Positions 1 through 64,000 of a DNA stretch of 64,000 nucleotides are shown here, one piece after another. This DNA is from Lentilactobacillus buchneri (GTDB taxonomy: Bacteria; Bacillota; Bacilli; Lactobacillales; Lactobacillaceae). The position numbers and the translations under genes are program-made. The notes under the pieces were generated by a model. That model ran no database searches and was not told where the DNA came from. It saw nothing but the letters and a program-made list of their open reading frames with translations. The stretch is from contig NZ_CP073066.1 of the NCBI RefSeq assembly GCF_018314255.1, positions 310,001 to 374,000 of the forward strand, in the 5' to 3' direction. Numbering within the stretch: the stretch's first letter is position 1; each line of letters starts with the position of its first letter.

Positions 1-11
1 TTAATTTTCAT
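1..11 (-). CDS. Start of next phage tail gene (partial)
   Basis: An ATG at 11-9 follows a good ribosome binding site (AAAGGAG, about 8 bases upstream). It opens a gene that runs out of the window after three codons. By position just after the tail-tube gene it is probably a tail assembly chaperone, but that is inferred from gene order alone. Confidence 0.5.
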
Positions 12-69
12 GATCAAAACTCCTTTATTTTATTTAGTTATGTATACGGGGAACAATCCCCGCCTTAAT

Positions 70-756
70 TTATTTTCCTGGTGTTGTACCGCCAGTCGTT
101 GAGCCAGTTGTGCTACCCGTAGTCGATCCAGTGGTTGAACCAGTCGTGCTACTACCGGTAGTAGCTGAATAACCACCAAAGACTTCGGCCAACATTTTAG
201 CTTTATCAAATCCAGTATCTTGAGACATCCAAATCTTGTACGGTTCTCCATTGAAGATGGTATTGTCAGCTGGTGTTAATGCTTGGTAAGTTAACGCCGT
301 ATTGGCATCAGTTTCGGCATTATTATCCGTTGCATGAGAACTACCAGTTTCAATTAGTTGACCATTAGCAAAGCCTTCGTACATATCAATATTCGTGTAT
401 GAACGAAAATGTAACAACATTGCTACATGTGGTTTGGGCAATTGACGTGTCCAACCACTATTGACTGTATCTTGAATATATCCTTTGAGTTTTTGCAACT
501 CGTCAAAATCAATATCCAAGAATTCCAATGCGACCTCTGGTTGTGCCTGACCATTTGAAACTCGTTTTGCTTCATCATTAGCATAGGCGACAGTACCCGC
601 GGCTTCCAAGCCAGAAACTGTAGCTGTCGTAGCACCTTTTTCGTCACCATCGACTAAATAGATGCCGTTAGTTCCTACTCCTGCATCACCAGTGAGCAAT
701 TTGCCAGTCGCATCAACCAAACCAAAGGTGACATCTTTAATACCATGTGTTGACAT
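70..756 (-). CDS. Phage major tail (tube) protein
   Basis: This 228-residue protein resembles the TP901-1-type major tail protein that polymerises into the tail tube. The N-terminal part (STHGIKDVTFGLVDATGK and following) and the central part are tail-protein-like. The last 30 or so residues are a low-complexity tail built of repeated STTG units ending in GGTTPGK, where relatives often carry an Ig-like domain. It has a good ribosome binding site (AGAAGGACTTTAA before ATG). The next upstream gene is the tail terminator and the next downstream gene begins at 11. The repeat tail is probably exposed on the tube and may vary in length between strains; that is inference. Confidence 0.85.
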   Translation of the reverse strand: MSTHGIKDVTFGLVDATGKLLTGDAGVGTNGIYLVDGDEKGATTATVSGLEAAGTVAYANDEAKRVSNGQAQPEVALEFLDIDFDELQKLKGYIQDTVNSGWTRQLPKPHVAMLLHFRSYTNIDMYEGFANGQLIETGSSHATDNNAETDANTALTYQALTPADNTIFNGEPYKIWMSQDTGFDKAKMLAEVFGGYSATTGSSTTGSTTGSTTGSTTGSTTGGTTPGK

Positions 757-1146
757 TTAAAGTCCTTCTTTCTTTACTATAATTGTTTTAGTAACTGAAA
801 AAGTTGCCGTAACTTGATCGGTGTCTGGATCCACAGTGTTAGGCTCATGTGAGCTAACCAGCCAATCCTGATTTTCCAAATCATTCATTAGGGCAACTTC
901 ATTGTTAAAAATATTTTCTTGTGTTTCTTTTTTCCAAAATATTTGAATCTGAATGTTAGCCTGTAAATTACTAAATCGATCGTTTCTATATCCACCCAAC
1001 GGTTCATTAACTGAAGTAACTAATACAATGGTCTGCTTTCCAGAAGTATCAGCCCCAGGAGGAATGTTCATGGAATAAAGCTGGTCAATCCAACCATAGT
1101 GCAAAGATTGAATTAACTGATAAACAGTCATAACTGGTAATTCCAT
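757..1146 (-). CDS. Phage tail terminator / tail completion protein
   Basis: The 129-residue product has the size and position of the tail-terminator protein that caps the tube and joins it to the head. ATG at 1146 overlaps the stop of the previous gene as TAATG, which suggests translational coupling. AAGGAG lies about 11 bases upstream. An earlier in-frame start at 1167 is possible but lacks a well-spaced ribosome binding site. The assignment rests on synteny between the HK97-gp10-like protein and the major tail protein, and on overall similarity to siphophage tail proteins. Confidence 0.7.
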   Translation of the reverse strand: MELPVMTVYQLIQSLHYGWIDQLYSMNIPPGADTSGKQTIVLVTSVNEPLGGYRNDRFSNLQANIQIQIFWKKETQENIFNNEVALMNDLENQDWLVSSHEPNTVDPDTDQVTATFSVTKTIIVKKEGL

Positions 1147-1544
1147 TAGTGCCCCAACTCCTTCCATTTAATATATTCAGCTTTTAATATATCAGAGTGG
1201 GTTTCTTCACGTGCCTTTTCTACAAAGTGATCCCCAGTGATATAAACAGTACCATCATTTAACCAGCGGGCAATCACCGCTTTTTTCTTTACCCAACCAA
1301 CTGTGGAAGTCCCATCCACATCACCATCAACGTTTGTCATACTAACTAGCACACTATCAGCTAAATGTGGATCCTTTTCTGAGGCAATTCGATTAGTGTA
1401 ATGTAGCTGCTTAGTTTTATTAGTCAATTTCTTTTGTAAAACATCAGCGCCTGCTTTAGTAATTAAAATTGTTTCCGTGCGTTTGGGAACCAATCGCTTT
1501 ATTTTCGCTAAATAATCGTCTAATTGTTCGGCCATACTAACCAT
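1146..1544 (-). CDS. HK97 gp10-like head-tail protein
   Basis: About 132 residues, basic and rich in Lys and Thr, with the helical N-terminus (MAEQLDDYLAKIKRLV) typical of HK97 gp10-family proteins. These act at the head-tail junction and in tail completion. The gene overlaps both neighbours by a few bases. I chose ATG at 1544 as start; in-frame alternatives at 1565 and 1535 cannot be excluded, because the only Shine-Dalgarno-like run (AGAGGG) is about 12 bases from 1544. Confidence 0.75.
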   Translation of the reverse strand: MVSMAEQLDDYLAKIKRLVPKRTETILITKAGADVLQKKLTNKTKQLHYTNRIASEKDPHLADSVLVSMTNVDGDVDGTSTVGWVKKKAVIARWLNDGTVYITGDHFVEKAREETHSDILKAEYIKWKELGH

Positions 1545-1899
1545 GTTTTTTACCAACCCTCTCATTAATCTGTAGAGTCAAAATGTCATAAGTCACAATT
1601 TGATTGCTATCATCTAAACTCAAATTAACGATTTGATATAGTTGGTCTTGATATTGAACTAGCAGACCTTTGTCAATTAACGGATTGTGTCGAATAACAA
1701 TTTGAATAGTATCTTCAAAATCTGTTCCCAAAAGCGAAACGTTCTGTGTGTTAGTTCGCGTATAAGGCATGCACCATAACACGAACTGTGGTTTAAATTG
1801 CGTTCCTGATGCACCAGTATTAGGATTAATTGTTGGTAAAGCCGTTCCAAACTGGGCTTGCCGATTAAACTGCTCCGGACTAAATTTATTAAGTGCCAT
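1537..1899 (-). CDS. Phage head closure / head-tail adaptor protein
   Basis: A 120-residue protein of the SPP1 gp16-like head-tail adaptor group. Visible support includes the N-terminus NKFSPEQFNRQAQFGT, a central WCMPYTRT segment and a C-terminal strand-rich part (YQIVNLSLDDSNQIVTYDIL) usual in these small beta-barrel closure proteins. Start ATG at 1899 has GGAAG 8 bases upstream. The gene overlaps the gp10-like gene downstream and the connector upstream, as expected for a stoichiometric structural operon. Confidence 0.8.
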   Translation of the reverse strand: MALNKFSPEQFNRQAQFGTALPTINPNTGASGTQFKPQFVLWCMPYTRTNTQNVSLLGTDFEDTIQIVIRHNPLIDKGLLVQYQDQLYQIVNLSLDDSNQIVTYDILTLQINERVGKKHG

Positions 1900-2179
1900 C
1901 CGGATCACTTCCTGAAACCATTCCTTGGAGTTGATCTAGCATCATCAACAAACCAGCTGACATCCCTTTAGATAATTCCCGATCATAATATAATTGAGTT
2001 GCCAGTGTTTTTATTGCTAGGTCGTAAATTGATGAGGCTTGATATTGGGTTTCAGTTGAACTGACTGAATGATTGACAATCTCAGTTGCCTCATTAATCA
2101 AATTGGTAACAGTCGTTAATTCAGTCGGACTTTGGTCAATATGCAACTCATCCATTAATTCTGTCGGATTAACCGTCAC
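1889..2179 (-). CDS. Phage head-tail connector (gp6-like)
   Basis: A 96-residue, mostly helical protein of the HK97 gp6/SPP1 gp15 connector type that forms a ring under the portal. The segment IYDLAIKTLATQLYYDRELSKG matches the family's conserved helix. Start is GTG at 2179 behind AGGAGGGG. The ATG two bases upstream of that GTG reads straight into a stop. Confidence 0.8.
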   Translation of the reverse strand: MTVNPTELMDELHIDQSPTELTTVTNLINEATEIVNHSVSSTETQYQASSIYDLAIKTLATQLYYDRELSKGMSAGLLMMLDQLQGMVSGSDPDGT

Positions 2180-2242
2180 ATGACACCCCTCCTAACAGCC
2201 GCCCATCACTGTATTGTTTATTTCATTGGCGACTTATTTAAA

Positions 2243-3484
2243 TTACTTGCCAGTTGAACTAGTAGTCCCACTAGTCTTTGCAGCAGGAGTTAAATCTGCT
2301 AATCCGGTAAATGGTGCATAAATGACCGATTCAGTATCCCACAACTCGACGTCAAAGCGATCAATGGCACGAATCTTAGTCAAGTCATTTTCGAAAGAAC
2401 CGGCGCCAATGTTGGTGGCCAACAAAGACATCTGCTGAAGGTCGAATAGACGAACAGCTTCCGTCAAAGCACCAATGTAAAGTGGGAAACTGTTTCCATC
2501 ATTGGGCAGAAAGGCATCGGCAATAACTGTAATTGTCTTACCAGCCAACATTTTTTGTGATGGATTAAGCGGGTTAGGTTGAATGACGTATTGTCCGTTA
2601 TTATCCTTGACTTTATCCAGAACAGCAAAGCCTGATTGGTTAGTAACAAATGCAGATTCATTCCAAATCAGTGGATCCAATTCCTTGTTGTAAATATCCT
2701 TAATGGCGTCAAAACTATCAACTGTGGTCTTTTGTGCGCTTGGTAACTTAGCCAATGCTTGCAAAATTTCACTGTTTCGGGTAATAACATCCTTCTTAGC
2801 AATCCAATTTTCCAAATATGCTAAGAGGTTTGCATCACTGTCATTCATCAAAGTGTTGGTAATACTGGAAATTCCTGCATATCGATGGATTTTGTAAGTT
2901 AATGGCTTAAAGGCTGCCGGCTCATCGTTATTACCAATTTGCGCTGTTTCATCGTCCAAATTAGCAAATGGAGTTACTGACTGACGTGGTTCAATAACTC
3001 GTGAACCAGATGGTGCGCTAACTCCTTCCACAGTTACTAGTGGCTCCAATGATGTAAAGGTTTGTTTTAAAGTGTTGATGGCTGTTTGAATATCTGCCGG
3101 AATAGTTAAACCAACACCATTTCCGTTGGCATCAAGTCCACTAGACATCAAATTCAAAAACTTTGGATCACCCTTTAAGGCTCCCTTGACAATATTAATA
3201 AACTTAGGCTTGTCTTTTGGCGTAACATCTTTTTGACCACCTGCAGCTGGTTTATCAGGCTTTACTAATTTAGCAGTTGCCAGGGCATCATCATATGCAC
3301 CTTTAGCAAAATCTCGGGTCTTCTTTGCTTTATCAATTGAATCAGCAATTTTAGTTAGATCCTCATCTGAATATTTTTCAGGAGAATCGTTCAGTTCAAC
3401 TGCCATTTGATTACGCTTTTCTTGAAGGTCCGTTACTTTTTGACCAGCTTCAAGCCAAGCATCGTGCAGCTTATTTAAATCCAT
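2243..3484 (-). CDS. Phage major capsid protein, HK97 fold
   Basis: A 413-residue capsid subunit. Residues 1-75 are a Lys/Glu/Asp-rich coiled-coil delta domain that acts as an internal scaffold and would be cut off by the protease encoded just upstream. The remainder (from about residue 90, FINIVKGALKGDPKF) reads as a HK97-type shell domain with the PRQSVTPFANLDDETAQ and SEILQALAKLP stretches. It ends in a Ser/Thr/Gly-rich tail (TSGTTSSTGK) resembling the end of the tail-tube protein. Ribosome binding site AGAAGGAAA lies 9 bases before ATG. It sits directly after the protease gene. Confidence 0.93.
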   Translation of the reverse strand: MDLNKLHDAWLEAGQKVTDLQEKRNQMAVELNDSPEKYSDEDLTKIADSIDKAKKTRDFAKGAYDDALATAKLVKPDKPAAGGQKDVTPKDKPKFINIVKGALKGDPKFLNLMSSGLDANGNGVGLTIPADIQTAINTLKQTFTSLEPLVTVEGVSAPSGSRVIEPRQSVTPFANLDDETAQIGNNDEPAAFKPLTYKIHRYAGISSITNTLMNDSDANLLAYLENWIAKKDVITRNSEILQALAKLPSAQKTTVDSFDAIKDIYNKELDPLIWNESAFVTNQSGFAVLDKVKDNNGQYVIQPNPLNPSQKMLAGKTITVIADAFLPNDGNSFPLYIGALTEAVRLFDLQQMSLLATNIGAGSFENDLTKIRAIDRFDVELWDTESVIYAPFTGLADLTPAAKTSGTTSSTGK

Positions 3485-3487
3485 AAT

Positions 3488-4189
3488 TTAATTTCCTTCT
3501 TTCTTAAATAAAATAGCCAACTTATGTGATCGCAATTGGTCACTAGTTTGGCTATTAGTTTCTTTAGGCTTTTCTTTTACTTTGGTTAACAATGATTTAA
3601 TTTTACTAATTGCCTGATTACTCAACATAACCGGCGAGAGCATATTAGTAACTTTGGCTGGTTGATCGTCAAACATAATTTCATCTGCAAATCCTTGTTC
3701 AACGGCATCTTTTGCATTGATATAAGTTTCCTTGGCCATCATTTGCATGACTGTTTGCGGATCCAAACCCGTTCGTTGCACATAAACATTTGCAATTGAT
3801 TGATCAGTCGAGTTCAACCCCTGCAAATCGCTGGATAAATTGTCTGCATTGCCTTGAGATACGGTGGAAGCCCGATGAATCATTAATTGAGCAGTTGGTG
3901 AAATCTTAATCGTATCACCCGCCATTGCAATGACGCTTGCTGCGCTGGCAGCTAGTCCGACAATATCAACCTCCACATTGCCAGTATAATTCTTGAATGC
4001 GGTATATATTTCAGAACCCGCAAACACATCGCCACCAGGTGAATTAATTTCGGCAACAATATTTTGACCATTTGCAGTGTTTAACGCATCTTTAACTGCG
4101 GAAGGAGTAACTGTTGAATAGCCAAAGAATTCATATACTTCAGCATCATCATCACTAGATACAACACCTTTAATTGGTACTGTTGTCAT
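3488..4189 (-). CDS. Phage prohead protease, ClpP-like (S14/S49)
   Basis: A 233-residue ClpP-fold serine protease that trims the capsid delta domain during head maturation. The core GLAASAASVIAMAGD carries the catalytic Ser (about 82), and LMIHRAS carries the catalytic His (about 105). The NSPGGDV loop near residue 50 is the Clp oxyanion/substrate strand. The ATG at 4189 fits the strong AGGAGG 8 bases upstream better than the in-frame GTG at 4198. The gene overlaps the portal gene by about 20 bases, and the capsid gene follows 3 bases after its stop. Confidence 0.92.
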   Translation of the reverse strand: MTTVPIKGVVSSDDDAEVYEFFGYSTVTPSAVKDALNTANGQNIVAEINSPGGDVFAGSEIYTAFKNYTGNVEVDIVGLAASAASVIAMAGDTIKISPTAQLMIHRASTVSQGNADNLSSDLQGLNSTDQSIANVYVQRTGLDPQTVMQMMAKETYINAKDAVEQGFADEIMFDDQPAKVTNMLSPVMLSNQAISKIKSLLTKVKEKPKETNSQTSDQLRSHKLAILFKKEGN

Positions 4190-5318
4190 TATCATCACCT
4201 CCTTCCACTGCTGAAACTTTCAAATCAGGAAAAACTCCCGCTTGTTTCAGAATTGTTTGCGCTTGTTGCGGCGTTAATGCTGGTGACTGACCAGTACTTA
4301 ATTTAGTAATATTACTAATTAATTGCTGATGATCAACATCAATAGCCGAATTAATATCCATTTTAATGTCGATTCCCAACTTTAAAGACAATTCTGATTC
4401 AATTGGCCGAATATATAGGCTCAAACTATTTTGATACAAAGAACGAATCATCTCAATTGATGATTGTTCGTCACCTTGACCATTTAAATAACTATCTGGA
4501 ACACAAAAAGCCTTGGCAATCTGGGTCTGACTAAACGTGGCATTATTTAATAATTTAGCTATATCCGGATTAATCTGTAAGGAATCAAGCTGAGCAGATT
4601 GATCCAAAACAATTGGTCGACCAGCATTCGAACCAGAATTCTGATTCTCAAACGATTTTCTAATATTTTCTTTAGCTTCCGGTTCCAATTTGGCCGCCGG
4701 AACCGTAATCGTATAACTAGGCGCAATTGCATTCTTTAAACTGCTCAGTGACAATTGATTACTATAGTTCTGGATGTTAATTTCTTTAGCTAAACTGTTT
4801 AGCGGACTGCTCCCCACTAGTTCAGTGGCAACTTGACCAGAAACAAACAAGCGAAAATGTAAAATATCGGCAGCTAAATATGTCACCTGCCCTCGGTCAT
4901 CACCGTAATTAACTGTGTAATAAAGAACATTTTGTTGATTATCTAAAGTAATGCTGACCTGGTAGAACGGGATTAAGGTCAACCCTGCTGGACTTCCATT
5001 GCCATTTCGCTGAATTAGAGCAAAGGCGTTGCCAGTTAACATCATTTGAGCACTAACTGCTTGCCAAAAATTATAAGCACTCAATAATGTGCTGGGCTGA
5101 TTTAGCATGTTGCTATATTGGTCTGTTTTAAATTCACAGCTGGCCACATCACCTGCAATTCGATTAATCACCGCATAAATATCACTGTTTTGCAGTGCTC
5201 CGTCTGCATCCACAGTGTTAGTGGATAACAATGTACCATTTAACATAAATGGTGAATACCCGGTGGTACTAATTGTTTGTGTTTGTTTTGACATAAAATT
5301 TTTAAAGGGGTTCAGCAT
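4170..5318 (-). CDS. Phage portal protein, HK97 family
   Basis: The 382-residue portal subunit forms the dodecameric DNA gate at the head vertex and docks the terminase. Family features are the N-terminus (FSPFMLNGTLLS-like stretch), NSDIYAVINRIAGDVASCEF near residue 45-65, LTGNAFALIQRNGNGSP and the C-terminal helical crown. AAAGGAGG lies 7 bases before ATG. The order terminase, DUF1056-like peptide, portal, protease, capsid is standard for this phage type. Confidence 0.93.
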   Translation of the reverse strand: MLNPFKNFMSKQTQTISTTGYSPFMLNGTLLSTNTVDADGALQNSDIYAVINRIAGDVASCEFKTDQYSNMLNQPSTLLSAYNFWQAVSAQMMLTGNAFALIQRNGNGSPAGLTLIPFYQVSITLDNQQNVLYYTVNYGDDRGQVTYLAADILHFRLFVSGQVATELVGSSPLNSLAKEINIQNYSNQLSLSSLKNAIAPSYTITVPAAKLEPEAKENIRKSFENQNSGSNAGRPIVLDQSAQLDSLQINPDIAKLLNNATFSQTQIAKAFCVPDSYLNGQGDEQSSIEMIRSLYQNSLSLYIRPIESELSLKLGIDIKMDINSAIDVDHQQLISNITKLSTGQSPALTPQQAQTILKQAGVFPDLKVSAVEGGDDNDNSTN

Positions 5319-5331
5319 TCAACGCCTCCTT

Positions 5332-5496
5332 TCACGAAATGACATAGGCTAAAACGATTAAAGCAATCCCGGCCACTACCCAACCTACAATAAAATTAAT
5401 AAGGCTTGCGGCAACCACAAATGCAATTAACCCAAATAAAAATAATATAAAAGACAGGTTAGTGATTAAACCTGTCCATAGTTGTTTCAGATTCAA
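5332..5496 (-). CDS. Small membrane protein between terminase and portal (DUF1056-like)
   Basis: A TTG at 5496, preceded by GGGAGG, opens a 54-residue gene. Its product is almost entirely hydrophobic: a short N-terminus (NLKQLWTGLITN) followed by two membrane spans (residues about 13-32 and 33-52). Phages of lactobacilli often have a small DUF1056 membrane protein at this exact place; the family call is by size, topology and position. Function is unknown. The stop lies 13 bases before the portal start. Confidence 0.7.
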   Translation of the reverse strand: MNLKQLWTGLITNLSFILFLFGLIAFVVAASLINFIVGWVVAGIALIVLAYVIS

Positions 5497-5556
5497 CTAA
5501 TCTGCCTCCCTAATAATTTATTCACTACATATATCACCCAACAAGTGTTGAAAATA

Positions 5557-7452
5557 TTAAAAACTAAAATGATCACTGGTAAAGAATTCGTTGACCTCCT
5601 CATTACTCATTCCATTAAATGGATTCTTTTTATCTTCTTTAAGGCCATGATTAGGATTTTCAAAATAAAAAAGGGCTTGAGACATGGCATCGATAGTGGC
5701 ATCGGCACAATCAATTTTCGAAGTCAACGCCGTTCGATCAATTTTAATACCATATGGATTAGCCACTGTTACAGCGTTAGCCAAGCAGGTCTGCAAAATC
5801 GGATCAGCCAGCATCTCAATATTTCCCGCAATAAACTGATTTCTCAAAAATACTGTGGGCGAGCTCAAACTAACCGTCCCTTGCTTTAAAGTAATAAAAG
5901 GCACTTCTGGCATATTATTATCCAACCAATCAGTAATTGCGCTAGCTTGATAAGGATCATAAATAAACGCTTTGACTCTCAAATGATGATCGTTAACAAA
6001 ATCCAGGAACCAGCGCCCAACAAAATCTTCATCAATTAAGCCATAAGAATTTTGCGAAATATCACAAAAGCCTAGCTTTTCTGCGTTTGAGTAATTAATT
6101 CCATCTTGTTTTTCTTTCACAATAATGGAATTATCTGCTCGGGCTAACGGAACAAATGAATGCTGCAAGATGAAATATTTCTTTTGTTCGCCATTCAAAT
6201 GTGGGAAAACAAAACTATAAGCCGTATCATCTGAAGCATGTGATAAATCAAAACCCACATAGCAATCTTGATTATCAATTTCGAAATCAGAAACAACTGA
6301 CTTTTGTATATCCTCTAATTTCAAATATTTATCTTTAGCAGTCTGCAACCACATATTGAGGTTACGGTTAATGAAATCATTTAATGTGCCGTCTTCTAGC
6401 TTAGAATCACGTTCACTAATTAACCCTTTCAGTAGGGTATCATGCTTAGCCGGTAAATCTAGTAATGGATTACTTTTCACCCATGTTTCGGGGTTCTCAA
6501 CTTCATCTTGATCATCCTGCTGCCAAATTAATGCCAACGTTGAATCTTCCGTTCGGTTAGAATCTTTTTCCATTACCTTAGTGAGTCGTCTAACATCACT
6601 ATACATCGGGACTTTAGGGTTACTGTATGCCGTACTGATAAAAAATGTTTGTCGGTTACTGGTTTGAACTTGTCCAGAAGTGACCTTAGAAATCACATCT
6701 GAATTAAAGTTTTCATCCCCGTATTCATCCACAGTAGCAAAGAGGAAATGAAAGGCATCTAATTGTGCACTACCAGCTGTCATTCGTAATATCTGGTTTT
6801 GAGTCTTCGTGGATTTCAAAACATCATCATTAATCGCAATATTCTGATCCTTGATTAATTTACGAAAGCCAGGCATTTCTTGTAAGCTGTTAAAAGTCTG
6901 TTTAATGTAACGCCAAGACTTCTTAGACTGCTTATCAACTGGTGCCAAGTAACACAAATCAGCGTTAAACTGGTCACTAGCCTCGACCAAGTAAGCGTAA
7001 AGTATCAAGATATTCAATAAATATGACTTGCCATTAGTCCGAGCCACTGAAACCATACATCGCTCAAATCGCTTTTGCTTGTCTTCCTTTGTTCGCCATC
7101 CCTGAGAAAGGCACAAGATTGCTTGTTGCCAAATCATCAGTGGTATTGGCTTGTTTTGAGAAACATCAGGGCACATGCGTGCGAAGTTACAGATATTTCG
7201 GCATTTATCCAAATCATAGTAATACGGAAAATTACCTTCCGTGGATCGCTTTAAATCATTCAAATGTCTAAACGCTGCTAGTTTAATTGTTTTGCAGGCT
7301 AACTGTTGACCAGTTAATACCCGGTAACAATAAACAGTGGCCGGATCACGGTATTTCCTTTTAATTTCATCAAAATAACCTTCACCATCAAGTCGCTGAA
7401 AGATTTTATCCAAGTCAATATTTCTTTGAGTAAAATCAAATTCCTGTACCAC
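5557..7452 (-). CDS. terL: Terminase large subunit
   Basis: This 631-residue packaging motor cuts concatemeric phage DNA and pumps it into the prohead. The ATPase domain has the deviant Walker A ARTNGKS at residues 137-143 and Walker B LFATVDEYGD with Asp242-Glu243. The C-terminal RNase H-like nuclease shows GFDLSHASDD with Asp402, and further acidic residues in FIYDPYQAS and DCADATIDAM. The start is a GTG overlapping the stop of the small subunit as TAGTG, so the two are translationally coupled. Length is usual for the lactobacillus HK97-like terminases. Confidence 0.95.
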   Translation of the reverse strand: MVQEFDFTQRNIDLDKIFQRLDGEGYFDEIKRKYRDPATVYCYRVLTGQQLACKTIKLAAFRHLNDLKRSTEGNFPYYYDLDKCRNICNFARMCPDVSQNKPIPLMIWQQAILCLSQGWRTKEDKQKRFERCMVSVARTNGKSYLLNILILYAYLVEASDQFNADLCYLAPVDKQSKKSWRYIKQTFNSLQEMPGFRKLIKDQNIAINDDVLKSTKTQNQILRMTAGSAQLDAFHFLFATVDEYGDENFNSDVISKVTSGQVQTSNRQTFFISTAYSNPKVPMYSDVRRLTKVMEKDSNRTEDSTLALIWQQDDQDEVENPETWVKSNPLLDLPAKHDTLLKGLISERDSKLEDGTLNDFINRNLNMWLQTAKDKYLKLEDIQKSVVSDFEIDNQDCYVGFDLSHASDDTAYSFVFPHLNGEQKKYFILQHSFVPLARADNSIIVKEKQDGINYSNAEKLGFCDISQNSYGLIDEDFVGRWFLDFVNDHHLRVKAFIYDPYQASAITDWLDNNMPEVPFITLKQGTVSLSSPTVFLRNQFIAGNIEMLADPILQTCLANAVTVANPYGIKIDRTALTSKIDCADATIDAMSQALFYFENPNHGLKEDKKNPFNGMSNEEVNEFFTSDHFSF

Positions 7453-7970
7453 TAAAACTCACTTCCCCCATTTAACATCTCTTTAATATTGGGTTCCTCA
7501 TCGTTGTCATCTGAGAGTTGCAGTAATGAGGCTCGTGCAGATGGTGTTAAGCCTAATTCGTGTGCTAAGCTGTTTAATTTTGCCGTAGCAGAATCAATAA
7601 TTTGTGATGCCGGATTACGTTTCCAGCCTGCGTTGTCTTCATATGTTTCTCCAGTTCGTTGATTGACCACAGTCTTAGAAACCTTGGTGACAACACCATC
7701 TGTTTTAATTGAGTCATAGCCTTTCCGCAATAATTGATAGTTAATACAAAACGCTTCAATTGTTCCCTTGTCGGCCTGTTTAACATATCCTGATGCTTGC
7801 AAAATTGGTACAAGTTTCGTCCACATTGCTCGCGCATAACTTGACAGATATTTTGGACAACTCTTTTGAATCAAATCCATTCCAGAAGTTTCCGTTATTA
7901 GTTTTTGAGTTCTAACTCGCTGATCCTTGCGAGCATGCTTGTCTGTAGTTAGTTTCATTTGTTTTGGCAT
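7452..7970 (-). CDS. terS: Terminase small subunit, P27 family
   Basis: A 172-residue DNA-recognition subunit of the packaging terminase. Its basic N-terminus (KHARKDQRVRTQKLITET) and the segment CPKYLSSYARAMWTKLVPIL are characteristic of the P27 family. The C-terminal GLTPSARASLLQL is the usual TerL-contact region. GGAGGTG precedes ATG by about 9 bases. The gap on its upstream side probably contains its DNA target, the cos site. Confidence 0.92.
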   Translation of the reverse strand: MPKQMKLTTDKHARKDQRVRTQKLITETSGMDLIQKSCPKYLSSYARAMWTKLVPILQASGYVKQADKGTIEAFCINYQLLRKGYDSIKTDGVVTKVSKTVVNQRTGETYEDNAGWKRNPASQIIDSATAKLNSLAHELGLTPSARASLLQLSDDNDEEPNIKEMLNGGSEF

Positions 7971-7993
7971 TTTTTAGTTCACCTCCAAGCAAT

Positions 7994-8021
7994 AAAAAAG
8001 AGCCCCCAATAGGGACTCTTT
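7994..8021 (-). terminator. Rho-independent terminator before terS
   Basis: On the minus strand AAAGAGTCCC pairs with GGG(GG)CTCTTT and runs into TTTTTT. It would stop transcripts arriving from the HNH endonuclease side just before terS, so the packaging operon may need its own promoter or antitermination. Confidence 0.6.
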
Positions 8022-8596
8022 CAATCTGATTCATTTAGACTAATGAATCACAAAAAAATCATTAAACACACTGTTCGAACGTATACACCCTACAATCGTG
8101 AAAAAAACGTCTAATTATATTAACTTTTAGGAGGTAAATATACATAGTCATTATAGTAGGGTTATTCATATAAGCAATTTGTGAAATTGCGTGCACCCAG
8201 TTATAGTAAGCCCATAAAAAAGTTTTGAATTTACAACTTTTAACGTGCGCTACTGCTGGGCGTGCGCTCCCCTAGGCTTTCACCACCCCGGGGGTGTTTA
8301 AACATTCACCTAAATTGTATATTTTTTTGTAAGATTCAAACAGTAAGCTTTAAACAATTTTTTCTTTATATCTATATCACCCAGAGGAGGTTGAAAAAAT
8401 TGTTTTTAATAAGTAAACCTCATCAGAAATATTTATTCCGATTACCTACATGATACCACCTGAAAAACACTTTGTCGTTTCACAAAGACATCTTTTTTTA
8501 ATTTTGTTGATGAAGATCCCCACCATCCAAGAAACGGTACCTACCCCTGAAATTATTACCATCCAAGCTGGCAGGAGTTTCCTACATCAGGGATGT
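8022..8596. other. Non-coding gap with inverted repeats, candidate cos region
   Basis: No convincing gene is present in about 575 bases between the HNH endonuclease and terS. The stretch contains a 13-bp perfect inverted repeat (AAACAATTTTTTC at 8352-8364 with its complement at 8393-8405), a GC-rich palindrome (CACCCCGGGGGTG, 8284-8296), a direct repeat CGTGCGCT near 8250-8272, and ACCATCCAAG twice near 8521 and 8559. Phages of this type with an HNH gene next to P27 terminase usually have cos here, so this is the best candidate. Cleavage position is not determinable from sequence. Confidence 0.55.
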
Positions 8597-9052
8597 TTAT
8601 TTCGTGCGTTCAGATAATACTTTAATCCACCAACGTTTGCTGCAGTGTTTGAGTTGGTTTTGATTGAGTGATTGTTCAATCTTGGTTTTCGTATTATGCG
8701 TAGTCGGTGACAAGCACCATAAGTTATCCATGTCTAACCATTTATCAACAGATAGTACACGTCTAGGCACAATGTGGTCAACAATAATCTTATCGTTTGA
8801 GACTGGCAAGCCAGTGACTGCATCTAAATAATAATCTCGTGCAGCAACAAATTGCCGAATCTTTTTCCATTCCTTTGAGTGATAAAACTGATTCGCTGTT
8901 TGATCACGATAGTACATATTGTACTCTCGGTTTCGTGCAGAACTGACTGCATGGTTGGGCTTCTGGTGCTGTGTAACGTGCTCACTGCAATACCTTTGTC
9001 CCATTGGTATCAATGCTTGACAGCCAACCTCATGACAGATATGTAGCTTCAT
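8597..9052 (-). CDS. HNH endonuclease next to terminase
   Basis: A 151-residue HNH nuclease of the type that works with terminase in cos cleavage of HK97-like phages. The N-terminus holds a zinc-binding-like set (CHEVGC, YCSEH). SKEWKKIRQFVAARD leads into the HNH core: DHIVP with the catalytic His, then NLWCLSPTTHNTKT. AGGTGAGC lies upstream of ATG, and the gene overlaps the 298-residue gene before it by 23 bases. Confidence 0.9.
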   Translation of the reverse strand: MKLHICHEVGCQALIPMGQRYCSEHVTQHQKPNHAVSSARNREYNMYYRDQTANQFYHSKEWKKIRQFVAARDYYLDAVTGLPVSNDKIIVDHIVPRRVLSVDKWLDMDNLWCLSPTTHNTKTKIEQSLNQNQLKHCSKRWWIKVLSERTK

Positions 9053-9926
9053 ATAAGCTCACCTGTCCTTCTTTCGGTACGAACTGTTTACTTAATTCCT
9101 GCTGTAAATCAATGATTGAATCAATTAATTTGTATTCATCCAGTTTCAATTGATGATCATTAATTAAACCAAACGATTTCCAAACAATGCCTTGATATTT
9201 CATTCCATATACTTTAGTTGCGTAATCGAATATATCATTGAACAAGTCGCTATTGCTGATAAATAAGGTGTGAACTTCACTGTTTAACGTCATTGGATCA
9301 GCGTATTTATTAAGGCAATATTCAAAATCACCTAATACCTTTAGCTTATCTAACGTATCCTGATGATCGAAACCACTTAACTGTTCAGTAAACATTTGTG
9401 CATTTGATTTAACGTAAGCTATACGATCATACAATGCATGTTCAAACTTTTTATCAGTCATTGAAAAAATATCCATTGTAGCTATTTTTCCATATTTAAG
9501 CAGGCTTTTTACAAACAGTTTGGTTTTATCAGTCGGGAATAATGAAATAACTTTATTCACTAATGAATTCTCAACCGACACTGAACTTTTACAATTTATA
9601 GGCGCCAATTGTCCAAGTTCATCAGATTTATCAAAATTCTCTACCAATAACGTCTTGTGACCATAATAATCTTCAACCACATCTTTAGCAGCATAGGTAA
9701 TTGCCCATTGCTTATTCTTAAAATCTGGATTGCTATGATCGCTGAATGCCTTAATCAAGGTATTAGCATTGTTAGAATTCCAAAAATGAATTCGTCTTAA
9801 TACTTGCTCAATTAATAGACTAAAAGCATCGTCTTTTGAACAATGAATTGAATAATGAATACGGTTAATGCCATTTTCAAAATTCCGGCTCTCAGTAATT
9901 GCTTTTACTAAGTTTTCATTTCCCAT
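9030..9926 (-). CDS. Phage protein of unknown function at the late-regulator position
   Basis: A 298-residue acidic protein I do not recognise. It looks helical throughout and shows no signal peptide, membrane span or recognised nuclease or ATPase motif. A segment near residues 75-90 (WAITYAAKDVVEDYYG) and one near 165 (EHALYDRIAYVKSNAQ) could be helix-turn-helix-like but are not convincing. In related phages this slot, just before HNH and cos, usually holds a short ArpU/RinA-type activator of late transcription. This protein is about twice that size. The late-regulator idea is inference from position. Confidence 0.75.
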   Translation of the reverse strand: MGNENLVKAITESRNFENGINRIHYSIHCSKDDAFSLLIEQVLRRIHFWNSNNANTLIKAFSDHSNPDFKNKQWAITYAAKDVVEDYYGHKTLLVENFDKSDELGQLAPINCKSSVSVENSLVNKVISLFPTDKTKLFVKSLLKYGKIATMDIFSMTDKKFEHALYDRIAYVKSNAQMFTEQLSGFDHQDTLDKLKVLGDFEYCLNKYADPMTLNSEVHTLFISNSDLFNDIFDYATKVYGMKYQGIVWKSFGLINDHQLKLDEYKLIDSIIDLQQELSKQFVPKEGQVSLYEATYLS

Positions 9927-9984
9927 TTTTTCACCGCCTTTAAACTTGGTTTACTTACAGCTAGACATTGACGATAAGGAGAAA

Positions 9985-10176
9985 CTAATTATTAACGGAT
10001 TTCTTTGCGTTTATTTCAGAAATTGTCCATCCACAGATGGTTTGATGATGCTGAACAGATTTTTCAACCATCCAGGTTTTGATTGGCAAACCGGTTTCTG
10101 CTTTCAAAACTGCTTGAATGCTGCGAAACTCTTTCAGTTTATGAACTTTCCCTCGCTTTGTTATCACATACGTCAT
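9985..10176 (-). CDS. Small phage protein, unknown function
   Basis: A 63-residue basic protein with GAGG about 9 bases before ATG. It contains KRGKVHKLKEFRSIQAVLKAETG and looks like a small soluble DNA- or protein-binding factor, but I recognise no family. It lies in the minus-strand operon between the DUF1642-like gene and the 298-residue gene. Confidence 0.65.
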   Translation of the reverse strand: MTYVITKRGKVHKLKEFRSIQAVLKAETGLPIKTWMVEKSVQHHQTICGWTISEINAKKSVNN

Positions 10177-10269
10177 ATAAAATTCCTCTAATCAAATAAT
10201 ATTACATATACTTATTGTGCACATTTAACAGCTAATTGGCAAGCTTTCATAAGTCTTATGGTTTTAATT

Positions 10270-10683
10270 TCACTCCTCCACACTTTGGATACTTGAGTTA
10301 TTTAATAAATCCTTCAGAAATTCAGCTTCATCACGTGTAAATTGTTGTGTGATTTTGCCTCGATCAACGTGTGGGTTACGTACTCCACAGATGAAATACC
10401 CACCACGATCATCTACTCGTCGAGATACATACTGTTGCCCATCACTACCAACCATGCCATTCATCTTCAACCGATACATAGGTACAGACAATTTCACTGT
10501 TTCATGATTTAAAATTGCATCTATAACACTGGCTAAATCATCACGGTTAGAAATAGTTTCATCATCGGCATATTTATCAATGAATTTGGCGAATTTAGCT
10601 ATTCGCTTCCAATCAGAAATATTTTCCGCCATTACAGTTTGATACTCATCAAATAATTCTTCGTCAGCAATTTTTACTGTCAT
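10270..10683 (-). CDS. Small phage protein, possibly DUF1642-like
   Basis: A 137-residue acidic protein. ATG at 10683 sits 7 bases after GGAGGG, and the VRR-NUC stop codon overlaps this ribosome binding site, so the two are coupled. The C-terminal part (MYRLKMNGMVGSDGQQYVSRR, then FTRDEAEFLKDLL) has the strand pattern and final helix of DUF1642-type proteins common in LAB phages. The family call is tentative and the function unknown. Confidence 0.6.
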   Translation of the reverse strand: MTVKIADEELFDEYQTVMAENISDWKRIAKFAKFIDKYADDETISNRDDLASVIDAILNHETVKLSVPMYRLKMNGMVGSDGQQYVSRRVDDRGGYFICGVRNPHVDRGKITQQFTRDEAEFLKDLLNNSSIQSVEE

Positions 10684-10684
10684 T

Positions 10685-11005
10685 TTATTTCCCTCCAATA
10701 ATTTTTAACGCGTCATCTACAGAACGACAAACACCATATAACACTGGATATTGCTTAATAAATTTGGCAAACCGCTTCTGATCTTCACGTAACTTGCCTC
10801 GTTCATTTTTAACTTCAATCAAAATCATTTTTCCACTATGATGTTCAAAACCGGTAATATCCGGCCAACCTCTCGGAAATAACATAATTCGTCTGCCATC
10901 ATCAGTTTTAATCTTGCCAGCATTACTGCGACAAACGGTGCAATCATGTCGAGATAATGCTAAAAGAATTTCTGTTTGAATTTCATGTTCTGATTTAATT
11001 GTCAT
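10685..11005 (-). CDS. VRR-NUC domain nuclease
   Basis: A compact 106-residue PD-(D/E)XK nuclease of the virus-type replication-repair class. Key positions are Glu in SEHEIQTEIL, the Asp of GWPDITG and the EVK of ILIEVKNERG, which together form the metal-binding catalytic site. KNERGKLREDQKRF is the typical family continuation. Such enzymes resolve branched DNA in phage replication and recombination. The start ATG lies 15 bases beyond the first copy of the iteron array. Confidence 0.9.
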   Translation of the reverse strand: MTIKSEHEIQTEILLALSRHDCTVCRSNAGKIKTDDGRRIMLFPRGWPDITGFEHHSGKMILIEVKNERGKLREDQKRFAKFIKQYPVLYGVCRSVDDALKIIGGK

Positions 11006-11020
11006 ACGCCTCCATTAATT

Positions 11021-11274
11021 ATGACGGATATGACGGATAACATGACGGATGATTAAGCTTCTGTATTCCTTGTCGCTCTAAGAACAAGCTACATTTTTTG
11101 CTAATATGACGGATCTTTTCAACAAACCTTTATTTATACATCTTTTTTACTCTTTTATCTTATATACTTTTATTAATTTATCCGTCATATAGATAATAAA
11201 GAGTAATAATACTAATGGTACCAAGGGATTGAGCGATTTTTTTATCCGTCATTTATCCGTCATTTATCCGTCAT
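11021..11274. repeat. Mirror-image iteron array, candidate phage replication origin
   Basis: The 9-mer ATGACGGAT occurs four times on the plus strand (11021, 11030, 11042, 11106) and four times inverted as ATCCGTCAT (11180, 11244, 11255, 11266). The copies flank a very AT-rich centre (about 11130-11180) and fill the 270-base gap between the primase-helicase and VRR-NUC genes. Spacing is 9-12 bases within each outer cluster. Clustered iterons beside an AT-rich tract and next to replication genes are the classic layout of a phage origin. Confidence 0.8.
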
Positions 11275-11275
11275 A

Positions 11276-13258
11276 TTATTTAACCCAATTCAATCTAGGA
11301 TCCGTTTTTATTTTTAATCCTTCGTAAAAACGTCCTTTCATTGTTTTTTTAAATTCATACTTCTGCTTCATTTCGCGACTAAACTTTTGCTTACTCATAG
11401 AGTATTCGGAATTATCTTTTGCCCAGGATTGATATTTCTTAAAAAGTTCTCCTGCAGGTGCTCGGTAACTATCACCCACTTCGCAACAATCATCCACGAA
11501 TAAACTAATAACATCCATTTCCTCACGATATTGTCGACTAGCACGAGTAACGCTTATTGGTGGATTCAAACCTTCTCGTTGCCATAATAAAGAACCTTCA
11601 ACGATCCAATTAAGGATTCCCACGGATTCACGTTTTAATTTATCCTTTAAGTTTTTATCAACTTGACCATCTGGTATTTTTACTTTAAAAGGAACTAGCA
11701 TCAGCCGTCGCCAAATTCCGTCGTCAGTACCACGAATGATTGGCTTGTGGTTAGTGGCTAACCACAGCTTAAACTGTGGTTTAAACTCAAATTCCTTACC
11801 ATATAAATACCTTGCGGTTACTTTATCGCCACCGGTTAATTGTTTAACCAATCCCTCGTCCAATCTCACACCCTCATTAGGTTCGCTTGAGGTAACTAAT
11901 CGGGCACTTTCCAACCGGGCAATATCTGAGTTGGCTCCCGATTTGTTTTGTCGTACCATAATTGAATCGGCCTGCATTGACTTGGCATAAGTTCCCAGAA
12001 TATCAGAAATTGTATCGATGAAAATTGATTTACCATTGCGACCATTTCCATACAGAATAAACATCACTTGTTCCTTAATACTTCCTGTGGCAGAGTATCC
12101 AACCGCTTTTTGAATGTAATGGATTAATTCCTGATCACCAGCAAAAATTTGATTTAAAAATTCATCCCATTCTGGACAATCAATTTTGTCGGTATATTCC
12201 ACGCTTGTCTGATGACTGAACATTTTCTTAATATCGTGGTCTTTTAAGATACCCGAAGTTAAATCAATATAACCATTAACCGTGTTCAATAAAGTTTTGT
12301 CTTGATCAAACTGCCCATGCAATACTGGAACCCGATGTTGCACTTCACTTATCATGGCTTGCTTGGCAGCATGACTACGCGACTTCTTCAAAAACTTTTC
12401 CCAAGCTACTTTAGCCTTTTCAGGATCCACGCCGGCAGCAACATGCAACTTCTCATTCTTCATATTATCCACAGTCATATCAACGAATTGAGCTGCTTTT
12501 CCCTGATCGTCCATTTCCCAATAACTGCCATTATAGAAATACCAGGACTTATCAACATAGGAATATTTAACTAAATTTCCAAAAACATCAATAAATCGAT
12601 CAGCATTCCCAGTGTCATCCCAACTTCTAGGTGGTAATTTCTTTTTAGGCTTAGATTGTAGGAATTTAAGATTATATTTATGCAAGGGATGCTGCTGTGG
12701 ATTAAAGGTTTCCCGTGTTTCGTTGATAGATTTGTTAAGAAGTGAAACTCCATAAGTGGTTTTCCCATGTTTTTCATCATATTTCGGTCGCATAAGGCTA
12801 GATTTTCGAAATATTTCATCCATTTTATTGAAATCACGGCCCGTCCAAAAAGCCAAATCATTGGAAAAGGCTAGATCAGCTTCTGAATGTGAAGTGTAGA
12901 AGCCCTCCCAACCACCGCGCATAAACATCTTGAAACGTTTACCGGTCCTTGAAAGTTCCGCGCGTTTAACAATCTCATCAACACTTAAATCATTAGGCCT
13001 GATTGGTGCCTGATTGGGAAGTTTTACCACATTACTTTCACCAAAATAGTGTTTATAAATAAGTTTCATTACTTGCGGTTGTGGTGTGTTTATTCGATCA
13101 CTATATGGACCAATGGTTTTCCCAGTTAACGCGAAGAAACGTCCGGACTCATACATTTCAACGTTACCTTTACGGCGTCGATCACCAGGAATCTTGCCCT
13201 TAAAAATGGCATGAATCCCTTTACCGGATAAACTAATTTCCACATAAGATTTAGTCAT
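11276..13258 (-). CDS. Phage primase-helicase, C-terminal part after a nonsense codon
   Basis: 660 residues from the first ATG after an in-frame TAA. Residues 8-20 hold the archaeo-eukaryotic primase motif II (SGKGIHAIFKGK). The C-terminal half is a D5/P4-type superfamily 3 helicase with Walker A GNGRNGKS at 404-411 and TSSEPNEG near 450. The reading frame is continuous with 13283-13579 apart from one TAA at 13283-13285. No clear ribosome binding site precedes the ATG at 13258, so expression by reinitiation would be weak. The helicase half is intact; the primase catalytic domain is split. Confidence 0.85.
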   Translation of the reverse strand: MTKSYVEISLSGKGIHAIFKGKIPGDRRRKGNVEMYESGRFFALTGKTIGPYSDRINTPQPQVMKLIYKHYFGESNVVKLPNQAPIRPNDLSVDEIVKRAELSRTGKRFKMFMRGGWEGFYTSHSEADLAFSNDLAFWTGRDFNKMDEIFRKSSLMRPKYDEKHGKTTYGVSLLNKSINETRETFNPQQHPLHKYNLKFLQSKPKKKLPPRSWDDTGNADRFIDVFGNLVKYSYVDKSWYFYNGSYWEMDDQGKAAQFVDMTVDNMKNEKLHVAAGVDPEKAKVAWEKFLKKSRSHAAKQAMISEVQHRVPVLHGQFDQDKTLLNTVNGYIDLTSGILKDHDIKKMFSHQTSVEYTDKIDCPEWDEFLNQIFAGDQELIHYIQKAVGYSATGSIKEQVMFILYGNGRNGKSIFIDTISDILGTYAKSMQADSIMVRQNKSGANSDIARLESARLVTSSEPNEGVRLDEGLVKQLTGGDKVTARYLYGKEFEFKPQFKLWLATNHKPIIRGTDDGIWRRLMLVPFKVKIPDGQVDKNLKDKLKRESVGILNWIVEGSLLWQREGLNPPISVTRASRQYREEMDVISLFVDDCCEVGDSYRAPAGELFKKYQSWAKDNSEYSMSKQKFSREMKQKYEFKKTMKGRFYEGLKIKTDPRLNWVK

Positions 13259-13282
13259 CGTTAATACATCTTGAACTTCATT

Positions 13283-13579
13283 TTATTGATAATCCTGTGC
13301 GGCGTATCTTTCCAGCTCGTCTCCAATATGATCAATGTCTAAACCGACATAACCATTAGCAAAGTAAAACGCGAGACCGTCCATTTTATACGTTTTGAGT
13401 GCTTCTAAGGCTGTTTGATAATCAGTCCAGGTGCTTGGATCGTTCGTGCGTCCAGCCCCACCATCAAGTGCATTGTGTGGTATTTTGGTGTACTTATTTC
13501 GTTCAGGTTGCCAGATTTTCTGAAACAGTCCCCATTGTTTTAAGGCCCGTAATTCATTTGGAATGTTCTCATATGCCAC
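13283..13579 (-). pseudogene. N-terminal fragment of the phage primase
   Basis: 98 residues starting at GTG behind AGGAGGG. The sequence IPNELRALKQWGLFQKI begins the AEP-type primase domain, and GLDIDHI supplies the two catalytic Asp of motif I. Translation stops at a TAA (13283-13285), eight sense codons before the ATG of the downstream part in the same frame. Without that codon the gene would encode about 767 residues, the usual length of such phage primase-helicases. A sequencing error, a true nonsense mutation or suppression are all possible. Confidence 0.8.
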
Positions 13580-13590
13580 TGTTTACCCTC

Positions 13591-14184
13591 CTAGAACGGT
13601 AACTGATCGTCTGAAATATCAATTGAATCTCCAGAATTGGCAAATGGATCATCGGCCGGTGCTGATGCTGGTTGATTACCAGTAAATGGGTTTTTACCGT
13701 CCTTTTGGTCTTTCCATACATGCTGCACTTGTGGATAATCGCTCTTGCTAAAATTCCAAGGGGCAATCTGATTGATGTCTTTCTTTTCACCGCCATAATC
13801 ATCAACCGTTTTTTTGACATACACTTTGGCTGGCTTGTTAGCAACTGCTTTAGTAAAATCATTAATTGTATTCAATGGTGTTCCTTCCGGAATTTGAACA
13901 GCTTCAAGAATATATTGGAAACTATCCAAATCGTACTGATTAGTAGTTTTGCGTTTCCAATTGTCCATAAAGACATGGCGATTATGATACTTGGCATTGG
14001 TATTTTTTAATCCAGTAACCCCATCTAAGTCATTTCGAACCACTAAATCCAATTGCAGTGATTCTGCCCCGTTCTTAGTTGCCTTCTCCTGGGCAGATTT
14101 AATAATCATCTCGTAATTTCCACTTGGTAAAGCTGAAAAATCTTTGTGTTCATTGTTCTTGTAATTTGCTTGCATAAATGCCAT
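13591..14184 (-). CDS. DUF669 single-strand DNA-binding-type phage protein
   Basis: A 197-residue DUF669 protein, a phage counterpart of single-strand DNA-binding protein. The N-terminus (ALPSGNYEMIIKSAQEKATKNG) and the OB-like strands are typical. The Pro/Asp-rich tail ends in SDDQLPF, much like the acidic tip by which SSB recruits partners. It sits between the helicase and the primase, consistent with a replication role. A start at the second Met (13 bases in) is also possible. Confidence 0.85.
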   Translation of the reverse strand: MAFMQANYKNNEHKDFSALPSGNYEMIIKSAQEKATKNGAESLQLDLVVRNDLDGVTGLKNTNAKYHNRHVFMDNWKRKTTNQYDLDSFQYILEAVQIPEGTPLNTINDFTKAVANKPAKVYVKKTVDDYGGEKKDINQIAPWNFSKSDYPQVQHVWKDQKDGKNPFTGNQPASAPADDPFANSGDSIDISDDQLPF

Positions 14185-14200
14185 TTTTAAAATTCCTCCA

Positions 14201-15556
14201 TTAGTTAACCATTTTTAGTCGTTTAGCTTGTACATAGGCCCAACCAGCTTTATACCCACGGGCTTTAGCGATTTCTAGTAACTCTTTGTAACTTTGTGCA
14301 TCTTCCGGCTTTTTTCTTGCCGTCTGGATTTTTGAATAATCAGTAGTCAGTTTAAATTCCCCATTTTTTTCAATACTGGCCGTTTCATCAATTTCCATTC
14401 CGTCAGCGTCATATTTAATCTCATTACCACACTGTGGGCAAACACGGCATTGTGTCGGTACCACAGCAAAACAATTTGGACAAGTTTTGACCGGAATTGA
14501 TTTTGTGTTATTCTGCCGTTTTTTCTTAGGTCGTCCTTCAAGGCTCCATTGTCGTGGAGTATCAGGCAGACCAAAACGGGTATAGTTAGCTGCATGATCA
14601 ATGATAGTGGCCATTTTATTTGGCAAATATCGCATACAACGCATTGTTGCTTGAATATCAAATACCAAGCTTTCAGTTGGCCGTGCGATTACACAACACG
14701 TACACTCTTTGACGTCATATCCTTCATCAACCAATCCAAAGTTACATAGAACAGTGATCTTTCCCTTTCTAAAATCACTCATAATACGTTTTCTTTCGTC
14801 ACTAGGAGTTTTAGAATCACAATGTTTTGCACTGATACCCGCTTTTCTAAATTCAGCCGCAATTTGTTTGCTATGTTGAGTATCATGAGCATAAACAATG
14901 GTTCGCTGTCCAAATGCTTTATCCATCCAAGTTTTAACAATATCGCCATACAGAGTGGGCTTTGCTGAATCACTAACAGATTGATTGGTATAATCGCCAG
15001 TGCTTGATTTCTTTAGCTTTTCGTCATTAAACAATGTCACACTGTAGTATTTATATGGGCTTAGCTTTTTGTGTTCAATTAACCACTTAACCGTGGGGCC
15101 TTTGACCATAGCAGAATAAATATCGTCAAACCCTGCTCCGTTCATTCGCCACGGACTGCCTGAGAATCCAAGCCTAGGAACATCCGAATAGTATTTAAAA
15201 ATTTTTAAATATGTTTTTGCCCGACTATGTTGCGATTCATCGCAAATAATTAAGTTTGGTTTAGGCAAGTGATCTAATCGATTAGCAACTTTGCCCACTG
15301 TCATGATTGTGCAATTCATCAAATCAACATCTTGCTTTTGAAATGATTTTACGATCTGGTTAACTAATTCTTGACGGTGAACGAAGAACAAAATTCTACC
15401 ACCCTTTGAAACTGTTAATCTCGCAATTTCAGCTATAATAACTGATTTCCCACTACCTGGTGGGGAAACAATTAGTACCCCATTATTGCCTTGGCCAATT
15501 TTTTGGCGAGTTTCATCCACAATTCGTTGTTGATAATCAAATAATTTAAATGGCAT
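14201..15556 (-). CDS. Phage DEAD/DEAH-box helicase
   Basis: A 451-residue superfamily 2 helicase. Walker A is SPPGSGKS (31-38) and the motif II box is DESQH (106-110). Later motifs FGLVDEGYDV and QATMRCMRYLPNK (arginine-finger region) are present. Near the end CPNC and CPQC form a zinc ribbon. Start ATG at 15556 overlaps the end of the endonuclease gene in another frame. Helicases of this type unwind DNA at phage origins. Confidence 0.9.
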   Translation of the reverse strand: MPFKLFDYQQRIVDETRQKIGQGNNGVLIVSPPGSGKSVIIAEIARLTVSKGGRILFFVHRQELVNQIVKSFQKQDVDLMNCTIMTVGKVANRLDHLPKPNLIICDESQHSRAKTYLKIFKYYSDVPRLGFSGSPWRMNGAGFDDIYSAMVKGPTVKWLIEHKKLSPYKYYSVTLFNDEKLKKSSTGDYTNQSVSDSAKPTLYGDIVKTWMDKAFGQRTIVYAHDTQHSKQIAAEFRKAGISAKHCDSKTPSDERKRIMSDFRKGKITVLCNFGLVDEGYDVKECTCCVIARPTESLVFDIQATMRCMRYLPNKMATIIDHAANYTRFGLPDTPRQWSLEGRPKKKRQNNTKSIPVKTCPNCFAVVPTQCRVCPQCGNEIKYDADGMEIDETASIEKNGEFKLTTDYSKIQTARKKPEDAQSYKELLEIAKARGYKAGWAYVQAKRLKMVN

Positions 15557-16241
15557 TTTTTTGACACCGGATTTCTGCAAGGTGACGTTCTTTTACTGCT
15601 TCCTCATAGCTTGTAAATGACCTATCCAATATGATTCGGTTTCGATACATCATTTTAGCGACCCATTTATTTTTGCTTTTATCAAAAGAAACACCACGTA
15701 CACCGCTGATATTGTCTGCCCGCAATCTATTAGTCACTGGAGAGTTTCGTTTACGCCTATTGTTGGCCTGGGTTTTCCAATCAGTCCAACGGCAATTAGA
15801 TGGGCAATAATTACCATCTACATCAATTCGATCAATGGATTTTCCACTTTCATATCCATTTTGAATAGACCATCTTTCAAAAGCATAAAAACTATTTTTC
15901 CATTGATTACAGATAGATACACCTCGACCACCATAATCGGAAAAGCTTTTATTATTCGGGTTGAAACATCTTTGCTTCATAGACTCCCAAACAAAATAAA
16001 GTTTCGTATTTGAATGACCGTGTTTTCTAAACCTTTTACTAGCGAGTTCATCGTGTAGACAACCACAAGATTGTATTTTCCCCTTTCGAACATCGATTCC
16101 TGAAGCATAAGTGACATTTCCGCAGTCACATTTAAATCTCCAATAAGCACGGGTAGATCCTTTAGGACGTTGAGAATTATCAATGCAAACTGCTGTCAGC
16201 CTTCCGAATTTCTTACCCGTAATATCAATTAGTTTTGTCAT
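15546..16241 (-). CDS. Free-standing HNH-AP2 homing-type endonuclease
   Basis: A 231-residue protein. It has an N-terminal zinc-ribbon-like part (FKCDCGN, QSCGCLHDE), an HNH-type core (SIDRIDVDGNYCPSNCRW followed by TQANNRRK) and a C-terminal AP2-like DNA-binding repeat (SGVRGVSFDKSKNKWVAKM). This is the layout of mobile HNH-AP2 endonucleases. ATG at 16241 has GGAG 8 bases upstream. It overlaps the ATPase gene by 17 bases at its start and the helicase gene by 11 at its end, so insertion left both neighbours intact. Confidence 0.88.
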   Translation of the reverse strand: MTKLIDITGKKFGRLTAVCIDNSQRPKGSTRAYWRFKCDCGNVTYASGIDVRKGKIQSCGCLHDELASKRFRKHGHSNTKLYFVWESMKQRCFNPNNKSFSDYGGRGVSICNQWKNSFYAFERWSIQNGYESGKSIDRIDVDGNYCPSNCRWTDWKTQANNRRKRNSPVTNRLRADNISGVRGVSFDKSKNKWVAKMMYRNRIILDRSFTSYEEAVKERHLAEIRCQKNAI

Positions 16242-16920
16242 CGTTGCCACTCCCAAACTTAAACAGATCCTTAGCAGCACACATGGTTCGATTGTCCAAA
16301 CGATTTTTGGCATAAATCGAGTCATTTCCTTGCAGCATAACGCCACGACCGTTAGTCTTCGGATTAATAATCAACCGACCAACCACATCACATAATCCCA
16401 GCATTCCATCCATCACGCTTTGACGAATTTCGGGTGCATATTGATTAAATTGCTGACCATTTTCAGTAGTAATTTGGCGTTGTGTCTCCCAAGCTGTGGT
16501 TAGCACATTAACTGGCAACGCGTAGATAGCAGTCATTACTCTAGAAAAATAATTAGTCCACTGTGAATAATCCTGCAATTCATTTGAGATGCCGTTATGA
16601 CTACCCTTCCCCTTTTCCACAAACCAATCTTTTTCAAAACTTGATACATTATCAATAACTAAATTGTCGTAACCAACAATCAATTCTGATGCCTGTTCAA
16701 GATACTGCTTCATGTCTTCTTCGGGGTGAGTTCGATCCATTTCATCGACTGTAACGTTGCTAATGCCAGCTAATACTTTAGCGGAGTTATCCAAATCAAA
16801 AATTCTAGTTTTACCAGGTAAATATTTAACACAAGTTGTTTTCCCAGTTCCGGGTTTAGCATATAGAATGACTCGCCAATTCAAGGTTCGCTGCAAATCT
16901 TTAGCTTCAATCGTCTTCAT
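16225..16920 (-). CDS. Sak4-like phage recombination ATPase
   Basis: A 231-residue RecA-fold ATP-binding protein of the phage Sak4/AAA_24 kind. Walker A is AKPGTGKT at residues 21-28 and the Walker B region is NLVIDNVSSFE. These proteins promote single-strand annealing with an SSB-like partner, here probably the DUF669 protein. It lies between DUF1351 and the endonuclease, in the recombination module. Confidence 0.85.
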   Translation of the reverse strand: MKTIEAKDLQRTLNWRVILYAKPGTGKTTCVKYLPGKTRIFDLDNSAKVLAGISNVTVDEMDRTHPEEDMKQYLEQASELIVGYDNLVIDNVSSFEKDWFVEKGKGSHNGISNELQDYSQWTNYFSRVMTAIYALPVNVLTTAWETQRQITTENGQQFNQYAPEIRQSVMDGMLGLCDVVGRLIINPKTNGRGVMLQGNDSIYAKNRLDNRTMCAAKDLFKFGSGNDDKTN

Positions 16921-16922
16921 GA

Positions 16923-17780
16923 TTAAGCACCCACTCTTTGATAACGAATTTGGTTACTATCCATGAAAGCCCTCAACAGTTTCATTTGTGGAATTGTTGC
17001 CGTTATTTTTAAAGACACTGAATGGGAAACAACTTCGCCAGTATTAGTATCAATCGTTTTATCTTTCTGCTGAATTTGATGTGTTTGTGCTTCCGCTGCT
17101 TGTGCTTCCAGAGTCTGCTGTTTTTGTTTATTTAGTTTGACCTGATTATCAATTGCTTGAAGCAAATAATTAACATCTTGGCCTTGCTTCAACTGGTCGA
17201 TCCAACCAGCTGGATCAATGTGATAAGCTTGAGCATATTTGGTAATAGTACTGATACCGGTTTTTAAATCATCATGTTGCTTTTTAATGTAACCCATCAC
17301 ATCAGCAATTCCTTCGGTTACTTTCTTCTTGGTGGTGGTTTTATTTAACCAAGTAGGATCAATTTCAACCTCACCTGGTTCCACATGGTAATTAGGTGCC
17401 ATTTCAGCAATCAAAGCATTAACATGCTTCAAACGAAGCTGACGCTGCTGCTCTTCCAATTCTTTTAGCCCAGCGTCAATTGGGTTAATCGAACTATCCA
17501 GGGTCATTTCCAAGTCTTTAATTTGAGCTGCAAACCGTTGATATGGTTCAGCATATTTTTTTCTAATTTCCTTACGTTTATCATCAAGAGCTTGCTTCAA
17601 TTTCCGAAGCTCTGCCCGGCTAGACTTTGATTCTTTTTCTGTGGAAGCTGTTACTGCCATTCCTTGATATTTATTGGCATATGCTTCTACAGCTGCCTTT
17701 AATCGATCAAAATTATTAATTGTAATAACGGTTGGCCGATAGTCAATCGTGTATTCTGGTAGGGATAATTCATTTGCCAT
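16923..17780 (-). CDS. DUF1351 phage protein
   Basis: A 285-residue DUF1351 protein: N-terminal ANELSLPEYTIDYRPTVITI, a long charged coiled coil (about residues 45-120), then a helical domain ending in a winged-helix-like segment (ISLKITATIPQMKLLRAFMDSN). This family is nearly always next to phage single-strand annealing proteins and is thought to assist recombination or replication; its activity is not known. The downstream ATPase follows two bases after its stop. Confidence 0.85.
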   Translation of the reverse strand: MANELSLPEYTIDYRPTVITINNFDRLKAAVEAYANKYQGMAVTASTEKESKSSRAELRKLKQALDDKRKEIRKKYAEPYQRFAAQIKDLEMTLDSSINPIDAGLKELEEQQRQLRLKHVNALIAEMAPNYHVEPGEVEIDPTWLNKTTTKKKVTEGIADVMGYIKKQHDDLKTGISTITKYAQAYHIDPAGWIDQLKQGQDVNYLLQAIDNQVKLNKQKQQTLEAQAAEAQTHQIQQKDKTIDTNTGEVVSHSVSLKITATIPQMKLLRAFMDSNQIRYQRVGA

Positions 17781-17799
17781 TTATATTTACCTCCATCTT

Positions 17800-18069
17800 T
17801 TAATGTAAATAGTGTCGTTGATCAATTGAATTCTTCATTTCTGCAATCTCTTTTCTTTTAGATTTTGTGATTCTACCGCAGATCAATCTAATTGGTTCGG
17901 GATAAATTGGGACTCGTTCTTTCCGCTTCTTCATAAAATCCTTGTCGGTCCCAGTTACGACGTAAGTCGGATACTTTATGCTGAGCTTTCGCATAACGTC
18001 GGCACGAGAGACACCAGTTTCTAATATTTGGGAGTCCATTACACCAACTGCTTTCCAAAATTTAGTCAT
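17800..18069 (-). CDS. Small basic phage protein, unknown function
   Basis: An 89-residue very basic protein (KKRKERVPIYPEPIR, KSKRKEIAEMKN) with no family I recognise. Its ATG overlaps the stop of the preceding 52-residue gene as TAATG, and GAGGTGG precedes it. Being in the early operon next to recombination genes it may bind nucleic acid; that is only a guess from charge. Confidence 0.65.
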   Translation of the reverse strand: MTKFWKAVGVMDSQILETGVSRADVMRKLSIKYPTYVVTGTDKDFMKKRKERVPIYPEPIRLICGRITKSKRKEIAEMKNSIDQRHYLH

Positions 18070-18227
18070 TATTCCACCTCGTGATGTAAAATATATTCAG
18101 ATAGTCGTTGCTTTTCTTTATCTAGGACAAAGAAATATGCCAACAAGCTATGATCGTTTTCCACGGGTGTGCGTCCAATAATCATATTCAAACGTTTGAT
18201 ACGGTTCTGTATTGTTAATGTTTTCAT
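18069..18227 (-). CDS. Small phage protein (52 aa), unknown function
   Basis: ATG at 18227 is preceded by CTGGAGGGTCATCAG, a strong ribosome binding site. The product begins MKTLTIQNRIKRLNMIIGR and ends in SEYILHHEVE; it is probably two helices. It is translationally coupled to the next gene through TAATG. Confidence 0.65.
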   Translation of the reverse strand: MKTLTIQNRIKRLNMIIGRTPVENDHSLLAYFFVLDKEKQRLSEYILHHEVE

Positions 18228-18335
18228 TCTGATGACCCTCCAGGTGTTATAATATTAGTAGTTATAGTTGTTAGCTGGCCCACCCATTTGCTGTAGTGGG
18301 CTATTTAGTGCATATAATTAAGGTGGTGAATTCTT

Positions 18336-18548
18336 ATGGATTTTTACAATTGGTTAATGCGCTTTAAAGACGTTAGCTTACCAGTTGGTGATGTAGCAAG
18401 AGAAATAAGATCTGATAGATCGTTTCCTAAGGGAAATTTAGATTGGAAACATTTAAAAGAATATCTTAAGTCAATTGGTTTTTCAGATTCCAAATTAGAA
18501 ATTGTTAAAAACGTCTTCAACTATTATTTAGCGGAGAAAAGTCGCTAA
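18336..18548 (+). CDS. YozE-like SAM-fold protein
   Basis: A 70-residue protein with the pattern of YozE family proteins: MDFYNWLMRFKDVSLPVGDVA at the start and FPKGNLDWKHLKEYLKSIG in the middle, a small four-helix SAM-like fold. AAGGTGG precedes ATG. It is transcribed against the surrounding early genes and overlaps the 3' end of the facing gene by 32 bases. A TATAAT at 18248-18253 and a hairpin (about 18272-18295) lie upstream. Biological role unknown. Confidence 0.8.
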   Translation: MDFYNWLMRFKDVSLPVGDVAREIRSDRSFPKGNLDWKHLKEYLKSIGFSDSKLEIVKNVFNYYLAEKSR

Positions 18549-18711
18549 TTAATAAAATCCAGTAATCATTTGGAAGCTTCATATTTTCTTGGCCATATTT
18601 GCCTCGTATTTCAGTATTGGCATAAAGGCCACCATGGAACAGTTGGGCTTCCTTTCTTTTTCTTAATTCACCTATTAATTCAGATGTCGAATACTTTTGC
18701 AATTTATTCAT
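18517..18711 (-). CDS. Small early phage protein (64 aa), unknown function
   Basis: The product begins NKLQKYSTSELIGELRKRKEAQ, a helical basic segment, followed by FHGGLYANTEIRGKYGQENM. AAAGGAA lies about 9 bases before ATG. I recognise no family. It shares 32 bases with the YozE-like gene on the other strand, tail to tail. Confidence 0.6.
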   Translation of the reverse strand: MNKLQKYSTSELIGELRKRKEAQLFHGGLYANTEIRGKYGQENMKLPNDYWILLISDFSPLNNS

Positions 18712-18733
18712 CGATATGATTCCTTTCTATTTT

Positions 18734-18814
18734 TTAGTGACGCCCAGTTGGTATAAAGTATTCAATGACCAGGGCTGCTAAGAACAATAAAACTAGTACT
18801 TCCAATGATTCCAT
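18734..18814 (-). CDS. Tiny single-span membrane peptide (26 aa)
   Basis: ATG at 18814 follows AAGGAGTG with good spacing. The peptide is a single hydrophobic helix (LEVLVLLFLAALVIEYF) with a short polar end. Such tiny membrane peptides are common among LAB phage early genes and usually go unannotated. Function unknown; the reading is supported by ribosome binding site and operon position only. Confidence 0.55.
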   Translation of the reverse strand: MESLEVLVLLFLAALVIEYFIPTGRH

Positions 18815-18881
18815 TAATCAAATCACTCCTTTTTAATATTTGTAGAATTTTGAATTCAACCCATTAAGGAGGCTAAGTCGT

Positions 18882-19157
18882 ATGATTCATCAAATTGTTG
18901 CTATTCGATTACGAACTTATTCCAAGGGAAAGCAAGCATCACCAGAAAATATTGATTTAATAAAACAGGCCAGTGGGAAAATTGAACTTATTCAAGCCAC
19001 AGCAGCCAATATTATTCGTGGTGATCACTACTTTTACATTCTCGGTAATGGTACCTATGAAATCACTTATGATTACAATCATGACAATGCTTTATATATT
19101 AAAACCAAGAATTCCTCAAATCGTCACGATCGATTATTAGATTTGCCAAGAATTTAA
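18882..19157 (+). CDS. Small plus-strand protein, DUF3892-like
   Basis: A 91-residue protein with AAGGAGG 8 bases before ATG. The start (IHQIVAIRLRT) and the strand-turn-strand pattern ending in YIKTKNSSNRHDRLLDLPRI recall the small DUF3892 family. It runs against the early operon, and its stop lies only 5 bases from the stop of the facing DUF771 gene. A self-expressed moron-type gene is likely; the function is unknown. Confidence 0.65.
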   Translation: MIHQIVAIRLRTYSKGKQASPENIDLIKQASGKIELIQATAANIIRGDHYFYILGNGTYEITYDYNHDNALYIKTKNSSNRHDRLLDLPRI

Positions 19158-19162
19158 TGTTT

Positions 19163-19489
19163 TTACCAATTGAATTCACTCCAATGATCCTCCAGGAACT
19201 GCTGCATTTTGGTAGCTTTAAACAACCAGGGACTACCTTTACTGCCACGATGAACTAAATACCTATCATCCATTAAGGCTTGCATTTCCCGTGAATATTT
19301 TGGATTCTCCAAGAAATTTTCTCTTAACCATTGTGGTGATTTGTTCCCACACCATTTACGAAGATCGTTTAAATTCCAAGTCCGTCCAAAGGTTGATTCC
19401 CGTTTTAACTTTTGGTAATCTTCCTTATTTATCAATTCAAAATTATCAGGAATTTGAATTGATACTTTAGCACTAATGACTTGAGACAT
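19163..19489 (-). CDS. DUF771 phage protein
   Basis: A 108-residue DUF771 protein, frequent in early regions of lactobacillus and lactococcal phages. The strand start (ISAKVSIQIPDNFELI) followed by TWNLNDLRKWCGNKSPQWLRENFL and a basic helical end (SPWLFKATKMQQFLEDHW) suggests DNA binding. AAAGGAAGTG lies before ATG. It is divergent from the 147-residue plus-strand gene, with 57 bases between the two starts. Confidence 0.85.
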   Translation of the reverse strand: MSQVISAKVSIQIPDNFELINKEDYQKLKRESTFGRTWNLNDLRKWCGNKSPQWLRENFLENPKYSREMQALMDDRYLVHRGSKGSPWLFKATKMQQFLEDHWSEFNW

Positions 19490-19506
19490 TTTGTCACTTC
19501 CTTTAG

Positions 19507-19546
19507 TTGTATAATTTATTTATTCCAATTAATCGAGATGATAAAT
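19507..19546 (+). promoter_or_regulatory. Leader shared with the gene at 20469
   Basis: A TATAAT (19511-19516) followed by CAATTAATCGAG just before the start codon is repeated almost base for base at 20431-20468. Together the block of about 37 bases is a likely promoter plus leader used by both plus-strand genes. The minus-strand neighbour starts from the same small gap, so it may be bidirectional. Confidence 0.6.
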
Positions 19547-19987
19547 ATGAATTTAAAACAAGCAGCCCTATTTGAATATAGCTTTGAATATTTCTTGAGT
19601 AAGATTCACAATGCAGAAGCCAAAAAATGTATATGGGAATTTAATGGGCAGTTATTGACCGCTACTTTTCACGACAGTACTCTATTTAGTGGAGATGAAT
19701 TTAGCAAGCAACTTTTCAACGACCGATTGAAAGAAGATGCTCTAAAGCTCAATACTTCTCATGGGGATTCACTTGGTAAATTTCAACGAAATTTTCCGTT
19801 ATTAATTAACACGTTATCAACGTTCGTTGTCGATCTTGATAATTCTCAATATACTTTGACTGATTTTTTTCTGGCTAAAAACGTTTCATTTCTTGGGAAA
19901 AACATAGATAACTTAGATTTTTATCTTTTCCCTAAAGATGCAGATTTTAAGATTGTATCAATCACTTCATCCGAAACTCGGGATTAA
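19547..19987 (+). CDS. Plus-strand phage cargo protein, unknown function
   Basis: The 146-residue product starts MNLKQAALFEYSFEYFLSKI, and I recognise no family. It is soluble, acidic, and without signal peptide or membrane span; the Cys-poor sequence has a strand-rich middle (CIWEFNGQLLTATFHDSTLF). It has its own promoter-like leader and a strong terminator at 20017-20048, so it is an independent transcription unit inside the oppositely oriented early operon. That layout is typical of moron genes such as immunity or anti-phage factors, which is inference. An in-frame ATG at 19538 is an alternative start. Confidence 0.7.
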   Translation: MNLKQAALFEYSFEYFLSKIHNAEAKKCIWEFNGQLLTATFHDSTLFSGDEFSKQLFNDRLKEDALKLNTSHGDSLGKFQRNFPLLINTLSTFVVDLDNSQYTLTDFFLAKNVSFLGKNIDNLDFYLFPKDADFKIVSITSSETRD

Positions 19988-20159
19988 AGTGCTTGATATG
20001 ATTCAGCACATCTCCTAGCTCAGCACTTAGCTGCTGAGCTTTTTTTATTTCTGAAAGAAGAATACTTCCATTCTCCAAGATGAGAGAAATATTTGTGCTT
20101 TTTGCCTGATCTAATAAATCAATTTGTTTTAATTCAAAACTGGTGTTCTTATCGATCAT
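19962..20159 (-). CDS. Small early phage protein (65 aa), uncertain
   Basis: ATG at 20159 has AGGAAG about 7 bases upstream. The product is helical (LKQIDLLDQAKSTNISLIL, then KKAQQLSAELGDVLNHI). Doubt comes from the plus-strand terminator hairpin lying inside it: KKAQQLSAEL is read from the hairpin. The ribosome binding site and the otherwise empty slot in the operon favour a real gene. Confidence 0.45.
   Translation of the reverse strand: MIDKNTSFELKQIDLLDQAKSTNISLILENGSILLSEIKKAQQLSAELGDVLNHIKHFNPEFRMK
20017..20048 (+). terminator. Terminator of the 19547 gene
   Basis: Perfect 9-bp stem AGCTCAGCA / TGCTGAGCT with a 6-base loop followed by seven T on the plus strand. It lies 30 bases after the stop codon at 19987. 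Confidence 0.9.
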
Positions 20160-20198
20160 CTTTCTCACTTCCTTTTGATAAGATCTGACGTGGATTAA

Positions 20199-20399
20199 TT
20201 AATCGTCGTTTTTGTTGTCTTCAATTTCTACATTCTTCACTCCATAAGCGATAAACTTATTAACTACCGCTGTGACAGTTAATCCAGTTTCGTGCTTAAT
20301 GTCCATTAACTGGTTATACAAATCAGTGTTAATGCTAATCAATCGTGATACTCGTGGTTCTGGTGCTTTCTTTTCTAAAACTAAACGTGGTTTTGCCAT
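20199..20399 (-). CDS. Ribbon-helix-helix type small regulator
   Basis: A 66-residue protein with a basic N-terminus and a core (SRLISINTDLYNQLMDIKHETG followed by LTVTAVVNKFIAYGVKNV) that fits the strand-helix-helix layout of Arc/MetJ-type DNA-binding proteins. GAAGGAAG precedes ATG. It lies in the early operon, divergent from the frameshifted plus-strand gene, and could act on the shared leader sequences on either side; this is inference. Confidence 0.7.
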   Translation of the reverse strand: MAKPRLVLEKKAPEPRVSRLISINTDLYNQLMDIKHETGLTVTAVVNKFIAYGVKNVEIEDNKNDD

Positions 20400-20430
20400 T
20401 TTTTATTACTTCCTTCTATTATTTACTGAC

Positions 20431-20468
20431 GTATAATTTAATTAATTCAATTAATCGAGGTGAAAATT
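20431..20468 (+). promoter_or_regulatory. Second copy of the shared leader
   Basis: TATAAT at 20433-20438, then CAATTAATCGAGG directly before the GTG at 20469. The block matches the leader at 19507-19546 at nearly all positions, including distance to the start codon. Confidence 0.6.
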
Positions 20469-20671
20469 GTGACAAGCGATGAATTTTAAACAAGTTTGAC
20501 GACATGTTTGATGATGAAGAGAACATTGAGCGGATACGTGAAGATGCCAAAAATGGCAATCCCAATGACGACTGGACAAACAAAATGTTTAAATTTATTC
20601 AGCAGTATGAGAATGAACGAACTAACAATTTGGTTCGTATAGCTCTGAAAGAATTTTTGATAAAAGATTAA
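20469..20671 (+). pseudogene. Small plus-strand gene broken by a one-base frameshift
   Basis: After the leader, GTG ACA AGC GAT GAA TTT runs into TAA. If one T is added to the run of four T at 20484-20487 the frame continues as MTSDEFLNKFDDMFDDEENI and on through a plausible helical acidic protein of 67 residues to the TAA at 20669-20671. The open part from ATG 20504 (55 aa) has no ribosome binding site of its own. A T-tract deletion or sequencing slip is the simplest reading; programmed slippage is less likely. Confidence 0.65.
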
Positions 20672-20774
20672 ATGCTCTTTTACGCGATTCTTTTGTCATT
20701 GGCACGATTTTTTCCTTATTGCACTCCTTGCTACCACAAATGGCTCGGGGTGTTTTTTCTGCGTCTTGGTTCAC
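20622..20774 (-). CDS. Small cysteine-containing early phage protein (50 aa)
   Basis: GTG at 20774 is preceded by AAAGGAGGTGAATAAA, the best ribosome binding site in this part of the window. The product starts MNQDAEKTPRAICGSKECNK and ends in a basic helix (TKESRKRAFNLLSKILSEL). It overlaps the end of the plus-strand pseudogene and contains the terminator of that gene. No family recognised. Confidence 0.6.
   Translation of the reverse strand: MNQDAEKTPRAICGSKECNKEKIVPMTKESRKRAFNLLSKILSELYEPNC
20721..20758 (+). terminator. Terminator of the broken plus-strand gene
   Basis: CACTCC pairs with GGGGTG (one G-T pair) across a loop and is followed by six T on the plus strand, 50 bases after the stop codon at 20671. 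Confidence 0.6.
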
Positions 20775-20822
20775 TTTATTCACCTCCTTTCAACTATTCA
20801 TTGACGATCACTTGGCTTCTTT

Positions 20823-20936
20823 CTAGAACATATGACCAAGTAAGTAACCAATTGTCATAAATAGAACTCCTATCGCCATATTTAAAATAGGCTGAATATT
20901 ACTATCAAAGTACTGATGCAGTTTGCCTTTTTCCAT
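20823..20936 (-). CDS. Tiny single-span membrane peptide (37 aa)
   Basis: ATG at 20936 has AAAGGAGGTGAG upstream. The peptide has a short polar N-terminus (EKGKLHQYFDSNIQP) and one membrane helix (ILNMAIGVLFMTIGYLLGHMF). It is the first gene after cro in the early transcript. Confidence 0.65.
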   Translation of the reverse strand: MEKGKLHQYFDSNIQPILNMAIGVLFMTIGYLLGHMF

Positions 20937-20952
20937 TTAACTCACCTCCTTT

Positions 20953-21168
20953 CTATGCTGGCTGTGTGTACGTATCTGGAGTAAATAAAAACTTGAGTTC
21001 ATATTCAGGAAAAAAGCTTTCTTGAATTTTTAAAGCTTCACTGAATTTGAATGATGACGTTCCATTAATTTTGTCAGCGATAGTCTGGTAACGAACATTC
21101 AATAGATCTGCCATATCAACTAAAGTTACATTTTTCTTCTTTCGAATTTCTTCTAAATTATTTAACAT
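20953..21168 (-). CDS. cro: Cro-like early repressor
   Basis: A 71-residue helix-turn-helix protein: LEEIRKKKNVTLVDMADLLNVRYQTIADKING contains a lambda-repressor-type HTH at about residues 14-36. Divergent from the CI-like gene with four operator repeats between them, it is the first gene of the lytic transcript and should shut off cI after induction. AAGGAG lies before ATG at 21168. Confidence 0.88.
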   Translation of the reverse strand: MLNNLEEIRKKKNVTLVDMADLLNVRYQTIADKINGTSSFKFSEALKIQESFFPEYELKFLFTPDTYTQPA

Positions 21169-21185
21169 AATATGACTCCTTCCTA

Positions 21186-21323
21186 ATACGAATTTTCGTA
21201 TATTAGTTTAAAAAATAATGGCTCTTCATGAGCACATTTTTATAATATACGAATTTTCGTATTTAGTCAATACCAAAATTCGTATTTCTTTAAATTCGTT
21301 CATTTACATACGATTTTTCGCAT
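21186..21323. promoter_or_regulatory. Four CI/Cro operators with divergent promoters
   Basis: Inverted repeat ATACGAATTTTCGTAT occurs exactly at 21186-21201 and 21247-21262, and in diverged form at 21270-21285 (ATACCAAAATTCGTAT) and 21308-21323 (ATACGATTTTTCGCAT). The cro promoter on the minus strand is TTGACT (21265-21270), 17 bases, TATTAT (21242-21247), with an operator filling the spacer. The cI promoter on the plus strand is TTTACA (21303-21308), 17 bases, TATAAT (21326-21331), also with an operator in the spacer. Confidence 0.9.
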
Positions 21324-21357
21324 GATATAATAAAACATGTTAAAGGAGGAAGTAAGC

Positions 21358-22065
21358 ATGAACAAGGAAGATTATTTAAAAGATTTAATAGAAATAAAAT
21401 CTGGTAACGTTAAAGCTTTTGCCGATTCTATAGGCATGGCTTATACAACTATCCGATCTATTCTGGATCGCGGCATTATGAATGCTAAAATGGAAAATAT
21501 AATAAAAATATGTGATGGATTGGGAATCAAACCAGAAGACATTGTCAAGTTAGAAAGTTCAGTCGTTAGTGATACCAATAAAATAATGCTTCAGCTCCAC
21601 CCTTCACGCCAAGAGAAAGTTTACAATTATGCTAGTGACCAATTAGACGAACAGAATAATGAAAAAATATCTTCAATGTTTGACCACAAGCCAATGATTG
21701 AAATTCCTGCTGGTCGTTCAACTGCTGCCGGTTCCCCTATTAATGGTGAGGATCAAGATACCCAATTAATCCACAAGCTTATTGCTGGTGAGAAGGTCCC
21801 CGCTGGTGCTGATGAATTAGTTACTGTGGATGGTGACTCAATGGAACCATTGCTAAAAAAGGGTAGTCAGGTGTTCATTCACTATCAGCCAGAAGTTGAG
21901 AATGGTGAAATTGCGATCGTCCACATTCGTGATGTTGGTGTTACTTGTAAAAAGTTTTATGTAAATGAGGATAATACCGTTACCTTAAAATCAATTAACA
22001 AGGCATACGATGACATGGTGTTTGATTGTGATGAAGTTAATGTAATCGGTAAAGTGATCTTATGA
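21358..22065 (+). CDS. cI: CI-like repressor with S24/LexA peptidase domain
   Basis: 235 residues from the ATG after AAAGGAGG; an in-frame start at 21337 would put the ribosome binding site inside the gene. Residues 5-60 are the helix-turn-helix (GNVKAFADSIGMAYTTIRSI). A linker leads to the self-cleavage site Ala124-Gly125 in RSTAAGSP. The peptidase domain has nucleophile Ser161 (VDGDSMEP) and the general-base Lys around 198-199 (VTCKKFYV). It keeps the prophage silent and is inactivated by RecA-stimulated autocleavage after DNA damage; the latter is known for the family. Confidence 0.93.
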   Translation: MNKEDYLKDLIEIKSGNVKAFADSIGMAYTTIRSILDRGIMNAKMENIIKICDGLGIKPEDIVKLESSVVSDTNKIMLQLHPSRQEKVYNYASDQLDEQNNEKISSMFDHKPMIEIPAGRSTAAGSPINGEDQDTQLIHKLIAGEKVPAGADELVTVDGDSMEPLLKKGSQVFIHYQPEVENGEIAIVHIRDVGVTCKKFYVNEDNTVTLKSINKAYDDMVFDCDEVNVIGKVIL

Positions 22066-22426
22066 GCTCCCAAATGTGGGGGCTTCATTTAAAGTTTTAA
22101 AAGAACATATGTTTCGACTAACCAGGTGGTTTGCTTAGGTTCGAGTCCTAAATAGTCAATATTTAACCGAAAAAAATAACCAACGTTCTCTGGATAAACG
22201 TTGGCCACAGGAAAGAATCGATCGTGAAGCAGCTAATATGTATTACAAATTTCTAGTAAACATCCACGATAAAATCAGTAGCAATTTTAAAGGACTTGCT
22301 AAACATGATCCTAATAAATGGCGACACTTTATTTCAGTTAACGAAATGCTTGATCAATTGGAAGAATCTGTTGTTGAGATAGAATTTGAATAAGCAAAGT
22401 GAATACTATAAAGGGGAGAATTTTAT
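22066..22426 (+). pseudogene. Intergenic stretch with a decayed open frame
   Basis: After cI there is a weak hairpin (about 22066-22092). A frame then stays open from about 22140 to the TAA at 22391-22393 and reads plausibly (NQRSLDKRWPQERIDREAAN, then MYYKFLVNIHDKISSNFKG). It has no start codon with a ribosome binding site: the first ATG (22238) would give 51 residues without Shine-Dalgarno. It looks like the 3' remnant of a lost gene. Confidence 0.45.
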
Positions 22427-22492
22427 ATGCAAGCATTCGTCAAAATTAAACGAATTTCACATTTTACAAAAAAGCTTTTTTCAAACATGTGA
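22427..22492 (+). CDS. Tiny basic peptide (21 aa), possible leader or remnant
   Basis: ATG at 22427 follows AAGGGGAG with ideal spacing and reads MQAFVKIKRISHFTKKLFSN plus Met before TGA. It is strongly basic and amphipathic. It may be a regulatory leader peptide, a small toxin-like peptide or the first part of a truncated gene; nothing further can be said. Confidence 0.35.
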   Translation: MQAFVKIKRISHFTKKLFSNM

Positions 22493-22562
22493 GAAAATCA
22501 ACATTATGCATTGAACACAACTTTCAATTAATGTACCCTTTAATATATAGGAGGAATTTATT

Positions 22563-23192
22563 GTGAAAAAAATTAATCTCATTTTAGGCTTATCATTACC
22601 ATTTATGTTTTTATCGTCAGCGAATGCTTCTTCACACAAATTAACCGTTAAAATTAACCCTATTAATGATCAAGCTAAAACTATTACTGGTAAGACGACT
22701 AAGGGAACAAAGGTAACACTTTATGAAGGTCGAAAAACTATTGCTAAGAAAAAAAGCAGCGGTAACTTTTCCATAAAAGTTACCAAACCGCTTAATTTTA
22801 AAAACAAATATCACCTTTTAGCAACCAAAAAGGGTTATACATCTAAAAAAATCAACCTTAAAATTATTGTTAAAAGAATCGATTATGATGCTAAGATAAA
22901 ACAGATTACTAACCAAATAAAGGCTATTAAAAATCAAGTAAAGCCATTAAGACAACAAGTGCAAGCCATGGAGCCCTTTATCAATGCTTTAGAGAATGAT
23001 GATCCTACTTCATCAGATTACCAAACTGCTTTGCAGCAAGCTAATGGAAATGCTGAAGCTTATGAAGATCAATATAATAATCTAAAAGCTCAAATAAAGG
23101 CCGATTCTAATCCTTTAGGATTACTCTACTATCAGCGCCAAGCTTATATTTATAAATCAATGCAACAATATAATGGTAAAGTTCAACTCTAG
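22563..23192 (+). CDS. Exported Ig-like/coiled-coil protein, candidate superinfection exclusion
   Basis: A 209-residue secreted protein. It has a signal peptide (MKKINLILGLSLPFMFLSS, cleavage after ANA near residue 22), then a bacterial Ig-like domain at about 28-102 (TITGKTTKGTKVTLYEG, ending KINLKIIVK), then a coiled coil from 105 (KQITNQIKAIKNQVKPLRQQ) and a Tyr/Gln-rich end. There is no lipobox and no sortase motif. AGGAGG lies before the start. Genes between the repressor and integrase of LAB phages often encode exported Sie proteins, which suggests lysogenic expression and blocking of superinfection; inference only. Confidence 0.75.
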   Translation: MKKINLILGLSLPFMFLSSANASSHKLTVKINPINDQAKTITGKTTKGTKVTLYEGRKTIAKKKSSGNFSIKVTKPLNFKNKYHLLATKKGYTSKKINLKIIVKRIDYDAKIKQITNQIKAIKNQVKPLRQQVQAMEPFINALENDDPTSSDYQTALQQANGNAEAYEDQYNNLKAQIKADSNPLGLLYYQRQAYIYKSMQQYNGKVQL

Positions 23193-23277
23193 AATAATGT
23201 GTTTAAAATGTTTCAGATTCACCACATAGAAAGTTCGCTTAAGATATTTAGCAAAAAATGAGAATGTAAAATTTTTG

Positions 23278-23309
23278 AGGTTGATACCTTACGGTATTAA
23301 CCTTTTTTG
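23278..23309 (+). terminator. Terminator of the exported-protein gene
   Basis: AGGTTGATACC pairs with GGTATTAACCT around TTAC, followed by TTTTT on the plus strand. Confidence 0.85.
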
Positions 23310-23389
23310 CATACAAAAACTTTTACAGTTATCTAAATTTTTTATCGAACTAGGTTTTAAATTGCATTAATTACCGAACTTAATGAATG

Positions 23390-23421
23390 TAAAAGAAAAA
23401 GCAAACCCGTAGGGGGTTTGC
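23390..23421 (-). terminator. Original S-layer gene terminator, now displaced by the IS
   Basis: On the minus strand GCAAACCC-CCTAC-GGGTTTGC is followed by TTTTTCTTTT. In the uninterrupted sequence it would lie about 65 bases after the S-layer stop codon; the ISL3 insertion now separates them by about 1.5 kb. Confidence 0.8.
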
Positions 23422-23583
23422 CCAAAAATACCAATAACGGTTCTACAATATCTGTTGTTGGTAATAGATTTTTATCTATTACTGATGACAGATTTTTTGT
23501 TTATCATTAGAATAAAAAAGCGGACATCTCCCGTCCGTTAACTTGCTCCCACCACAGAATTAAGTCAAGAAAGGAAATGCCCT

Positions 23584-24855
23584 ATGTCAAATGATACTAC
23601 GAAAATGTTGTTAGGAATAGATGATGAACACTTAATAATTGAGGAAGGACAAGTGGGTGATGATGGAGTGATTCGATTGGTGGGGTCCCTAAACTACACC
23701 CCCAAGGCATGCCGCAATTGTGGGATTATCAATGATCACCAAATTATTGGCTATGGTTGGCGGAAGACCACCATTAGATTCGCAAAAACATTGGGCAGCA
23801 CCGTTATCCTGTGTCTCAATCGGCGAAACTTTCACTGTAAGGCTTGTCATACCAATTTCCTGGCGCAGACGAATGCGGTGCCGAAACACTGCACGATTTC
23901 AAATACGACCCGCAAACAATGCTTAGAAAAACTGACCGAACCGGTTTCGCTCAAACACATTGCCGATGAGTTATCCACTTCGGATTCATTCGTTGGTCGG
24001 CAGCTCTTGCGCGCTGAACGGGACTTTCAAACCAACTGGCACTATTTACCAAAAGTTCTCCTCATGGACGAAGTTAAAAGCACTAAGAGCGCCACCGACG
24101 CGATGAGCTTTGAATTTATGGATGCGGAAACCCACGAATTGATCGACCTGTTACCCTTTAGGACCATCTATCAGCTTCAAAAGTATTTCCAGCATTACGA
24201 CCAGGCTGCGCGAGAAAATGTGAAAATTATCGTCACCGATATGAACTATACCTATCCCAAATTGGTGGGGCAGATCTTTCCGAACGCCATCGTTGTCATC
24301 GATCCGTTCCACTTGGTTAACGCTTTAAATCGAGCTTTTAATAAGACGCGGGTGCGCCTCATGAAAACCCTGGCGACTTCCTCACGCGAGTATCACGCCC
24401 TAAAACGCTATTGGAAACTATTATTAACGCCGGAAAATCACCTCAACTACGAAGCTTTCCGTAAGTGGACAAACTTCCCTTATCCAGCGACTGCCACTGA
24501 TGTGGTTGATGCTTTATTGGACATTGATCCCGAGCTCAAGCAAACTTACGACGTGATGAATCGGTTACGTGAAACCATCAAAAACCGTGATTGGCCCAAC
24601 TATAATCAAGTATTCCATCACTTAGAGGGCTGCTCGGAAGAGATGTTGGCAACCCTCCAGACCCTAGCGACTCATCATGATGAAATTGGCAATACCTTTA
24701 CTCACCATTACACCAACGGGCCCTTAGAAGGTTCAAACAACAAGATTAAAGTCATTAAACGCACTGGATTTGGTTACCAAAACTTCTTCAGATTCCTGCT
24801 AAGAGTGCTGTTCGCTTTTCGAGTTCATACAAAAAGAGCTCTAATCACCAAGTGA
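23584..24855 (+). CDS. ISL3-family transposase
   Basis: A 423-residue DDE transposase. It has an N-terminal zinc-ribbon (CRNCG near residue 42 and CKACH near 86), then a helix-turn-helix (LKHIADELSTSDSFVGRQLL) and the catalytic domain. Catalytic residues are Asp in LLMDEVKS (about 162), Asp in VIDPFH (about 240) and Glu in NGPLEGSNNKIK (about 383). GAAAGGAAA precedes the ATG. The gene is complete with no frameshift, so the element may be active. Confidence 0.95.
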   Translation: MSNDTTKMLLGIDDEHLIIEEGQVGDDGVIRLVGSLNYTPKACRNCGIINDHQIIGYGWRKTTIRFAKTLGSTVILCLNRRNFHCKACHTNFLAQTNAVPKHCTISNTTRKQCLEKLTEPVSLKHIADELSTSDSFVGRQLLRAERDFQTNWHYLPKVLLMDEVKSTKSATDAMSFEFMDAETHELIDLLPFRTIYQLQKYFQHYDQAARENVKIIVTDMNYTYPKLVGQIFPNAIVVIDPFHLVNALNRAFNKTRVRLMKTLATSSREYHALKRYWKLLLTPENHLNYEAFRKWTNFPYPATATDVVDALLDIDPELKQTYDVMNRLRETIKNRDWPNYNQVFHHLEGCSEEMLATLQTLATHHDEIGNTFTHHYTNGPLEGSNNKIKVIKRTGFGYQNFFRFLLRVLFAFRVHTKRALITK

Positions 24856-24864
24856 TTAGAACTC
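24831..24864 (-). terminator. IS-borne hairpin terminator facing the S-layer gene
   Basis: GAGTTCTAATCAC-TTG-GTGATTAGAGCTC followed by TTTTT on the minus strand. It overlaps the last codons of the transposase and would now end S-layer transcripts about 90 bases after their stop codon. Confidence 0.75.
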
Positions 24865-24951
24865 CAATATTTTGTTCACCAACAACAGTTGACGAAGAAC
24901 CCCAATAACACATTAGTTCATAATACCCAATTAAAATGGATATTACTTAAT

Positions 24952-26535
24952 TTAAGCAAGAGGAGAAACTTGACCACCATTTTCACCCGTAGTAGGTGCA
25001 GAAACAGTCGCAGCATCGCTCAAGTTATATGAGAATACAGCATTGACTTGAGTACCAAAAGTACCTGCATCGGCTGAAGATGGAGTATATGTCAATTGTT
25101 TCCAAGTAACATTGCCATTTGTATCAAATTGTGGATAAACAGCTGATTTAAGTGAATTCAACTCACTGTTACCCTTAAGATAGTTCAAAGCCTGATCAGA
25201 AGTAAACGTGGCATCTTGAGCCCCGCTAAACAAATCTGTGATTGCAATAGACTTAGGTTGAATGAAAGTTTTTGCAGCGGCTTTAGAAATGTCATTATTA
25301 AGTGTTGAAAGTTCATCGGAACTCAATTTCGTAACCTGACTTACCAAATCAGACTTCTTGTCCCCAAATAAAGCACTTAAATCATCTGTAAGTGGGCTAA
25401 CTACTCCAGTCAAAGCATTTGCCGGAACCCCATTAGTACTAGTTGTTGGTTGCGACGTCATAGGTTGAGCAGCACTTGAAGCTTGTTCTGAATCTCGTGA
25501 ATTAGCTTTAAATGTCGTGTAAACTACATTTCCCTTATTAACTACAAGACTAACTGATGATCCAAACTTAGCCTGAGCTAAAGTAGCCTTTTGTGCATCA
25601 GTTAAGTTACTAAATGGATAGCCAGTTCCTTTTAATGCCGATGCAATTTGTGAATTCAATGCATCAGTATCAGAACCAGCTAAAGTCCAAGAATAAACAT
25701 TTCCGTTAGCTGAAAGAGTGCCTAAGGTTGCATCTTTCTGAGCACCCGACTTAGTATAATCAAGAGTCTTTACAGTATTTCCACTAGGATCTACTAATAC
25801 AATACGAACTGCATTATCTGCAATTGGATTAGCAACAGTGACATCAGATGCCTTTACCCAAGCGCCATTAAGGTCGGAGTTTGATGAACTAATTTGATAC
25901 CAAAGGTCACCCTCACGTGAAGTAGTAACAGCCTTGCTTACAGTAAATGTTGCATTTTTATAAGCGTCAGTAGAAGTAATTACCTTACCACTTGCATCCT
26001 TAGCACGGCCAACTTTATATTGAGTCCATGCTGGAGCTTTGAATAAAGTAGTATTAGCAGTTGTGCTAGTTGAGCTTAACTTATAAGTGTTAGTTGATGC
26101 AGGAGCAGTAGCATCCTTAGTAGTAGCGTATGAAGCTACACCACCAGCAAATGCTGAGGCACTCTTACCACCATAAATCCAGCCACGATATTGTTTATCG
26201 AATGATACAACCTTGTAGTAAACTGAGCCACGGTTAGTAGTAGCAACACGGTAAGCACGTAAATTAGCCTTGCCAGTTTGTGCATTAGCTAATGCTTTGG
26301 TAGTAGTCTTAGTTGCAACGGTCTTGGCACCCTTCAAAGTACCAGCCTTTGTATAAAGAGCGTTAGTACCATTAAATGTAACGTTACGAGTAGTAGCGTC
26401 AGAAGTTAATGCCTTATTTGATGTAACTTTGGCATATGATTTTGCACTAGCATTTGTGCTAGATACACCGGCAACAGCTACAAATGATAATGCAGCTACG
26501 CCAGCAAAAAGAGTCTTTTTCAATGACTTTTTCAT
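24952..26535 (-). CDS. S-layer-like surface protein carried by the prophage
   Basis: A 527-residue exported protein. Its signal peptide ([20 protein letters not shown], cut after NASA near residue 31) and first repeat ([20 protein letters not shown] to [20 protein letters not shown]) are those of S-layer proteins of the L. buchneri/L. brevis groups. A second, related repeat spans about residues 175-250 ([17 protein letters not shown]). A Ser/Thr/Pro-rich linker ([17 protein letters not shown]) leads to a C-terminal domain. Start ATG at 26535 has GGGAGGAAA upstream. The N-terminal repeats should bind wall polymer; the C-terminal part would form the lattice. It lies between the repressor module and the integrase. 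Confidence 0.9.
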
Positions 26536-26614
26536 GTGTAATTTCCTCCCAAAAAATTGTTTTTTCAAGTTACCTAGACATGCAAAAACATGCTTCAATT
26601 AACTTGCTGTAAAT

Positions 26615-26642
26615 AGTATAACATAATCAAGGTTGAATGCAA
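26615..26642 (-). promoter_or_regulatory. Promoter of the S-layer-like gene
   Basis: On the minus strand TTGCAT (26637-26642), 16 bases, TATACT (26615-26620), about 80 bases before the ATG, giving a leader of roughly 70 bases as often seen for highly expressed surface proteins. Confidence 0.6.
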
Positions 26643-26770
26643 AAGAAAACAGGAGTTGTAAAGGCTTTAACATTTTTTTGTAATCTATATGCCATGATAA
26701 TTAATAAATGATCGCTCTATTAAGTAGATTCCCCACTATGTGTTAGTATATTACCCAAAGGAGAATAATA

Positions 26771-27904
26771 ATGCCATCAATACGTAAGCATGGTCATGGA
26801 TACCAAGTAAGATACTACTATTATGATGCCAATGGTCAGGAACACGAGAAAACTAAGAGCGGCTTTAGAACTAAATCAGCTGCAAAGCTATTTGCGAGTC
26901 AATTGGAAATCGATATCCACAATGGTTTGGATCTCGTTCCTAAAGATCCTAAGTTTGCTGACTATTTTGACTATTTTTATCACACGTACAAAGAACCCAA
27001 AATTGAGAATCAGACTAAGAATCGCTATAAAATAACTAGTCGAGTATTACATAATTATTTCGGTGATGTTACTTTAAAAAGTATTGACCGACCACAATAT
27101 CAAGCATTTATTAACTTCTATGGTCATTCTCATGCAAAAGATACTGTTTATAAAGTTAATTCACTGATTAGAGCAACCGTTCAAAATGCCATTCTTGACG
27201 ATCTGATTCATAAAGATTTCACCCAGCGAGTCAGTCTTATTTATGACAAGTCACGTGATAAGCATGTGGAATACCTCAACGTGGCTGAGATTAAGCGTCT
27301 CATCGCTTATTTGGAGAATCACTTAAACTATCACTTTACCTCCACTTTTATGATCCTGACGGCCGTTTTAACTGGTGCTCGCTTGGGGGAAATTCAAGCA
27401 TTAACTTGGAATGACGTTAATTTTAATTTTAAAACGATTAGCATTACTAAATCTTGGAATTCATCCGAAGGCGGTGGATTCAAAGATACCAAGACGGCTG
27501 GTTCAAATCGAATCATTGCAGTTAATGACGAATTGCTGAAATCATTAAAGATCTTGAAGGATCACAATAATGGAGAACTAATTTTTGTTAATCAATATAA
27601 ATCCATTCCATCATCCTCTGCCGTTAATAAAAAGTTGCGTTCTATACTAAAAGACTTAGGAATTAAAAAGCAAGGCTTTCACTTTCATTCTTTACGACAC
27701 TCACATGTAGCTTACCTACTATCTCGAGGAATTGACATTTACATCATTTCTAAGCGTTTAGGCCATGCTGACGTATCCACAACAACAAAGATTTATTCCT
27801 ATTTAATGGATGAATATAAAGCAAAAAACGATCAACAGATTCGTGAAGAGTTAGATAACCTTTCCTCTCATGATGAAACTATACCAATCAAGCGGAACCT
27901 TTAA
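26771..27904 (+). CDS. int: Phage tyrosine integrase
   Basis: A 377-residue site-specific recombinase. Residues 1-55 are the AP2-like arm-binding domain (MPSIRKHGHGYQVRYYYYDA). A SAM-like core-binding domain follows, then the catalytic domain with Arg204 (TGARLGEI), His306-Arg309 (HFHSLRH), His332 (RLGHADVSTTT) and nucleophile Tyr342 (KIYSYL). AAAGGAGAATAAT precedes ATG. All catalytic residues are present. It ends 190 bases from tRNA-Thr, the probable attachment side. Confidence 0.95.
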   Translation: MPSIRKHGHGYQVRYYYYDANGQEHEKTKSGFRTKSAAKLFASQLEIDIHNGLDLVPKDPKFADYFDYFYHTYKEPKIENQTKNRYKITSRVLHNYFGDVTLKSIDRPQYQAFINFYGHSHAKDTVYKVNSLIRATVQNAILDDLIHKDFTQRVSLIYDKSRDKHVEYLNVAEIKRLIAYLENHLNYHFTSTFMILTAVLTGARLGEIQALTWNDVNFNFKTISITKSWNSSEGGGFKDTKTAGSNRIIAVNDELLKSLKILKDHNNGELIFVNQYKSIPSSSAVNKKLRSILKDLGIKKQGFHFHSLRHSHVAYLLSRGIDIYIISKRLGHADVSTTTKIYSYLMDEYKAKNDQQIREELDNLSSHDETIPIKRNL

Positions 27905-27919
27905 TAAGGTTCCGTTTTT
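27893..27919 (+). terminator. Integrase terminator
   Basis: CGGAACC-TTTAATAA-GGTTCCG followed by TTTTT; the left arm of the stem encodes the last codons of int and the loop holds its stop codon. Confidence 0.85.
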
Positions 27920-27958
27920 ATTTGGTTATTTTACTCTGTATCAGGTTAAACTTTTTCT

Positions 27959-27987
27959 GCCCGTTTGGCCGTTATTTGCCCGTTATT
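27959..27987. repeat. GCCCGTT tandem repeats next to int
   Basis: GCCCGTTTG, GCCGTTATT and GCCCGTTATT follow one another at 27959, 27968 and 27978. Short direct repeats beside int, between it and the presumed attachment site, fit integrase arm-type binding sites. The attL partner is not in the window. Confidence 0.5.
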
Positions 27988-28023
27988 ATTTATATTTTAA
28001 TACTTTCTAGTACGCTTTTATAA

Positions 28024-28045
28024 ATTAAAAAAATTAAGAATGCCT
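28024..28045 (-). terminator. Terminator of the rRNA-tRNA operon
   Basis: On the minus strand TTAGGAATGC and GGCATTCTTAA form a stem followed by seven T, about 50 bases after tRNA-Thr. Confidence 0.75.
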
Positions 28046-28093
28046 ATTTAACAGCATTCCTAATTTTAATATTTCTTCTAATTTGTATAATTA

Positions 28094-28167
28094 TGCCGAC
28101 TGCAGGAGTCGAACCTGTGACCCTCGGTTTACGATACCGATGCTCTACCAACTGAGCTAAGTCGGCA
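28094..28167 (-). tRNA. tRNA-Thr (CGT)
   Basis: Complete cloverleaf with acceptor TGCCGAC / GTCGGCA, D-arm GCTCAGTTGGTAGAGC, anticodon stem TCGGT / ACCGA around ATCGTAA (anticodon CGT, codon ACG) and T-arm AGGTTCGACTCCT. It is the last gene of the rRNA operon and its 3' end faces the prophage. Confidence 0.93.
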
Positions 28168-28217
28168 AATCCATTGTACAAAAAATGCTAACAATTAAGT
28201 TAGCATTTCGACAAAGC

Positions 28218-28289
28218 TCCGGCAGGCGGGCTCGAACCGTCGACAACCTGATTAACAGTCAGGTGCTCTACCAACTGAGCTATGCCGGA
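28218..28289 (-). tRNA. tRNA-Asn (GTT)
   Basis: Acceptor TCCGGCA / TGCCGGA, anticodon stem CCTGA / TCAGG around CTGTTAA (anticodon GTT), T-arm CGGTTCGAGCCCG. It follows the 5S gene in the same operon. Confidence 0.93.
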
Positions 28290-28295
28290 ATAATC

Positions 28296-28412
28296 GCGTG
28301 GCAACGTCCTACCCTCGCAGGGGGCGATCCCCCAACTACTCTTGGCGTGCAGAAGCTTAACTTCTGTGTTCGGCATGGGAACAGGTGTATCCTTCTGGCT
28401 ATCGCCACCACA
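28296..28412 (-). rRNA. rrf: 5S ribosomal RNA
   Basis: Starts TGTGGTGGCGATAGCCAGAA and ends in GGACGTTGCCACGC, whose ends pair with each other; 117 bases, the usual size. Boundaries are by the terminal helix. Confidence 0.95.
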
Positions 28413-28489
28413 CTATTTTCCTTGAAAGAACTTCGTTCTCTCAAAACTAGCTAATATTAATTTTCTGCCCTTGAACACCATTTCTACTT

Positions 28490-33207
<4,718 letters not shown>

Positions 33208-33406
33208 AAATTGTTTAAAATGATAAGCCTGTGATAGCTCATGATTTAAATTTATTATTTGTTTTACGAATTGACTTCGCAAATGTTTGGTTCCAATTCC
33301 GAAGAATTGAAACGCCCTGCACATTTGTTTGTCGAAAATTTTGTTCAGTTTTCAAAGGTCTACTTGGTTGCGGGTGAGATGAATCATCTCTCGCGACAAC
33401 TATTTA

Positions 33407-33435
33407 AATATACCACGCTGATTGCTCAGAGTCAA
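33407..33435 (-). promoter_or_regulatory. rRNA promoter P2
   Basis: On the minus strand TTGACT (33430-33435), 17 bases, TATATT (33407-33412), about 200 bases before 16S. Confidence 0.8.
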
Positions 33436-33493
33436 CAAAAACTTTTTTGATTAACACGCTTTGTTGTGTATTCCGTTCAAATCAGCATATATA

Positions 33494-33522
33494 AATATAT
33501 CTGATTCTCACCGATTCGTCAA
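33494..33522 (-). promoter_or_regulatory. rRNA promoter P1
   Basis: TTGACG (33517-33522), 17 bases, TATATT (33494-33499), 87 bases upstream of P2. Tandem promoters with near-consensus boxes are usual for rRNA operons. Confidence 0.8.
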
Positions 33523-33619
33523 GTAAAAATCGAAAGTTAATTTGCAATCACAATTCAAAGTGGTCTACGTGAAGGTTACGACTAAAAAGTTTGAAGCTTC
33601 TTCAAAAAAATCACCAAAA

Positions 33620-33650
33620 CAAAAAGCAATCCAAGTTGGATTGCTTTAAA
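33620..33650 (-). terminator. lysS terminator
   Basis: GCAATCC-AACTT-GGATTGC followed by TTTTTGTTTT on the minus strand, just after the lysS stop codon. Confidence 0.9.
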
Positions 33651-33654
33651 AAAA

Positions 33655-35196
<1,542 letters not shown>

Positions 35197-35219
35197 TCAT
35201 AACACAAAAAGCGCCGAAT

Positions 35220-36227
35220 TTATTGTGCTATCCGGTGCTGACGTGCTTTTCGCTGTTCGTTTTTCTCCAAAAATTCATCAAAAATATCATCCATCGCTGA
35301 TTCGCCGGATGCGTTCGTCAAGGCAACCTTGGTTCGAGCTGAATGAGGAATTCCCTTTAAGTAATAGCCGGCTTGACCGCGAAATTCGTGGGAACCGATA
35401 TAATCACCTTTCAATTCTACCAAACGATGCAAATGTTCCTTGGCAGTAACCACCTTTTCCTCAGGTGTCGGCTCAGCTAACAGCTCGCCGGTTTCCAAAT
35501 AATGCTGCGTCTGCTTTAAGATCCACGGATTACCTTCGACCGCACGGCCCATCATAACAGCATCGGTGCCAACTTCAGTTAACATCTTTTTGGCATCTTG
35601 CGGTGTTCTGACATCGCCATTTCCCATAAATGGGATGTGAATCTCCTGCGCAACCTGCTTCAAAATGCCCCAGTCCGCATGCCCCTCATACATTTGTTTC
35701 CGGGTTCGCCCATGCATCGCCAAAGCTGAAGCACCGGCTCTTTCAGCCGCTAAAGCGTTCTCAACCGCATAAATATGATCTTCATCCCAACCGGTTCTCA
35801 TCTTAACGGTCACCGGCTTTTTAACGGCATCAGTTACATAAGAAACCATCTCGTAGACTTTCTTTGGGTCCAGCAGCCAACGAGCACCGGCATCAGTTTT
35901 GACAACCTTATTCACAGGGCATCCCATGTTGATATCAATGATATCGGCAGCAGTATTTTGATCGACAAATTTAGCGGCCTGAACCAACGTTTCCTTGGTT
36001 CCGCCAAAAATTTGGATACTCATCGGGTGTTCGCGGGGATCAACAAACATCATATCCAACGTTTTTTTGTTTTTGTACATAATCCCGCGGTCAGAAATCA
36101 TTTCACAAACAACTAGGCCTGCCCCATATTCTTTACAGATAATTCTAAAGGCAGAATTTGTAACCCCTGCCATTGGTGCAACAACCACCTGATTAGGGAT
36201 TGTGACATTACCAATATTCCATTTCAT
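35220..36227 (-). CDS. dusB: tRNA-dihydrouridine synthase
   Basis: A 335-residue FMN enzyme that reduces uridines in the tRNA D-loop. The TIM barrel starts with VVAPMAGVTNSAFRII; the signature DINMGCPVNKVVKTDAGARW carries the catalytic Cys. Later come the FMN phosphate sites GNGDVRTPQDA and VMMGRAVEGNPW. It forms the usual pair with lysS in this group of bacteria. Confidence 0.96.
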   Translation of the reverse strand: MKWNIGNVTIPNQVVVAPMAGVTNSAFRIICKEYGAGLVVCEMISDRGIMYKNKKTLDMMFVDPREHPMSIQIFGGTKETLVQAAKFVDQNTAADIIDINMGCPVNKVVKTDAGARWLLDPKKVYEMVSYVTDAVKKPVTVKMRTGWDEDHIYAVENALAAERAGASALAMHGRTRKQMYEGHADWGILKQVAQEIHIPFMGNGDVRTPQDAKKMLTEVGTDAVMMGRAVEGNPWILKQTQHYLETGELLAEPTPEEKVVTAKEHLHRLVELKGDYIGSHEFRGQAGYYLKGIPHSARTKVALTNASGESAMDDIFDEFLEKNEQRKARQHRIAQ

Positions 36228-36308
36228 ACTTTCACCTCAAAATTCGTTTGCAATTGTGAAATTCCGCTTGCTATATTATCACATATTTGTGAAAAACGAC
36301 AGCCAACT

Positions 36309-37205
36309 TTAATGGTGTCCCTCAGCTTTAGCGACTTTGATGATTTTCCCCAGCTCTTCTTCATTAAAATGGTACTTGCTTTCGCAGAAGTTGCAAGTCA
36401 CGTCAATTCCTTTATCCTCTTTGAGCATCGTTTCCAATTGGGGGACGGGGAGGCCCTCAAGATCTCGGCCAAACCGATTCTTCGAGCAGTTGCAGAAGAA
36501 TTCCACCGGAACAGTTTCCAAAAAATGCAACTGACCTTTGCCAAAAATGAGTTCCAAAATATCTTCAGGACTTTGATTGTCCAATAAAAGCTCAGAAATC
36601 ATCGGCATCTGTTTAATTCGGTCGATGACTTGATTAATCGTGTCATCAGTTGCATCCGGCAATACCTGCACGAGGTAGCCGCCGGCTGCGCCGATTGAAT
36701 TATCATCGTTGACAAACACAGAGACCCCCACCGCTGATGGAATCTGTTCAGATTGGGCGAGGTAGTACGTGAAATCGTCGCCAATCTCACCTGAAGCCAG
36801 CGGCACGCTTCCAGTATAGGGATCCTCACCTTCGGCAGCACGACTCACCTCAATTAAGCCGTTGACACCAACCGCCTTGCCAACATCAATTTTATGATGG
36901 GCATTAAGTGGTAAATGCACATGAGGGTTTTGAATATAGCCTTTGACATGGCCGTTCGAATCACTATCAGCGACGATTTGGCCAACTGGTCCTTGACCAT
37001 TGATTTTAACCGTCACAGCTTCACCATTTTTTTCAACCGATTCAGCAAGCATAACTGTGCCGACTAATGTCCGTCCCAAAGCTGCAGATGATGCACTCCA
37101 GGTATCGTGGTCTTGCTGGGCAGTCGTTACAAGTTGCTTGGCATTCACAGCGTATGCCCGAAACATGCCATCGGTCGTTGTTGCTTTAACTAAATAATCA
37201 TCCAT
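36309..37205 (-). CDS. hslO: Redox-regulated chaperone Hsp33
   Basis: 298 residues. The N-terminal core (DDYLVKATTTDGMFRAYAVNA) and the C-terminal redox switch FFCNCSKNRF ... VTCNFCESKYHF supply the four zinc-binding Cys (CxC and CxxC). Oxidation releases zinc and turns on holdase activity. ATG at 37205 is 6 bases after GAGGTG; the GTG at 37214 is too close to the ribosome binding site. It follows ftsH after a terminator. Confidence 0.96.
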   Translation of the reverse strand: MDDYLVKATTTDGMFRAYAVNAKQLVTTAQQDHDTWSASSAALGRTLVGTVMLAESVEKNGEAVTVKINGQGPVGQIVADSDSNGHVKGYIQNPHVHLPLNAHHKIDVGKAVGVNGLIEVSRAAEGEDPYTGSVPLASGEIGDDFTYYLAQSEQIPSAVGVSVFVNDDNSIGAAGGYLVQVLPDATDDTINQVIDRIKQMPMISELLLDNQSPEDILELIFGKGQLHFLETVPVEFFCNCSKNRFGRDLEGLPVPQLETMLKEDKGIDVTCNFCESKYHFNEEELGKIIKVAKAEGHH

Positions 37206-37221
37206 ATCTTGCACCTCTTCT

Positions 37222-37264
37222 AAAAAATAAAAACGAGTTTAGAGATAATTCTACCCTAAACTCA
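37222..37264 (-). terminator. ftsH terminator
   Basis: GAGTTTAG and CTAAACTC form a stem, followed by GTTTTTATTTTT on the minus strand, between ftsH and hslO. Confidence 0.75.
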
Positions 37265-37280
37265 TTTTTGAAATATTCAA

Positions 37281-39416
37281 CTAATTGTTATCGTCATTGT
37301 CATGATTGTTATCTTTTGGTTGACCATTGTTAGAGACGTCATCTGGTTTTTCAGAGTCATCCGTGCTTTGATCATCCGAATTGTTTTGGTCAGTGTCTTG
37401 AGTTTGATCCCCAGTTGTATGACCCTTTTCCAATTCAGCTTGACGTTCAGCTTCCTTACGTTCCAATTCACGTTTGGCTTCTTCAAAGGTTGCCGCACGC
37501 TCACTTGGAAATTCACTTGTATCGGAACTTTCAGGCATTTTACCTGTGTGCCAAAGTGAAAGAATCTGCTTCTCATCAAGGGTTTCATACTTCAACAAGG
37601 CTTCCGCAATCAGCTTGTGCTTATCACGATGCTCCTCGATAATCTTCTTAGCAGTGTCGTGAGCTTCGTTGGTTAAACGACGAACCTCTTCATCAACAGC
37701 AGCACCGGTTTCTTGAGAATATCTTGGACCATAAGTGTCTTGGGCAGGATTTTCAAGCTGTACCGGACCAAGTCGTTTGCTCATTCCATACTGAGTAACC
37801 ATGGCTCGAGCGATGTTGGTTGCCTGTTCAAAGTCATTGGAAGCACCAGAGGATTGTGAGTCAAAGACAATTTCTTCGGCAGCACGACCACCCATCAAAC
37901 CGGCAATCTGTTCCATCGCGTCCTTCTTAGACATCAACTGCTGGTCTTCACGCGGCAGCATAATCGCATAACCACCGGCACGGCCACGGGGTACAATGGT
38001 AACCTTGTGGACAACTCGGGCATCATTCAAGACCAACCCAACCACAGTATGGCCGGCTTCGTGATAAGCAACGGTTTCCCGTTCCTCTTTTGAAATAACC
38101 CGATTCCGTTTGGCAGGACCGGCGATCACACGATCTTCGGCCTCGTCCAAGTCACTCGCGTCGATTTGCGTCTTGTTGCGACGAGCAGCCAGCAAGGCCG
38201 CTTCATTCAGCAGGTTGGCCAAATCGGCACCAACGAATCCTGGCGTTTGCTTGGCAATCTCGTGCAGATCAACGTCGTTTGCCAATGGCTTGTTTTTAGA
38301 ATGGACTTTCAGAATTGCTTCACGACCGTTAATATCTGGACGTCCAACCAAGATCTTCCGGTCAAAACGACCTGGACGAGTCAAGGCGGGATCCAAAACA
38401 TCGGCACGGTTGGTTGCGGCAATGACAATCACGCCTTCATTGCCACTGAATCCATCCATTTCAACCAGTAATTGGTTAAGGGTCTGCTCACGTTCATCAT
38501 GGCCCCCACCCATGCCGGCGCCACGACGACGACCGACGGCATCAATTTCATCGATGAAGATGATGGCGGGAGCAGCCTTCTTGGCTTGATCAAACAAGTC
38601 ACGAACACGGCTGGCACCAACACCTACGAACATTTCAACGAAATCAGAACCGGAAATTGAGTAGAACGGCACTCCGGCTTCACCGGCCACCGCTTTGGCA
38701 AGCAAAGTTTTACCAGTACCAGGAGGTCCCTCAAGTAACACCCCATGTGGGATGGTAGCCCCCAAAGTTGTAAATTTCCTTGGATCTTTCAGGAATTCAA
38801 CAACTTCGACCAGCTCTTGTTTTTCTTCCTCTTCACCAGCAACATCTGAGAAACGAACCTTATTTTGCTTACTGTCGGCTGGTTTGGCCTTGGATTTGCC
38901 AAAGCTCATCACTTTGCCGTTTCCGCCGCCTTGACCGCCAGCACGGCCCATCATCATGTAGAAGAACCAAACAAACAATAACAGCGGCAAGACGTAAACC
39001 AATAGATTTACCCAAAAACCGCTTGACTCTTCAGGCTTGGCATTCATCTTAACATTGTTAGATTGAGCTGCCTTGGTGATTTCAGCAATTGAGGAGTTAT
39101 TCTCGAGGACAGTTGCGGTAAATTTGGTAACATTCTTAGACTGAGTCTGGTTTCCACCAATGAGTCCGGATTGCACCTGTACCTTCTGACCCTGTCTATA
39201 AGTTCCAGTTACCTTATAGACACCGCCACTTGGCTGTACTGAAAAGCTTTTTACTTTGTCATCCTTCAAGTTCTTAACAAACTGGCTTGATTGGATTTCC
39301 TGCGATGTGGTCTGGTTGGTATTTCCGTTAAAGAAATAGATAACCCCCATTATCAGCAGAAATATGACAATGTAAAACAGACTATTTTTAAAAAGCCCAT
39401 TTCTATTCGAGTTCAT
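37281..39416 (-). CDS. ftsH: ATP-dependent zinc metalloprotease FtsH
   Basis: 711 residues. Two membrane spans (about 11-29 and 136-155) flank an extracytoplasmic domain. The AAA domain has Walker A GPPGTGKT (230-237) and Walker [12 protein letters not shown]; the protease domain has the zinc site HEAGH (about 460). The last 55 residues are an unusual acidic Asp/Asn/Gln-rich tail. It degrades misfolded membrane proteins and regulators. ATG at 39416 has GAGGAGG upstream. Confidence 0.97.
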
Positions 39417-39489
39417 CAACGTCCTCCTCAAAACTAAATATTTTCATGTTGATAGTCAAAATACTAACACACTTGACCTTTTTTGACTA

Positions 39490-40032
39490 TTAATTGTTTG
39501 TATAAATTTCAGGCTTCAAGACACCAATGTACGGCAGGTTACGATACTTTTCGTCGTAATCCAAACCGTAGCCGACGACAAATTCGTTGGGAACCTTAAA
39601 ACCAATGAAATCCGACTCGGCATCAACGGCTCTTCCAGCGGGTTTGTCCAACAGGGTACAAACCTTAATTGAACTGGCACCACGATCGGCGAACGTGTCC
39701 AGCAGGAACTTCAACGTCCGGCCAGTATCGACGATGTCTTCAACAATTAAGACATCACGCCCATCAATGTCGGTGTTGATATCCTGCAGCAATTCCACCG
39801 TCCCGGAAGATTCAGTCGCACCATGATAACTGGAAACGTCGATAAAGTCGATTTGCATGTATGAATCAACTGCTCGGGCAATGTCGGTCATGAAGAAAAT
39901 AGCGCCCTTTAAGACACCCACTACCACCGGCGTCTTGCCTGCATAAGTCTGAGCTATTTCTTTTCCCAGCCTTTCAACGGCTGCTTGAATTTCTTCCTTG
40001 CTGTAAAGTACCTTTAAGATGTCGTTATTCAT
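39490..40032 (-). CDS. hpt: Hypoxanthine-guanine phosphoribosyltransferase
   Basis: 180 residues. The PRPP-binding signature VLIVEDIVDTGRTL is clear near residue 100, preceded by DFIDVSSYHGATESSG. It salvages hypoxanthine and guanine to IMP and GMP. ATG at 40032 lies after AAAAGGAA; the in-frame start at 40077 lies inside the tilS gene and lacks a ribosome binding site. tilS-hpt-ftsH is a conserved order. Confidence 0.96.
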   Translation of the reverse strand: MNNDILKVLYSKEEIQAAVERLGKEIAQTYAGKTPVVVGVLKGAIFFMTDIARAVDSYMQIDFIDVSSYHGATESSGTVELLQDINTDIDGRDVLIVEDIVDTGRTLKFLLDTFADRGASSIKVCTLLDKPAGRAVDAESDFIGFKVPNEFVVGYGLDYDEKYRNLPYIGVLKPEIYTNN

Positions 40033-40057
40033 TACAAATTCCTTTTCTTTCCAATCA

Positions 40058-41440
40058 TTATTTTTGTCGGACTTCAATTAAAAAATAAGGCCTCGTGTCC
40101 TCGGAATCCCGAGAAACAACGGCATTTTTCAGACCCAACACTGATAATACGGTACCTCTGGCATCGACCAGCAACAAGGTCCGCTCACGTTGGTCGTTGG
40201 GAACTTTGGCATTGATCAGCACCCGGCTGACCTTTTGGTGTTGTCCGTGACCGATTGATAATCGATCCCCTGCTTTTGGAGAGCGAACCTGCAACGGTAA
40301 ATCTGTATCCTGCAGGTAAAAAGTTGTCAGTTTACTGTTAGCAACCGTTTTGTGTGCAGTGAACACACCAAATTTGGTGGACGGACTCAGAGAATACCAT
40401 CTGTCTAATATTACCATAAAAGTTCGATCTTTTTCAGGTTTACCAACGATTTTTTGTGGTTCCTTACAAATTATTAGTGATTGATACACCCGCCTGACCT
40501 GCCATCCAGCCTCTAAATCCATTTTGGCTTGTGGTCTGGCGGTCTGCTGGATCAGGCCCAAAACTTCGTCAAGTTGATCAACTGAAACGTTGGGGATTCG
40601 AAGATAATGTTCGAACACTTCCTCAAGCAAACACTTGACGACACTGTCGGGAAAATCTTTGAGTGAATCGAGATCAATTTCTGCCCGTTGCTTTTCTGGA
40701 AAACCAACTGCGGAATGAATCAGCGGCTGAATCAAGAATTCAATGGCGGCCAAGTTGTCGGCCAACTGGTTGGTATAACTGAGCACATGAGGCAGCAGCT
40801 GCGGATTCTCTGCTTTGAGTAATGGCATCACGCCATGGCGAATTCGATTACGTTCAACAGCCAGCTGCTGATTGGTTTCGTCTTCAAACCACCTGATTCC
40901 AGTTGTTTGAGCAAATGATTCCAACTGCTGCTTACTAAACGACAAAAGTGGTCTAATCATGTTGGCATCTGCAAACGATCGGGTTTCGCGAATGCCGGTC
41001 AGAGAAGCTAATTGACCGCCGCGGACCAGCTTCATAATGACGGTTTCAACCAGATCATCGCCATGATGAGCCGTCAACAGGCAGGTACTACCGGTTTCCT
41101 TCAAAACACGCTCAAAAAAGCGATACCGAAAGGTCCGGGCTGCCGCCTCAATCCCGACCTTTGGGTGGTCGTCTTTCGGCCAGACAGCTTGTTTGAGTAA
41201 AAGCCCGTGTTCACTGCAATAATTCGATATATAGCGGGTCTCTTCAACGCTTTGATCTCGGAGCTGATGATCCACATAGGCGACAATAATTTTGGGCCGA
41301 ACAGCTCGCGGCAGGTGCTGCAGCATATATAGTAACGTCATCGAATCCACTCCGGTGGAAACGGCAACCACCACTGCATCTCCAGCCTGCCACCACGCTT
41401 TTTGCTTAACAATGAAATTAAATTGTTTCTGTAAATCCAC
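40058..41440 (-). CDS. tilS: tRNA(Ile) lysidine synthetase
   Basis: 460 residues. The N-terminal PP-loop is AVSTGVDS (26-33), a form of SGGxDS in which the first Gly is Thr. The C-terminal domain (PLQVRSPKAGDRLSIGHGQHQKVSR region) recognises tRNA. It converts C34 of tRNA-Ile2 to lysidine so that AUA is read as Ile; the gene is essential. Start is GTG at 41440 behind GCGGAGG. A 25-base gap separates it from hpt. Confidence 0.95.
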   Translation of the reverse strand: MDLQKQFNFIVKQKAWWQAGDAVVVAVSTGVDSMTLLYMLQHLPRAVRPKIIVAYVDHQLRDQSVEETRYISNYCSEHGLLLKQAVWPKDDHPKVGIEAAARTFRYRFFERVLKETGSTCLLTAHHGDDLVETVIMKLVRGGQLASLTGIRETRSFADANMIRPLLSFSKQQLESFAQTTGIRWFEDETNQQLAVERNRIRHGVMPLLKAENPQLLPHVLSYTNQLADNLAAIEFLIQPLIHSAVGFPEKQRAEIDLDSLKDFPDSVVKCLLEEVFEHYLRIPNVSVDQLDEVLGLIQQTARPQAKMDLEAGWQVRRVYQSLIICKEPQKIVGKPEKDRTFMVILDRWYSLSPSTKFGVFTAHKTVANSKLTTFYLQDTDLPLQVRSPKAGDRLSIGHGQHQKVSRVLINAKVPNDQRERTLLLVDARGTVLSVLGLKNAVVSRDSEDTRPYFLIEVRQK

Positions 41441-41538
41441 TGTGGCCTCCGCTTATGACTTGCAGGTATAAAACAAATATGGCCGGCAGCAAATGATTGC
41501 CCCAGCCACAAACTTATTAATTGTCAAATTCTAATCGA

Positions 41539-42045
41539 TTAACTACGCCGGCCGCCGCGACCACCACGTTTGCCTTCGGTGTTCTTACGCAGTGTGGACA
41601 AGCGATCTTCACTTTCTTTCAAAAAGCCGGACATCATGTCATCAAAACTCTCTTCATGATTATTCGAGTGATTGTTGTGAGCAGAACTGCCGCCACGGGA
41701 ATGATAACCGTGACTTTGATGATTCCCGTGGTTCTCATGAATTTCGTGGTTATTCTCGTGGAAATTTCTGTGAGAATGATTTTCATTCTTAGAATCTTCA
41801 TGTTCATGATTGTCAGAAGCTTTGCGGATCGAAAGACTAATCTTGTTGTTGCCCTCAATCTTGAGGACCTTTACCGTGACATCATCGCCGACCTTCAAAA
41901 CATCATGAATATCTTTAACAAATCCGTCAGAAACTTCGCTGATATGAACCAAACCGGTTCGATGATCACCTAAATCAATAAATGCACCAAAATTCGTAAT
42001 TCCGGAAACTTTACCGTTAACTTTTTCTCCAACTTCAATTGCCAT
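41539..42045 (-). CDS. yabR: S1-domain RNA-binding protein (YabR/GSP13-like) with His-rich region
   Basis: 168 residues. Residues 1-70 are an S1 domain (EVGEKVNGKVSGITNFGAFI, HISEVSDGFVKDI). From about 75 to 132 the chain is a His/Asn/Glu-rich linker with 14 His. It ends in a basic Gly/Arg segment (KRGGRGGRRS). The S1 domain associates with ribosomes; the His-rich linker is much longer than I expect and could bind metal ions. It sits between divIC and tilS as in Bacillus. Confidence 0.9.
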   Translation of the reverse strand: MAIEVGEKVNGKVSGITNFGAFIDLGDHRTGLVHISEVSDGFVKDIHDVLKVGDDVTVKVLKIEGNNKISLSIRKASDNHEHEDSKNENHSHRNFHENNHEIHENHGNHQSHGYHSRGGSSAHNNHSNNHEESFDDMMSGFLKESEDRLSTLRKNTEGKRGGRGGRRS

Positions 42046-42120
42046 CTAAAAAAATGTTCCTCCCATGTAATAGTGTTACCAGTATATCATATTTTATTTT
42101 ATCTCGACTAGCGATTGTCA

Positions 42121-42168
42121 AAATAAAAGGCGAAGACAAAAGTACAAATACTTTTGGCCTCGGCCTCC
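42121..42168 (-). terminator. Terminator after divIC
   Basis: CAAAAGTA-TTTG-TACTTTTG with flanking pairing (GAGGC / GCCTT) followed by TTTTATTTT on the minus strand. Confidence 0.75.
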
Positions 42169-42178
42169 TTGACTCATC

Positions 42179-42589
42179 TTATTTGACATCGTAATCATTA
42201 ACATCTTTTGGTGCCTTATTAGGGAAACTATAGACTGTTTCGCCAGGTTTTGTATAGTAATAACGATCACGAATAATTTGTTCCACGTAATTCTTGTCAT
42301 TCAACTGGGCGACTTGCGTTTTGAGTTGTTTCTGGTCCGCCTTTTGCTGTTTTAAGGTCTTTTGCTCACGGGCAATTCGAACATGCACGTCAGCGTAATT
42401 CACTTTGGCACGAACAATTTGGATAAGAAAAATTGACGCAAAGAATAGGAAAATGGCACTAATAACTAAGGCCCGCTTTTTTCGTCGATTAGACAAAACA
42501 GCAGTCACCCTTGAGTTATTCAATTCAATCTCTCGGCGACGAGTAAAATCGTTGTCGAGCTTCCGTACTTTCCCACTTTGCTGCGTCAT
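42179..42589 (-). CDS. divIC: Septum formation initiator DivIC/FtsB-like
   Basis: 136 residues. A basic cytoplasmic N-terminus (about 1-50), a single membrane span (LVISAIFLFFASIFLIQIV) and a coiled coil (REQKTLKQQKADQKQLKTQV), then KNYVEQIIRDRYYYTKPGE typical of the family's end. It joins FtsL and DivIB in the divisome. ATG at 42589 follows GGGGGA; the ORF start at 42613 lacks a ribosome binding site. Confidence 0.93.
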   Translation of the reverse strand: MTQQSGKVRKLDNDFTRRREIELNNSRVTAVLSNRRKKRALVISAIFLFFASIFLIQIVRAKVNYADVHVRIAREQKTLKQQKADQKQLKTQVAQLNDKNYVEQIIRDRYYYTKPGETVYSFPNKAPKDVNDYDVK

Positions 42590-42692
42590 GCTAAATCCCC
42601 CGATCATTCGCACGTTCTAGATAAATTATACCAATCTATGGGCATTTGTCTAGGTGATTCCACATGTTTTCGGGATTTTTATGGATATTTAT

Positions 42693-42965
42693 TTATTCGT
42701 TGCGAAAGTCGCGTTCATAGTCCTCGGAGGTAATCTCATACATCCGTTCTGCATCATCCTTTTTGGTTGTATCCAACAGTTCCTTGACCAAGATAGTCAG
42801 AGTCTTGTTACCAAATTTGATGACAACCTCATCGTTGGGTTTAACTTCGGTTGAAGATTTGGCGGCCCGCCCGTTGATAAAGATCCGGCCCTTGTCGGCA
42901 ATCTCTTTGGCAACAGAACGGCGCTTAATAATTCTGGAAACTTTTAAAAACTTATCGATTCTCAT
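42693..42965 (-). CDS. rqcP: Ribosome quality-control factor RqcP
   Basis: A 90-residue S4-domain protein ([40 protein letters not shown]). RqcP (YabO) works with RqcH to add C-terminal Ala tails on stalled 50S subunits. AAAGGAGTC precedes ATG, and the gene overlaps the end of the flippase gene. Confidence 0.95.
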
Positions 42966-44550
42966 GAGTTGTGACTCCTTTAATTTTTAAGAACTTACCA
43001 ACAAACGGAATGGCCAACCATTCACGGACAGTAAATACGTCCAACAGTCGACACCCCGCAAAAAATATGATCACGCCAATCGGAATGGCGATGCAGACAA
43101 CCAGCAAAGCAGCGATTCTTGGATTATCAGCCAAGTCAGCCAGGTTAATCCCAAATACCGTTGCCCGAACCGCAATGAACATGGTCACCAGCACAATCAC
43201 AAGCTTGCCAAGCTGCTTAAAAGAAATCAATTTGGCCAACTCTTTTCGACTGAGCAGGTTCATTAATAACACCATTACCATTAAGCTTAACAGGGTTGCA
43301 AGACTAGCGCCAATGATTCCAAAGTGTGCCACGAACAATTGATTAACCAACACCTTGATCAAAAAGCCAGCAAGAATGGCGATCATTGTCCTCAAATAAT
43401 TATCCTTGCTCTGTAAAATCACGTTATAGGTCATCAACACGCTGGTTAAAACGATGCTGATGCAGTACAAGCTAATCGTCAAATTTAACTCGGACGAAGC
43501 AAATAACAACCGGTTAATTTGGGGCATTAGAGCGGCCAACCCGACACTCATGGCAAGGGAAACAGCCAAATTAGTTCTCAGGTTCGTGGCCGCAACGTGT
43601 TGAAACGTGACATCTTGACGGTGTTTATTTGCCAACACCAAACCAGGCAAAACGGCGGTTGCAGACGCAATGCTCAAAACTTGTCCCAGTTGAACAAGGG
43701 TCTGAGAACGATCGTAAATTCCCTTGATATTCTGGGCAGCAACCAGCGAATAGCCAAACGATCGCAATCCAGACACAACGGAAAATGAATCAGCCAACTG
43801 AAGCAATAGCATCACTGCCGATACCAAGCACAGTGTGCCGCCCTCCAGCAAAATGCGCTTAATTAACAGCCGTGTTTCAATAGTCGGACGTCGATTTCGC
43901 CAGTTTGTTGGCAATGATCTTGATTTCATCCAAATCAGGATGAACAACAGGGCAATCAGGCCGGCAATTGGTGCGGACAGCATGGCCAACTGACCCATTC
44001 GATACGGACTGACCGTCGATTTGAAGGCCCAGTAACCAACCAAAAGAATACTCGATACTCGAACAACCTGTTCAATCACTTGCGAATACGCCGTCGGCCG
44101 CATTTCCATTTTGCCTTGAAAGTATCCCCGCCAGGTTGACAGAAATGGGACAAACAGGAACATCCAGCTGACTGATTGAACCACCGGTGCCAATTGGGGA
44201 TCATCCATTTTCCCGGCAATGAATCCGGCAGCAAATTGCAATATACAAAAAGCCACCAGGCAAACCACGATTAGGATGTTTTGAATTCGAATGGCCAACC
44301 CGACCTGATCTCTTGGATCTTTGGTGTCGACCACTAATTTGGAAATAAAAACCGGTAGCCCCGTCAAAGCAAAGGTCATCCCAATACCATAAATTGGATA
44401 AATCTGTTGATAAACATAAAAGCCGATGTTACCAACCATGTTTTGGAAGGGAATTCGATACACGGCACTTAACAATTTGGCAACAAATGACGCGACCGTC
44501 AGCAGTAAGGTTCCTTTAAGAACGAGTTGTCTTCTTGACCTATTTTTCAT
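42952..44550 (-). CDS. MurJ/SpoVB-type polysaccharide or lipid II flippase
   Basis: A 532-residue membrane protein with about 14 predicted spans, of the MVF family (YabM/SpoVB-like). The start [21 protein letters not shown] and [20 protein letters not shown] are family features. It probably flips a lipid-linked cell-wall precursor; the exact substrate is not settled by sequence. It overlaps mfd by 11 bases upstream and rqcP by 14 downstream. Confidence 0.9.
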
Positions 44551-47500
44551 CAGACTTTACCTTACCGGCAGCACCATGATGATGCCGGGTTTTTGATAGT
44601 TGTTTGACTAATGCAATCAGCCCGTCCAACCACTTTGTCATGTTGGGCTGAACAGTTAATTGAATTTGATACCTGTCATTTTCGGTGTTAATGGTTGCCC
44701 GGAACTTGGTTTGGGCAATCGCTTCCAACAATTCCTTGCTGGAGAACTCTGTCCCTGCCCGAGGTGAAAACGTGATGGTAATTTTGGGCTGATTTTGATG
44801 GATTTTATCAACCAACGCATAATCGGAGAACATCTTCAGCTGAGAGATCTTTAACAGGTTGGCGACGGGTTCACCATAGTCCCCAAATCGATCGATTAGA
44901 TCATCTTCAACTTCGTGGAGCTGATCTTCATTTTCAATTTGGCGGATCCGTTTATACAATTCAATCTTTTGTTGATTGTCCTGAATATAATCACTCGGCA
45001 GATAGGCTTCCAGGTCAAGCTCAATAGTTGCATCAGTTCGATACTCAAAGTTCTTGCCGCGTTTTTTGGCAACGGCATCCGACAACATCTGGGTATACAG
45101 GTCGTACCCAACCGAATCAACAAACCCGTGCTGCTGCTTACCGAGCAGGTTACCTGCTCCACGGATTGATAGGTCCCGCATCGCAATCTTGAATCCGGAT
45201 CCCAATTCGGTAAAGTCACGAATTGCCTCCAACCGTTTCTCACCAATTTCTGTGAGGACCTTATTTGGTTTGTACATAAAATAAGCATAGGCCACTCGGC
45301 TGCTGCGGCCAATCCGCCCCCGCAGTTGATAAAGCTGAGAGAGGCCCATTCGATCAGCATTCTCAACAAATAGCGTATTAACGTTTGGAATATCCACCCC
45401 GGTTTCAATAATCGTGGTAGTTACCAAAACATCATATTCACCATTTATGAAATCATACAAAATGTCTTCCATCTGGTTTTCGGACATTTGTCCGTGAATG
45501 TAACCGACTCTGGCTGAAGGGACCAAGGCACTGATTTGTTCAACCGTCTTTTCAATATCAGAAACCCGATTGTGGAGGTAAAAGACCTGGCCGCCACGCG
45601 ACATTTCCCGTTCAATCGCCTCCCGAATCGTGCCGGCATTTTGTTCGATCACATAAGTCTGAATGGGATAACGGTTGGATGGCGGCGTCTCAATCACAGA
45701 CAAATCACGAACCCCCATCATCGACATGTTCAGCGTCCGTGGAATTGGTGTTGCCGTCAGTGTCAAGACATCAACGTCAGAACGCATTTCCTTGATGCGT
45801 TCCTTGTGTTTAACGCCAAACCGCTGCTCTTCATCAATGATTAACAGGCCCAAATCATTAAACTTAACGTCTTTTGAAAGCAGTCGATGAGTGCCGACAA
45901 CCACATCGACCTTACCGTCTTTTAAGCCTTGGAGGGTCTCCTTGACTTGTTTGGCGGTCTGAAATCTGGAAAGCACTCTGACTGTAATCGGGTACTCTCG
46001 AAAACGGTCCAGCATGGTTTCATAATGCTGCTGGGCTAAAATTGTGGTTGGCACCAAAAAAGCGACCTGTTTACCAACTTCAATTGCTTTGAAAGCAGCT
46101 CTCAAAGCAACCTCGGTCTTACCGTAACCAACATCTCCAACCAGTAAACGATCCATTGGATGCTGGGTTTCCATATCCCGCTTAATTTCAGTCGCACTCC
46201 GCAGTTGATCGGGTGTTTCACTGTAAGGAAAGGCAGCTTCGAATTCTGCCTGCAACGAATCGTCTTGAGGATAGGCGTAACCCTTTTCTGCGCTTCTTTT
46301 GGCGTATAAATCGATTAGTTCATCAGCGATGTCTTCAATCTTGGAAGCAACTTTGGCCTTGGTCTTTGCCCACTCGCTGCCGCCTAGTTTATTGATCCGC
46401 GGGTGCTTATCTTCGGAGGAAACATATTTTTGAATTAAATTTAACTGGGTGACCGGGATGAACAATTTGGCGTTATCTTTATAGGAAATCGTCAAATAAT
46501 CCTGGTGCTTACCGTCGACTTCCATGGTCTTCATGCCTTCATAACGGCCGATTCCATGGTTGACGTGGACGACATAATCGCCGGGCTTCAAATCGGTATA
46601 ACTCTTGATTCTTTCAGCGTTGTTAAAGGTGGTTTGGCGGGGGCGTTTTTTAGTCACCGTGCCAAACATTTCTTTTTCAGTGATCACCACACAACTGGCC
46701 AACGGCAGCTCAAATCCGTTGTCCAAGTTGCTGGAAATGAGCTGGACTTCTTGTTTTAAAAGATGATCCTTATCAGTCTGAGTCGCCGTAATTTCAAAAT
46801 CGTTCAGCGTTGAAGCGACCTTTGCCAGTCGTTTCTCATCTTGAACCATAATGATGACTGTCTGCTTCATTTTCTGCCAGCGCAAAATCTCGGTTCGAAG
46901 CATTGGAATTTGGGAGAAGAACTGCTGCATCGGCCGTACGGTAATGTCTTCAATGGCATCCAGTCGCATCCGGCCCATCCCTTTTTGGAACAGTGACAGA
47001 ATTAAGGTGGCGTGATGATTAGCGCTGAAGGCTTTCTTGAAATCATTGGTGTATGTGGTCGACTTCAAAACCTCATAGTGCTTAATCTTGTCGTTCAACC
47101 ACTCATCGTCATCGCTCTCAAGCTGTCTGGCAGTTTCAGTAATTCTGGCATAATCGTCGAAAATAACAACGCCATCGGCAGCCAGGTAATCCAGCAGGGA
47201 AGACTGTTTTTTATAAATCATATCCGCAAATAACAACCAGCGTGGATCACTCAACCCATTTTGCAGATCCATGATTTGCGGTTCCAAGTTGCCCTGAAGC
47301 TTTTTGGCCGCCTTGTCATCCAGTTGACTTTGTTCAGCAATTAACCGTTTGGACAGCTGCTTGCTGACGGCTTTTCGCTGGTCATCGGTCATTAATAAGT
47401 CCGTGGCTGGTAGTACCGTGATTGACTTGATGTTTTTGATGCTTCGCTGATTGGAAACATCGAATGTCCGCATTGAGTCGACATCCGTGTCAAAAAAGTC

Positions 47501-48076
47501 AATTCGAACCGGGTCTTGATGGTTTAATGGGAAAATATCGAGAATCGACCCCCGAATTGAAAAATCTCCCGGAGCCGCAACCATTTTTTGAAAAACGTAC
47601 CCCATTTGATGAAGCTGAAGCTTTAATTGCTCCAGGTCATAGGTGCCGTCCATTTCAAGCGTTAACTTAGCGGCTTGAAACTGCTTTTTCTCCGGCACCA
47701 GTCTTCTAATACCGGAAACAGAGGTCACAATGACCGCCGGATCGCCGCTGGCAAGCTTGTCCAACGCTAATACCCGTTGGGCTTTGTATTCCGGTGAACT
47801 GGTGGCCAGCTCAGCTGCTCCCATTTCTTCCACCGGGAACTCAAACAACTGATCGTCATCAATCAAGTTAGATAAGTCATTCACCAACTGGTCAGCATGA
47901 AATAACGAGTCAACTACCACAACAGTTGGTTTGTCAGTCGAATGAATTAAATTATCGATTAAAAGTGTCCGGGCGGAACCGCCGACTCCGGTCACCAATT
48001 GACGCGTGCCCGGTTTCAAGGTTGCGACCAACTCCTGATACTGAGGAATTGTTGTTAGTAATTGATCTAACTTCAA
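44540..48076 (-). CDS. mfd: Transcription-repair coupling factor
   Basis: 1178 residues. UvrB-like N-terminal domains, the RNA polymerase-interacting CarD-like domain (LKPGDYVVHVNHGIGRYEGM) near 490, then an SF2 translocase with Walker A GDVGYGKTE and DEEQRFG. Conserved tail: TRCF motif (RGAGNLLGKQQHGFVDSVG region). It removes stalled RNA polymerase and recruits UvrA. pth lies 15 bases upstream, so they are co-transcribed. Confidence 0.97.
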   Translation of the reverse strand: MKLDQLLTTIPQYQELVATLKPGTRQLVTGVGGSARTLLIDNLIHSTDKPTVVVVDSLFHADQLVNDLSNLIDDDQLFEFPVEEMGAAELATSSPEYKAQRVLALDKLASGDPAVIVTSVSGIRRLVPEKKQFQAAKLTLEMDGTYDLEQLKLQLHQMGYVFQKMVAAPGDFSIRGSILDIFPLNHQDPVRIDFFDTDVDSMRTFDVSNQRSIKNIKSITVLPATDLLMTDDQRKAVSKQLSKRLIAEQSQLDDKAAKKLQGNLEPQIMDLQNGLSDPRWLLFADMIYKKQSSLLDYLAADGVVIFDDYARITETARQLESDDDEWLNDKIKHYEVLKSTTYTNDFKKAFSANHHATLILSLFQKGMGRMRLDAIEDITVRPMQQFFSQIPMLRTEILRWQKMKQTVIIMVQDEKRLAKVASTLNDFEITATQTDKDHLLKQEVQLISSNLDNGFELPLASCVVITEKEMFGTVTKKRPRQTTFNNAERIKSYTDLKPGDYVVHVNHGIGRYEGMKTMEVDGKHQDYLTISYKDNAKLFIPVTQLNLIQKYVSSEDKHPRINKLGGSEWAKTKAKVASKIEDIADELIDLYAKRSAEKGYAYPQDDSLQAEFEAAFPYSETPDQLRSATEIKRDMETQHPMDRLLVGDVGYGKTEVALRAAFKAIEVGKQVAFLVPTTILAQQHYETMLDRFREYPITVRVLSRFQTAKQVKETLQGLKDGKVDVVVGTHRLLSKDVKFNDLGLLIIDEEQRFGVKHKERIKEMRSDVDVLTLTATPIPRTLNMSMMGVRDLSVIETPPSNRYPIQTYVIEQNAGTIREAIEREMSRGGQVFYLHNRVSDIEKTVEQISALVPSARVGYIHGQMSENQMEDILYDFINGEYDVLVTTTIIETGVDIPNVNTLFVENADRMGLSQLYQLRGRIGRSSRVAYAYFMYKPNKVLTEIGEKRLEAIRDFTELGSGFKIAMRDLSIRGAGNLLGKQQHGFVDSVGYDLYTQMLSDAVAKKRGKNFEYRTDATIELDLEAYLPSDYIQDNQQKIELYKRIRQIENEDQLHEVEDDLIDRFGDYGEPVANLLKISQLKMFSDYALVDKIHQNQPKITITFSPRAGTEFSSKELLEAIAQTKFRATINTENDRYQIQLTVQPNMTKWLDGLIALVKQLSKTRHHHGAAGKVKSDEK

Positions 48077-48091
48077 AATAATGTCCTTTCG

Positions 48092-48652
48092 TTAATTATA
48101 CTGATTTTCCAAATCCGGAATCGACATCCCGTCAATCCAATCATCCAAGGCATTCACGGCGTGATCAGCAGCCTGCTTAAACATTGGGGCTTGATCTTTG
48201 CTGAATCGGCCCAGCACGTAATTAACGACCGTATTGCCATGATCCGGGTGATCAATTCCAACCCGAATCCGATCGAAATTTTGGGTGCCGACACTGGCAA
48301 TAATGCTTTTAATCCCATTATGACCGCCAGCTGAACCTTTATCCTTAATGCGAATCTTGCCAACCGGCAGATCCATGTCATCATGCACAATGATGAGATC
48401 TTCGATTGAAACGTCAAAGTAGTCCATTAAGGGGCGGACAGCCAAGCCGGAGTCATTCATGAATGTTGTCGGCTCGACCACCATCACTTTGGTGTTGTTG
48501 ACAAACCCAGAGCCATACTTGGCGTTCATTTTACGCGTCTTAATTGAAATGTCATGGCTTTTGGCAAATTGTTCCACTACCATAAAGCCGGTATTATGTC
48601 TGGTCCCATCATATTGCGGGCCAATATTTCCTAGTCCAACGATCATTTTCAT
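48092..48652 (-). CDS. pth: Peptidyl-tRNA hydrolase
   Basis: 186 residues. Catalytic His19 lies in TRHNTGF, Asp about 92 in IVHDDMDLPVGKIR, and the signature GSAGGHNGIKSI follows. It recycles peptidyl-tRNAs dropped from ribosomes. First gene of the block that continues with mfd. Confidence 0.97.
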   Translation of the reverse strand: MKMIVGLGNIGPQYDGTRHNTGFMVVEQFAKSHDISIKTRKMNAKYGSGFVNNTKVMVVEPTTFMNDSGLAVRPLMDYFDVSIEDLIIVHDDMDLPVGKIRIKDKGSAGGHNGIKSIIASVGTQNFDRIRVGIDHPDHGNTVVNYVLGRFSKDQAPMFKQAADHAVNALDDWIDGMSIPDLENQYN

Positions 48653-48824
48653 TGTTTAAATTCTTCCTCACGTTTCTTCCAACACAAAATGCTGAACAAA
48701 GACTGTTCAGCTGTCGAAAAATTAATTAACATAAAGATTATATCATATCAGACAAGCTTTTAAGTCCTGGAAAAACCGGAAAATTAAAAGATGTTTATCA
48801 GTGAAGACGCCTTCAAAATCATGC

Positions 48825-48830
48825 TATAAT
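48825..48830 (+). promoter_or_regulatory. Extended -10 promoter of ldh
   Basis: TGCTATAAT ending at 48830, an extended -10 element about 45 bases before the ldh start; no good -35 is visible. Confidence 0.55.
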
Positions 48831-48843
48831 TAGCGTGTTCTAG

Positions 48844-49824
<981 letters not shown>

Positions 49825-49891
49825 TTCCGCTGTTTGTACTAACGATAAAGGGATGATGAATCAGCATCCTCAGCCTCAATAATGAATCAAA

Positions 49892-49936
49892 ACGGGCAAT
49901 TATTTCTATCCCATAGGAATAATTGCCCGTTTTTTT
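49892..49936 (+). terminator. ldh terminator
   Basis: ACGGGCAATTATT and AATAATTGCCCGT form a perfect 13-bp stem followed by seven T. Confidence 0.95.
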
Positions 49937-50125
49937 AGGAAGTCCTAGCAAGTCAACATATGGAACATTTCCTTGTGTCCAGCTTGTCAGCTGATTCAAG
50001 CCGGATTTTCAATAGCTATTCTAATTTATTTAGAGATTAATGAGAATAATTCAAGTTTAAATGTTCTTTTCTAAATTTCTCTATGTTATCATGGTTGTAT
50101 ACAGGTTAATTTGGAGGAATTAAAC

Positions 50126-50770
50126 ATGCTATTAAAAACATTAGTAAAGCCTAAGGAACGACTGGTGACCGTCAAAGAAGACGCCACCTTGGAAGAGGCT
50201 TTACAGACTCTCGAAGATTCCGGTTATCGTTGTGTGCCAATCTTAGATGAAACCGGCAAGATTTTCCGTGGCAATATCTACAAAATGCACATTTATCGTC
50301 ATAAATCACGGGGTGGTGACATGTCACTTCCCGTTACCACACTTTTAAAGAACGCAACCAAGTTCATCAACGTGAATTCTGCGTTCTTTCAAGTATTCTT
50401 TTCAATTAAGGATCTCCCCTACATCGCGGTTTTGGACGAACGAAATAACTTTTATGGGATCTTAACCCATACCCGTCTCTTGGACATGCTGTCACAGTCT
50501 TGGAACGTGAATATTGGCAGTTACGTGTTAACCGTCGTTGCAAGCGGCGAGCGTGGTGATCTTGAAGAAATTGCCAAAATTATCACCAAGTACACCAACA
50601 TTGCCAGCGTCATTTCCTTGGACGCTCAAGAAGGTGAATTGGTTCATCGCATTATGTTCACCCTGCCTGCCGAAGTGGATCAGGATCGTTTAAACAGAAT
50701 TATTGCTGCTTTGGAACGCAAGGAATTCAGAGTGCCTGAAGTTGAAAATCTGCAAGAAGAAAAAAATTAG
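50126..50770 (+). CDS. cbpA: CBS-ACT protein, probable c-di-AMP binding CbpA
   Basis: 214 residues: two CBS motifs (about 8-55, LVTVKEDATLEEALQTLEDSG, and 75-130) followed by an ACT domain (about 135-205, SYVLTVVASGERGDLEEIAK). This layout is that of the c-di-AMP-binding CbpA proteins of Firmicutes, which are tied to osmotic and (p)ppGpp control; ligand binding is inferred from the family. GGAGGAA precedes ATG at 50126. Confidence 0.8.
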   Translation: MLLKTLVKPKERLVTVKEDATLEEALQTLEDSGYRCVPILDETGKIFRGNIYKMHIYRHKSRGGDMSLPVTTLLKNATKFINVNSAFFQVFFSIKDLPYIAVLDERNNFYGILTHTRLLDMLSQSWNVNIGSYVLTVVASGERGDLEEIAKIITKYTNIASVISLDAQEGELVHRIMFTLPAEVDQDRLNRIIAALERKEFRVPEVENLQEEKN

Positions 50771-50795
50771 GCACATTGTACGTGCATATCAAAAG

Positions 50796-50960
50796 AAGAG
50801 GCTGGGACACAACTAATTGGAGGTTGTGTCTTGGCCTCGCTTGCGTTCCAATGTTATCTAGTTCAAACATGGAACTATCGGCTGATCCCGGCCGTTTAAG
50901 CCAAGAAGCGAGTCATTCCATGACAGGAATAACTCGCTTCTTGGCTTAAATTCTGGGATC
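50796..50960. repeat. Hairpin-rich intergenic element (GAGGCTGGGACAC type)
   Basis: Two strong hairpins. The first starts GAGGCTGGGACACAAC and returns GTTGTGTCTTGGCCTC (50796-50838). The second has a 20-plus-bp stem, from AAGCCAAGAAGCGAGT to ACTCGCTTCTTGGCTT (50906-50958). Elements beginning this way recur in many lactobacillus genomes as I recall; no gene is encoded. The first hairpin may also terminate cbpA. Confidence 0.6.
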
Positions 50961-51049
50961 AAGACGCCTCGCGTCGCACTCCCTTTTGATTATAATTGTA
51001 TTCAATTGATCTAAGCGTTGTGTGATGTTTTATGTATTGCGGTCCGTCA

Positions 51050-51406
51050 CTAGCCTTTAGCTAATCCCAAGCTTATCTTTATCGCTTTATCGACCTTACT
51101 CATAATAGGCGGATCGAGATGGGTTACTTTATCCTTCAATCGCTGCTTATCAATGGTTCTGATCTGCTCGAGTAAAATAACTGAATCTCTTTCTATCCCA
51201 TTTCCAGCCAAGATCCCCACGTGTGTGGGCATTTTGGGTTTGGAAATTCTGGCGGTAATTGCGGCAACAATGACGGTGGGACTGTAATGATTGCCAATAT
51301 CATTTTGGACAATCAAGACCGGTCGCATCCCGCCCTGCTCGGAACCGATAACTGGTGATAGATCAGCATAAAAAATGTCTCCACGTTTAAAAATAACGTC
51401 AGTCAC
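51050..51406 (-). CDS. mazF: MazF-type endoribonuclease toxin
   Basis: 118 residues, close to Bacillus Ndo[21 protein letters not shown], then [19 protein letters not shown] with the conserved Arg, and [16 protein letters not shown]. It cuts mRNA at short sites and is held by the antitoxin encoded just upstream. Start taken as GTG at 51406, 7 bases after GGGAGG; the ATG at 51412 is only one base from it. Confidence 0.94.
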
Positions 51407-51435
51407 CCTCATACCTCCCATCATCGTAACTTACA

Positions 51436-51720
51436 TTACTGTAAATTCCGTAATCTTTGACGATACTGAGTTAAATGGATATCAGCGTCTTCTTCACAGC
51501 AGGAAAAGTCCTTACTGATCTCACGGTTCAAACTACCCATTTCGCGATATCCCCTCATTAAGCCATCAATGACTTTCGGGTCATCAAAAAAGTAGTTGAT
51601 TGCAATCTCAACCGCTGCACTTTCGGATATTCCAACCGTTGCGCTAAACTGTTCCAAACGGTCTGCAATTTGATCATTGATCATAACTGAAAAATGCTTT
51701 GAATTAGTTGCTTTTTCCAT
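51436..51720 (-). CDS. mazE: MazE-type ribbon-helix-helix antitoxin
   Basis: 94 residues. The N-terminal ribbon-helix-helix (KHFSVMINDQIADRLEQFSA, then VGISESAAVEIAINYFF) binds DNA; the C-terminal acidic helix (EEDADIHLTQYRQRLR) should wrap MazF. The position between alr and mazF is the one found in Bacillus and lactobacilli. Confidence 0.88.
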   Translation of the reverse strand: MEKATNSKHFSVMINDQIADRLEQFSATVGISESAAVEIAINYFFDDPKVIDGLMRGYREMGSLNREISKDFSCCEEDADIHLTQYRQRLRNLQ

Positions 51721-51785
51721 TGGTATTTTCCCCTATATGTTCCAGATTACTGTACTGTCTAATATACCATGAAATTACAGAAAAA

Positions 51786-52910
51786 TCATACATATTTTCG
51801 ACGCAATCGCGGACTCAAGCCACAAATAACCTCATAACTGATGGTATGCAGATAATCCGCAACATCATCGGCAGTAATCTGAGCATCACCCGATTGACCG
51901 ATGATGGTGACTGTCGTGCCGTAAGGATAATCATGAGGCAATCGAATCATAAACTGATCCATGCAAACTCGACCAACGATCGGACACTTGTGGCCATCAA
52001 CCAAGACTGAAAAGCCCTGCATTGCCCGGGGAATTCCGTCGGCATAGCCAACCGGAACGGTCCCAATCCATTGGTCGCTATCAGTGGTGTAGGTTGCACC
52101 ATACCCGATTGAGCGGCCCTTTTTAACTAATTTTGAAAAATCAATTTCGGAGGTTACTGATAAACCTGGTTTCAACTGATATGGAAGCTGGGTAATATCT
52201 CTTCCGGACGGGTTCAAGCCATAAGCCGCAATCCCAAAGCGAATCATGTTGCCGCCGCAAACTTTGTGCCACAAGCTGGTAGCGGAATTGGCCACGTGAA
52301 CATACTTCGGGCGTTTATCAAGAACTGCCATAAAGTCCTGAAAATTCTGGTACTGGAATTTGAAATAGGTATCGTCAGGACTGTCAGCAGTGGCAAAATG
52401 GGTAAAGATTCCTTCAAAACTCATCCGATCGGAATGGGCGTTGAGAACCCCAACGGCAGCTTTAAGCTCATCCGCAGTTTGAAAGCCAATTCGACCCATG
52501 CCGGTATCCAGTGCCAAATGAATGTTTAGCCGGCCTTTAAATGCGCTGGTGTCGAGTAATTTGGCAGCTTGATTAAGCCAGTCGATCGAACCGACAGTCA
52601 GGGAAATGTTTTCGGAAGCCGCTAATTGGGCACATTCAGGATCAGTAATCCCTAATACCAGTACCGGCAGCCTAATTCCTGCCTGGCGAAGTTGGAGAGC
52701 TTCATCTAAAATAGCGACACAAAAACCAGTGGCGCCCGCTTTTTCAGCAATCTCGGCCACTTGAACTGCCCCATGCCCATAACCGTCAGCTTTAACCACT
52801 TGGAACAAGTCGTCTCCGTCATCCAAACGCTGCTTGGCATGGTGAATATTTGAATAAATTGCCGCCAGGTCAACAGTTACCTGGGCATTTCGTAAATTTC
52901 CAACTGTCAT
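51786..52910 (-). CDS. alr: Alanine racemase
   Basis: 374 residues. PLP-binding Lys40 in VVKADGYGHG; the second catalytic residue Tyr lies in GYGATYTTD, and CMDQFMIRLP is conserved. It makes D-Ala for the cell wall. It overlaps nothing: four bases after acpS and 65 before mazE, in one transcription unit. Confidence 0.96.
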   Translation of the reverse strand: MTVGNLRNAQVTVDLAAIYSNIHHAKQRLDDGDDLFQVVKADGYGHGAVQVAEIAEKAGATGFCVAILDEALQLRQAGIRLPVLVLGITDPECAQLAASENISLTVGSIDWLNQAAKLLDTSAFKGRLNIHLALDTGMGRIGFQTADELKAAVGVLNAHSDRMSFEGIFTHFATADSPDDTYFKFQYQNFQDFMAVLDKRPKYVHVANSATSLWHKVCGGNMIRFGIAAYGLNPSGRDITQLPYQLKPGLSVTSEIDFSKLVKKGRSIGYGATYTTDSDQWIGTVPVGYADGIPRAMQGFSVLVDGHKCPIVGRVCMDQFMIRLPHDYPYGTTVTIIGQSGDAQITADDVADYLHTISYEVICGLSPRLRRKYV

Positions 52911-52913
52911 TAC

Positions 52914-53273
52914 CTAACCCCGATTCTCTAAAATAACTTGAGTAACGACAATGTCATCGGTGTGAGAAATCGACACAAAGGCGTTCCCATCAAATGGTTG
53001 TTTCGAAAAGAAGGGTTTGCCCTCCTCGTTATTAACAATACAAAGATCCTGAAATCTCACTTTCGATCCAAGGCCGGAACCAAAGGCCTTCGAATAGGCT
53101 TCTTTGGCCGAAAAACGACCGGAGATATATTCATAACGGCGCTTATCAGACAATTCAGCCAATTGTTTCATTTCATCTGCTGTTAAAATACGCTCTGTGA
53201 AATGCTGATTCCGTTCCACGGCAGCGACAATTCTTCTAATATCGGTAACATCAATCCCAATTCCTGCAATCAT
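52914..53273 (-). CDS. acpS: Holo-acyl-carrier-protein synthase
   Basis: 119 residues. Asp8 in GIGIDVTDI and Glu58 in FSAKEAYSKAFG bind Mg for transfer of phosphopantetheine to ACP. Gene order cshA, acpS, alr, mazEF is conserved in Firmicutes. Confidence 0.96.
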   Translation of the reverse strand: MIAGIGIDVTDIRRIVAAVERNQHFTERILTADEMKQLAELSDKRRYEYISGRFSAKEAYSKAFGSGLGSKVRFQDLCIVNNEEGKPFFSKQPFDGNAFVSISHTDDIVVTQVILENRG

Positions 53274-53430
53274 TTTCTAAATCCCTCGCAAACCAAAAAG
53301 ATAGGATAAGTTTAACATAAAAACGGCCTCGTCGGGGCAGATTTGAAAGACTTGTCACGAAGTCAATGACGATTAACGACATGCTTGCATTACAAGTTGG
53401 TGCATACAAGAACCCTCATCAACTCAATCA

Positions 53431-53467
53431 AAAAAGTGACCATTCATCATCGAATGATCACTTCGTT
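53431..53467 (-). terminator. cshA terminator
   Basis: AAGTGATCATTC pairs with GAATGGTCACTT (one G-T pair) and runs into TTTTTT on the minus strand. Confidence 0.85.
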
Positions 53468-53478
53468 AAAAATCTTAA

Positions 53479-54999
53479 TTAACTATTTTTAATGGTAAAA
53501 CGGCGTTTCTTATTGCTTGATGACCGTCTGTCAGAATGCTTACGGTCGTTACTGCCTTCATAATGGCCCCGATTTCGGCTGCCATTATTCCGGTCGCCAT
53601 TACGATGACTCTTTGAGCCCTTGTAATGACCACCATGACCGCCACCACGACGATCGTTGCGATGACCACCGTGTCCATGACCATGATGTGGTAATGGGCG
53701 TTCAGGGGTAATCTTAACCTTAACGTTGTCGCGAGTAACGTCGTTGAGCAGAGCAGCAACCAAATCAGTTGCTTCATACTCGTCGAGCAGCTTGTCAGCC
53801 ATCTTCTCATACTTGTCAGTATTCGTCTTCTTAATTAAGTCGGCAATATCTGATTCAGCAGAATTCAATTGACCAACAAAGGCTTCTTGAATTGTTGGTG
53901 GCTTCAAAGGCAGCATACGCACCTTGGTCAACTTTTCGATTTCTCGAAGATAATCCATTTCATTAGGCGTTGCAAAGGTAATTGAAACCCCATGCTTACC
54001 GGCACGGCCGGTACGACCAACACGATGGACGTAGCCATCAGGATCTTGAGGAATATCGTAGTTATAAACGTGGGTCACACCTGAAATATCAATTCCACGG
54101 GCAGCAACATCAGTGGCAACTAAGATATCAATCTTGGCAGCTTTGAATTCCTGCATGATCTGAGTCCGACGAGCCTGAGTCAGATCTCCGTGAAGACCGG
54201 CAGCCTTGTAGCCACGGGCCTGGAGTCCTTTGGAGACTTCATCAACCCGACGCTTAGTCCGACAGAAGACAATGGTGACTTCTGGATCCTGAACGTCAAA
54301 GAAACGGGTCATGGTGTCAAATTTTTCGTATTCTTTTACCCGAACATAGTACTGATCAATTAAATCAGTGGTTAATTCTTTAGCCTTAATCGTTACTTGA
54401 TGAGGGTCACGCATAAACTGAACCCCAACCCGTTTGATTTGGGCAGGCATCGTTGCTGAGAAAAGCAAAGTTTGACGTTCCTTTGGGGTTTGTGTGATGA
54501 TATCTTCAATATCGTCTAAAAATCCCATGTTCAACATCTCATCAGCTTCATCCAACACTAATGTCTTAACGTGCTCTAACTTTAAAGTATGGCGTCTAAT
54601 ATGATCAAGAATTCGGCCCGGAGTTCCAACCACAATCTGTGGATGACCCTTTAAGGCGTTGATTTGACGGCGAATATCTGCACCACCATAAACAACTTGA
54701 ACCTTAGCTTTTTCATCTTTTCCTAATCGATAGATTTCTTCTTGTGTCTGGATTGCCAGCTCCCGAGTTGGTGAAATGATCAGAGCTTGGACATTTGGAT
54801 TGTCAAAATCAATCTTCTGTAAGATTGGTAAACCAAATGCGGCAGTTTTTCCAGTTCCAGTTTGAGCTTGACCGATAACATCCTCACCTTTAAGAACCAT
54901 TGGGATGGTTTCGCCCTGGATTGGCGTAGCTTCTTCAAACCCACTGTTATTAATCGCAGTTAATAAGTGGTCTGATAATCCTAATTCACTAAACTTCAA
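53479..54999 (-). CDS. cshA: DEAD-box RNA helicase
   Basis: 506 residues. Q motif (EEATPIQGETIP), Walker A AQTGTGKT (45-52), DEAD box (VLDEADEML), SAT, and HRVGRTGRAG. The last 75 residues are rich in His, Gly, Arg and Asn (HHGHGHGGHRNDRRGGGHGG) and should bind RNA. It acts in mRNA decay, ribosome assembly and cold adaptation. A leader of about 180 bases separates it from murF. Confidence 0.95.
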   Translation of the reverse strand: MKFSELGLSDHLLTAINNSGFEEATPIQGETIPMVLKGEDVIGQAQTGTGKTAAFGLPILQKIDFDNPNVQALIISPTRELAIQTQEEIYRLGKDEKAKVQVVYGGADIRRQINALKGHPQIVVGTPGRILDHIRRHTLKLEHVKTLVLDEADEMLNMGFLDDIEDIITQTPKERQTLLFSATMPAQIKRVGVQFMRDPHQVTIKAKELTTDLIDQYYVRVKEYEKFDTMTRFFDVQDPEVTIVFCRTKRRVDEVSKGLQARGYKAAGLHGDLTQARRTQIMQEFKAAKIDILVATDVAARGIDISGVTHVYNYDIPQDPDGYVHRVGRTGRAGKHGVSITFATPNEMDYLREIEKLTKVRMLPLKPPTIQEAFVGQLNSAESDIADLIKKTNTDKYEKMADKLLDEYEATDLVAALLNDVTRDNVKVKITPERPLPHHGHGHGGHRNDRRGGGHGGHYKGSKSHRNGDRNNGSRNRGHYEGSNDRKHSDRRSSSNKKRRFTIKNS

Positions 55000-55178
55000 A
55001 TATGTTTCCTCCTAATATTGAAACAATCAAGGTTCCGCGGCCGACTGGGGAAAAATCCGTTTCCCGGAATGCGTTGACCACTTGACCTACAATCATTTAT
55101 TACAAAATAACCTTTTTAGTTTACACCGTCACATAACATTAAGCAAGCAATACAGGCCAACTCGTCTGTTGACCGTGC

Positions 55179-56567
55179 TTATTTAACCAGTTTGGCAACA
55201 ACATTTTCCAAATGCAGACCGTGACTGGCCTTCAACAAGACCTCATCGTCAGCGCTCAATTCGGCTTGAAGATCAGAGGTCAATTCATCAAGCTGATCAG
55301 CTTGGTAATAGTGGAGATTCTCTGGGGCATAGACCGGCTTGAGTTTCTCATATAAGGCGTCCATATCGGCGCCAATCAGGTACACCACCGGAATGGAGGC
55401 CGGATCCAGGGCATCCGCTAGCGAAGCGTGCATCGCTTTTGATTGAGTCCCAAGCTCCAACATGTCGCCTAAAACAGCAATCCGTCGCCCCTTGGTTGTC
55501 GTGTTCTTAAAAGCGGTCAACACTTCTTTAGCGGCGGTGGGGTTAGAATTATAGACGTCACTTAAAATTCGCTCGCCCTTTGAACCACTCAACCACTGGG
55601 TCCGATTCTTAGTCAGATCAAATTTAGCCAACTTGTCAGCCATCATCTGCGGATGGATTCGGAAAATTCGGCCAACCGAAATGGCCGCCAGGGCATTGTT
55701 GACGTTATAATCACCGATCATCGGAATCGTAAAATCAATCTCCGGCCACAAATTGACGTGAAATTGCGTCTGATACTGACCATCTTTGGAGTCGATGGCA
55801 AAAACATCATTGCTGTCTTTTCTGCCAAAAGTCGCTTTGATCACACTCTCATCCACTTGTTGGGCACGCTCTGTGAGCAGCGGCTCGTCGCCGTCATAGA
55901 CGAAGAAGCCGTCAGCTTTCAGACCATGAGTGATCTCCATTTTGGCGTCGGCAATCTTATCACGGGTGCCAAAGAACTCAATATGGGCTTCACCAATCAT
56001 GGTAATAACGGCTACATCGGGCCGAGCCAGTTTGGATAGAAAATCTAGTTGCCCGGGTCGATCCATCCCCATTTCCGCCACTAAAAACTCGGTATTGGAT
56101 TCCATCTGCAGAATCGTATAAGGCAGGCCAATCTCATTATTAAAATTGTCCTGGGTTTTGGTGACATTAAACGTACTGGATAAAATTGCGGCGATCATAT
56201 CTTTGGTGGTCGTCTTGCCGTTGCTTCCGGTGACGGCAATGACGCGTGGATTAATCTTATCAAGATAATATTTGCTGAGCTGTTGAAATGCTGTCAGTGG
56301 ATCGTCAACAACCAGTGCCGGAATTGTTAGTGGTAAGCGATCCGCGTGGTCACTGGCCCAAAGGGTAGCTGAGGCGCCGCCCGCAATTGCATTGTCGATG
56401 TAATCGTGGCCGTCATGTTCTGCAACCAGCGGAACAAACAGTTGACCAGCTTGAATCTTCCGGCTGTCAAAGCACACCCCGGTCAAAGATTCGTCCAGCA
56501 TTGCTTTGTCAAAATTTTCAGTGTTGGCATTAATTGCTTGAGCAACTTCGCCAATCGTCATTTTCAT
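55179..56567 (-). CDS. murF: UDP-MurNAc-tripeptide D-Ala-D-Ala ligase
   Basis: 462 residues. Mur ligase P-loop TGSNGKTT at 113-120, central QDNFNNEIGLPYTIL, and a C-terminal DVYNSNPTAAKEVL typical of MurF. It adds D-Ala-D-Ala to the peptidoglycan precursor. ATG at 56567 has GGAG 9 bases upstream. Upstream of cshA in the same direction, as in many lactobacilli. Confidence 0.95.
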   Translation of the reverse strand: MKMTIGEVAQAINANTENFDKAMLDESLTGVCFDSRKIQAGQLFVPLVAEHDGHDYIDNAIAGGASATLWASDHADRLPLTIPALVVDDPLTAFQQLSKYYLDKINPRVIAVTGSNGKTTTKDMIAAILSSTFNVTKTQDNFNNEIGLPYTILQMESNTEFLVAEMGMDRPGQLDFLSKLARPDVAVITMIGEAHIEFFGTRDKIADAKMEITHGLKADGFFVYDGDEPLLTERAQQVDESVIKATFGRKDSNDVFAIDSKDGQYQTQFHVNLWPEIDFTIPMIGDYNVNNALAAISVGRIFRIHPQMMADKLAKFDLTKNRTQWLSGSKGERILSDVYNSNPTAAKEVLTAFKNTTTKGRRIAVLGDMLELGTQSKAMHASLADALDPASIPVVYLIGADMDALYEKLKPVYAPENLHYYQADQLDELTSDLQAELSADDEVLLKASHGLHLENVVAKLVK

Positions 56568-56624
56568 TATTGAACGCTCCAATTGTTAAATAGTTATGTT
56601 CAATTATAACAAAAAATCAAACGG

Positions 56625-57392
56625 CTAAACACCCACCGTTTGATCCTGCCATTCTAAATGCCATTTTGATGTTTGTAAATTATAGGTCAAGTCCCCGGCA
56701 TAGACGGTATTTTCATCGACTTTACCGGTTGGCAAAATAATTGAAACCTGATCCGGGTCCTTCAAAATCCGTAATGGAATATGATAAGTCCGGGAACGTT
56801 CCCGCAAGGAATCAAAGGAAATAAACAGGCCGTCGTTAGCTTTGGTAATCAAATCCAAGAGAATCGAGCGGTCAATGTCTTTGATCGCCAATGGACGCAG
56901 GAAGACTCTCAAAGTGTTATGGGTCTCTCGCAAATTGCGCTTAATGGCGATTTCCAAGACGTGGTTAAAGTCTGAGAAACGCCGGTAATATGAACGAATC
57001 GTTCCGTTGTCTTGACTCAAATAAATGTAATGATTGTTCAATTTGGAAGAAAAAGGCCGACCCATTGGCGTTCCCATGTGGGCCAGATACAACAGTTCCG
57101 CAATTTCAAATGGTGACAAGTTGTTAACACTGTCTTCCACGTCAAAATCAATAAACTTCTTCTTTTGGTCGGGATTACGGAGGAGATAGGTCCGAATTTC
57201 ACCTGTGCCATTGATCAGATTGAACTTGGAATGAGAGTTGTACCCGTTAGCAGCCTGATCATCATTATTTAACAAAATGATATTTTGAGGCAATTCATCC
57301 AGTCCATTAATAAAATCGGCCGCAGTGATCCCTGATGATAAAATCATGTTGGAGATTGGATTCGTATTTATAAAAATCAAATTGCCCTTCAT
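56625..57392 (-). CDS. Conserved cytosolic protein of unknown function
   Basis: 255 residues, no signal peptide or membrane span. I recall similar proteins upstream of murF in other lactobacilli but no assigned function. Visible parts: an N-terminal strand block (NLIFINTNPISNMILSSGIT), a helical middle (LSPFEIAELLYLAHMGTP) and YHIPLRILKDPDQVSIILP near the end. The ribosome binding site is GGGGTAA. Divergent from the phosphatase gene, with 150 bases between. Confidence 0.75.
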   Translation of the reverse strand: MKGNLIFINTNPISNMILSSGITAADFINGLDELPQNIILLNNDDQAANGYNSHSKFNLINGTGEIRTYLLRNPDQKKKFIDFDVEDSVNNLSPFEIAELLYLAHMGTPMGRPFSSKLNNHYIYLSQDNGTIRSYYRRFSDFNHVLEIAIKRNLRETHNTLRVFLRPLAIKDIDRSILLDLITKANDGLFISFDSLRERSRTYHIPLRILKDPDQVSIILPTGKVDENTVYAGDLTYNLQTSKWHLEWQDQTVGV

Positions 57393-57542
57393 CGTTTCAT
57401 TACCCCGTATTTATATCTAAACTAATTGTACTACCCTCACGTTTAGTTGTCTTATAATTAAGACAGAAATGTCGTAATTTGCCCTTTTCTTAATTCATTG
57501 GTAACATGGTGGTTAACGCAATATTAGTGTGAGGTTATTAAT

Positions 57543-58010
57543 ATGACTAACGTATTATTTGTTTGTCTGGGAAATATCTGCCGTTCGCCCATGGCTGAGG
57601 TCATGTTCCGTCAAATGGTGAAGGATGCCCATTTGGAAAATCAAATTACCGTTGCTTCTGCAGCGATTAGTACCGAAGAGCATGGCAATCCGCCTCATCC
57701 AGGTGCGATTGCCGAATTAGCCAAACACGGCTTGTCCGTCGGCAATAAAACGTCGACGCCCATCACCAAAGAAGACTTTGATCAGGCTGATTACATTATT
57801 GCCATGGATAATCAAAATATCTTTTATCTCAATCAAATGGCCCCAATTGCTGATCGGAAAAAGATTTTCCTTTGCTACAACATTATTCCCGACAAGCAGG
57901 GAAAAGATATCCCGGACCCCTGGTTTGACCACAAATTTGGCCGAACTTACCGTCAGTTATCAGAAACCCTGCACGAATGGTTGGATAAAATGAAAAGCCA
58001 ATTGGCTTAA
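57543..58010 (+). CDS. Low-molecular-weight protein-tyrosine phosphatase
   Basis: 155 residues. The catalytic loop CLGNICRS carries Cys8 and Arg14; the general-acid Asp lies in IPDPWFDHKFG near 121. It dephosphorylates protein tyrosines; in LAB such enzymes act on capsule or stress regulators, which is only possible here. It ends tail to tail with the sortase gene, overlapping it by 4 bases. Confidence 0.94.
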   Translation: MTNVLFVCLGNICRSPMAEVMFRQMVKDAHLENQITVASAAISTEEHGNPPHPGAIAELAKHGLSVGNKTSTPITKEDFDQADYIIAMDNQNIFYLNQMAPIADRKKIFLCYNIIPDKQGKDIPDPWFDHKFGRTYRQLSETLHEWLDKMKSQLA

Positions 58011-58726
58011 TTATTGACGGGTCCCAATAAGGCTCGTTTTAATTTTGGTGTCGCATGACTGATTCGATAACTTTTTTGGAGTTTACCGCGAATCATCAAG
58101 CGTCCCGCGCCGGTCGCGTCACAGGTGATCAACGTGACAATCGGCCGCTTGGTTTGGCGGACAACGTCAACCCGGGTCGCTGCGATAAACTTGCGCTGGT
58201 AAACCTTGTATTGATAGACTTTGGTCATATTACTGAGATAGATCCGATCACCAACTTGGGTTTTGAAGTACAGCGGGCCAAATAAAACGTGGCGGTTAAC
58301 CATGTGGTGCCCTGCCAACGGATAGTTGCCCTTGCCCATCTGCTGGTCAGGCCGCATGGTCCCGGCAGCTAGCGCCAAGGTATTATTAGCCACTCCCAAC
58401 CCAATTGGCAAATGAATATGTGATTTGGGCAGGAGAATTTCGCCGATAACTTCAATGGCGTTGGTGTTCATCCGCGCCCGAGCAGCAGTTTGAAAATCAA
58501 GGGATTTGACTTTTTTAAAATCATAACTGACATTTTGCTTGTGACGCTTAGTTTGTGCTTTTTGCCGCCGTTCAGTTTTGGCAACGGTCTGGCGGGTGAT
58601 TTTTGGCTGATAAGATTTGATCAATTCATTTTTGATTGGCCGATTAAAAATCATCCCCAAAGCGACAATTATCAACAACACAAAAACCACGTTAATCAAT
58701 ATTTTCTTGAGAAGTCCTTTTCTCAT
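58007..58726 (-). CDS. srtA: Class A sortase
   Basis: 239 residues. An N-terminal membrane anchor (residues about 8-27) is followed by a basic linker (KTERRQKAQTKRHKQ). The catalytic domain has His in YPLAGHHMVNRH, Cys in TLITCDATGAGRL and the downstream Arg. It joins LPXTG surface proteins to the wall. ATG at 58726 follows GTGGAGGTAG. Confidence 0.94.
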   Translation of the reverse strand: MRKGLLKKILINVVFVLLIIVALGMIFNRPIKNELIKSYQPKITRQTVAKTERRQKAQTKRHKQNVSYDFKKVKSLDFQTAARARMNTNAIEVIGEILLPKSHIHLPIGLGVANNTLALAAGTMRPDQQMGKGNYPLAGHHMVNRHVLFGPLYFKTQVGDRIYLSNMTKVYQYKVYQRKFIAATRVDVVRQTKRPIVTLITCDATGAGRLMIRGKLQKSYRISHATPKLKRALLGPVNN

Positions 58727-58785
58727 AACTACCTCCACTCAACAACGAATTATAATATGTACAAAATAATAAAGGAGGAACCTCA

Positions 58786-60015
58786 TTGTTAACAAAACAA
58801 GTTGGTCCAAACTCCTGGCGGCGCAATTTAGCCGTTCTCTGGTTTGGAACCTTCATGGCCGGAATCGGCTTCAGCGAAGTGATGCCATTTCTGTCTCTAT
58901 ACGTTGATTCGCTGGGGCATTTCACCCATAACGAATTGAGCCTCTACAGTGGATTGGCCTTTGCGGCCAGTTACCTAGTGACCGCGATTGCTTCGCCACT
59001 GTGGGGAAAATTGGCTGATCGAACCGGCCGAAAATTGATGTTGGTCCGAGCATCCGCCGGAATGGCCATTGTCTTCATTTTGATGGGATTGGTCACCAAC
59101 GTCTGGCAATTAATTGGCCTTCGGCTCCTGCAGGGTGTCTTTTCCGGATACATCAGCAATGCCAACGCCCTGATTGCCACCCAGGTGCCGAAACGCAAAA
59201 GCGGCCAGGCCCTCGGCACTTTGGTAACCGGTAACGTGTCCGGTGCCCTGCTCGGCCCGCTGTTAGGCGGAACTTTGGCCTCATTCTTCAGCTATCGGGT
59301 CACATTCTTTATTACCGGCGCCCTGTTTGTCGGTGTCTTCCTGGTAACGACGTTGATGGTCCACGAAGATTTCAAACCAGTCGCCAAGTCGAAAATGCTC
59401 AACACGCGTGGCGTAATTGGTGAACTGGCCAATTCAAAGCTGGTACTTGGGATGTTTGTTACCACCATGATTATTCAAGCGGCTAACAACTCCATCGTTC
59501 CAATTTTAGCATTATATGTCCGCCAAATCATGAATAATAGCCCGGCGACCACCTTCTATAGCGGAATTGTCGCTGCGGTCCCCGGCATTGCCACCTTGGC
59601 AGCTGCTCCGATGTTGGGACGGCTGGGCGATCGGATTGGTGCTGATCGCGTCTTGCTGGTCGGTTTTCTGCTGGCAATCGTTGTCTACGTTCCAATGGCA
59701 TTTGTCACTAACGTCTGGCAATTGATTGGTCTTCGGTTCCTGATCGGCGTCGCCAACGCGTCAATGTTACCCGCTGTCCAGTCGATTCTGGCTAAGAACA
59801 CCCCACCTCACGTTACCGGCCGTGTGTTTAGCTGGAACCAGTCTTTCCAAGCGATGGGCAACGTGGCTGGTCCAATGATTGGATCAGTCGTCTCGACCTC
59901 ATTTGATTACGCAGGTGTTTTCATTTCAACTGCCGTCCTGGTAGTCATTAACCTCACCTTAGTATTCAACAATACGCGGGGAATGCGCCGAGCACGCAAA
60001 CAACGGATTGAATAA
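58786..60015 (+). CDS. MFS transporter, drug-efflux type
   Basis: 409 residues with 12 predicted spans. The loop 2-3 motif A is GKLADRTGRKLML and recurs as GRLGDRIGADRVL in the second half; motif C-like SGALLGPLLGG in span 5 suggests drug/H+ antiport. A cytoplasmic basic end follows (RGMRRARKQRIE). Start is TTG at 58786, 7 bases after AAAGGAGG. Substrate cannot be told. Divergent from srtA. Confidence 0.9.
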   Translation: MLTKQVGPNSWRRNLAVLWFGTFMAGIGFSEVMPFLSLYVDSLGHFTHNELSLYSGLAFAASYLVTAIASPLWGKLADRTGRKLMLVRASAGMAIVFILMGLVTNVWQLIGLRLLQGVFSGYISNANALIATQVPKRKSGQALGTLVTGNVSGALLGPLLGGTLASFFSYRVTFFITGALFVGVFLVTTLMVHEDFKPVAKSKMLNTRGVIGELANSKLVLGMFVTTMIIQAANNSIVPILALYVRQIMNNSPATTFYSGIVAAVPGIATLAAAPMLGRLGDRIGADRVLLVGFLLAIVVYVPMAFVTNVWQLIGLRFLIGVANASMLPAVQSILAKNTPPHVTGRVFSWNQSFQAMGNVAGPMIGSVVSTSFDYAGVFISTAVLVVINLTLVFNNTRGMRRARKQRIE

Positions 60016-60046
60016 ACCCGTTTACCAATTAGTATGAGAACGAAAA

Positions 60047-60092
60047 ATAGGAGTTGGACAGTCAGTATCGCTTGTCCAACCCCTATTTGTTT
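60047..60092 (+). terminator. Bidirectional-type terminator after the MFS gene
   Basis: ATAGGAGTTGGACA and TGTCCAACCCCTAT pair with a 12-base loop, followed by TTTGTTTG; A-rich on the other side. Confidence 0.8.
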
Positions 60093-60094
60093 GC

Positions 60095-60114
60095 ATAAAA
60101 AACGGGGAACCGTT
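60095..60114 (-). terminator. rpmE2 terminator
   Basis: AACGG-TTCC-CCGTT followed by TTTTT on the minus strand. Confidence 0.65.
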
Positions 60115-60136
60115 AAGCTCCTCGTCTTCGTCATGC

Positions 60137-60391
60137 TTATTTGTTGTCTGTAAGACCGTATTTCTTGTTGAAACGATCTACGGCACCATCTACTTGATTG
60201 AACTTTTGCTTACCAGTGTAGAATGGGTGTGAATCTGATGAAATTTCAACACGGATCAATGGGTAAGTCTTGCCATCGTCCATCTTGATCGTTTCGTCAG
60301 AGGTTTTAGTTGATCCTGAGATGAACTTGAAACCTGTAGATGAATCTTGAAATACAACTTGTTGATATGCTGGATGAATTCCTTTTTTCAT
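60137..60391 (-). CDS. rpmE2: Ribosomal protein L31, type B
   Basis: 84 residues. [20 protein letters not shown] and [29 protein letters not shown] are conserved L31 segments. The zinc-binding Cys of the ordinary form are absent, so it is the zinc-independent type B form. GGAGCG lies before ATG. Confidence 0.96.
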
Positions 60392-60489
60392 TATATATCG
60401 CTCCTTTGCCCTGAATCAATCCGATGACCCAGAGATTATCGATTAGTCAACTTTGTTAGTGTACCATAAATAAAATCGTCAATCAATCA

Positions 60490-61773
60490 TCAATTGACTC
60501 TTTCTTCAACTTCTAATTTAACGTCGGCACCCACACCCCGCAGCTTATCAACGATGTTTCCATAGCCGCGGAGGATGTTGTCGGCATGGCAGATTTCCGT
60601 GGTGCCATCCGCCATCAGCCCGGCAATCACTAACGACGCGCCGGCACGGATTTCACCTGCCTGAACTTTGGCACCCATTAGCTTGGGGGAGTTATCAACT
60701 ACAATGATGCCTTCATCGGTATCCTCTGATTTGACTTTACCGCCCAATTTATTCAGTTCTGTAATGTGCTTAATCCGTTTGGGATAAATGGTGTCAATGA
60801 TCACACTGCGCCCCTTTGCCTTAAATAATAGCGGCGTCAATGGCTGCTGAAGATCAGTGGCAAACCCAGGATAAGGCATCACCTTAATTCGGATTGGCTT
60901 CAAGTCATGTGATGGTCCGACATAAATGCTGTCCTCATAAACCGTTAAGTCGCAGCCCATCTCTTCTAATTTGGCGACAAAAGCTTCCAAATGTTCGGGG
61001 ATGATGTTGGTGATTAAAATCCCATCCCCCACAGCTGCAGCGAGTGACAAATAAGTGCCGGCTTCGATTCGATCAGGAATAATTGTATGAGTATTACGAG
61101 CCTGAAGGGTTGGCACGCCTTCAATTCGAATGACATCGGTCCCGGCACCACGAATATTGGCACCCATGTTGTTCAAGAATGTCGCAATGTCAATAATTTC
61201 AGGTTCCTTAGCCGCGTTGCCAATAACGGTGGTTCCAGGCGCCTTGACCGACGCCAAAATTGTATTGATAGTCGCACCCACAGAAACGATGTCTAAGAAA
61301 ATCTGGGCACCATGCAGGCCATCCGGGCCGGTCTTAATGGTCACTGTCCCATCGTGTTCACTGACTTCAGCTCCTAAAGCCTTAAATGCCTTGATATGCT
61401 GGTCAATTGGCCGCGGCCCGATATTATCGCCACCGGGAAAACTAACGGTAGCACGCTGAAAACGACCTAACAGAGCGCCCATAAAGTAGTAGGAGGCCCG
61501 CAAGCTTTTAATCGCCTTGCTTGGCAGTGGTGCCTCGACAATATTGGTCGGATCAATTGTTAGGACATCGCCTTTGAACTCAGACGAAACGTTCATCGAT
61601 TTTAAAATTAACATTAAGTTGTGAACATCTAAAATGTCTGGGACCGAGTCGAACCTAACGGGGGTATCCGCTAATATGGCAGCAGGGATAAGCGCAACCG
61701 TGCTGTTTTTAGCACCGCCGATCGATATCTCTCCGGACAGCCGTTTCCCTCCATTTATGATTAGTTTACTCAT
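60490..61773 (-). CDS. murA: UDP-GlcNAc 1-carboxyvinyltransferase with Asp in place of the active-site Cys
   Basis: 427 residues; first committed step of peptidoglycan synthesis. Lys-Asn near residue 22 ([16 protein letters not shown]) and the [10 protein letters not shown] segment are conserved. The catalytic loop reads PGGDNIG, with Asp116 where most MurA have Cys; codon GAT is at 61426-61428. Position next to rpmE2 matches the MurZ/MurA2 copy of Firmicutes. ATG at 61773 has GAGG 8 bases upstream. MurA with Asp here is known to be active and insensitive to fosfomycin in other bacteria. Confidence 0.96.
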
Positions 61774-62143
61774 CAAAAATTCCTCACTTTTTGTATTCGC
61801 ACATTTTTCATGTCAAGAAATATATTATCCAATATCCACACAAAAAACAATACCTATACTTGAATTATACAATCTGTAACAATTAAAACAATTGTTCCGT
61901 ACAAACGTTTTCATTTAATGAGTGCTAGTCGGGCTAATTTGACGCCGTTTTCAGCGAATTATTACAAGACAAAATGAGCACCTGTTTGCAGTAATCGATA
62001 ACCAGCGAACCCGAAAGCGCTTTTAAAATCCAACAATTCAGTCGGTTTGTTTCATCACTCAACAAATGGTCAGATCTACTTCTTTAACTATCCCTGAAAG
62101 TCCTTAGACTATTCAGGCATACAGAAAAAAGGAGCGGTTAGAA
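61774..62143. other. Divergent intergenic region, no gene
   Basis: 370 bases between murA and the MMPL gene. The minus strand shows a likely murA promoter, TTGTTT (61886-61891), 16 bases, TATAAT (61864-61869). A TTGACG at about 61940 may belong to the plus-strand gene, but its -10 is poor. Confidence 0.6.
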
Positions 62144-64000
62144 ATGAAACGACTATTTACGACAATTGGCGAAAATATTCATCGGCACCACAAACTTTGG
62201 ATCACGGTCATCTTGATCATGACCATCGGTTTTGCATTTGGATTGCCAAAGATTCAAATGAAAATGGGCAACGACGTCTTCGTTAGTTCCAGTTCAAAAA
62301 CCTATCAGGATTCCCAAACCTATCAGAAAAAGTTTGGTGGTGACTCCCTTTATCTGTTGCTCGACGGTAACCAGTCGACATTGTTATCCCACAAGACAAT
62401 GCAGCAGGTGGCCAAATTTGACAGTAAAGTCAGCCAAGTTGATAACGTCAGAAATACGACCGACATCGTCAGTAGTTTAAATGATCAGCTATCCCATGCC
62501 GGAACTGGAAACTCCAGTGCCCAGTTCAACTTCAATAGCAAAAAGCTTCAACAAGATCTGATGGCTGAACTGAGTTCCAAACAAAAACAAAACATTCAGT
62601 CGAAAATGCAACACTCGTTAACAAGTACGCAACAAAATCAGGTTCAAACATATTTGCTGAAACAACTCACGCCCGCCCAAAAGAAGCTGATGGCAGCAGC
62701 TGGTGCCCAGGCGCAGGGTTCCAAGCAACAGCAGCAAGCAATGCTTCAAAAGCAATTGACCACCAAACAGCAAGCTGCAGTCCAGTCCTACACCATGTCG
62801 CTGCTTAACCATCAGCAGCAATCACAATTGGCTGACACGGTCATCCCGATGCTGCCGAAAGTTCAAGACATGTCAACCAAACTGCTGCGGGATATTTTTC
62901 TCAGCGATAACGGTCATGTTCCAAGTGCGATGAAGCAATTATTACCTAAGGACGGCAAGCATCTATTAATCATTATCAACACCAATAAGAAATCGTCGGA
63001 TATGAACACCGCGGTTCAGATTAATCACGACGCTAATCAGGCAATTAAGCAAACCAACTTTTCCTCAAGCATTAAGACCCGATTGGGCGGCCAACCTGCA
63101 GTTCTTGGTCAGGTCCGCAGTAAAGTCATTACCAGTATGGCAACCATGTTGGCATTCGCAGTAGTCTTAATGGTGATCATCCTCCTATTGATATTCCCGG
63201 TACGAAAGCGTTTGTTGCCACTCATATTTGTCCTGGCCTGCCTCGTATGGACATTTGGTTTGATGGGTTGGCTTCACATTCCGTTGACCTTGGCAACCAT
63301 GGCAACGTTGCCGATTATCATTGGTTTGGGGACTGACTTTGGTGTTCAATTTCAAAACCGATATGAAGAAGAAGTCAGGAAACGACAAAATTCCCAGGAG
63401 GCCATTTCAGTTGCCATTTCGAGCATGGGACCGGCAGTTGGCGTGTCTTTAATCGTCATGGTCTTCAGCTTTTTGACGATGTATCTCTCAAAGGCGCCAT
63501 TGATGCAGCAATTTGGCCTCACGTTGGCCATTGGTGTTGCCTGCAGCTACGTCGTTGAGTTTGGACTGATGTTTTCAAGCCTCTCACTCTTGGATAAACA
63601 CGCTTCAACAGCTAAGTTGGCACCCAAGAAGCTATCTCAGCCGTCGCGTTTATCACTGTTCCTAAGTCACTATGCTGAATGGGTAACCCATCATGCAGGT
63701 ATTCTGCTGACAATTGGCGTGGTGTTGGCTGGACTAGGTTTTTCATTTGAAAAATCCATCAATATTGAAACTGACTTCACCAAAATGATTCCCCAAAATA
63801 TGACGGCCCTGAAGAATACCAAATATCTTCAGAGCAAAATTGGGTCGACAACCTACCTTACCTATTTGGTAGAGGGCAATGGTCGAGATATCAGGGATCA
63901 GGACAATTTGAAGACAATCGATCAAGTTGGTCAAAAAGTGGACCATAAGTACCATGACGTCACCGATGTCACCAGCTTATCGACCGCCTATCAACAGACG
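62144..64000 (+). CDS. MMPL/RND-family membrane transporter (3' end outside window)
   Basis: 619 residues are visible and the frame is still open at the window edge. AAAAGGAGCGG precedes ATG. A basic start (KRLFTTIGENIHRHHKL) leads into membrane span 1 (residues about 18-37). A large external domain follows with a Gln-rich coiled part (KQQQQAMLQKQLTTKQQA). Then come the SSD/MMPL cluster of spans (about 340-480) with the typical GLGTDFGVQFQNRYEEE, and a second external domain starts. Family members export lipids or drugs; the substrate is unknown. Confidence 0.88.
   Translation, partial: MKRLFTTIGENIHRHHKLWITVILIMTIGFAFGLPKIQMKMGNDVFVSSSSKTYQDSQTYQKKFGGDSLYLLLDGNQSTLLSHKTMQQVAKFDSKVSQVDNVRNTTDIVSSLNDQLSHAGTGNSSAQFNFNSKKLQQDLMAELSSKQKQNIQSKMQHSLTSTQQNQVQTYLLKQLTPAQKKLMAAAGAQAQGSKQQQQAMLQKQLTTKQQAAVQSYTMSLLNHQQQSQLADTVIPMLPKVQDMSTKLLRDIFLSDNGHVPSAMKQLLPKDGKHLLIIINTNKKSSDMNTAVQINHDANQAIKQTNFSSSIKTRLGGQPAVLGQVRSKVITSMATMLAFAVVLMVIILLLIFPVRKRLLPLIFVLACLVWTFGLMGWLHIPLTLATMATLPIIIGLGTDFGVQFQNRYEEEVRKRQNSQEAISVAISSMGPAVGVSLIVMVFSFLTMYLSKAPLMQQFGLTLAIGVACSYVVEFGLMFSSLSLLDKHASTAKLAPKKLSQPSRLSLFLSHYAEWVTHHAGILLTIGVVLAGLGFSFEKSINIETDFTKMIPQNMTALKNTKYLQSKIGSTTYLTYLVEGNGRDIRDQDNLKTIDQVGQKVDHKYHDVTDVTSLSTAYQQT

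Follow-up and report, generated by a model that had tools for sequence, protein, structure and literature searches.

A prophage-borne S-layer-type gene with variable halves in a Lentilactobacillus phage lineage integrated at tRNA-Thr

S-layer proteins make up the outermost coat of a bacterial cell. Prophages are already known to alter the surface sugars and single surface proteins of the cells that carry them. The O-antigen conversion genes of Salmonella and Shigella phages lie beside the integrase gene and alter the surface of the lysogen by modifying a polysaccharide, whereas the phage described below would itself bring in the coat protein. A variable surface part is also known from the S-layer cassette variation of C. 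difficile, which is host-encoded. The wall protein CwpV of the same species resembles the protein considered below in its variable surface part and its link to phage resistance, but it is encoded by the host; the accessible part of the source describes how it stops DNA injection from the cell surface (PMC4737114). In L. brevis, the S-layer proteins SlpA, SlpB, and SlpM have a signal peptide, a basic and conserved N-terminal wall-binding region (given as a feature of L. brevis S-layers in the available text of PMC2571106), and a variable C-terminal region; the protein described here shares these features and differs in being prophage-encoded.

The closest published statement to a phage-carried S-layer gene concerns L. 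buchneri CD034. In the accessible portions of PMC4521753, slpB (LBUCD034_1608) is the most-transcribed gene of this strain, with RPKM values of 59,082 and 62,393, and it is remarked that the gene “was probably introduced ... by a transduction event”. An S-layer gene has also been placed on an L. hilgardii plasmid, according to the part of PMC8038741 that is available. Among the titles and shown abstracts of our literature search, which covered few subscription papers, no description of an S-layer gene as prophage cargo was found.

Here, we describe a stretch of 64,000 nucleotides from Lentilactobacillus buchneri (NZ_CP073066.1, positions 310,001 to 374,000), hereafter called the window, which contains a gene for a secreted protein of the Lactobacillus brevis-type S-layer family (slp; its product, SLP). 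The gene order is repressor, secreted Ig-like gene, ISL3-family insertion sequence (IS), slp, tyrosine integrase, and tRNA-Thr (Table 1), and this bears out the preliminary description, which had placed slp between the repressor and the integrase. The same description had reported an exact target duplication for the IS left of slp; the 8-bp sequence CCAATAAC is indeed present on both sides, at 23431-23438 and 24902-24909. An Ig-like coiled-coil gene adjoins slp also in L026, L032, L033, and L152, the integrases of L032 and L033 being different. An invertible S-layer cassette was considered and rejected: in the window, the inverted repeats near slp are the IS ends and a short palindrome only, and a repeat search round slp in L151 gave no inverted repeats. 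In L151, the 3' end of another slp (L151:3235-3495) stands on its own and in reverse orientation downstream of the intact slp, where it overlaps a transposase frame.

Table 1. Features of the slp region, in window positions.
Feature	Position	Strand	Remarks
Right 28 kb of the prophage	1..28106	.	Entire prophage is G000:C1:293294-338106
CI-like repressor	21337..22065	+	Peptidase_S24 and HTH; PF00717 1.8e-21; phrog_4
Second secreted surface gene, Big_6-like Ig domain and coiled coil	22563..23192	+	PF17936 4.4e-5, below its cut-off
ISL3-family IS, 50 bp downstream of slp	23439..24901	+	Transposase 23584-24855, PF01610 1.2e-49; terminal repeats
slp, S-layer-type gene, 527 aa	24952..26535	-	Start codon ATG at 26535
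SLP residues 335-527, hypervariable C-terminal part	24955..25533	-	Model pLDDT mostly >90
SLP residues 238-334, resembles the C1 domain of L. brevis SlpM	25534..25824	-	
SLP residues 33-237, basic wall-binding region, two GW/SH3-like modules	25825..26439	-	Predicted
SLP signal peptide, residues 1-32 (MKKSLKK...ASA)	26440..26535	-	Read from sequence; conserved in two alignments
Divergent slp/int intergenic region	26536..26770	.	Conserved in aligned prophages
Promoter-like site TTTGCA-17-TATACT, TG before the second hexamer; likely slp promoter	26615..26643	-	Candidate; site conserved
Tyrosine integrase (int)	26771..27904	+	PF00589 2.6e-27; phrog_1 2.5e-74
attR core TATGCCGACTGCAGG, 15 bp	28092..28106	.	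Overlaps the 3' end of tRNA-Thr; second copy at G000:C1:293294-293308
tRNA-Thr(CGT), integration target	28093..28167	-	

The core sequence occurs at both ends of the prophage, attL being outside the window, 44.8 kb to the left of attR, and slp therefore lies between the att sites. Just inside the left end are genes for a holin and a GH25 endolysin, followed by tail genes, and just outside it is a gene that reads as a POT-like transporter. In eight of the 24 genomes of the genus (G001, G015, G016, G017, G019, G020, G021, and G023; weakest in G016, with 317 bp at 68%), this left-flank sequence is found about 0.3-1.2 kb from tRNA-Thr without an integrase match, and none of the eight carries slp there; in G020, which is empty at this site, another contig bears a 96% integrase together with a broken slp. 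In G022 and G014, the same tRNA is occupied by prophages of this lineage, their cores being 43.3 and 40.8 kb apart, respectively, and a contig of 44,155 bp in G012 spans core to core. Two viral contigs, L026 and L028, contain attP, that is, the integrase-side arm, the core, and the endolysin-side arm, and since these contigs also contain slp, the gene travels with the excised phage DNA. In other words, slp is phage-borne and lies inside the prophage. The earlier proposal that the phage carries slp as cargo is thus upheld by the mapping of both att sites (attR not lying to the left of slp), by the eight empty sites, by core-bounded prophages in other species, and by attP.

Two further observations were made at the ends of these prophages. 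In the assemblies of L. kefiri (L152) and L. otakiensis (L154), the contigs stop precisely where the att core ends, which is what would be expected if integrated and excised forms coexist. Directly left of the intact prophage of the window genome lies a phage remnant (L081:9133-17000; G000:C1:280-288 kb), in which tail, baseplate, and lysin-like genes, named by reading, are followed by a transposase.

The program-listed open reading frame of slp opens at a TTG (26598); the conserved start is the ATG listed in Table 1, behind GGGAGG, and this start codon is found in 13 of 14 aligned rows (two rows are copies, and the L029 row is shortened). SLP shows the features of the L. brevis-type S-layer proteins: a signal peptide, a basic and conserved N-terminal region, and a variable C-terminal region. 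The predicted N-terminal wall-binding region has a pI of 10.0 and, in the structural model, a GW/SH3-like fold, and the predicted function is that SLP would be exported and would bind the wall through residues 33-237. The C-terminal region is variable and more acidic, with the fold of the L. brevis-type family; from residue 241 to the end, the window protein is 26-40% identical to those of the intact phages of the same lineage. The label “S-layer” assigns SLP to a family on the grounds of homology and fold: in profile searches of SLP, no Pfam, PHROG, or NCBIfam model assigned S-layer; many relatives carry the name “S-layer protein”, and one domain can be matched to the C1 domain of SlpM, whose structure is solved, with weak sequence identity to 9m6y. 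The S-layer-type identity that had been given to the gene is supported by these named relatives and this domain match. SLAP domains (PF03217), characteristic of the L. acidophilus-type S-layer, are absent from SLP, as are SLH domains (no Pfam family at E <= 0.001), and a fold search of a viral-structure library gave two matches at E <0.001 with low TM-scores, which are uninformative. Among sequence motifs, SASSAS is linked to glycosylation.

Integrases at least 96% identical to that of the window occur in nine of 397 genomes of the family, all of them Lentilactobacillus, and slp adjoins this integrase in all nine. The same holds for eight of eight named loci (L. parabuchneri, L. kefiri, L. parafarraginis, L. 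otakiensis, L. sunkii, L. farraginis, L. dabitei, and one MAG) and for six of six viral contigs, the three sets overlapping and the slp frame being interrupted in three cases. In the intact phages of the lineage, the gap between slp and int is 235-239 bp and the intergenic DNA is 92-100% identical; identity is 89-97% in pairs that include the interrupted L029 or L030, and 80-85% to L157, the MAG, which is G020 by coordinates. Some lysogens apparently do without slp, as L029, L030, and L157 have interrupted frames. The gene also adjoins two unlike integrases (L032 and L033). It is absent beside a 72% integrase with the same repressor type (L. hilgardii L158, with the apparent copies L089 and L130), in 20 of 20 loci with integrases of 48-56% (L131-L150, with short flanks, some of them ended by the contig), and in four of four loci at L160-L163. 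At the slp position of the L. hilgardii relative are other small secreted genes (L158:2912-4173).

The backbone of the prophage is about 95% identical at the DNA level over much of its length in G012, G022, and G014, with lower values at 27-32 kb. The strongest loss of similarity falls on the tail-fibre gene and on the stretch from the C-terminal half of slp to the repressor, and there are also short gaps. Among the intact alleles (L029 was left out), the integrases are 99-100% identical, SLP residues 1-60 are 93-100% identical, and SLP residues 241 to the end are 24-56% identical, with the identical pairs L026/L152 and L. otakiensis/L. sunkii as exceptions to this last range. Compared with the SLP of P0003, the window protein is 91% identical in the C-half and 63% in the N-half; compared with that of L156, it is 85% identical in the N-half and 27% in the C-half. 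In L032 and L153, the SLP N-domains are 96% identical and the integrases 33%. Judged from such sequence comparisons, the N- and C-halves of SLP are shuffled between phages.

In a tree of 58 SLP N-domains (L152 and L155, which are copies, the interrupted L030, and L157, with 63 aa, were left out, and for some rows labelled chromosomal, e.g., L047 and L053, the context was seen within 1.5 kb), the 13 integrase-adjacent phage rows need five label changes. The phage N-domains fall into several N-types near chromosomal genes, and several N-types are found on one backbone. The dN/dS values of the N-domain are 0.07-0.48 (45 pairs, 10 phages); those of the C-half, where computed, are scattered from 0.22 to 1.15 with high dS, and they indicate neither clear constraint nor clear positive selection.

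The tail-fibre gene (L082:6304-8268), with a constant N-terminus (93-100%) and a variable remainder, is a second hypervariable spot of the lineage. Differences in this remainder are not paralleled by differences in the SLP allele (r = 0.21 for 45 pairs of 10 phages; of 12 phages, G007, a copy of L026, and L030, with its interrupted slp, were left out; the fibre and slp of G002, G004, and G013 lie on separate contigs and were taken as one prophage each; and the L031 fibre ends at a contig end). For example, the fibres of L. parabuchneri and L. sunkii are 96% alike and their SLP C-halves 28%, and L. otakiensis and L. sunkii have one SLP in common with fibres that are 84% alike. Since the SLP allele does not follow the tail fibre, the idea of a shield matched to the phage's own fibre or receptor is not supported.

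The host genome itself is rich in related sequences. The preliminary description had suggested a search for further S-layer genes in the host, and 25 stretches match the family, slp included, with 15 other S-layer-type open reading frames, some of which are pieces of broken genes. A chromosomal array at G000:C1:1834632-1866664 (L164 and L165) holds 11 S-layer-type frames, again with some pieces of broken genes, and single copies lie further at C1:560, 1216, 1676, and 2113 kb. The chromosomal array is likely a donor pool for the phage alleles. With so many S-layer-type genes in the host, the phage protein may mix with the host layer, rather than replace it.

Like slp, slpB of CD034 lies, by its locus numbers, to the left of the rRNA/tRNA-Thr cluster, and it has a reported transduction origin. 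The accessible tables of PMC4521753 give rpmE as 1641 and pyrG as 1645 in CD034; in the window genome, the distances to the right of slp are 33.6 kb for rpmE and about 39-41 kb for pyrG. From slp to rpmE, we count 25 protein genes and five RNA genes here versus 32 numbers in CD034, and three genes lie between rpmE and pyrG in both; the distance of pyrG from the tRNA-Thr cluster is 33-35 kb in G001, G011, and G023 as well. Because the CD034 locus numbers fit this slp-rpmE-pyrG spacing, slpB probably occupies the tRNA-Thr prophage slot, a placement taken from locus numbers alone. The window strain has its own allele.

A search of phage genomes, which had likewise been suggested, revealed other phages with an S-layer-type gene beside the integrase or the repressor. 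In Lactobacillus phage Lb (Heilongjiangvirus; a named record, host L. brevis), the S-layer-family gene is orf53 of NC_047983 (L120:7078-8430), labelled as a nucleic acid binding protein. Sixteen viral contigs, one of them a copy of phage Lb, have a gene of this type; beyond the gene, 15 of the 16 show a match to a repressor, and eight have ParA before it, several of the contigs ending near the gene. Three tandem S-layer-type genes are found in one Lb-like viral contig (L251:886-5483). A broader scan gave 25 viral contigs with the family, made up of seven and 16 previous ones and two more. Among 72,556 plasmid records, 18 match, eight of them over at least 80% of the query, and these eight best-covered matches are from L. 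brevis, Secundilactobacillus paracollinoides, and Lactiplantibacillus pentosus. Two of the three plasmids examined in detail are phage-plasmids, and the other, pUCCLB556_D, is a mobilizable plasmid with a phage module. The gene of SC013 plas4, found with the window's protein, is closer to the window slp. Phage Lb orf53 and the L. brevis phage-plasmids resemble the window in having an S-layer-family gene with a variable C-half beside the repressor, whereas the phage Lb group has a different backbone and the partition gene ParA.

Because slp lies between int and the repressor and has what is probably its own conserved promoter region, it should be readable in the lysogen; the conserved promoter region, published data on relatives, and the gene order suggest that it is expressed there. 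The slp/int region is conserved in 14 prophage rows (two are copies and one is shortened), and a promoter scan gave three sites versus a shuffle mean of 5.4, i.e., not above chance. The codon adaptation of the window slp is only moderate (0.51, the third highest of 13 phage genes sampled) and lower than that of a chromosomal paralogue (0.60); in all 15 rows, which include copies, two interrupted alleles, and L032, the value for slp is above that for int, the reference in all cases being two GAPDH genes only. As an argument for high expression of slp, codon use is weak.

For the second phage group, two proteins are listed in surface extracts of L. brevis. According to the available text of PMC9504196, LiCl extraction of five L. 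brevis strains gave ten S-layer proteins, including UCCLB556_pD0019 (47.89 kDa, pI 9.68; one strain) and AZI11_14340 (49.17 kDa, pI 9.48; three strains), and the words phage and prophage are absent from that text. The slp proteins of pUCCLB556_D and of the phage-plasmid pl12108-5 have exactly these values of mass and pI. The match is one of mass and pI, with the identity of AZI11_14340 taken also from its name (the locus number in the plasmid table is different, AZI11_RS14285); the extract strains differ from the plasmid strains, and peptides could be shared.

We consider that a temperate Lentilactobacillus siphophage lineage carries slp as regular cargo (a moron gene) that converts the S-layer of the lysogen, with a probability of about 0.72. 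The phage integrates at tRNA-Thr through its tyrosine integrase, and slp, situated between the integrase and the repressor, would be transcribed away from int via its own conserved promoter region. As suggested by the fold and by work on L. brevis SlpA, SLP would then be exported, would bind the wall by its basic GW/SH3-like N-half, and would display its L. brevis-type C-half, adding to or replacing the host S-layer. Near-identical backbones carry different alleles with swapped N- and C-halves, and the tree points to other phages or host S-layer gene arrays as their likely sources. The benefit would likely be a changed lysogen surface, e.g., the shielding of phage receptors or altered adhesion. 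Phage infection probably changes the cell surface via slp, and we infer that a general surface change of the lysogen is the best reading.

A different view, which we regard as less likely, is that slp encodes a phage wall protein for superinfection exclusion, CwpV-like in effect, and not an S-layer subunit, its family likeness serving only for wall attachment and for a protruding variable part. Exclusion genes are often found beside the repressor, where slp also lies, and a wall-binding N-half with a hypervariable C-half would suit such a protein, as would a host that already has 15 other S-layer-type frames. On the contrary, SLP alleles do not follow the type of tail fibre, the SlpM C1 fold fits a structural coat better, and so does the published transcript level of CD034 slpB, if this gene is at the same locus.

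The presence of arrays of the family in host chromosomes, together with the interrupted frames of L029, L030, and L157, might also suggest that slp is a chance passenger, a chromosomal S-layer gene picked up by the phage without benefit. This seems very improbable, since slp is present in every locus of the lineage examined, its promoter region and leader are conserved, the dN/dS of its N-domain is low enough (see above) to speak against it, and the same arrangement recurs in the unlike phage Lb group. As S-layer-type genes are common in these genomes, slp might even be a host gene that merely lies next to the prophage end; we reject this with near certainty, given that attL and attR flank slp, that relatives have sites without it, and that the attP contigs contain it.

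If the S-layer conversion favoured here is true, the S-layer would be a trait borne by phages, which strains could acquire, exchange, or lose. A gene for a protein of the cell-coat type is regularly carried by a phage lineage that occurs in nine Lentilactobacillus genomes, and the same is seen for a second phage group in L. brevis and other species. We further speculate, at slightly less than even odds, that the main S-layer of many Lentilactobacillus strains is made by the tRNA-Thr prophage, from the cell's most-transcribed gene, as CD034 SlpB would be, and that exchange between phages and the host array sets the coat type. In strains from kefir and silage and in probiotic strains, the S-layer is a subject of research on adhesion and immune contact, and a phage-borne S-layer could help to explain the strong differences in S-layer genes between close strains.
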